A stretch of 30,546 bases of DNA, taken from positions 1 to 30,546 of the IMG/VR virus record IMGVR_UViG_3300025652_000328; one strand, 5' to 3'. The DNA comes from a virus. The notes below the pieces were generated by a model, which saw only the letters and a program-made list of their open reading frames with translations, was not told where the DNA came from and did not search any database. The number at the start of each line of letters is the position of its first letter. Position 1 is the first letter of the stretch. The position numbers and the translations under genes were made by a program. Shown here in pieces: positions 1 to 30,546 of the stretch.

Positions 1-2393
1 CTAACGATGCTACAATTCTTTGGGACACAACTAACGATGAGTTTGATTTCTCACACCCAATTAATGTAGCAGGTAAAGTTACAAGTACAGGTACTTCAGT
101 ATTTGCAAGTCTTGATATTTCAGGCGATATAGATGTTGATGGAACTACTAACTTAGACGTTGTAGATATTGATGGTGCTGTGGATATGGCGAGTACACTA
201 ACTGTTGGTGGCAATGCTACTTTTGTTTCTGTTAAATCAAATGGAGCGTCTGAAGGTAATACATACTTTACAGGTGGCACGGCAAACTCAAGATTATTAA
301 ATGTCTTTACTTCTACACACGATAGTGCGGCAAACGCAGGGCATAATTTTAAGATTGCTTCAGGTCAGGGTGCTTTCATCTTTGGCAATAATACAACGGC
401 TAATCTTTTAACAGTTAAATCTGGGGGCATAGACGTTACAGGTACGGGTACGTTTAGTTCTAGTGTTACTGGAGGTGCGGCTTCCTTTACTACCGTGGGT
501 GCAGGAACTTCTACAAACTTATATGGAGGAATTGACCTTTACACTGGAAGCACAAGTGAGTCGCAAGGTGGTCTTGGAATTTACAACGCTACGGATGGAG
601 TAGGGTATGTGTTGTTCGGTGATGGAGCAGGTGCCGATGCTTACCGTGGGCAAATAAGTTACTCCCACGCGACTGATGCAATGGCTTTTGGTATCAACGG
701 CATGGCTAAAGTTGTTGATATTACGCCCTCTGAGATTGTGATGAATCAATCTTCTCAAGACATAGACTTCCGCGTTGAGTCAGATGCTAATACACACGCC
801 TTATTTGTTAATGCCGAGAATGCTCGTTTAGGGCTTAGTCAAAGTAACCCAAGTTATTCTGTGCATGTCGGCGATGGGGGTGCTGCTCAAAGAGTTCACA
901 TAGAAGGAAACGGCGGCGGTGCGGTATTTAGTGGCGTAGATTCTGCTAACAACTCTAATTTTGGTTTCCGATGGGGTCATCTTAACGGCACTGACCGTTT
1001 AGAGGGTGCTATTGGCACGACACAAATAATTGATTGGAGAAACACAGCCCTTTATTTTAAACCTAACGCCACCGAAGTGTTAGCTTTAACGGCAAGTGAA
1101 GTAACGGTTAATAATGGTTCAGCTGATGTAGACTTCCGCGTTGAGTCTGACACCGCAACTCATGCTTTGTTTGTTAATGGTGCTACGGGTAAGGTTAATT
1201 TAAATACTGCCGGTTCTTATGCAGGTCAGTTAAACATGGTGCAAACTAATGGCGATGCTTACGGTATTGTTATACAAGCATCTGCTAATGACAGATGGCT
1301 GAGAATGGGTCATACAGGGTCTTACGCTCAAATAGACGCAACGTACAATTCTTCTGGTGGATATTCGGGAATACAATTATTGACAGGTGGTGTTTCTAGA
1401 ATAGATGTAGAAGCTGGTGGTAATGTTGTTATAAACGAAAGCAGTGTAGACGCTGACTTCCGCGTTGAGTCTAACGGCAACGCTAATATGTTGTATGTTG
1501 ATGGTGGTGAAGATATTGTTTCAATGGGAATGCCAGCAGGTGTTCCATCATGGATAGGCGGCAACAGCGTTGTAGTTGCAGATAACCTTTACGCTTTTCA
1601 AGGGGCTAGTTACTCCAATGCTTGTTTTAACCTCTCTGTAGATAACAACTTCACTTACTTACTACACAACGCTTACTACGGTTCTGGGTGGAAACAACGG
1701 CTTACGGGCTATGCCCCAACCATGCTCCAAACAGGTAGTGCCGCATATAATTTTAACTATGCCGCCGACACAGGTTCAGACGCAAGTATCAGTTGGATTA
1801 GTCTCATGGCGTTAAATTCGTCTGGAGCTATATTTAACGAGGCAGGTAACGCAGGGCAAGACTTCCGCGTTGAGTCTAACCTTCAAGCAAACATGCTCTA
1901 CGTTGATGGTGGTAATGATATTGTTAATTTTAACTCTACTCAGACTACCAGCCAACAGGGTGCAGGTTACCGTGCAGATGGTTTCCAAAGGGAGTTCCAG
2001 AGAGACACCAATGTGTTTTCGGCTAATCAATCAGCCAACGCTAACACTCAGGCTAGGACGCGAAGAGTTACTATCGCTTTGCACAACTATGGTCCTGTAA
2101 AGATAACAATTATGAACGGTGGGCACTACTATAATAACGGAGGAACTTTTGGCTTTCGTGAAACAACTTTTTATGTAGCAATGGAAAGTACGTCATTACG
2201 TATTAATTCGAAAGTAGATGGCGTAAATGCAGGGACTGGTGCGAGTAGTTATGGTGTTCCTACACTAGCGGCGGCGAATTCCAGCCCAGCCTGTCAAATA
2301 GATTTTACGGTAGCGGCAGGAATGACTTGTTCTACTTATGTAAAGGTAGAGGGTTTTGGTGCTAATAACATCATAGGTATAGAAGACGTATAA
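1..2393 (+). CDS. Phage tail fibre, 5'-partial (about 797 codons visible)
   Basis: The reading frame is open from position 3 with no stop, so the gene begins before the window; the ATG at 180 is only an internal Met. The visible N-terminal part has short Gly/Asp/Thr-rich strands of the type 'SGDIDVDGTTNLDVVDIDG', common in marine phage tail fibres and expected to form a trimeric beta-helix. Four blocks share the motif DFRVES followed by a Leu-Phe/Tyr-Val strand (ALFVN or MLYVDGG); at DNA level each contains the same 17 bases. The last 150 residues (from about 1940) lack the repeats and are richer in Tyr, Arg and Cys, as expected for a receptor-binding or trimerisation tip. Role: host recognition at the virion tail. 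No intramolecular chaperone or enzyme motif was recognised. The family is clear from repeats and context; the receptor is unknown. Confidence 0.82.
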   Translation, partial: NDATILWDTTNDEFDFSHPINVAGKVTSTGTSVFASLDISGDIDVDGTTNLDVVDIDGAVDMASTLTVGGNATFVSVKSNGASEGNTYFTGGTANSRLLNVFTSTHDSAANAGHNFKIASGQGAFIFGNNTTANLLTVKSGGIDVTGTGTFSSSVTGGAASFTTVGAGTSTNLYGGIDLYTGSTSESQGGLGIYNATDGVGYVLFGDGAGADAYRGQISYSHATDAMAFGINGMAKVVDITPSEIVMNQSSQDIDFRVESDANTHALFVNAENARLGLSQSNPSYSVHVGDGGAAQRVHIEGNGGGAVFSGVDSANNSNFGFRWGHLNGTDRLEGAIGTTQIIDWRNTALYFKPNATEVLALTASEVTVNNGSADVDFRVESDTATHALFVNGATGKVNLNTAGSYAGQLNMVQTNGDAYGIVIQASANDRWLRMGHTGSYAQIDATYNSSGGYSGIQLLTGGVSRIDVEAGGNVVINESSVDADFRVESNGNANMLYVDGGEDIVSMGMPAGVPSWIGGNSVVVADNLYAFQGASYSNACFNLSVDNNFTYLLHNAYYGSGWKQRLTGYAPTMLQTGSAAYNFNYAADTGSDASISWISLMALNSSGAIFNEAGNAGQDFRVESNLQANMLYVDGGNDIVNFNSTQTTSQQGAGYRADGFQREFQRDTNVFSANQSANANTQARTRRVTIALHNYGPVKITIMNGGHYYNNGGTFGFRETTFYVAMESTSLRINSKVDGVNAGTGASSYGVPTLAAANSSPACQIDFTVAAGMTCSTYVKVEGFGANNIIGIEDV
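765..1876 (+). repeat. Four identical 17-nt copies inside the tail fibre gene
   Basis: The sequence GACTTCCGCGTTGAGTC occurs exactly at 765-781, 1131-1147, 1455-1471 and 1860-1876, always in the same frame and encoding DFRVES. Spacings are 366, 324 and 405 nt, all multiples of three. The DNA on either side has diverged much more than the 17-mer. Confidence 0.9.
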
Positions 2394-2425
2394 AATTAAC
2401 TAAATAAAATTAAAGGAAAATAAAA

Positions 2426-2791
2426 ATGGCAATAACAACTACTTGGTCAGTGACCGACATGCAACACACGGACGCTGATGGCGGTGTCTTTTTAATCTAC
2501 TGGTCTCTGATGGCTGGTAACGTAACTGGGCAAACATTAGGAGTTGATGAGTATGACTACACAGCTTTAGAAAGCGGTAAACTACGTTGTGAGTATGACG
2601 CTTCAGCGGAAGGATATATTGCATACGCAGACTTAACTGAAGCTGACGTTTTAGGATGGGTATACACTAGTCTAATTAAAGACGAAGAAACAGCGGCAGA
2701 AGCTAAAGCTCGTATTGAAACTGACCGTACTGCTAAAGTACAAAAGCAAATTGATGCCGCATCTGCAACATCAGACGGAGTACCTTGGTAA
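2426..2791 (+). CDS. Small conserved marine-phage protein, unknown function (121 aa)
   Basis: Function not known. The start begins MAITTTWSVTDMQ, followed by alternating strands with aromatic residues; this start resembles a family of about 120-residue proteins frequent next to tail fibre genes in marine phages (possibly the DUF7936 group; recalled, not searched). The C-terminal third (from about residue 85) is a charged, Ala-rich helix ending in a polar tail. No signal peptide or membrane segment. An AAAGGA Shine-Dalgarno lies about 8 nt before the ATG. It follows the tail fibre by 32 nt and precedes a small membrane protein by 4 nt, so it is probably co-transcribed with the tail genes and may be a virion or tail-assembly accessory. 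Confidence 0.75.
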   Translation: MAITTTWSVTDMQHTDADGGVFLIYWSLMAGNVTGQTLGVDEYDYTALESGKLRCEYDASAEGYIAYADLTEADVLGWVYTSLIKDEETAAEAKARIETDRTAKVQKQIDAASATSDGVPW

Positions 2792-2795
2792 TCTC

Positions 2796-3038
2796 ATGGA
2801 ACTAACACCATATTTATTTTGGAACATATTTATAACGCTGGTGTTAGCTCCAGTACTTTATGGCATTCGTGGCAATAGCTCGGAAGCCAAAAGAATTGAT
2901 ATACTCTTAAACAAAACTCGTGAAGAGATGGCAAAAGAGTATGTAACAAAAGTAGAATTAAAGGATGATATGGAAAGACTTATGGATAGAATGGATAAAA
3001 TTGGAGAAAAGCTTGACAAACTGTTTGAAGTCAAGTAG
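2796..3038 (+). CDS. Small membrane-anchored coiled-coil protein (80 aa)
   Basis: The frame is open from 2715, but the ATG at 2796, just after the stop of the preceding gene (2789-2791), gives the sensible protein; the earlier part would overlap that gene in another frame. The protein has one hydrophobic N-terminal segment (about residues 5-24, FWNIFITLVLAPVLYGI) followed by a charged heptad-like helix (about 30-80, many Lys/Glu/Asp with Leu/Met at repeating positions). This plan is seen in small marine phage proteins of unknown function and also in holin or spanin accessories. No catalytic motif. Translation is probably coupled to the gene before it. Function unknown. Confidence 0.72.
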   Translation: MELTPYLFWNIFITLVLAPVLYGIRGNSSEAKRIDILLNKTREEMAKEYVTKVELKDDMERLMDRMDKIGEKLDKLFEVK

Positions 3039-3040
3039 AA

Positions 3041-3067
3041 TAACTATAGAGAAACAACAAATAGTTA
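3041..3067 (+). promoter_or_regulatory. Inverted repeat in the gap before the glycosyltransferase gene
   Basis: A perfect 7-bp inverted repeat, TAACTAT (3041-3047) and ATAGTTA (3061-3067), is separated by 13 A-rich bases in one of the two real intergenic gaps on the plus strand. The left arm continues as AACTATAGAGAAA, which looks like the core of T7-type phage promoters (CACTATAGGGAGA in T7), but the upstream specificity part is not recognisable. There is no long U-run directly after the stem, so a rho-independent terminator is unlikely. It could be a weak promoter, a processing hairpin or chance. Confidence 0.25.
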
Positions 3068-3079
3068 AAGACAATTTTT

Positions 3080-3982
3080 ATGAAATTTTATATTCTAACC
3101 TCAAGTAATTTAGAATCATTAAAGCGTCACAACGATAAAAAGTTTAGTGGCATATATAAAAAAGATACAGTAATAGTAATCAATAGCTTAAACAAAGAAT
3201 ATGTTAAAGAAGCTAAAGAGTATTGCGAATCTAATAACTTAGAGTATTACATTACAGAAAGTAATGGTACTCCATCAAAAGGTAAGAACTCAGTATTTGA
3301 TATCTTTCTTGCCTCCGATAATGATTACTGTGTTCTTATTGACGGTGATGATTTTTTAACTGCTCATGGTGTTTGGTTTTACAAACATCTAGAGACTTTA
3401 AAAGAACCACCAGATGCAGTATGCCTCATGAACCAAACATCGTTACGTTATATAGATAATGAACTGTTAGCTCTTTATCCTTTTAGTGTAGACTATGCTG
3501 AACTTTTAAGTATGGATTACTATAAAGATTTTAGAGAAGATGGATTAAGTCACGAAAAATCAATATACTTTGAAAGCTTACATAAAAAATATTATACAAA
3601 GCAACGAAAGTATAGTGAGTGGAATGAGATTAATTGTCGTGTTACTTGGCTTAGTAAGAAAGCCGCAAAGTTTAAATTCGATGAAGATGTAGTAATCGGA
3701 GAAGATACTTTACAAATGTTACGTTTAAAACACGAAGCTTTAGAAGGTAGATTAAATTTTTATTCAACTGATGAAAACCCCATGACCTACATTTACGATG
3801 AAACGATTGGTGGGATTGTGATGGAAGAATCAGAGTATGGAAAAAATTATGAGTGGATGGATAACTATTTAACTAAATTAGAACAAATGGAAACTTTAGG
3901 ACAACTACACGAATTTACACAGTTGCCTAAACTTAAAATAGATTATCCTGAAAATTACAGAAAGGAATATATAGATGAGTAA
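3080..3982 (+). CDS. Putative GT-A fold glycosyltransferase (300 aa)
   Basis: Likely transfers a sugar from a nucleotide-sugar donor. The N-terminal half fits a GT-A/GT2-like fold: a strand start (MKFYILTSS), a second strand (VIVINSL, 31-37), a GKN segment at 68-70 before a helix, and a hydrophobic strand running into D88-G-D90-D91, the position and form of the metal- and donor-binding DxD motif. The C-terminal half is rich in Tyr, Glu and Lys, with 'GEDTLQMLR' near residues 210-218, a spot where GT2 enzymes often carry the ED catalytic base pair. No signal peptide or TM, so cytoplasmic. The stop overlaps the next start by 8 nt. It could decorate phage tail or core proteins, or alter host surface glycans. 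Acceptor unknown; family assignment moderate. Confidence 0.62.
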   Translation: MKFYILTSSNLESLKRHNDKKFSGIYKKDTVIVINSLNKEYVKEAKEYCESNNLEYYITESNGTPSKGKNSVFDIFLASDNDYCVLIDGDDFLTAHGVWFYKHLETLKEPPDAVCLMNQTSLRYIDNELLALYPFSVDYAELLSMDYYKDFREDGLSHEKSIYFESLHKKYYTKQRKYSEWNEINCRVTWLSKKAAKFKFDEDVVIGEDTLQMLRLKHEALEGRLNFYSTDENPMTYIYDETIGGIVMEESEYGKNYEWMDNYLTKLEQMETLGQLHEFTQLPKLKIDYPENYRKEYIDE

Positions 3983-6900
3983 AAAAAGAAACAAAAGAAA
4001 TAACAAAAGTGTTTTAAAACATTTAAAAGCTAAACGTGCTAACTTTAATCGTGGTGGTTATGGTGGCTATACTGATGGTTCAAGAAATAGGTCTGATTCA
4101 GTTCCAGTTCAACAACCACCAGTAAACGCAGAGCCATTTATTCCAGCCGAAGAAGAACGTGATACCTATCAAGATTATCGAGGCGATGATTATACTAATC
4201 AAGATAATAATAATTATTATGTTGAACCTGTACAAAGTGTAGAAGATGGTCAAGAACAAAATGGTGGTGGTAATACTGGAGTAGCTGGTGGACCAGGACA
4301 AGGTGGTGGTCCTTGGTGGAGACAAAAAGGATATGATTCTTACGCAGAAGCTATTGCAGATGGGTGGAAATATGTTGCTGGTGTAGGTTGGACTCAAAGC
4401 GGTGGAGGTAATAATGACACACAAGACGGTACAGGTCAAGGTCAAGTAGACCCTAATCGAACAGAACGTGTTCAACGTACTGGTGTAACTGCTGAAGCTA
4501 TTGCTCAAGGTCAAATGCCTGATGACCTTCCTACTATTCCTGATGCAGGTAAAATAGATAGAACAGGTACAGAACTTGATGCAGGTTCAGAATCTTTTAA
4601 AATGCAACAAACTGGATATGCTAGAGCTTCTGGTGTTGCTGATACAAGTAAAGAACAAGTAACTAAAGGCGATGTTACAGAAGCAGGAGATACTAAAGAT
4701 GTAACAGCTACTACAATGACTGCTGAAAAAATTACTGATGCTCCAGAAGTAACAGCCGCACAGATGGATAAGCCTGTTACAACAGCACAAGTTACTGAAG
4801 GTACAATTACAAAAGGTGATGCACCTGCTACAGTTAAACCTGAAAAAGGTTCAATGACTGAACTTATTCAAGGTAAATTAAGTGATGGTGCAACCTTTGA
4901 CCCTGCAACAGGTAAAGTAATACGACAAGACAAAGTTGCAGATGCTGAAGCTGTAAAAAGAAAGTTATCAACTATTTCTCCACAAGAACTTAAAGGCTTA
5001 CAAGACTTAGCAAAAGAACGTGGTGTTCAAGTTGAAGACCTTCCAGAATATAAAAGGATAGGAGAACGTCAAGCACAAACAGGTACAGCCGCTACAAGTG
5101 AAGCAGGTGTAGTACAACCTATTGACGAAACAGAAGAAGTTAAAGCCGCAGTAGCTGAGTATTATGCGGCTGACTATACGCCTCAAGCAAACAATGTAGA
5201 AATTGATGATGTTCCTGCATTTAGAAAAGCGGCACAACGTCAAGCACAAGTAGGCGAAGCCGCAACACGAATAGCTAATGAACTAGGTAACGCACCTTCA
5301 GTAGACTTAGAAGGTCGACAAGCTATTACAGGTACAGCACCTCAAGGAGATGCCGCACAGATTGGTGGTATTCCTACAATGCAAGCATCTAGTATGCAAG
5401 CAGTTACAGGTAAAGAACGTACAGTAGCCGCCGCAGACATGATGGCAGTTGTTGGTAACGTACCAGAGCCTATTACAGCCGCAGTAGCTGAAGACCCTGC
5501 AAGTGTAGAAGCTAAGATAGATTCAGAGCCTGTTGAGGTTATTGCCGCAGTTGCCGCATTACCACAAGAAGCTTTAGTATCTACACAGATGGAAGGCTTA
5601 CTAGCAGGAATGGAAGAAGGTAAGACTCCACTATGGGCTAAACCTGCTGTCGATGCTATCAACCAACAGATGGCTTCTAGGGGCATGTCAGTGTCCACAG
5701 TGGGCAGAGATGCATTGTTTAATGCAATCATCCAGAGTGCTCTTCCAATGGCTCAGAGCAACGCACAGGCTCTCCAAGCTAGAGCACAACAAAACTTATC
5801 AAACGAACAACAAGCTAACTTGCAACAAGCACAGTCTAGTATGCAACTAAGAATGCAGAATCTATCTAATAGACAAACTGCCGCTTCTCAGACTGCACAG
5901 ATGGCACAGCAGATTGCAGTACAACAAGGTACTTTCAATGAGAGTGCTGTACAACAAACTGCCCAGAACAGACAGCAAGTTAGAATGCAGAACATTCAGA
6001 ACCAGCAAGCTATGGCTTCTCAAGAATCTGCACAAAGACAACAAGCGGCAATAGCTACACTAAATGCTAATGCCCAGATGGACTTAGCAAACTTACAAGC
6101 TCTTAATGCGGCAGAAGGACAGAACATGTCCGCAGAGCAACAAGCAAAACTACAGTCTTACAATGCTCAAGTAAATAAAGTAATGCGTCAAGCAGACTTG
6201 AATCAGGATATGGAAAAGGCTAACCTTTCTCCTGCCTTACAAGTTGAGATGCAACGTGTATCAGAAATGAATGCGGCGGCAAAAGATACAATGACCGCAG
6301 AGCAAACAGAACGTCTTACAAATCTACAAACTCTTATAGACTTCCGTAAGACTGATGCACAGTTTGCACAACAAATGGACTTGGCTAACATGTCCAATGA
6401 GCAACAGATTGAACTAGCTGAACTATCAGATAGAGCCGCTACGGATACTGCAAACTTTACAGCCGATAATCAATTTAGATTATCTGAACTAACTGCTCAA
6501 GTACAAAGAAGTACTAGACAAGCAGAGCTTAACTCTCGTATGGAAGAAGTTAATCTTGATGCAAGTCTTAAAGTAGAACTAGCTGAACTCTCTGAACGTA
6601 ATACTACGTCTAGAGCTAACATGTCTAGTGAGCAACAAGCACGTTTAACTAACCTACAAAACTTAGTAGACTTTAGAAAAACTAATGCGGCTATGGCTCA
6701 ACAGATGGATTTGGCTAATCTTAATAATGAACAGCAAATAGAAATAGCAGAGTTAACAGAAAGAAGTGCGGCTGATGCGGCTAACTTTACTGAAGACAAC
6801 AGAATGAGACTACAAGAACTGAACACAACAGTTCAGGTAATGTCTCAAGAACAAGAGCTTCTACAAAGGGCTGACTTAGCTAAACTAAGTACAAGCGAGA

Positions 6901-7964
6901 AAGTATCACTAGCTAACCTGACAGAAAAGAACAGGGCTGATAGTGAGACAATGACTGCACAGAATCAGATTGAGTTAGCTAACTTAAACAAGAAGATGAC
7001 TGCGGCACAGAACAATGCTAACCTAGCACAACAGTTAGGTTTAGCTGAGTTAAGTAATGCACAACAAGCCGCAATGACTAATGCTCAAGTTACTGCTGGT
7101 ATGGACATGGCTAACTTTAGTACTGAACAGCAAACAGCTTTAGCTAATAGTAAGTTTATGCAAACTGTATCTCTTGAGAACATGAATGCAGAACAACAAT
7201 CTATTATGCAGAATGCTACAGCATTAGCACAGATGGACTTAGCAAACCTTAGTACACAAGAAAGACTTCAAGTAGAAAATGCTAAGAACTTTTTGACTAG
7301 GGATATGGCTAATCTTAGCAACGAGCAACAAGCTAATATGATGAAGGCACAACAAGAACAACAAAGGTTGTTATCAAATCAATCTGCTGAAAATGTGGCT
7401 CGTCAATTTAATGCACAGACTCAAACACAAACTGACCAGTACATGGCTAACTTAGCACAAGCTAATGAACAGTTTAATGCACAACAAACTAATGCAATGG
7501 AACAGTTTAATGCACAAGCTTTGAATGTTGCAGAAGCTCGAAGAGTTGGTAACGAAGCAGAAGCTAACAAACTTGAAGCACAACTTAAAACAGACGTAAG
7601 TAAATTCAATGCACAGCAAGACTTTGCAAGAGAAGAGTTTAATACGAAGAACGAAACAGCTATAGCACAATCAAACGTGGCATGGCGTAGACAAGCGAAC
7701 ACGGCAGATACTGCGGCACAGAATGAAGTTAATAGGCAGAATGCACAAAATGCATTTGGACTTACAGCCTCTGCTCAAAACTTCTTATGGCAAGAATTAC
7801 GTGACGAAGCAGACTTTAACTTTAGACGTTGGGATAATGAACAATCTAGGAAGACTTCAATATACACTGCGGCTTTAGGTAATGACACAGGTGCTTCTAA
7901 AGAAAGTAACTGGAGTAGTAATTTAACAGCAATAGGTAATTTAATAAATGGGTGGTTAAACTAA
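3975..7964 (+). CDS. Giant Gln/Asn/Ala-rich repetitive virion protein (1329 aa)
   Basis: No enzyme motif was recognised. The N-terminal 170 residues are basic then low-complexity (Gly, Asn, Gln, Asp rich, with a 'GGGPWWRQKGYDSYAEAIADGWKYVAGVGW'-type aromatic patch, shown here only in part). Residues about 170-540 are Thr/Ala/Val/Glu-rich with recurring 'RQAQTGTAAT' and 'RQAQVGEAAT' units. From about 560 there is a conserved-looking block (WAKPAVDAINQQMASRGM), then about 700 residues of helix built from LANLSNEQQ-like units, predicted as long coiled coil. A 110-residue duplication is visible (see repeat entry). The end (about 1220-1329) is polar helix and closes with aromatic residues. SD AAAGGA precedes the ATG at 3975. 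Size, composition and neighbours suggest a structural or internal virion protein; a tape-measure-like role is possible. Confidence 0.8.
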   Translation: MSKKRNKRNNKSVLKHLKAKRANFNRGGYGGYTDGSRNRSDSVPVQQPPVNAEPFIPAEEERDTYQDYRGDDYTNQDNNNYYVEPVQSVEDGQEQNGGGNTGVAGGPGQGGGPWWRQKGYDSYAEAIADGWKYVAGVGWTQSGGGNNDTQDGTGQGQVDPNRTERVQRTGVTAEAIAQGQMPDDLPTIPDAGKIDRTGTELDAGSESFKMQQTGYARASGVADTSKEQVTKGDVTEAGDTKDVTATTMTAEKITDAPEVTAAQMDKPVTTAQVTEGTITKGDAPATVKPEKGSMTELIQGKLSDGATFDPATGKVIRQDKVADAEAVKRKLSTISPQELKGLQDLAKERGVQVEDLPEYKRIGERQAQTGTAATSEAGVVQPIDETEEVKAAVAEYYAADYTPQANNVEIDDVPAFRKAAQRQAQVGEAATRIANELGNAPSVDLEGRQAITGTAPQGDAAQIGGIPTMQASSMQAVTGKERTVAAADMMAVVGNVPEPITAAVAEDPASVEAKIDSEPVEVIAAVAALPQEALVSTQMEGLLAGMEEGKTPLWAKPAVDAINQQMASRGMSVSTVGRDALFNAIIQSALPMAQSNAQALQARAQQNLSNEQQANLQQAQSSMQLRMQNLSNRQTAASQTAQMAQQIAVQQGTFNESAVQQTAQNRQQVRMQNIQNQQAMASQESAQRQQAAIATLNANAQMDLANLQALNAAEGQNMSAEQQAKLQSYNAQVNKVMRQADLNQDMEKANLSPALQVEMQRVSEMNAAAKDTMTAEQTERLTNLQTLIDFRKTDAQFAQQMDLANMSNEQQIELAELSDRAATDTANFTADNQFRLSELTAQVQRSTRQAELNSRMEEVNLDASLKVELAELSERNTTSRANMSSEQQARLTNLQNLVDFRKTNAAMAQQMDLANLNNEQQIEIAELTERSAADAANFTEDNRMRLQELNTTVQVMSQEQELLQRADLAKLSTSEKVSLANLTEKNRADSETMTAQNQIELANLNKKMTAAQNNANLAQQLGLAELSNAQQAAMTNAQVTAGMDMANFSTEQQTALANSKFMQTVSLENMNAEQQSIMQNATALAQMDLANLSTQERLQVENAKNFLTRDMANLSNEQQANMMKAQQEQQRLLSNQSAENVARQFNAQTQTQTDQYMANLAQANEQFNAQQTNAMEQFNAQALNVAEARRVGNEAEANKLEAQLKTDVSKFNAQQDFAREEFNTKNETAIAQSNVAWRRQANTADTAAQNEVNRQNAQNAFGLTASAQNFLWQELRDEADFNFRRWDNEQSRKTSIYTAALGNDTGASKESNWSSNLTAIGNLINGWLN
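6312..6971 (+). repeat. Tandem 330-nt (110-aa) duplication in the giant virion protein
   Basis: The block starting RLTNLQTLIDFRKT (6312) returns as RLTNLQNLVDFRKT (6642), exactly 330 nt later. Within both units follow QQMDLAN, EQQIE(L/I)AEL, ANFT and DN(Q/M)-type landmarks in the same order. Protein similarity is high, but many codons differ, so the duplication is old. Shorter LANLSNEQQ-like units continue on both sides. Confidence 0.75.
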
Positions 7965-9148
7965 TGGGATGGTTAAGAAAAAAAGCAAAGCAAATTGGTA
8001 ACGTATTTAAAAAGATAGGAAAGAAACTAAAGAAAGGTTTAGGTAAAATAGCTAAAGTTTTCGGTAAGTTAGGACCATTAGGTTCTCTTGCTTTATCTTT
8101 TATACTACCAGGGGTTGGAGGGGCAATATTTAGTTGGCTCAAAAACGTACCTTACTTAGGTAAAGTATTTCAAGGAATTGCTAAAGTAGGTAACTTTATA
8201 AAAGATGGTGTAGGTACTGTGTTTAATAAAGTAAGTGATGGTATTGAATGGGCAATGAACAAAGTTAGTAAACCTTTTATGAAAGAAGGTGCACGAGGAG
8301 CAGGTAGTGCATTTAGAGATTTTGTAAGTGATGTAACTAATGGATATATTGAGCCTTCAAAACAAGGAAATATTTTTGATAAAGACCTTGCATTAACAAC
8401 TAAAGATGGTAAACTACTTAGTGAATTATCTGGTGAAGAACTAGATGCATTAAAAGCTAGTGGTGAATTAGATACAATAAAAGCTTCAGCAGACTTAGGT
8501 CGAGGTCAAAGTGCCTTTGTAGGTGATAATGTTAGAAACGTAGAGTCTATGGTAGATGCTAAAGGTAATCCTATTGAACTAGCTAAAGGTGAAGTTTACC
8601 AATTTAATGAAGCTACAGGTCAACATCAAATATGGAAAAACCAAGAAGCTTATAATACTTATGCATCTGGTAAATACGACAGTGCTGTTGGGGGTTTAAC
8701 TCCTGATGATATAGTAACTGCAACACCAAAGCCTAGTATACTTGAAGGAAGACAGAAAGATAAAGGGTTTACACAATCCTTTAAAGACAGTAGAGAAGGT
8801 GCGGCTTACGCTAAACTAGCTCCTGTACAACAGTTAGGGTCTTCAATGCAAGCTGAAGAAGAAGCAATAGAGCAATATAATGCACAACAGAGTGCAAGAA
8901 AAAGTGAGTACTTTGCATATGAAGCTCAACAACAACAAGCTACTGCGGCTCAAGATAATTATTCTAGAAGTGGAGAAACCCCACAGTTTGTAAACTTTGC
9001 AGACTTTAATCCACAACAAGACCCTGCAACACAATACTTAGCTTATAGAGGTATTCAAGGCAATGTTAATCCTTATGATGTCGGTGGATATGGATTTGAT
9101 TATGAAGCATTTCTTAGAGCACAATTAGGAGACAGAGCATATGGTTAA
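7964..9148 (+). CDS. Virion-associated protein with cationic membrane-active N terminus (394 aa)
   Basis: The start is the ATG at 7964, which overlaps the TAA of the gene before it (TAATG); a GTG at 7952 in the same frame is less likely. Residues 1-36 form a strongly basic amphipathic helix (KK at regular spacing with Ile/Val/Phe/Leu/Trp on the other face), followed by a hydrophobic Gly-rich segment at about 38-60 (LGSLALSFILPGVGGAIF). Residues 60-110 contain further amphipathic helices. The rest is acidic/polar, ending in Gln-rich helix (about 285-330) and an aromatic Gly/Tyr-rich tail. No known catalytic motif. The plan suggests a virion component that contacts the host membrane or forms part of the DNA-ejection path, but this is inference. 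It overlaps the next gene by 8 nt. Confidence 0.72.
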   Translation: MGWLRKKAKQIGNVFKKIGKKLKKGLGKIAKVFGKLGPLGSLALSFILPGVGGAIFSWLKNVPYLGKVFQGIAKVGNFIKDGVGTVFNKVSDGIEWAMNKVSKPFMKEGARGAGSAFRDFVSDVTNGYIEPSKQGNIFDKDLALTTKDGKLLSELSGEELDALKASGELDTIKASADLGRGQSAFVGDNVRNVESMVDAKGNPIELAKGEVYQFNEATGQHQIWKNQEAYNTYASGKYDSAVGGLTPDDIVTATPKPSILEGRQKDKGFTQSFKDSREGAAYAKLAPVQQLGSSMQAEEEAIEQYNAQQSARKSEYFAYEAQQQQATAAQDNYSRSGETPQFVNFADFNPQQDPATQYLAYRGIQGNVNPYDVGGYGFDYEAFLRAQLGDRAYG

Positions 9149-9773
9149 TCCAAACGCAATAGCTAAACAAGCTGAAGAACATTTATTTGAAGGACCAACA
9201 GCAGGTCAATCATTAACTAACAGTCCTGATACTCCCTACCCTTGGGAAGGAGCACCAGAAATAACATCTGTTAAAGTAGCTACAGAAAAAATATTCTTTG
9301 ACCTTTTAAAAGAAGACAACCTTACTACTGTTGCAACACTAATGTCTCAGAAGACTCCAGTTGCTGACATAGCTAACTTATTACTTACAGCAGGTTTTCA
9401 GAAAGGTAAGTGGAATCCTGATATGATGTTAAGTCTTTTAGAGCCTACTATGTATATGTTGTTAGCTATTGCAGAGAAAGCAGGGATTGACCCTATTCTT
9501 AATCGTGATGATGTTGATGTAGAAATTGAAGAAGATGATGAAATAGATGCAGATATAGATTTAGAAAGAGTTAAAACACAACGTAACCGAATACCAGAAG
9601 GTGGTGGGTTTAGAGATGCAGTAGTGCAAAAAATAAATCCTGCATCAGTTGGTGGTGATATTAAAGAACAACTAAAAACTTTAGATAGTGCAAAACTAAA
9701 AGAAAGTATTTTACAAAAACAAAAACCTGCCTTACAAGAACAACCAAGTTTATTAGGTAAAACAGGAGTTTAA
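9141..9773 (+). CDS. Acidic virion-region protein (210 aa), possible gp14-position core protein
   Basis: Family not recognised. The N-terminal 70 residues are Pro/Thr-rich; residues about 90-115 form a hydrophobic helix (MMLSLLEPTMYMLLAIAEKAG), cut short of a typical TM by charged flanks. Residues 122-145 are very acidic (DDVDVEIEEDDEIDADID). The C terminus is a Lys/Gln-rich helix. It lies directly before a 790-aa and a 1229-aa virion gene; in T7 the internal core proteins gp14, gp15 and gp16 have 196, 747 and 1318 residues in the same order, so this one sits in the gp14 place. That correspondence is from size and order, not from visible sequence identity. The start overlaps the preceding gene by 8 nt. 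Confidence 0.68.
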   Translation: MVNPNAIAKQAEEHLFEGPTAGQSLTNSPDTPYPWEGAPEITSVKVATEKIFFDLLKEDNLTTVATLMSQKTPVADIANLLLTAGFQKGKWNPDMMLSLLEPTMYMLLAIAEKAGIDPILNRDDVDVEIEEDDEIDADIDLERVKTQRNRIPEGGGFRDAVVQKINPASVGGDIKEQLKTLDSAKLKESILQKQKPALQEQPSLLGKTGV

Positions 9774-9775
9774 AA

Positions 9776-12148
9776 ATGGTATTAGATGATTATTCCAACA
9801 TGAGCATTGATGAACTTGGCTCATCTTTATTGCAGAAAAAAGCAGACGATGAACGTAGAGCCGCTAAAAAATCTAGGAAGAATGAAAGAGTTCAAAAAGC
9901 ATTAGGCGTATTGTTAATGGGTCAAGGTCTTATGAAGAACCAATATACAAAACGTGTAAAAGAACTGGAAGATATGCATAAGTTTGAAATTATGGATAAT
10001 GAAAGTCAGGCTAGAGAAATTGCTATGCACTCTCAACTTACAGGTAAAATAGGAAATACTTGGAAAGATGAAGGCGGTGATTTAGAATCAAGATTTAATT
10101 CTTTTGAATCTAGTAATGATTACAGTGGATTTGCACAAGAAGCTAGACCCTATATTGACCAAAAAATAAAAGCGTTATCTCCTCAAGATTATGAGGACTT
10201 ATATGGTACGGCTACTTATGAAAATGCAGTACGATTAGCTACAAAACAATTTGCTGAAAACTATTTAAAAACTGACACAGAAGGTGTTGCTTATTATAAA
10301 AAACAAGAACAATTACTTAGAAATATTTTAGATGATAGTGAAGGTAAGAATATGGATAGGCTTACTTTATTTACAAGAGGTGCAGGTTTAACAACAGCTT
10401 CTTTAACAGCTTATGATAGAAAAAATTATCAAAGAGTTTTAAATGAGTATAGGTCTCAAAATAATCTTGTTGGTGGTTTTAAAAGAGTATTAGGTTTATT
10501 TAATGATAAACAAATTAAAAAGGGTGGAGTTGATTTATTTTCTGCAATGACTGAAGATGATTTAGCTGGTCCTTTAATTACTGATATAACACAAGCTTTA
10601 AACCTTAAAGGCATGACAAACTCTTTAGGTGCTTCTTTAGATAAAGCTAAAAAATCTCCTACTGTATGGAGAGAAATGGCAGAAAGGTCTACTCAATATA
10701 AAACTATGCGTGAAAGAACTGCTGATTTTAAAACAGGACCATTAGCTGGAATGTTAGAAGATATAGAAGATGGTGTTTATCCAAGTGAATTAGGAGGAAC
10801 TATGACTAATATTAGTGCTTCTAATATAAAAGAATTTTTTCAGGCAATGAATACTCCTGAAAGGTCAGGACAAAAAGCTGATTTTATTTTTGATACAACT
10901 GCACTAGCTATTAGATTATCTAAAGATAAACAATTTAGAGAAGATGTCTGGAAAAGTACTGAAGGCAAAAAAAAGAATGGTAAAAGTTTAGATGAGTTTG
11001 AATTTATTTTACAAAACGAAAATGATAGAATTAAATTTTCTGCAATGATGGCTATTGATGTAGGTTTTGAAAGAGACACATGGACAAAAATTGATGGTGC
11101 AAAATATAATACATACGGAACTTTAGTAGGTATTTATGATACTATGAAGTTATCACGTGTAGTAGGAGAAGGAGTTTCTGTACAAAACAATGGTAAGATA
11201 AAAGTAAGTGATGCTTATACCAGAATGAAGCCTGAACAAAAGAAACAAGCTATTGATGATGAAGTAAATTCTATTATTTTAGACCCTAAAAATAACGCAA
11301 ACTCTATTGCTATAAAATTAAATGGACTATCAAAAGAAATTCAAAGAGTGTTTGGTCAAAATCTAGAAGAATACCAACAACAATTTCAAAAAAGAAATAC
11401 TCCTACATCTTTAAAAGAAGAAGCTTTAGAACAAGCAGGAGCAATCCGAACACCTTTACCTTTTGAAACATCTTCAAGAACAGACACAACAGAAGAACTA
11501 TTAGGAACTCCAGCAGAAAATATAGAACAGGTTAGTGTAGTTACTGAAAAGCCAGAAGAAATAAAAGCTAAAGCTACTATGGTAAACGCTGTTCTTACAG
11601 AAGCTGACGAAGATAAACCAGAAGAAATAAAAGATAATCGTTTAATACCAATTAACATTAGACAAATGATGTATGATATTTTTGGAGGTGATGGAGATGT
11701 TACTGAAGAAGATTTAAGTGGTAATGAATTAACAGCCTTGAAAAGTATTATAACTCCAGAAGTTTTACGAAAAGGCAAGCTTGAGTATAAAGACTATGCT
11801 ACAACAGAAGGTGATAATGTATACAGTGATGTAGGCGGTGGTGGTCAAGGAAGTAATCCTATAGCAAAATCTTTTAGTGACCCAGCATACGCATTAAAAA
11901 CTACATTAGGTCAAGCTAGAGTCTTTACAGATAAGAATGGAAATGTTATAATAGAAGATAGGTATAATTTTAATGATGCAGATGACCAAGTAACTTTTGA
12001 TTCATTCTTAGATGATTTAAGAGCTATTAAATCTGATTGGAAATATTTCTTACCTAGGAAAACTGCTAAGTACTTTGGTAGTAGAGAAGGCGAAGGAAGT
12101 AAAATTATGATTAATTTAGGTAAATTAGACTTAGGTACTTTTGTATAG
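9776..12148 (+). CDS. Large virion protein, gp15-like by size and position (790 aa)
   Basis: Mostly helical and charged. The N-terminal 90 residues are a basic coiled-coil-like stretch (KKADDERRAAKKSRKNERVQ) around a short hydrophobic patch (ALGVLLMGQGLM, about 42-53). The middle has many Lys/Asp/Glu/Tyr residues without transmembrane segments; residues about 560-620 are Glu/Pro/Thr-rich and probably unstructured, and 'VGGGGQGSN' near 690 is a flexible linker before a final compact domain. No peptidase, transglycosylase or nuclease motif was found. SD AGGAG lies about 8 nt before the ATG, two bases after the previous stop. The TAG stop overlaps the GTG start of the next small gene. Probable internal virion (ejection) protein by gene order. 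Confidence 0.72.
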   Translation: MVLDDYSNMSIDELGSSLLQKKADDERRAAKKSRKNERVQKALGVLLMGQGLMKNQYTKRVKELEDMHKFEIMDNESQAREIAMHSQLTGKIGNTWKDEGGDLESRFNSFESSNDYSGFAQEARPYIDQKIKALSPQDYEDLYGTATYENAVRLATKQFAENYLKTDTEGVAYYKKQEQLLRNILDDSEGKNMDRLTLFTRGAGLTTASLTAYDRKNYQRVLNEYRSQNNLVGGFKRVLGLFNDKQIKKGGVDLFSAMTEDDLAGPLITDITQALNLKGMTNSLGASLDKAKKSPTVWREMAERSTQYKTMRERTADFKTGPLAGMLEDIEDGVYPSELGGTMTNISASNIKEFFQAMNTPERSGQKADFIFDTTALAIRLSKDKQFREDVWKSTEGKKKNGKSLDEFEFILQNENDRIKFSAMMAIDVGFERDTWTKIDGAKYNTYGTLVGIYDTMKLSRVVGEGVSVQNNGKIKVSDAYTRMKPEQKKQAIDDEVNSIILDPKNNANSIAIKLNGLSKEIQRVFGQNLEEYQQQFQKRNTPTSLKEEALEQAGAIRTPLPFETSSRTDTTEELLGTPAENIEQVSVVTEKPEEIKAKATMVNAVLTEADEDKPEEIKDNRLIPINIRQMMYDIFGGDGDVTEEDLSGNELTALKSIITPEVLRKGKLEYKDYATTEGDNVYSDVGGGGQGSNPIAKSFSDPAYALKTTLGQARVFTDKNGNVIIEDRYNFNDADDQVTFDSFLDDLRAIKSDWKYFLPRKTAKYFGSREGEGSKIMINLGKLDLGTFV

Positions 12149-12327
12149 TGTTAGAAACTTTAACAACTGATTTTTTTTATTGGTGCGTTTATGTATTAGA
12201 AGTAATAGGTGCTATTACAGGCATGGGTTACAAACTAGCCAATATAGTTATCTTTGTTATTATAGAACCTTTATTAATATTATTATTTTTTTATCTATGG
12301 ATAAAAGAAAAGAATAGGAAAATTTAA
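12148..12327 (+). CDS. Small two-helix membrane protein with GTG start (59 aa)
   Basis: The frame runs from a GTG at 12148, which overlaps the TAG of the 790-aa gene (TAGTG), to a TAA that overlaps the ATG of the 1229-aa gene (TAATG), so it fills the gap exactly. The protein has two hydrophobic segments, about residues 10-25 (FYWCVYVLEVIGAITG, Trp/Tyr-rich) and 31-51 (ANIVIFVIIEPLLILLFFYLW), then a basic tail ending KEKNRKI. This looks like a genuine small inner-membrane protein; similar little proteins between virion genes are known in marine phages as hypotheticals (recollection). A holin-like or ejection-accessory role is possible. No strong SD: translation is probably by coupling to the upstream stop. 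Confidence 0.72.
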   Translation: MLETLTTDFFYWCVYVLEVIGAITGMGYKLANIVIFVIIEPLLILLFFYLWIKEKNRKI

Positions 12328-15300
12328 TGCCAACAGAATTTGAATTATACATGCAACAACTTAGGCAAGACCAAGGCATAGAGGAGGAGGAAGATTTTTT
12401 ATATTCTCCTTCTGATGTTTCTCGTGGAGAAATAGAAGGCTATGATTCTTTAGTTGTTGAACCTACTAAACAAGAAGAAAGAGTAGAAATAACTCCAGCA
12501 GAATCTACAGGTAAAAAATTTACATTAGGAGAATTGCGTAATGATAAAGAATTTGATATGCGTTCTGCTAGATTTTTAGATGGTATAGAAGAAAATGATG
12601 ACATATTTGAATATCTTAGAGATGCTGATTATAGTTTAAGCTCTGCTATTAGTCGTTCTTTTCAATCAGGAAAGTGGACTGATGAACAAAAAGAAGATTA
12701 TGTTTATTTAAAAGATAAGTTTGACAACGCAGAGATTGATAGTTTTAAAGAAAGATTTCAAGCATTTACAAATATAACAGGCGATATAATACTTGACCCT
12801 TTAAATGTTGTACCTGCTTTATTTGCAATACCATCAGGTGGTACATCACTAGGTCTTAGAGGTTCTTTAGGTGTTGCAGGTCAACAAGCTATGAAACGTC
12901 AAATTAAAAGTAAGGTTGGTGAAGTAGCCGCTAAAGAAACAGGGAAAGCACTTACTAGAAAACAAGCCGCTAAAGAAGTAGCTATTTTTTCAGGTGTTGA
13001 AGGAATGGCGTGGGGTGGATTACATAATTACTTTATGCAAGACATCGATATAGATTTAGGTTTATCAGAAGATTTTGATTTAACTCAGTTAGGTGCTAGT
13101 ACATTGTTAGGTGGTGTAGCAGGTGCGGCTTTTGGTGGTGGTTTAAAATATGCTACTTATAAAGGAGCTAAAAAACCTATAACATCTTCAGGTAATAAAG
13201 ACATTGATGATGTACCAGTTACTGAAATGCCAGAGCCACAACAACAAATGGAATTTAAATTTAGTAATGAAGATATTATTATTGATAGTACTAAAGATAA
13301 AAATTTAAGACAAAAAGTATTTGAAAACTTTAATATTGATTCAAAAATTAATTCTTTATCTACTTTTACTAAAGCAAAAGGCATAGCTATAGGTAAAACG
13401 ATAGGTAAACCAACTACTAAATTTTTAGCTTATGTAGACAACTCTCCAAAACTAAAAGAGTTATTAGCTAAAGTTCGTTATGACTTTGATTCTACAATGG
13501 CTAGTAAAGGAGAATTTTTAGTTAAAGCTAAATCTTACGGATTAGCTGTAGGAGAAAGAACAGGATTATATAATTTTGGATTAACTGAAGCATTAGGAGT
13601 TTTAGGTAAAACAGGTATAAAAGCTAGATTAACAGATAAAGATAACATAGAATTGATAACTTTGTTGCGTGATAAAAACGTAGTAGCCAAACCCACTAGA
13701 GACAAAAGTAAAAAGTTTATTGGTGATATGGTAAGAGATGGAGAAGTAACTTCTGAAATGGGTTTTGCTTATGGTGGTCGTATTAATAAAGCAGGTGAGG
13801 TTGTTTATGATGGGACAGGTGGTGTAAGAAATTTATTAGATGATACGTTTCAAGATATTAAAGCTCAGAACTTATTTAAAATAAATACAGAAAATTTAGG
13901 AGGTTATATGCCTCGTTTATTTAATTATTCTAAATTAAAAAAAGCTGAAAACAGAAAGTTATTTCAAGAAAAATTAATTGAATCTGGACATGCTGACCCT
14001 ATTAATGATAAAGATTTTTTAACGATTGTAATTGAAGATGGAACAAAAGTTCAAGGTATAAAAGAAGATGCTTTAGGAGTAGATGAAGAAGTTTTTGGCA
14101 TGAACTTTTTAGAAATTGCAAAAGGTGACATGGTAAAAGCAAGACAATTAAAAGCTCAAAAAATTGTTGATGACATGTTAGAAGAAAGATGGACACCTTT
14201 TGAAATAAAGATGGCACAACAAGACTCTATGACAGGTCAACGTGGTAGTCATTTACAAGCTAGACGTTTTACAAATTTAAAAGATAATGAAATTTCTTTT
14301 GTATTAGAGAATGATGTACAAACAATACTTGAAAGTTACTTTAGTAACGCCGCTAGGTCTGTAGAACGAGCTAAGTTTTTTGGTAGAACAGAAGTAGAAA
14401 TGTTTAATAATTATGTTAAACCTATTAGAGAAGAATTAACAGCTAGTGGTGTAAGTGACGGTGAATCTAAACAAGTAGCTGATGAAGTGTTTGATATGAT
14501 GAGGCGTATTACTGGTATTGAAACTGATAGAGGTTCTGTATTTAAAAAGTATGATAGTCTTAGACATTTTGCAGATGGTATGAAAGTTATACAGCAAGTA
14601 GCTCACTTACCTTTAGCTACATTGTCAAGTCTTACCGAGCCATTGCTTTTATTATCTAGAGCAGGAAAAGGTGATGGTGTAAATGTAGGAAAAGATATTA
14701 TGAATGCCTTACGTAAGGAAGGTAGTGATATAATGTTTAGAACTATTAAAGGTATACGAAGAGCTAAAGGTGATACAGTTTCAGATGTAGCCGATGAAAG
14801 TCTATTAGGTAAAACATTTAAAAGTAGTATACGAGATGATGAGTGGGCAGAGCTATATCGAACTGGACTAGCTTTAGAGCAAGCAGTACAAGAAAGACTT
14901 GAAGGTTTAGCAGGTGAAGGATTACATTCTGGGGCGGCTAAAGCAATTCAAAATGGATTCTTTAAAGTTAATTTACTTACGCAATGGACAAAAGCAGTAC
15001 AGCTTGCATCTTATACTACAGGTAAAAGATTAATACGACAAAACGCTGAGAAACTTTCTAAAGGTGGCTTAAGTAAAAGTGAAACTAAATACTTAACAGA
15101 ACAACTAGGTGACTTAGGTATTAATGCTGATGAAGCTGTTGATTGGTATAATGGTTCTTTGCGTGGTGGTAAGTTTGATGATGAACTAGCTAGAGCAGAC
15201 GGCAAACAAAAAACTTTTTTTGATGAAAGTTATACATCAGGAGCTAATAGATTTGTAAAAGAAATTATTCTTAATCCAAGTACTGCGGAAGCTAACAGAC

Positions 15301-16016
15301 CATTGTGGTTTTCTACTCCTGCGGCACAGATGTTAGTACAGTTTGCTGGTTATCCTACAGTATTTAACAATACAATACTTAAAAGATTTTCAAATGAATC
15401 ACTTAATAATACTCAACATGCAGGTCCAAAGATAGCAGGTACTGCAATTTTAATGACTGCTGTAGCTCATCAAATGAATATCATTAGAAGTGATGGTCAA
15501 AATTTAAGAGATTATAAAACTGGTGAGAAAATAAAAGGATGGCAACTAGGAAAAGATGCTGTACGTAGATGGGGTGGAATGGGTCCATTTGAATACGCAC
15601 AAAGATATGGAGCAGAATCTGATAGAAATGTAGGAGGAATTACAGCAGGACTTAAAACTTTTGCAGGTCCAATACCTCAAGATTTAATTGATAGTGTATT
15701 ATATAGAAAAGGATGGCAAGAAATAGTAGCTACTAACTTACCAGGATATTCTGCATATGATTTAATTGCAGGTAAAGGAACTAAAAAGAAAGTTAGACAA
15801 ATTGCTAGGCAAATGGCTAAACCTTCTAAGCCAGAAGATTTTAAATTACCTGAGTATGCAAGAGGTGGTATCGTTACTGATGTACCTAATGTAAAAGACG
15901 AACCAGACGAAATGATTAACAGGCAAACAGGATTACCATTTAACGCATCCTCAGAAGCAGTACAAGATTTGGAAGATAGAGAGCTTAAGTCTCAAATGAA
16001 AGGATTAGGATTATGA
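12327..16016 (+). CDS. Very large virion protein, gp16-like by size and position (1229 aa)
   Basis: Probable internal virion/ejection protein. The first 60 residues are acidic and disordered. Two Gly/Ala-rich hydrophobic stretches occur near residues 150-185 (LNVVPALFAIPSGGTSLGLRG) and 255-275 (STLLGGVAGAAFGGG), as in proteins that insert into or cross host membranes. The remaining 900 residues are mixed helical with basic patches and no enzyme motif that I recognise; in particular there is no clear lytic transglycosylase active site such as T7 gp16 has at its N terminus. The C-terminal 60 residues carry YARGGIV...DEPDEMINRQTGLPFN, a tail shape seen in several marine podovirus virion proteins. 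SD AGGAAA precedes the ATG; the stop overlaps the lysozyme start (ATGA). Confidence 0.74.
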   Translation: MPTEFELYMQQLRQDQGIEEEEDFLYSPSDVSRGEIEGYDSLVVEPTKQEERVEITPAESTGKKFTLGELRNDKEFDMRSARFLDGIEENDDIFEYLRDADYSLSSAISRSFQSGKWTDEQKEDYVYLKDKFDNAEIDSFKERFQAFTNITGDIILDPLNVVPALFAIPSGGTSLGLRGSLGVAGQQAMKRQIKSKVGEVAAKETGKALTRKQAAKEVAIFSGVEGMAWGGLHNYFMQDIDIDLGLSEDFDLTQLGASTLLGGVAGAAFGGGLKYATYKGAKKPITSSGNKDIDDVPVTEMPEPQQQMEFKFSNEDIIIDSTKDKNLRQKVFENFNIDSKINSLSTFTKAKGIAIGKTIGKPTTKFLAYVDNSPKLKELLAKVRYDFDSTMASKGEFLVKAKSYGLAVGERTGLYNFGLTEALGVLGKTGIKARLTDKDNIELITLLRDKNVVAKPTRDKSKKFIGDMVRDGEVTSEMGFAYGGRINKAGEVVYDGTGGVRNLLDDTFQDIKAQNLFKINTENLGGYMPRLFNYSKLKKAENRKLFQEKLIESGHADPINDKDFLTIVIEDGTKVQGIKEDALGVDEEVFGMNFLEIAKGDMVKARQLKAQKIVDDMLEERWTPFEIKMAQQDSMTGQRGSHLQARRFTNLKDNEISFVLENDVQTILESYFSNAARSVERAKFFGRTEVEMFNNYVKPIREELTASGVSDGESKQVADEVFDMMRRITGIETDRGSVFKKYDSLRHFADGMKVIQQVAHLPLATLSSLTEPLLLLSRAGKGDGVNVGKDIMNALRKEGSDIMFRTIKGIRRAKGDTVSDVADESLLGKTFKSSIRDDEWAELYRTGLALEQAVQERLEGLAGEGLHSGAAKAIQNGFFKVNLLTQWTKAVQLASYTTGKRLIRQNAEKLSKGGLSKSETKYLTEQLGDLGINADEAVDWYNGSLRGGKFDDELARADGKQKTFFDESYTSGANRFVKEIILNPSTAEANRPLWFSTPAAQMLVQFAGYPTVFNNTILKRFSNESLNNTQHAGPKIAGTAILMTAVAHQMNIIRSDGQNLRDYKTGEKIKGWQLGKDAVRRWGGMGPFEYAQRYGAESDRNVGGITAGLKTFAGPIPQDLIDSVLYRKGWQEIVATNLPGYSAYDLIAGKGTKKKVRQIARQMAKPSKPEDFKLPEYARGGIVTDVPNVKDEPDEMINRQTGLPFNASSEAVQDLEDRELKSQMKGLGL

Positions 16017-16468
16017 ATATAGAAGAATGTAAACAACAAATTAAACGACACGAAGGCGAAGTGCTTTCAATATATGAAGATAGTTTAGGCTATAAAACTT
16101 TAGGAGTAGGGCATCTCTGCCAACCTGAAGACCCTGAATATACTTTAGAAGTTGGCACACCTATTGCACAGGATGTAGTAGACTTATATTATAGAAATGA
16201 TTTTACAAAACATTATAAAGAAGCTATTCATATCTATGGTAGTGAAGATGAGTTTAACACATTACCAGAAACAATACAACATGTATTAGTTAATATGTGT
16301 TTTAACTTAGGAGGCACTAGACTTTCTAAGTTTAAGAATATGTTAAAGGCTTGTAAAGCTGGGGACTGGAATCAAATGGCTGTTGAAATGGAAGATAGCC
16401 GTTGGTTTAATCAAGTAGGTGGACGTAGTAGAGAATTACAAATGATGGTAATAGGAGTAGGTGAATGA
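16013..16468 (+). CDS. Endolysin, T4-type lysozyme (GH24, 151 aa)
   Basis: Cleaves the beta-1,4 bond between N-acetylmuramic acid and N-acetylglucosamine in peptidoglycan for host lysis. The catalytic triad of T4 lysozyme (Glu11, Asp20, Thr26) is matched with identical spacing by Glu14 (RHEG), Asp23 (YEDSLGY) and Thr29 (KTLGVGHL). The later hallmark SRWFNQ...RS at about 129-140 is also present, as is a central NMCFNLGG helix. Length is close to T4 lysozyme (164). No signal peptide or SAR segment at the N terminus, so it should need a holin for export, and the next gene supplies one. The ATG overlaps the stop of the large virion gene by 4 nt. Confidence 0.93.
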   Translation: MNIEECKQQIKRHEGEVLSIYEDSLGYKTLGVGHLCQPEDPEYTLEVGTPIAQDVVDLYYRNDFTKHYKEAIHIYGSEDEFNTLPETIQHVLVNMCFNLGGTRLSKFKNMLKACKAGDWNQMAVEMEDSRWFNQVGGRSRELQMMVIGVGE

Positions 16469-16938
16469 AAAATTTATTAAAGAACATAGTAGGTGCAGTA
16501 GCTCCTACGTTAGGCACTGCTCTGGGCGGTCCTATGGGTGGTATGGCGGCGAATATGATAGCCGAAGTATTGGGAGTACCTAATACACCTAAAGCTATTG
16601 AGAAGGCTATAGCAGAAGCTACACCAGAACAAATGCTAGAACTTAAAAAGGCTGAACAAGCTTTTGAAATCCAGTTAAAAGAGTTGGACGTAGATGTATT
16701 TAAATTAGAAACAGAAGACAAGCAAGATGCTCGTGGAAAGTTTTCAAAGGATTGGACAGCTAGGATAATGGGCATTACAGTTGTTGGAGGATTCATGGGA
16801 TATATATTCCTTGTTACTTTACAACCGCCAGAACAAAACTCCGAAGCTCTTATTAACTTAGTACTAGGTTATCTCGGTGGACTAGCTAGTGCTGTTATCA
16901 GTTTCTACTTTGGAGCATCTCATACTCCTAAAGAATAA
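16465..16938 (+). CDS. Holin, GTA-holin 3-TM type (157 aa)
   Basis: Forms inner-membrane lesions that let the endolysin reach the cell wall. Layout fits the GTA_holin_3TM family: a Gly/Ala-rich hydrophobic N-terminal segment (about 8-30), a charged helix with many Glu/Lys/Gln (50-90), the family-like junction DARGKFSKDWTARIMGI (about 92-108), then two hydrophobic helices (about 104-121 and 132-150) ending with 'SFYFGASHT'. It starts inside the lysozyme stop (ATGA overlap), and the next gene begins on its own TAA (TAATG), so the three genes form a coupled lysis unit. Confidence 0.83.
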   Translation: MKNLLKNIVGAVAPTLGTALGGPMGGMAANMIAEVLGVPNTPKAIEKAIAEATPEQMLELKKAEQAFEIQLKELDVDVFKLETEDKQDARGKFSKDWTARIMGITVVGGFMGYIFLVTLQPPEQNSEALINLVLGYLGGLASAVISFYFGASHTPKE

Positions 16939-17288
16939 TGTCTGAAGCAGTAACCTTTATAACGGAAGTCGGATTCCCTATTGCCGCCGCAATGGGTCTA
17001 GGCTGGTTCGTGTCAAAGTTAATTAATAGAATTATTGACGGCATGGAAACTAAACTAGATACGTTAGATGAAAAGGTTCAAACAAGTTTAGACACAATGG
17101 AAGAAAGAGTTGCAACAAAACTTGATAGTCAATATGGTATTATTGTATCGTTAATAGATAGAGTAAGGTCATTAGACAATCAATCTTTAAAACAAGACGT
17201 ACTCCTTAAAACTTTACTCGGAGTACCTAATTTAATTGACACAGACGAAATAGCAAAAGCACAGAAAAAAGATAGGCGAAAAGATTAA
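16938..17288 (+). CDS. Membrane-anchored coiled-coil protein of the lysis region (116 aa)
   Basis: One hydrophobic segment near the N terminus (about 8-27, with EVGFPIAAAMGLGWFV) is followed by a long amphipathic helix with heptad spacing (about 30-85) and a basic, polar tail (KAQKKDRRKD). The GFPI start of the membrane segment recalls the small YvrJ-type holin-like proteins, but similarity is too short to be firm. It could be a second holin/antiholin, an inner-membrane spanin (no paired outer-membrane lipoprotein other than CsgG was found nearby), or a virion accessory. Overlaps the holin stop by one base. Confidence 0.6.
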   Translation: MSEAVTFITEVGFPIAAAMGLGWFVSKLINRIIDGMETKLDTLDEKVQTSLDTMEERVATKLDSQYGIIVSLIDRVRSLDNQSLKQDVLLKTLLGVPNLIDTDEIAKAQKKDRRKD

Positions 17289-17290
17289 GA

Positions 17291-17458
17291 ATGTTAAAAT
17301 TATGGACAGTATGGAAATATGCGTTAGGCTCATTTAATGATGAGGATACAGCACCTGTAGAAAATCAAATTACGATTATACGAACTATTATTCTTTTAAT
17401 TAATCTTGCTTGTGCTTGCTTGATTATGACTAATATTTTAAAAGAATGGATAGGATAA
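17291..17458 (+). CDS. Small membrane protein (55 aa)
   Basis: An ATG two bases after the previous stop opens a 55-residue frame whose stop is one base before the csgF ATG. The protein begins MLKLWTVWKYALGSFNDEDT and has one hydrophobic segment (about 28-50, ITIIRTIILLINLACACLIM). The WxxWKYxLGSF start recurs in small hypothetical proteins of marine phages, as I remember it, usually near lysis or virion genes. It is tightly packed and probably translated, but its function is unknown. It separates the lysis genes from the curli-type cassette. Confidence 0.65.
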   Translation: MLKLWTVWKYALGSFNDEDTAPVENQITIIRTIILLINLACACLIMTNILKEWIG

Positions 17459-17459
17459 A

Positions 17460-17954
17460 ATGAAATTAAAACCCACATTTAGAAGCGGTAAGACAGAACG
17501 TAACTGTTGGTTCTGTATATTTTTTTGGTGTATGTTTGTAGTATTTTACTCAGGATATACACTAGCAGACGAAGTAGTATTTAAATTTAAAAGCCCAAGC
17601 TTTAATGGAAACAATACTAGCTCACACTATTTAACTATAGAAAACCAAGAGCATTCAAGGAAGCTTAGTCTTAAGGCAGAGTTAAAAGCTCTTCAAGATG
17701 AAATAGAAAGGGATAAAGAAAATACAACTCTTGCTAGGTTTGTACGTAACTTAGAATCTAGAATATATGCACAATTATCTAGGCAGTTAGTTGAAAATTT
17801 ATTTGGAGAAAATCCTAGCACAGAAGGGACTATAGAATTAGAAGGTAATACCATTACTTATTCAAGTGATGGTGTATATATAACATTAACGATAACGGAT
17901 TCAAATGGAGAAACTACGACTATTACTTTGCCTATCGGTACTTTTACTTTCTAG
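17460..17954 (+). CDS. csgF: CsgF-like curli assembly protein (164 aa)
   Basis: In enterobacteria CsgF is secreted, plugs into the CsgG outer-membrane pore with its N terminus and helps curlin nucleation at the cell surface. Here an N-terminal hydrophobic signal segment (about 16-36) ends in YTLA before DE, and the predicted mature N terminus VVFKFKSPSFNGN (39-51) matches the E. coli pattern MTFQFRNPNFGGN closely. A middle helix with many charges (68-90) is followed by LARFVRNLESRIYAQLSRQLV and a C-terminal beta-rich part ending with paired 'TLTITDSNGETTTITLP' strands, both typical of the long CsgF versions in marine bacteria. SD AGGA lies just upstream. The last 50 nt overlap csgG in another frame. 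Family call is strong; activity in the phage context is inferred. Confidence 0.88.
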   Translation: MKLKPTFRSGKTERNCWFCIFFWCMFVVFYSGYTLADEVVFKFKSPSFNGNNTSSHYLTIENQEHSRKLSLKAELKALQDEIERDKENTTLARFVRNLESRIYAQLSRQLVENLFGENPSTEGTIELEGNTITYSSDGVYITLTITDSNGETTTITLPIGTFTF

Positions 17955-18702
17955 TTGTGCAGTCTTTGAGGCTAATGACGATTTATTTTTAACGAAGAAA
18001 ATACAACCCACCTCAACTTTAGATTTACAATCCACAGTATTAAAGAACCTACCTGCCGCTAAGAATAAACCTACCATAGCTGTATACCCTAATAGTTTTA
18101 AAGACTTGACAGGGCAACGAAGAAGCAACAGCACGTTTGCTTTGTTTAGTACAGCAGTTACTCAAGCCCCTGAAGCATTCCTTATTAGGGCTTTTAAGCA
18201 TACGGCTAACGGTCAATTTTTCAGAGTAGTAGAACGTGTAGGTTTAGATGACCTAACAAAAGAAAGACAACTTATCAGAAGCACTCGTAAAGAGTTTGAA
18301 GAAGATAATAAACTAAAGCCTTTGTTATTTGCAGGGCTTTTAGTTCAAGGGGGCGTGATTAGCTATGAAGCTAATTTGCAATCTGGTGGTATCGGAGCAA
18401 GGTATCTTGGTATTGGCAACAGTAAATCCTATAGGGAAGATACTGTAACTATATCATTAAGACTAGTATCGGTATCAACTGGTGAAGTACTTACAGAAAC
18501 TTTAGTATCTAAAAGTATTTTATCCACAAGTATTTCTCAAGACATATTTCGTTTTATTGAAACTGGCACTGAGCTAGTGGAGATAGAGGGTGGTGTGGCT
18601 GAGAATGAGAGTATCTCTATAGCTTTGCAAAAGGCAATAGAGACTGGGGTTTTAAATATAATACATATAGGAATAGATAGAGGCTATTGGGAATATGAAT
18701 AA
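17905..18702 (+). CDS. csgG: CsgG-like curli secretion pore lipoprotein (265 aa)
   Basis: CsgG forms a nonameric 36-strand beta-barrel in the outer membrane that exports curlin. The start at 17905 gives a lipoprotein signal peptide (KLRLLLCLSVLLL) with lipobox L-S-S-C18; the peptide is encoded inside the 3' end of csgF. Further matches to E. coli CsgG: IAVYPNSFKDLTGQ (58-71), FSTAV (81-85), ERVGLDDLTKERQLIR (110-125), GGVISYEANLQSGGIGARYLGIG (149-171, both transmembrane hairpin and turn), VSTGE (190-194), FRFIE, AIETGV and IDRGYW (257-262). At the pore constriction, E. coli Tyr51/Asn55/Phe56 align with Ser76/Leu80/Phe81, so only the Phe is kept. It stops a few residues after DRG-W, without the short E. 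coli C-terminal extension. The next gene overlaps by 8 nt. Confidence 0.92.
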   Translation: MEKLRLLLCLSVLLLSSCAVFEANDDLFLTKKIQPTSTLDLQSTVLKNLPAAKNKPTIAVYPNSFKDLTGQRRSNSTFALFSTAVTQAPEAFLIRAFKHTANGQFFRVVERVGLDDLTKERQLIRSTRKEFEEDNKLKPLLFAGLLVQGGVISYEANLQSGGIGARYLGIGNSKSYREDTVTISLRLVSVSTGEVLTETLVSKSILSTSISQDIFRFIETGTELVEIEGGVAENESISIALQKAIETGVLNIIHIGIDRGYWEYE

Positions 18703-19408
18703 AATAATAATAATAACTGCGTTAAGTATATTGTCAACATTAACTTATGCGGCAGACAACGAGATTTTTGTAGAGCAGAGTGGAGCTACTGCTAATCTAG
18801 ATTTAGAACAGTTAGGTTCAGCTAACTTGATAGGGGGATTATTATCTTCCGCAGGTTCAATGACTCCTTTTGATTTAGATGGTAGTACAATGACGCTTGA
18901 CGTAAATCAAATAGGAGATACTAATAAATTTTTAGGTGATATATGGGCTGATAACTTTACAGGCTACTTTAATTTTGATGGTAGTAGTAATGCTTTTACA
19001 ATCCAAGTAGACCCTTCTAATACATATGGAGCAGATGGTTCAAATGTAAATGTGCAAGCTACAGGTAGTAGTAATACATTTACGCTAGACCTTGCAACAG
19101 CTTCTATGTCTAGTAATACTGATTTAGATTGGATTATTAATGGTGATAGTAACATTGTTAATGCTGATATAGATTATGATGGTGCAACAAACTACATGGA
19201 TATTGATGGAGATTCAAACACTGTAAACTTTGATGGTCAAGGTTATGCAGGAGGTTACTTTTATCTCGACCAAACAGGTAGTAGTAGAACCTTTAATATA
19301 AATCAAATGAGTACAAATGATAATGACTGGCTTAAAATACTTAGCACTGGCTCTGGTGGTACTGTTTGTGTCATCCAGAATGATGGCGGCAGTTCAGTCG
19401 GTTGCTAA
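18695..19408 (+). CDS. Exported curlin-repeat (CsgA/CsgB-like) protein (237 aa)
   Basis: Likely the substrate of the CsgG/CsgF line. A signal peptide (MNKIIIITALSILSTLTYAA) precedes a mature chain rich in Asn, Asp, Gly, Ser and Thr with no long hydrophobic segments. Curlin-like Q-x-G-x-x-N units are seen at about 28-34 (QSGATAN), 39-44 (QLGSAN) and 71-77 (QIGDTN), with weaker units at 94-99, 120-127 (QATGSSN), 148-153, 171-175 and 192-196; strands of alternating hydrophobic residues sit between them. E. coli CsgA has five regular repeats of 22-23 residues; here the spacing is irregular. Two Cys lie near the end (225 and 237). Amyloid formation is inferred. The last 92 nt overlap the fecR-like gene in another frame. 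Confidence 0.72.
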   Translation: MNKIIIITALSILSTLTYAADNEIFVEQSGATANLDLEQLGSANLIGGLLSSAGSMTPFDLDGSTMTLDVNQIGDTNKFLGDIWADNFTGYFNFDGSSNAFTIQVDPSNTYGADGSNVNVQATGSSNTFTLDLATASMSSNTDLDWIINGDSNIVNADIDYDGATNYMDIDGDSNTVNFDGQGYAGGYFYLDQTGSSRTFNINQMSTNDNDWLKILSTGSGGTVCVIQNDGGSSVGC

Positions 19409-20429
19409 CGTAGGTAACATAACAGAATTACAAGGGTCGGGTAGGGTAGTAAGAGATAAAGATTATAAAGCTTCTTTATCTTTAGATATAAATAGTTATG
19501 ATAATGTCCAAACTTCTAATGGAAGAATGGGTATTACTTTTTTAGATGACAGTCAAGTTAGATTAACTGAGCACTCTGAACTTATCATAGATGAGTTTAT
19601 ATATGACCCTGACCCATCCAAATCTAAGATGGCTCTAGAGTTTGCTAGTGGTACTGCAAGATTTATCACAGGAAAACTAGCAACTATAGACAAAGAAAAT
19701 ATATTTATAAAAACTCCAAGTGCTACGATAGCTATTCGTGGTACAGACTTTACTGTAACTGTAGATGAATTAGGTAGGAGTTTAGTAATATTATTACCAG
19801 ACGATGATGGTCTTCCAAGTGGGGAGATTGTTGTTGCAACAGCTATGGGACAGGTAGTTCTTAACAAACCTTACCAAGCTACTACAGTTTCTATGTTTGA
19901 AACTAAACCAAGCAACCCTGTTATCCTTGACTTAACACTTGAGTTAATTGATAACATGTTAATTGTAAACGCACCAAGAGAAGTGAAGCAAGATGAAGGA
20001 CAAAATGGAAGTAGTAACACTAATGTTCTTGATGTTGACTTCCTTGAGTTTGATGATTTAGAAATAGACTATTTAGCTGAAGACGATTTAGAGTTTACAG
20101 AATTAGATGTCAATTATCTTGACGTAAACTTTCTTGAAGACTTGTTAGATATTATAGAAGATGTAAACGAGCTAGACCAAACAGAATCTTTACTACGAAC
20201 AGATATAAATTTAAAGGGTACTCAGTTGGGATTTGATTCTAACACACAAATAAATACTTTCTTGACAGATAATGTTCTAACTTTCTATAAAGTTTTAGAA
20301 GATACTGTTCGTTTAGATTTAGATAGGGATGGAGGATACACAGTACTCTTAATACAAAATGGAAAGGGAACTCAGCTTGTAATAAATGGAGGAGGAAATT
20401 CTAGTATCACTATAAACCAAGGAGATTAA
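19317..20429 (+). CDS. Exported FecR-domain protein with acidic repeat and curlin-like tail (370 aa)
   Basis: The ATG at 19317 (or 19323) gives a clean signal peptide (LKYLALALVVLFVSS, then MMAA), although it lies inside the end of the curlin gene; starts further down lose it. Residues about 30-148 form a FecR domain: GNITELQGSGRVVR, DNVQTSNGRMGITFLDDSQVRLTEHSELIID and the hallmark IKTPSATIAIRGTDF (131-145), shown in parts. FecR domains are periplasmic; classic FecR relays ferric citrate signals, but this one lacks the cytoplasmic anti-sigma part and TM anchor. Residues 237-283 are strongly acidic with repeated FLEFDDLEIDYL-like units. Residues 341-370 (LLIQNGKGTQLVING, then SITINQ) resemble curlin strands. 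It is followed by a CHASE2 cyclase, a common bacterial neighbour of FecR proteins. Signal partner unknown. Confidence 0.83.
   Translation: MIMTGLKYLALALVVLFVSSRMMAAVQSVANVGNITELQGSGRVVRDKDYKASLSLDINSYDNVQTSNGRMGITFLDDSQVRLTEHSELIIDEFIYDPDPSKSKMALEFASGTARFITGKLATIDKENIFIKTPSATIAIRGTDFTVTVDELGRSLVILLPDDDGLPSGEIVVATAMGQVVLNKPYQATTVSMFETKPSNPVILDLTLELIDNMLIVNAPREVKQDEGQNGSSNTNVLDVDFLEFDDLEIDYLAEDDLEFTELDVNYLDVNFLEDLLDIIEDVNELDQTESLLRTDINLKGTQLGFDSNTQINTFLTDNVLTFYKVLEDTVRLDLDRDGGYTVLLIQNGKGTQLVINGGGNSSITINQGD
20419..20424 (+). promoter_or_regulatory. Strong Shine-Dalgarno before the 26-aa ORF
   Basis: AAGGAG lies 5 nt before the ATG at 20430, inside the last codons of the FecR gene. It is one of the best ribosome sites on the plus strand and marks the small ORF, not the cyclase ATG at 20507, as the point of ribosome entry. 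Confidence 0.6.
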
Positions 20430-20510
20430 ATGGGCTATAAAAGATTTATAAAATATAAGTATGGTTATCCTCTGTCTAGGATAGGTACTTTACTAGATAT
20501 AACAGTATGA
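20430..20510 (+). CDS. Putative 26-aa leader-like peptide coupled to the cyclase
   Basis: An ATG immediately after the FecR stop, with AAGGAG 5 nt upstream, opens a 26-codon frame that ends in TGA at 20508-20510. That stop overlaps the cyclase ATG as ATGA, the same junction used by other genes in this window. The peptide is basic and aromatic (MGYKRFIKYKYGYPLSRIG...), with no signal or membrane segment. It may be a real small protein, a remnant of a longer gene, or only a device that brings ribosomes to the cyclase start, which has no good SD of its own. No homologue is recalled. Confidence 0.45.
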   Translation: MGYKRFIKYKYGYPLSRIGTLLDITV

Positions 20511-22237
20511 AGTGGGCACTTACTTTACTGGGTATACTTACCCTACCTTTACTATTTAACTCACAAGCCTTAGAAGTCTTAAGGCTTAAAACTTTTGATG
20601 CCGTTGTAGAAACTCCAAATGCTACAGGGCATTTTACCGTATTAAATATTACGGAACAAGACTTAGATAATCTCGGAGGCTACCCTCTACCACGCCAAGA
20701 CTTAGCTAAGATTCATAAAGACATTATGGATGCAGGTGCTTATGGTGTTGGGTGGGTTATGTTATTTCCACATGCAGATAGAATGGGTGGAGATGATGAG
20801 TTTGCTTTAGAGCTTTCTAAGTCTGCTAGTGTTATAGCTATGCCAGAAGTAGACAACGGTTTATATCCTGCTACTCATGGCACGGTTATCAAAGGACCAG
20901 ATATAACTTTACCACAAGCTTCTGGTTTCTTATCGAATGTCGATATACTAAAACAATCTACGAGTCAAGGTGCTATCTCTGCACCAGTAGATGTTGATAA
21001 TCTTGTAAGACAAATACCATTACTACAACAAACACCAACAGGATGGGTAGCTTCTTTTGGCACAGAAGTTTTAAAGATACTTGGGGGTGGTAATACTTAT
21101 CAAATTGTAACCAATCAAAATGGTATTGACAAGATAAGAGTCAGAGGAATACCACCAGTAGATACAGATAGCCTTGGTCGTAAATGGATTAGCTGGGTAG
21201 ACACACCACAAACCACACTAAAAGAAATGAATGTAGAAAGTACGTTTGTCTTTGTAGGTTTTACTGCTAAAGGAATCTCGCCTCAACTTGCAACACCTGT
21301 CGGGTTATTAGAACCTCACAAAATACAAGCGGCACTTTCAGAAAGTATGTTGCTTGACAGTCCTCAAATTCCAGAGTATAGATTACTTGCAGAACTATTC
21401 ATATTAATCCTCTCAGGCTTACTCACAGCCCTCTCAATCAATTATCTAGGTGTCACTAAGGGGGTAGTATCCTTTCTAGTTTTATTGCCTCTAATGGGCT
21501 ATTTTGAATACTACTTTGTTACCAATAATTTACTGATAGATTTTACATGGAGCATAATAAGTATGACACTTATTGCTACCCAACAATTCTATCTAAACTT
21601 TAGAACACAATACAAACTTAGACAACAAATTAAGAAACAGTTTGAACATTACCTTGACCCACGACAGGTTAAACAATTACAAGATGACCCCAGTTCACTG
21701 AAGTTAGGAGGAGATAGACGAAGATGTACCTTCCTCTTTACAGATGTCAGAGGTTTTACAAGTCTATCAGAAAGATTAGAGCCAGAAGAAGTCACAGAAA
21801 TTATGAACAAAGCCTTGACTATTCAGGCTGATGCGGTCAAAAGAAATGGTGGTATGGTAGATAAATATATTGGAGATGCAATGATGGCAGTCTTCAATGC
21901 CCCAATAAACTTGGAAGACCATGAGAATAAAGCAATCCAAACAGCGTTAGAAATACACCAAGATATGGAAGAAGCCAAGCTAGGAATAGAGATAGGTATT
22001 GGCATAAATACAGGAGAGGCGGTAATAGGTAATATGGGAAGCGATACACGTTTTGATTACTCAGCTATAGGTGATGCAGTTAATTTGGCGGCAAGACTTG
22101 AAAGCTCTACCAAAGAAGTTGGTGAAGATATAGTTATTGGTGTGAATACAATAACAGGTTCGACTACCGAAGGTAAATTACTAGAGCCAATTTACGTCAA
22201 AGGTAAGTCAGAACCTATTATTATCTACACTATTTAG
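20507..22237 (+). CDS. CHASE2-domain class III adenylate/guanylate cyclase (576 aa)
   Basis: Probably makes cAMP from ATP under control of an envelope signal. An N-terminal TM/signal anchor (1-20) leads to a periplasmic CHASE2 sensor (about 22-290; FDAVVETPN start, GVGWVMLFPHADRMGGDDEF motif region, FVFVGFTAKG near the end). Three TM helices follow (about 294-315, 318-337, 343-360), then a linker helix and the catalytic domain (about 405-575). Both metal aspartates are present, D413 (FTDVRGFT) and D457 (KYIGDAMMAVF). The purine-selecting lysine K453 is present, with Ser519 at the second position, where Asp or Thr is usual for adenylate cyclases. The transition-state pair N526 and R530 is intact. 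Length and order are typical of bacterial CHASE2 cyclases, with no truncation. The stop overlaps the convergent gene's stop by 3 nt. Confidence 0.93.
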   Translation: MKWALTLLGILTLPLLFNSQALEVLRLKTFDAVVETPNATGHFTVLNITEQDLDNLGGYPLPRQDLAKIHKDIMDAGAYGVGWVMLFPHADRMGGDDEFALELSKSASVIAMPEVDNGLYPATHGTVIKGPDITLPQASGFLSNVDILKQSTSQGAISAPVDVDNLVRQIPLLQQTPTGWVASFGTEVLKILGGGNTYQIVTNQNGIDKIRVRGIPPVDTDSLGRKWISWVDTPQTTLKEMNVESTFVFVGFTAKGISPQLATPVGLLEPHKIQAALSESMLLDSPQIPEYRLLAELFILILSGLLTALSINYLGVTKGVVSFLVLLPLMGYFEYYFVTNNLLIDFTWSIISMTLIATQQFYLNFRTQYKLRQQIKKQFEHYLDPRQVKQLQDDPSSLKLGGDRRRCTFLFTDVRGFTSLSERLEPEEVTEIMNKALTIQADAVKRNGGMVDKYIGDAMMAVFNAPINLEDHENKAIQTALEIHQDMEEAKLGIEIGIGINTGEAVIGNMGSDTRFDYSAIGDAVNLAARLESSTKEVGEDIVIGVNTITGSTTEGKLLEPIYVKGKSEPIIIYTI

Positions 22238-22464
22238 TCATCCATCTTTCTGGCGTTTAGGTTAGCTTCAATGTAGCTATGAACTTCATCTAATTTCTTT
22301 GTAGCTTCCCTGACTATAGTATGTAGTGTAGAGTATTCTTCCGTACTAAAATATTTTTTAAGCTCTGTTATATCTGTAGATAATCTTTCAGTAACTAAGT
22401 TACCTGTCCTATTATACAATAGTTTATATCCAAGCAACTCAGCCTCTTCCCTTTTCTTTTTCAT
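22234..22464 (-). CDS. Small charged helical protein downstream of nrdB (76 aa)
   Basis: No family was recognised. The ATG overlaps the last base of the nrdB stop (TAATG), so it is the distal gene of the minus-strand operon. The protein is strongly charged (MKKKREEAE start) with helix-favouring composition and a possible short coiled coil at about 50-70; no Cys pairs, signal peptide or membrane segment. Phage RNR operons often carry a glutaredoxin or thioredoxin at this place, but there is no CxxC here. Its TAA lies inside the TAG of the opposing cyclase gene. Confidence 0.65.
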   Translation of the reverse strand: MKKKREEAELLGYKLLYNRTGNLVTERLSTDITELKKYFSTEEYSTLHTIVREATKKLDEVHSYIEANLNARKMDD

Positions 22465-23435
22465 TATTCTATTCCTGTAAAAGTTACAGAGTCCTGTCTT
22501 CCTCGTAGTCCTGCTTTCATGTAAGTAGTTGCTCGTCCTTCAAAGAAGTTTTGATGTTCAACACCCATGACCTCATCAATCCAAGTAAGTGGATTTTCTT
22601 TCTGGTCATAGTTAGTCTTCAATCCTAGTTGTAATAACCTACGGTCTGCAATGTATCTATTGTAAGCATACATATCTTCTTTAGTTAATCCTTTAAGGTC
22701 TCCCATCTCAAACACTAAGTCTAAGAACTTGTCTTCTAGTTCTACCATGTCCCTACAGATTTGATAAAGTTCTCCTTTAAAATCATCTGTCCATATCTCA
22801 ATGTTCTCTTGGATAAACTCACGGAATAGTTTGGTCATAGCTTCAACATGCATAGACTCATCACGAATAGAGTAAGTAACAATCTGCCCCATACCCTTCA
22901 TCTTACCAAAGCGTGGGAAGTTTAACAAGATAGCAAAGCTACTGAACAACTGTAGTCCTTCTGTGAAAGCAGAGTAGACAGCCAGTGTTTTAGCAATGGT
23001 ACGCTTATCAGACTTAAGAGGTTTGAAGTGTCCGACATAATCATGTTTGTCTGCCATCTCCTCATACTCAGAGAAAGCTTTGTATTCTATTTCAGGCATA
23101 CCTACTGTATCAAGTAGTAAGCTGTAAGCATCTTGGTGAATAGATTCCATGTTAGCAAACGATGACATCATCATACGTGCTTCAGGTTTCTTAAAGATAG
23201 GCATATATTTATCAATGTATCCTGATGCTACGTCTACATCTGACTGTGTAAACAATCTAAATATTTGTGTAAGTAAATGTTTTTCTTCTGGCGTAATATC
23301 CTGCCAGTCTTTTACATCTGTATGCAACGGAACTGATTCAGGCATCCAATGCATTTGGTTTTGTAGTTTGTAATACTCATACATCCAAGGGTATTCAAAC
23401 GGTTTATAATAGTCTCTAGTTGTTAATAAGCTCAT
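22464..23435 (-). CDS. nrdB: Ribonucleotide reductase class I, small (radical) subunit (323 aa)
   Basis: Holds the di-iron/tyrosyl radical centre that starts reduction of ribonucleotides to deoxyribonucleotides in the large subunit. All ligands can be placed: Asp66 (QSDVD), Glu97 and His100 (NMESIH), Glu159 (FTEGLQ), Glu193 and His196 (RDESMH). The radical tyrosine is Tyr104, four residues after His100, as Tyr122 follows His118 in E. coli. The chain is about 50 residues shorter than E. coli NrdB, as usual for phage versions. A good SD (AAGGA) precedes the ATG, 9 nt after the nrdA stop. It supplies dNTPs for phage replication in a nutrient-poor host. Confidence 0.96.
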   Translation of the reverse strand: MSLLTTRDYYKPFEYPWMYEYYKLQNQMHWMPESVPLHTDVKDWQDITPEEKHLLTQIFRLFTQSDVDVASGYIDKYMPIFKKPEARMMMSSFANMESIHQDAYSLLLDTVGMPEIEYKAFSEYEEMADKHDYVGHFKPLKSDKRTIAKTLAVYSAFTEGLQLFSSFAILLNFPRFGKMKGMGQIVTYSIRDESMHVEAMTKLFREFIQENIEIWTDDFKGELYQICRDMVELEDKFLDLVFEMGDLKGLTKEDMYAYNRYIADRRLLQLGLKTNYDQKENPLTWIDEVMGVEHQNFFEGRATTYMKAGLRGRQDSVTFTGIE

Positions 23436-23444
23436 GATTTTTCC

Positions 23445-25340
23445 TTAACCTTCACAGGCAATACATTCCACATCATCCAAACGAATGCGTGGGATTTTAG
23501 TGTTTACATTCTCTACGTTTCGTGCCGCATTAGTTCTAAAGTAATACAGCGATTTTAGTTTATTCATTCCATACCAGTGCACATCATTGACATACTGCAT
23601 ATACGTGTCGTGTATCTCTTGTGGCTCTGTACTCTTAGGCAGAGTAAAGAATAAATTAACCGATTGTGCTTGACAGATAAACTGTTGTCTTTGATATGCA
23701 TGTTCTACAATCCAGATTTGATTTATCTCATTAGCAGTTTTAAATATTTCTTTTTCTTTGTCATCTAAAATATCTAAGTGTTGTACTGAACCTTCGTTAG
23801 CCGATATATCTTTCCAGATATTCTCTAGCTCTGTGGCTTTAATCCCCTTAGATTTAAAAACCTTTTCGAGATACTTGTTCTTAACTTGATAACTACCTGA
23901 CAAAGTTTTATGAGTATAACAGTTAGCCCTGAAAGGCTCAATAGAAGGGGAAGTGCCACTACATATAATGCCACTACTAGCATTAGGAGCAATAGCCAAT
24001 AGGTTAGTATTCCGCTTACCTGTACCGTGAACATCTGGAGCTTCTCCCCTATCCAAGGCAAGTTCTTTAGTAGCTTGCGTGGCTCTAGCTTTGATAAAGG
24101 TGAACGCTTTATGGTTAAAGCCAGTTGCGAATATACCCTCGAAAGGAATGTTCCTAGATTGGAGGTATGCATGGAAGCCCATTGCACCCAGTCCAATGCT
24201 ACGTTCTCGATATGCTGAATACGCAGACTTAGTAAATCCTTCCTTTCCTTCTCTAATGTACTTTTGAAATCTTTTAAAATTTGCACTATAATCTCCTAGT
24301 TGTTCTGTGTCTACTGCGTTGTCAATATAATGTTGTAGTATATTGTCAAGCATGGTTACTAAATCTTGTATAAAGTTATCATCCTTTGACCACTCATCAA
24401 AGTGTTCAAGGTTTACAGATGACAAACAACATACGGCTGTTCGTTCTTCATTGGTAGGTAAAGTAATCTCAGAACAAAGATTGCTCTGCTGTATTTTTAA
24501 TCCTAAATCTTTTTGTGGTTTGGGTAAGTGCTCATTACATGTATCAATGTTTATCATGTAAGGCTCACCTGTCTCTGCTCTGGCATGAATAATCTGCCAC
24601 CATAAATCTCTAGCGTTTACTATCTTAACAGCCGTGTTAGATTTAGGGTCAATCAATCTCCAGTCTTCATCATTCTCAACAGATTTTAAAAATGCATTAG
24701 TAATGTTAATACCATTGTGTAGATTAAGATTCTTTCTGTTGATGTCACCACCTGATTCTTTACGCATGTTAATGAACTCTTCAATCTCTGGATGACTGAT
24801 GTCCATGTATGCGGCATAACTTCCTCGTCTTGTAGTGCCTTGATTAAAGGCTAACATCTGTGAGTCTACAACGTGGAGGAAAGGAATGCTTCCAGTAGAA
24901 CGAGAGCCATGAGAAGTTGAAATACCATTGCTCCTAATATCGCCCCAATATCCACCGATGCCTCCACCACTACTTGCGAGCCATACGTTCTCATCATAAT
25001 GAGCAGATAAACCACCCCTGCTGTCAGGAACATAATTGAGAAAACAACTGATAGGAAGCCCACGGCTTGTACCCCCGTTACTAAGTATAGGAGTACTGAA
25101 CATGAACCAACGAGAGGAAGAGTAGCTATAAAGTCTTTGAGCCAATTCAAAATCTGTTTCCCCTTTGTAGGTTGCTCCGTAGACGGAGGCTCTTGCGAAT
25201 GCTTCTTGTGCATGTGTTTCTTTCTCCCAAAAATATCTATCTTTTAATGTGTCAAGACTAAACTTATCAAATGTTTTTTCTTTGTCATAGTCTATCTCTA
25301 TTCCTAGATAAGGCTTCTTTCCTATCTTATCATCTACCAT
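23445..25340 (-). CDS. nrdA: Ribonucleotide reductase class I, large (catalytic) subunit (631 aa)
   Basis: Reduces ribonucleoside diphosphates with NrdB. Visible active-site elements: first redox Cys99 (LPISCF), the N287-C289-E291 set (NLCSEI), second redox Cys at 304/305 (AVCCLSSVNL), radical-transfer tyrosines Y599-Y600 (LYYFRT) and the C-terminal shuttle pair C626-x-x-C629 (CIACEG). There is no N-terminal ATP-cone, so dATP overall-activity inhibition is probably missing, a frequent phage trait. The ATG at 25340 is preferred over 25376: it has AAGGAT 7 nt upstream, the other has no SD, and it reduces the overlap with the preceding gene to 11 nt. Confidence 0.95.
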   Translation of the reverse strand: MVDDKIGKKPYLGIEIDYDKEKTFDKFSLDTLKDRYFWEKETHAQEAFARASVYGATYKGETDFELAQRLYSYSSSRWFMFSTPILSNGGTSRGLPISCFLNYVPDSRGGLSAHYDENVWLASSGGGIGGYWGDIRSNGISTSHGSRSTGSIPFLHVVDSQMLAFNQGTTRRGSYAAYMDISHPEIEEFINMRKESGGDINRKNLNLHNGINITNAFLKSVENDEDWRLIDPKSNTAVKIVNARDLWWQIIHARAETGEPYMINIDTCNEHLPKPQKDLGLKIQQSNLCSEITLPTNEERTAVCCLSSVNLEHFDEWSKDDNFIQDLVTMLDNILQHYIDNAVDTEQLGDYSANFKRFQKYIREGKEGFTKSAYSAYRERSIGLGAMGFHAYLQSRNIPFEGIFATGFNHKAFTFIKARATQATKELALDRGEAPDVHGTGKRNTNLLAIAPNASSGIICSGTSPSIEPFRANCYTHKTLSGSYQVKNKYLEKVFKSKGIKATELENIWKDISANEGSVQHLDILDDKEKEIFKTANEINQIWIVEHAYQRQQFICQAQSVNLFFTLPKSTEPQEIHDTYMQYVNDVHWYGMNKLKSLYYFRTNAARNVENVNTKIPRIRLDDVECIACEG

Positions 25341-25617
25341 TGTTTGAATCCTTATCAGTTGTGTTTCGTTGTACATACAAAGCTATTATAGCATAGTGTA
25401 TAATCTTAAGCAAGTCCATTTCAGATTTGCCACTCTTTTTTCCATACCTCATTGCATACTTCATGATGTTCCCAATACAAAAACCTTCTCCGTGTCCTGC
25501 ATCTAGTATCATATCAGTTGCTTGGTACTTACCGTTTGCATAGTGTTGGTCGTATGTTTGATTTACATATAGTATTATGTCCTTTATAATATCATCTTCT
25601 TTAAATTTATAGTTCAT
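25330..25617 (-). CDS. DUF3310-family protein (95 aa)
   Basis: A short protein found in many phages, sometimes annotated as nucleotide kinase-like but without proven activity. The family pattern is visible: YDQHYANGKYQATDMI (22-37), then GFCIGNIMKYAMRYGKK (45-61) and a final DLLKIIHYAI helix (68-77). The frame is open further upstream (to 25707), but the ATG at 25617 has a GGAA ribosome site just before it and removes a 101-nt overlap, leaving 11 nt with the endonuclease gene, the same overlap as at the nrdA start. The tail after residue 84 is polar. Confidence 0.82.
   Translation of the reverse strand: MNYKFKEDDIIKDIILYVNQTYDQHYANGKYQATDMILDAGHGEGFCIGNIMKYAMRYGKKSGKSEMDLLKIIHYAIIALYVQRNTTDKDSNNGR
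25348..25353 (-). promoter_or_regulatory. Shine-Dalgarno that decides the nrdA start
   Basis: On the minus strand AAGGAT stands 7 nt before the ATG at 25340. No comparable site precedes the in-frame ATG at 25376. Confidence 0.6.
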
Positions 25618-26044
25618 TGTTTTTCCATTCGTGAGGTAAACTTTCTTCGTTGTACCATCTAAAGTTATTAGTCTCAGCCCATTCAGCATGGGTGCGTTTA
25701 GTTCCATCTTTTCTTTTCTTTGCGGCTGGCATTGGTGCGAAAGGTTTTTGAAATAAGAATACTAATTCATAACCTTTTGGTAAAGCCTCCCTTATATGGA
25801 TGTACTTACTGTACTCTGCAAAGTCCCAGAACCTACCCTTTGCCTCAAGTAAGATTGTCTTACCTTTTATTTTCTTAACAAAGTCAGGTTCATACTTATG
25901 TCTAATTATATAATCAATGTTATCCCAATGATGCTTCCACTTTTTTAAGATGGTGTCATGCAGTGTGGCTTCCCAGATACTATCGTATCCTTTAGGGACA
26001 TTAACTTTTTTAGGTCGAGGTTTTCTCGGTACTCGTCTAGACAT
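25607..26044 (-). CDS. Endonuclease I, T7 gp3-like Holliday junction resolvase (145 aa)
   Basis: Cuts branched DNA before packaging and helps break down host DNA. The T7 endonuclease I active site (Glu20, Asp55, Glu65, Lys67) is matched by Glu25 (SIWEATL), Asp54 (YEPDFV), Glu67 and Lys69 (LLEAKGRFWD). Length equals T7 gp3 (149). The N terminus is very basic (SRRVPRKPRPKK), as expected for DNA binding; T7 endonuclease I is a domain-swapped dimer, which cannot be judged here. The ATG overlaps the exonuclease gene by 8 nt and has no clear SD, so it is probably coupled. Confidence 0.9.
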   Translation of the reverse strand: MSRRVPRKPRPKKVNVPKGYDSIWEATLHDTILKKWKHHWDNIDYIIRHKYEPDFVKKIKGKTILLEAKGRFWDFAEYSKYIHIREALPKGYELVFLFQKPFAPMPAAKKRKDGTKRTHAEWAETNNFRWYNEESLPHEWKNNEL

Positions 26045-26849
26045 CAGTAATAGAGGAGTCGTAGTTTTTAACTAGCTTCCAGTACTCAAGTATAGAGTTG
26101 AACATGTTAAGATGTCTGTCATGTGTTTCATCATCCCATTGATGACAAGCAATTAAACTTGTATCTTTCCTATCTACAAAGATAGAAATTCTCTGTGGAT
26201 TATCAACGCCACAACCTTGTGCATAAGCAGACAACTGCATACCGTGTTCATCGTATACTAATTTAGCAGGGTCTTTACCTTCTAAGTTATCCTTTGTTTT
26301 AAAGTCAACAAAGATGCCAGACTTAGAATATAAATCTATCTTACCACCATACCCTATGTCAGCACAAAAAGAATCTTCAGCTACCCATTCTTCATTAGGG
26401 AAATGCTCATCAAGATATTTCTTGATAACTTCATATGGCTCACTGGTAAACGTACCTAAGAAACCATTCTCAATTAAGTTATGGATTTGCGTACCTCTTT
26501 CGGCGGCTTGCTTACCAATCTTCTTAGAGTCTTCTTTACAACGGTAAACAAAAGCCTCGAATGATTCGTCTTCGTTACGTTCTAAAGTAAGTGCAGAGTT
26601 TAAAGCCTGATTAATCTTCCAGTTTTCAAGGGAAGGTTTAGCAATCATACCAAGGATAGTAGTAACAGAAGGAACTAAGTTTAGTTTCTTAGCATCTCTA
26701 AGTGTAGTGTTCCTTTCTTTACCGTTAGCTCCGATGATGGTATACATGGGTTCACCATCTTGTGCATACCAATGACCAGACTCAGCCGTGAATTTATTAT
26801 ATGTATCTAATTTAGATTTGTCAATAGGTTCTTTACTTTTCTTTGTCAT
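26037..26849 (-). CDS. RecB/Cas4-like PD-(D/E)XK exonuclease (270 aa)
   Basis: Predicted DNA exonuclease, possibly the functional counterpart of T7 gp6 in host DNA degradation and recombination. Motifs in order: substrate-site P60-S-V-T-T near the N terminus, H123 in RGTQIHNLIENG, D172 in GGKIDLYSKSG, D182-F-K184 in FVDFKTKD, and Q205-x-x-x-Y209 in MQLSAYAQG. This is the RecB-nuclease pattern. There are no Cys clusters for an Fe-S centre, unlike Cas4/AddB. A clear SD (AAGGAG) precedes the ATG; it overlaps both neighbours (8 and 17 nt). Confidence 0.85.
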   Translation of the reverse strand: MTKKSKEPIDKSKLDTYNKFTAESGHWYAQDGEPMYTIIGANGKERNTTLRDAKKLNLVPSVTTILGMIAKPSLENWKINQALNSALTLERNEDESFEAFVYRCKEDSKKIGKQAAERGTQIHNLIENGFLGTFTSEPYEVIKKYLDEHFPNEEWVAEDSFCADIGYGGKIDLYSKSGIFVDFKTKDNLEGKDPAKLVYDEHGMQLSAYAQGCGVDNPQRISIFVDRKDTSLIACHQWDDETHDRHLNMFNSILEYWKLVKNYDSSITDV

Positions 26850-27255
26850 TTTCTGACTCCTTGAATGCTTTAATCACATCCGATGAAAATAATTTTTGTA
26901 GATTAACGAGGAACATTTTACTAGCTTTGTGGTCTCCACCTGCTACAGTCTTAAATGTATCCAGTTTATCTACGATTGTTCTTAGCACATCTGTTTTAAA
27001 TACCAGTGTGCAGAACTCGTTGTCTCCTACACATAGATTATGAAACCAGTAGTCTGCTTCGGTAGCCTTAATACCTGACGGCTTACCCCAAGATTCATAT
27101 TCAATACAAATGTTACCTGTCTTTTGCCACATGTCTTTCTCAGACTTTACTTCTATCTTCTTATCAGTTAGCATCTCTGCTATCTTCTCTTCTCTGACTG
27201 TGCCATAAGCCAAATCTATATCAAACTTCTTCCTGTTCTCTTTAGTGGGTTTCAT
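26833..27255 (-). CDS. Putative small PD-(D/E)XK nuclease-like protein (140 aa)
   Basis: The core reads like a restriction-type nuclease fold: an N-terminal helix with acidic residues (FDIDLAYGTVREEKIAEML), then E35-V-K37 at the end of a strand (KKIEVKSEKD), followed by TGNICIEYE and a 'GKPSGI...TEADYWFH' segment, as in several small phage and archaeal resolvase-like enzymes. A conserved Asp upstream of E35 is not certain. The C-terminal 50 residues are Lys-rich helix. A good SD (GGAGAG) precedes the ATG. It overlaps the DNA polymerase end by 14 nt. It could be a second nuclease or a nuclease-fold accessory of the polymerase or helicase. Confidence 0.68.
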   Translation of the reverse strand: MKPTKENRKKFDIDLAYGTVREEKIAEMLTDKKIEVKSEKDMWQKTGNICIEYESWGKPSGIKATEADYWFHNLCVGDNEFCTLVFKTDVLRTIVDKLDTFKTVAGGDHKASKMFLVNLQKLFSSDVIKAFKESENDKEK

Positions 27256-28975
27256 ACCAGTTCTCTCCTATATTGTATTCTCCTGTTAAAGGACAACGCA
27301 TGTTATAATATTTACTTGCTTCTTCTATTGCTTCAACACCGAACACACCAACGCATTCGGCTTGTGATTCTTTTACTTCTATCTGCCACTCATCATGTAT
27401 GTTAGCTACAAACCTAGCATCGAGAGCATTGAGGCTCATCTTTTCTTGTAGGATTGTCATAGCTTTCTTCATCACGATTGCACCACCACCTTGTAGTAAA
27501 GTATTTAATGCGGCATGTTGACTACGTACATATATCTTTCTACCATCAAGACCTTTCAAGAAGCCACGTTCAGATGCTTTCTGAACTCTGTCCTTTAATA
27601 TCTTGAGTGACGGTAAGTTTTTAAGGAAGGTAGCCTTGAGTTTCTTACCTTGCTTTGCACCACCACCAGATATCGAACCTATCTTAGCATCACCTGCCCC
27701 ATACAAAAATGCATAGATGAATGTCTTCGATTCATTACGAGTCTTAAGTCCTGCTAACTCTTGATTCCTGCTGTGTATATCTCCATGTATAACCTCATCA
27801 ATATACTCTTGGTCATTCATGTAATGAGCTAACACTCTCAACTCTAATCCACTTGCATCTATACCTACTAACTTATAACCATCAGGTACTGTCCAACATG
27901 AACGACATTCCTTACCATAAGGGCTACCAGAGTTTGGAATCTGTGCCATGTTAGGACTACGGTGTGTCATTCTAGATGTGATTGTACCATTAGGATTAAC
28001 ATACCCATGTACTCTATCACCCTTGAGTTCATCTATCCAAGATGTAACCTGTGCTATACGCTTCTGATAAAGCAAGTAGTCTGCAATAAGTTTAGCTTCT
28101 CGTATGTGTTCAATCTTTTTAAGTGTACCCTCATCAACAATGGGCTGACCTGTCGGAGTAAATCTTTCAGGCTTCCACCCAAAGTCAATGAGGTACTCAC
28201 CTATTTGCTTACGGCTACCTAAGTTAAACTCAACTAACTTCTGTCTCATGAATGGTTTAACATTCTGTGTTTTAATACAGTTGTTATACTCATCATCTGT
28301 TAGTCCACGCTTTGATAGCTCACCATCTTTCCTGATGTAAGGTGTTACTATTTTCTCATCCATCATCTTAGGTTTGAATGTGTTGTGTACTTCTTCTTCT
28401 ACTTCAAACTGTTTGTCCTTGAGTTCTGCAAGCAACTCCATAGCTTTCTTAGTATCAAAGAAGAAACCATTCTTCTCTTGCTGTCGCATAATCTTAGCGA
28501 CCTTGTGCTCAAGACTGATTGAGTCTTCGCTAAACATCTTACCTTCTTTGAGTAAGTAATTGTATACAACTTCATTTAGCTTTACGTCTTGAACACAGTA
28601 GTCCAACATAGCAGGTGTATACTCATCAAAGGTTTCGGGTTGTTCTTGTTTAGCCATGCCAACACGCCACCCCCAAGTCTTCAAGCTATGTCCATTCTCA
28701 CGAACAGGGTTAAATAATCTTGACATAACTAATGTATCTTCTAACTTGTGTGTTACTGTAGCACCATGTAGTTTTTCTATTACTGGTATATCATAACCTA
28801 TAATGTTATGACCTATAAGTACTTCTGCATTCTCTAAGAATTTAATACCTTCTTCGATTTGCGTGTTGTCAAAAGTGTGTACTGCTCCACCCCACTCTTT
28901 AGCTACTATACAATGTATAACGGTAGGGTCTAAGCCATCAGCTTCAATGTCAAATATTATTTTAGAACTGTTCAT
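27242..28975 (-). CDS. T7-type family A DNA polymerase with 3'-5' exonuclease (577 aa)
   Basis: Replicates the phage genome. The exonuclease has D9/E11 (FDIEADG), N57 and D62 (GHNIIGYD) and Y126/D130 (LDYCVQD). The polymerase has VNPNGTITSR (326-335), motif A D373 (GIDASGLELR), motif B R413/K417/Y421/Y425 (KTFIYAFLYGAGD) and motif C H527-D528-E529. Wording is very near T7 gene 5. It is about 127 residues shorter than T7 (704), mostly before the thumb; whether the thioredoxin-binding loop survives (about 200-270) is unclear. The ATG at 28975 is chosen, not the earlier frame opening at 29041, because FDIEAD then starts at residue 8, as in T7, and AGGAGG lies upstream. It overlaps the helicase end by 14 nt. 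Confidence 0.96.
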   Translation of the reverse strand: MNSSKIIFDIEADGLDPTVIHCIVAKEWGGAVHTFDNTQIEEGIKFLENAEVLIGHNIIGYDIPVIEKLHGATVTHKLEDTLVMSRLFNPVRENGHSLKTWGWRVGMAKQEQPETFDEYTPAMLDYCVQDVKLNEVVYNYLLKEGKMFSEDSISLEHKVAKIMRQQEKNGFFFDTKKAMELLAELKDKQFEVEEEVHNTFKPKMMDEKIVTPYIRKDGELSKRGLTDDEYNNCIKTQNVKPFMRQKLVEFNLGSRKQIGEYLIDFGWKPERFTPTGQPIVDEGTLKKIEHIREAKLIADYLLYQKRIAQVTSWIDELKGDRVHGYVNPNGTITSRMTHRSPNMAQIPNSGSPYGKECRSCWTVPDGYKLVGIDASGLELRVLAHYMNDQEYIDEVIHGDIHSRNQELAGLKTRNESKTFIYAFLYGAGDAKIGSISGGGAKQGKKLKATFLKNLPSLKILKDRVQKASERGFLKGLDGRKIYVRSQHAALNTLLQGGGAIVMKKAMTILQEKMSLNALDARFVANIHDEWQIEVKESQAECVGVFGVEAIEEASKYYNMRCPLTGEYNIGENWYETH

Positions 28976-30546
28976 TGTCGAATGTTTCCTCCTCAGATAC
29001 TTCAAACAATCTACCAGTATCTGAATTATATCGGAGACCACAAGCCAATCCTGTGTCTCCAGTGTACCTAGATTTCAGTACACGAACCTTAGTGAGGTTA
29101 GCTTCTTCAGGGTTGCTTGCCTGTTGATTTCTCTCTAGTGCAATCACACAATCAGATAACTGTGCAATACCCTGTGAACCTTTGAGATGAGATAGGGATA
29201 CTTCGATACCCTGCTCATGTCCTTTATCTCCTGCGGCTCTTCGTAAGTGTGATACCAATATCATACCTACACCTGTCTCTTCTACCAGAGACCTCAAGCG
29301 ATTCATAAGCATGTCAATACCACGCCTCTCATCGCCTTCATGCAACACATTGACAAGCATATGTAAGTGGTCAACGATTACCCATTTACATTCACAACCT
29401 ACAATAATATATCTAAGCTTGGCAAAAATATCATCAATGTCGGTAGCACCTAAGTGTGAGTGAATGAATACTCTACCAGAAGGGATAGCCTTATCAAACA
29501 AACCCATGAGGTCATCGTCTGAATAATTCTTACGCTTCTCTGATAGATAGATTCTATCGTTAGCTTCGATGGATAAGATACCATCAGCAGTACGCAACCA
29601 GTTTTCTTCAAGGGCTACGATACCTACATTGTCATCTGTGTTTTTGATAAGCCAATGTTCTAACTCTCTAGTGACACTAGACTTACCAAGACCTGTGCCA
29701 CCTGTAAGTGTGACCAGTTCTCCTTTACGCATACCATAGAGCTTCTTGTTCAGTCCGTCCCAAGGATATGCAATGCTTTCTTTCTCTTCTCTATGTAGCC
29801 AGTCACCCTTTTGAGATGATAGCTCCATGATACCAGAAGGTGTGTATGTCTTAGAGTTCCACCATGCTTGGGTAAACTCTGTGAACTTCTTCTGCTTGAG
29901 CATTTCGTTGGCATCTTTGAAGCCGTTAGGGAATGACATGATTCTAGTTTTGTTAGGCTTGAGTATTTTAGCTACAGCTTTTGCCGCTTCTTTACCTGCC
30001 TTATCATTGTCAAAGCATAGTACTACATTGTCAAAGGATTCGACAAACTCTATGCTTTCCCTAACATCTTTGACTGCTGATGATGCACCACGCTTAACGG
30101 ATACCACTGCCCACTTACCTTGGAACAGTTCATCCACTGCCATAGCATCACACTCACCTTCAGTAATGGTTAGATACTTGCCACCTGTATTGCCATGTAG
30201 TTGTTCTCCAAACAAACCAGTGCCTTCAAATGTTCCATTGCAGGAAAAGTTTTTGTTCTCTACATATCGTGTCTTAGTACCAACCACCTCATTACCATTG
30301 AAGAATGGATAGATGTGTTGTACTACGTTATTGTTTCTGTCCTTGACAATCTTTACACCATACTTAGTTGCTGTCTTTTCAGAGATACCTCTGTCGGTTA
30401 GTGAACCATAAGCACCAGTATAGGATGTTAGGAATGTGTTGTCGGACTTGGGTTTTGTTTTCATATCAATCACTCTACCTGTAGCTTGACCTTCATAGTT
30501 TGTAAAAAAAGTATTACAACTAAAGCATTTTGCAGAGCCATTCTCA
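28962..30546 (-). CDS. T7 gp4-like primase-helicase, 5'-partial
   Basis: Makes primers and unwinds DNA at the phage fork as a ring hexamer. The frame remains open through the window edge: before the first possible start codon (GTG at 30473) lies GSAKCFSCNTFFTNYEG, which matches the second half of the T7 gp4 primase zinc ribbon (GHTFCYVCEKWTAG), so the gene begins beyond the window. Then come YGSLTDRGIS (primase N-terminal domain), the TOPRIM Glu motif TITEGECDAM and DxD motif CFDNDKAG, a linker, Walker A GGTGLGKSS, LEENW, Walker B WVIVDHLHM, SHLRR and the sensor-like GSQGIAQLSD...ALERNQQ segment. All match T7 gp4 in order. The acidic C-terminal tail ends EEETFDNEQF, aromatic last as in T7, where it contacts the polymerase. 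Confidence 0.95.
   Translation of the reverse strand, partial: ENGSAKCFSCNTFFTNYEGQATGRVIDMKTKPKSDNTFLTSYTGAYGSLTDRGISEKTATKYGVKIVKDRNNNVVQHIYPFFNGNEVVGTKTRYVENKNFSCNGTFEGTGLFGEQLHGNTGGKYLTITEGECDAMAVDELFQGKWAVVSVKRGASSAVKDVRESIEFVESFDNVVLCFDNDKAGKEAAKAVAKILKPNKTRIMSFPNGFKDANEMLKQKKFTEFTQAWWNSKTYTPSGIMELSSQKGDWLHREEKESIAYPWDGLNKKLYGMRKGELVTLTGGTGLGKSSVTRELEHWLIKNTDDNVGIVALEENWLRTADGILSIEANDRIYLSEKRKNYSDDDLMGLFDKAIPSGRVFIHSHLGATDIDDIFAKLRYIIVGCECKWVIVDHLHMLVNVLHEGDERRGIDMLMNRLRSLVEETGVGMILVSHLRRAAGDKGHEQGIEVSLSHLKGSQGIAQLSDCVIALERNQQASNPEEANLTKVRVLKSRYTGDTGLACGLRYNSDTGRLFEVSEEETFDNEQF
28988..28993 (-). promoter_or_regulatory. Shine-Dalgarno that supports the DNA polymerase start
   Basis: AGGAGG on the minus strand, 12 nt before the ATG at 28975 and inside the primase-helicase gene. 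The spacing is long, but no ribosome site precedes the alternative start at 29041. Confidence 0.5.

Follow-up and report, generated by a model that had tools for sequence, protein, structure and literature searches.

A curli secretion, FecR and CHASE2-cyclase cassette in an HTVC115P/HTVC103P-like marine podophage

The locus and its phage backbone

The DNA analysed here, called the window, is a 30,546-base virus record (IMG/VR IMGVR_UViG_3300025652_000328), and the absences reported for it apply to this fragment only. Between positions 17460 and 22237, five plus-strand ORFs form a co-directional cassette, as a sequence-only reading had proposed. The same reading described the phage as otherwise T7-like. 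This holds for the replication genes, which are of T7 type (PolA, primase/helicase and endonuclease I), but among three pelagiphage genomes compared the nearest to the window is HTVC115P, followed by HTVC103P. HTVC115P also topped the PolA matches in the phage collection, and the window PolA is 50% identical to that of HTVC115P and 49% to that of HTVC103P across about 600 aa, as against 24% over 300 aa for HTVC023P. Moreover, primase and helicase are fused in a single ORF of the window, whereas they are separate genes in the HTVC023P type. Given the distant PolA and the fused ORF, we rejected an assignment to the HTVC023P-type podophages; the phage is HTVC115P/HTVC103P-like, with a different backbone. 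Autographiviridae and T7-like phages carry a single-subunit RNA polymerase, and the corresponding PHROG found no match among the ORFs scanned in this fragment. Rfam gave no match at gathering scores across the window, and promoter- or terminator-like sites showed no excess over shuffled sequence.

Upstream of the cassette lies a lysis gene coding for a phage lysozyme/endolysin (16013 to 16468, plus strand; Pfam Phage_lysozyme 8.7e-10, PHROG endolysin 1.2e-17). It is followed by the gene of a 157-aa protein (16465 to 16938, plus strand) that matches phrog_1544 (2.7e-26), a family of unknown function, and that perhaps is holin-like, judging from its sequence; in HTVC023P-like carriers this gene is located downstream of the cassette. 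The gene adjoining csgF (16938 to 17288, plus strand) encodes a 116-aa protein with a hydrophobic N-terminus, a weak match to holin PHROG 4898 (1.2e-4) and, judged by eye, a probable coiled coil. Its family is present in 78 of 84 loci, the other six being HTVC115P, where neither the cassette nor FecR was found, and five loci in which the DNA starts at most 100 bases from csgF; HTVC008M and Melnitz have two copies each. By its position, this gene is probably the histidine kinase reported before csgF by Wittmers 2022 (PMC9599517). We reject the kinase assignment: such an enzyme would have dimerisation and ATPase domains, and no kinase domain was found in any of ten members scanned, at E values up to 1. 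A 55-aa ORF with one hydrophobic stretch, read from sequence and translation, comes next (17291 to 17458, plus strand), and there is no space for a counterpart where csgF follows immediately (e.g., in locus L006).

Genes of the cassette

Profile searches bore out four of the five proposed identities, CsgF, CsgG, FecR and the CHASE2-cyclase, without a single failure. The csgF gene (17460 to 17954, plus strand; Pfam CsgF 4.1e-20) codes for the pore-associated curli factor. Its N-terminal motif FKFKSPSFNG is of the NPxFxG type common to bacterial CsgF, and residues P46, F48 and G50 are invariant in an alignment of eight phage and bacterial CsgF sequences. By E. coli CsgF, we take this stretch to be the pore peptide. 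A search of PDB sequences with CsgF alone retrieved no CsgF. The csgG gene (17905 to 18702, plus strand; Pfam CsgG 1.7e-49) encodes the outer-membrane curli secretion pore, and residues 5-264 match the E. coli CsgG structures 3x2r/6l7a at 3.5e-44. CsgG is probably a lipoprotein; a loose lipobox pattern occurs in 69 of 83 phage CsgG proteins. In line with the sequence-only reading, the window ORFs covered by the Pfam scan gave no match to CsgC, CsgD or CsgE. Of note, CsgE is said to boost output and not to be essential (PMC7029224).

The curlin-like repeat protein (18695 to 19408, plus strand), with a hydrophobic N-terminus, is identified more weakly than its four neighbours. Pfam gave nothing above cut-off, and the NCBIfam NF007506 CsgB match (E=0.0064) scores 16.2 bits, far below the curated cut-off of 165. 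On the other hand, a profile built from the phage curlins recovers curlin genes adjoining csgF/csgG in bacterial genomes, with best values of 4e-18 and 3e-15, and the Q/G/N columns are invariant across phage relatives. The repeat score has a median of 14.0 in 80 phage curlins, whereas for 501 other ORFs the top 5% begins at 9.4 and the maximum is 13.3. This score is partly circular, since the curlins behind its matrix had themselves been picked up by the phage profile. AF2 predicts a beta-solenoid with intermediate confidence (pLDDT 66.7, pTM 0.66). Foldseek returned no PDB match at E <=0.001 for this model, and a second look showed generic beta-helices with no curli structure among the best 50 matches listed. 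Neither the curlin nor the FecR profile found a credible match in PDB sequences. A curlin-like gene is present in 82 of 83 CsgG loci, and the remaining locus stops just past csgG.

The FecR-domain protein (19317 to 20429, plus strand) matches Pfam FecR at residues 64-149 (5.6e-11) and, nearly over its full length, phrog_37870 (4.2e-80); no other Pfam family is above cut-off. It is probably exported. Its structure model is poor (pLDDT 38) and unusable for structure search. By eye, its C-terminus resembles a curlin repeat, but we rejected this likeness because the matrix score is 0.4, against 9.4 for the top 5% of other ORFs (p=0.11 versus shuffles). The last gene (20507 to 22237, plus strand) codes for a CHASE2 sensor joined to a class III adenylyl cyclase (Pfam CHASE2 1e-22, Guanylate_cyc 4.2e-19; PDB matches 6fht and 2w01). 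The catalytic residues D413, D457, K453, D523, N526 and R530 are intact, and among 58 full-length cyclases each of the six is conserved in 57 or 58. We take them to comprise the two metal-binding Asp, the Lys/Asp adenine pair and the Asn/Arg transition-state pair.

Conservation of the five genes as one block

The cassette is conserved as one block. Every one of the 70 IMG/VR loci that carry CsgG and extend 4 kb or more downstream has curlin, FecR and cyclase genes, and every one of the 52 loci seeded on FecR that reach 1.9 kb or more upstream has CsgG; these counts come from related contigs, some of them common to both sets. The scattering that would speak against a cassette was not seen; thus, that the five genes travel as a set is strongly supported. 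Median gaps from csgF to the cyclase gene are -53, -8, -92 and +1 bases. The cassette is also under purifying selection, with median dN/dS values of 0.21 for csgF, 0.11 for csgG, 0.13 for the curlin, 0.15 for FecR and 0.15 for the cyclase; csgF rises as high as 1.09 in some pairs. In the CsgG tree, where one bacterial row (L098) is placed by a long-branch join, HTVC023P-like copies fall among those of HTVC115P-like phages, a pattern consistent with the block having moved from one pelagiphage lineage to another.

Function and comparison with known systems

We hold it reasonably probable that the cassette combines a reduced type VIII (curli) line with a FecR-CHASE2-adenylyl cyclase sensor, is carried as one block and most likely serves to alter the surface of the infected cell. 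The block is mostly co-directional, its genes overlap or abut, and in HTVC115P/HTVC103P-like marine podophages it sits next to the lysis genes; it may be read as a single transcript. In the infected cell, CsgG would form an outer-membrane pore into which the N-terminal peptide of CsgF would plug, and the curlin-like protein would be exported and then assemble, presumably into fibres, on the cell surface. Exported FecR, perhaps in contact with the periplasmic CHASE2 domain, would sense the envelope or fibre export and switch the cyclase, with cAMP acting on some target. The likeliest benefit would be an altered surface that excludes other phages or holds sibling cells nearby, both ideas being already in print. 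A literature search found no demonstration of fibres made by a phage, and the lack of CsgE and the single curlin-like protein of the window also count against the fibre part. The sensor part faces the absence of a recognised cAMP receptor in the probable host order and in 16 phage records. The lack of clumping with the carrier phage Melnitz, the curlin protein's failure to reach a Pfam cut-off, the poor FecR model and the csgF pairs of high dN/dS also weigh against this reading.

The same data weigh on the alternatives. It has been suggested that the pore acts as a pinholin/secretin (Buchholz 2022) or in uptake (Zaragoza-Solas 2020), and we regard as unlikely a repurposed CsgG-CsgF channel for lysis timing or uptake that makes no fibre and has the curlin and sensor gene products as its regulators or substrates. 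The missing CsgE gate fits such a channel, as does Melnitz, a cassette carrier with no clumping in cytograms or TEM (PMC9004378). Among the first 83 CsgG loci, the lysozyme or 157-aa gene lies upstream of the cassette in 47 and downstream in 7, which also favours a link with lysis, but neither gene was found in 15 loci having more than 5 kb upstream. Furthermore, both CsgG and the N-terminal part of CsgF belong to the curli type, the curlin-like gene is nearly universal and constrained, and Buchholz took csgA/B as absent, yet the Melnitz record annotates curlin-repeat proteins.

A cassette that is mainly a cAMP device, flooding the cell with cAMP or draining its ATP while the curli part is carried along, seems quite improbable to us. 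Its catalytic site is complete and the cyclase is constrained, but the curli genes are equally so, and in Melnitz a Ser replaces the transition-state Asn and the cassette persists anyway. In addition, 117 genomes from the probable host order yielded no class III cyclase, and a cNMP-binding domain is present in seven of them. The one such protein scanned combines this domain with an acyltransferase and does not resemble CRP, so that no CRP-type receptor was recognised in these genomes. Nor was a cNMP-binding domain found in the 16 phage records, 15 of which have the cassette FecR. The proposal of the sequence-only reading that cAMP resets host physiology thus lacks a known receiver, and the puzzle is sharpened: cAMP would be made in a host order without a recognised class III cyclase or CRP. 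Within the curli-plus-sensor reading that we favour, a rather doubtful extension is that the phage gives an amyloid surface and a private cAMP circuit to a host lineage with neither, FecR-CHASE2 reading curlin export or the envelope and the target being other than CRP.

The reading of Wittmers 2022 (PMC9599517), in which FecR controls the fibre genes in response to iron, draws on the FecR domain itself and on the argument that iron limits surface-ocean microbes. We consider it very unlikely. In alphaproteobacterial genomes, 34 of the 150 CHASE2 positions listed have FecR at most 5 kb away, where about one is expected (all 150 + 150 listed rows used). FecR proteins of the Fec type contain an anti-sigma portion in the cytoplasm and have FecI and FecA as partner genes. 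In the phage protein only residues 64-149 match, with no second domain, and no cassette ORF matches a sigma-factor or FecA-type family in Pfam; a Fec-type anti-sigma regulator was therefore rejected. Since FecR and CHASE2 recur side by side as a sensor pair in bacteria, the phage FecR probably does not serve as an iron regulator.

The outputs of this bacterial pair vary. According to the accessible portions of the two sources, a FecR-CHASE2 operon belongs to the Burkholderia biofilm regulator BiofilmReg, with a histidine kinase as output (PMC5192318), and another, with a cyclase as in the window, to a Campylobacterota cAMP cluster (PMC9239204). In both, FecR adjoins the CHASE2 sensor, and those portions, unlike the window, mention no curli genes. 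SpoIIE was the output in one bacterial genome that we examined. Bacterial csg operons, in turn, keep CsgF, CsgG and curlin repeats close together in most loci, as in the window, but no phage-type FecR or cyclase match was present near csgG in 20 loci, several of them partial. Accordingly, no bacterial locus with csg, FecR and cyclase genes together appeared among 17 loci (several partial) and three alphaproteobacterial csg loci, and csgG was absent from 17 bacterial loci chosen for FecR or CHASE2-cyclase. E. coli curli uses both CsgA and CsgB, in contrast to the one curlin-like protein of the window.

Contrary to what the sequence-only reading assumed, the full set had already been described, in HTVC023P-type podophages and pelagimyophages, by Wittmers 2022 (PMC9599517), who also reported its expression in metatranscriptomes. 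That module has the same genes and order ("kinase" gene, CsgF, CsgG, CsgA/B-like, FecR and often adenylate cyclase) and likewise no CsgC/D/E. The named podophage carriers are of the HTVC023P type, with a mean of about 58.8 kb, whereas the backbone of the window is HTVC115P/HTVC103P-like and carries a single curlin gene. What is new here is the placement of this published cassette in a further phage lineage and backbone. Two published readings are also questioned, the kinase before csgF, which has no kinase domain, and the iron role of FecR, which goes with CHASE2. Pelagibacter phage HTVC008M and Methylophilales phage Melnitz keep the cassette order of the window, with CsgG identities of 44% and 41%, respectively; both are myophages and have a second curlin-like gene before the cyclase and two small upstream genes. 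As cultured carriers, they make these questions testable.

Identity and cohesion of the five genes

The cassette is real and conserved and, judging from its sequence, appears functional. All five open reading frames proposed in the sequence-only reading were found, in one direction on the plus strand: csgF (17460-17954), csgG (17905-18702), a curlin-like gene (18695-19408), a FecR gene (19317-20429) and a CHASE2-cyclase gene (20507-22237). A Pfam search of the window ORFs upheld the identities of CsgF (4.1e-20), CsgG (1.7e-49), FecR (5.6e-11), CHASE2 (1e-22) and the cyclase (4.2e-19). Moreover, CsgG residues 5-264 align to E. coli CsgG structures, and the nearest known structures to the cyclase domain are the bacterial adenylate cyclases 6fht and 2w01. 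The curlin-like protein carries the least well supported name of the five, with nothing above the cut-off in Pfam and a weak match to CsgB in NCBIfam (E=0.0064). It shows a Q/G/N pattern of repeats and is predicted to form a beta-solenoid (pLDDT 66.7, pTM 0.66). In addition, a profile of its phage family picks up curlins close to csgF/csgG in bacterial loci (L085, 3e-15; L088, 4e-13; L090, 4e-18).

A CsgG search returned 80 IMG/VR loci which, together with HTVC008M, Melnitz and the window, gave a first set of 83 CsgG-bearing loci. All 83 have CsgF, 82 have curlin, 71 FecR and 66 the cyclase; by coordinates, genes were absent solely where the available DNA stops within or right after the preceding gene. 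A second set of 113 further loci was retrieved with FecR and CsgG alignments. Here, CsgG was present in 52/52 FecR-seeded loci having at least 1.9 kb upstream, and curlin, FecR and cyclase in 70/70 CsgG loci having at least 4 kb downstream; the samples are non-independent and non-random, because the loci are partly first-set contigs over another range, were all ranked by window likeness and represent the best 80 of more. Wittmers 2022 (PMC9599517) reports that GOV2.0 modules do not always include FecR and cyclase, and the complete cohesion (100%) is therefore valid only for the present sample. In 12 loci (L049, L276, L277, L280, L282-L285, L287, L289, L290 and L294), the cyclase gene lies 93 to 611 bases past FecR and points the opposite way to the other cassette genes.

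In an annotated phage collection, CsgG, FecR and cyclase searches found 7, 6 and 8 records, respectively. Four Melnitz-type and two HTVC008M records were common to all three; the leftovers were two Acinetobacter phage records (cyclase) and one 1.5-kb Salmonella phage record (CsgG). The latter, OR851715.1, titled Salmonella phage S.Kent 1-2-1, is possibly host DNA.

Phage backbone and position of the block

The window PolA is 50% identical to that of the pelagiphage HTVC115P, 49% to HTVC103P and 24% over 300 aa to HTVC023P. For NrdB and NrdA, identity to the HTVC115P proteins is 70% and 59%, respectively. Among 194 viral loci, which share the non-independence of the cohesion samples, the best backbone fit was HTVC115P in 138, HTVC103P in 16 and HTVC023P in 8, with weak or no signal in 32. 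Two rows of the CsgG tree labelled as HTVC023P-type, one by a modest backbone score (L061) and the other by gene order alone (L255), fall in two places among HTVC115P-like rows (support 97/96 and 94/92), which is compatible with transfer between podophage lineages.

The lysozyme or the 157-aa gene (16465-16938 in the window) lies before csgG in 47 of the 83 first-set loci and after it in 7, all within the 8 scoring HTVC023P-like. Neither gene was found in 15 loci with more than 5 kb upstream, and 14 were too short for placement. By inference, the window's host is likely SAR11; a study of HTVC103P-type relatives (PMC8528129) states that the hosts of more distant relatives are unknown. Elsewhere in the window, ORFs of 796, 1329 and 398 aa within 3-9148 matched nothing in PHROG or Pfam at E 0.001, and 3080-3982 gave a weak glycosyltransferase match.

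Upstream genes and sequence constraint

Wittmers 2022 (PMC9599517) places a histidine kinase, sometimes two, upstream of csgF. From its position, we infer that the small upstream gene (16938-17288) is this "histidine kinase". Its product is 116 aa long in the window and ranges from 92 to 116 aa across ten aligned members, none of which (0/10) has a kinase domain; HTVC008M and Melnitz each carry two copies. A 55-aa ORF with a single hydrophobic stretch (17291-17458) sits between this gene and csgF, and relatives such as L006 have no space for it.

Median pairwise dN/dS was lowest, at 0.11, for both the small upstream gene and csgG, followed by curlin (0.13), FecR and the cyclase (0.15 each) and csgF (0.21). 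Individual pairs exceed these medians (csgF maximum, 1.09), and some values may be distorted by overlapping frames. Catalytic residues were counted in the 58 cyclases of at least 500 aa out of 67 matches. The two metal-binding Asp residues are kept in 58/58, as are the Lys and the Arg, the adenine Asp in 57/58 (Ser in L065) and the transition-state Asn in 57/58. The exception in the latter case is Melnitz, whose cyclase (L002:12502-14553) may be impaired by the change to Ser.

cAMP receivers, the sensor pair and published modules

The probable host order was set by exact match of a SAR11 probe sequence to one 1.2-Mb genome of 240. Searches covered class III cyclases and cNMP-binding domains. 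The former were absent from all 117 genomes of the order (0/117), and the latter occurred in 7/117, as six frames of 870 aa and one interrupted by a contig end. The one such protein scanned is not of CRP type, since its cNMP-binding domain is fused to an acyltransferase. L309:919-3264 encodes a cNMP-binding and acyltransferase protein, with a similar-scoring cNMP-binding match in 7/117 genomes. One of the 117 also had a CsgG match, a 456-aa protein that matches LpoB as well and need not be a curli protein. No cNMP-binding domain was detected (E up to 0.1) in 16 phage records (13 IMG/VR records of 49-58 kb, HTVC008M, Melnitz and HTVC115P), 15 of which carry FecR.

In the 240 alphaproteobacterial genomes, with 150 places listed for each family, a phage-type FecR match lies within 5 kb of at least 34 of the 150 CHASE2 places; if places were spread evenly over a 3-Mb genome, about 1 would be expected. 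In G102, a genome of the probable host order, a CHASE2-SpoIIE protein is followed 1.3 kb on by a FecR protein. In L173:6049-10919, from the same order, genes for a CHASE2-SpoIIE protein, an unknown protein of 435 aa and a FecR protein follow one another. Campylobacterota FecR-CHASE2 clusters are reported to hold also a cyclase, a phosphodiesterase and a TPR protein (PMC9239204), and the response regulator of a Burkholderia FecR-CHASE2 operon is reported as interrupted in a strain without biofilm (PMC5192318). Given these recurrent pairs, the block carried by the phage appears to combine a curli line with a kind of envelope sensor that bacteria already possess. None of the bacterial loci examined combined curli genes with a FecR-CHASE2-cyclase sensor.

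The first account of the curli module came from pelagimyophages (PMC7029224), and that of Melnitz was treated as a pore lacking genes for fibres (PMC9004378). The sequence-only reading was aware of no description covering the whole set at work together; Wittmers 2022 (PMC9599517) does describe the whole module, with FecR and cyclase. In the literature searched, which excluded preprints and most subscription papers, nothing places the cassette in phages of HTVC103P type, and the word "curli" is absent from the available part of a study of HTVC103P-type relatives (PMC8528129). The GOV2.0 "Podoviridae" modules of Wittmers may already include such phages, unnamed. Altogether, this kind of cassette is published; the window adds a further phage lineage, casts doubt on the published reading of two genes and sharpens the puzzle of the cAMP.
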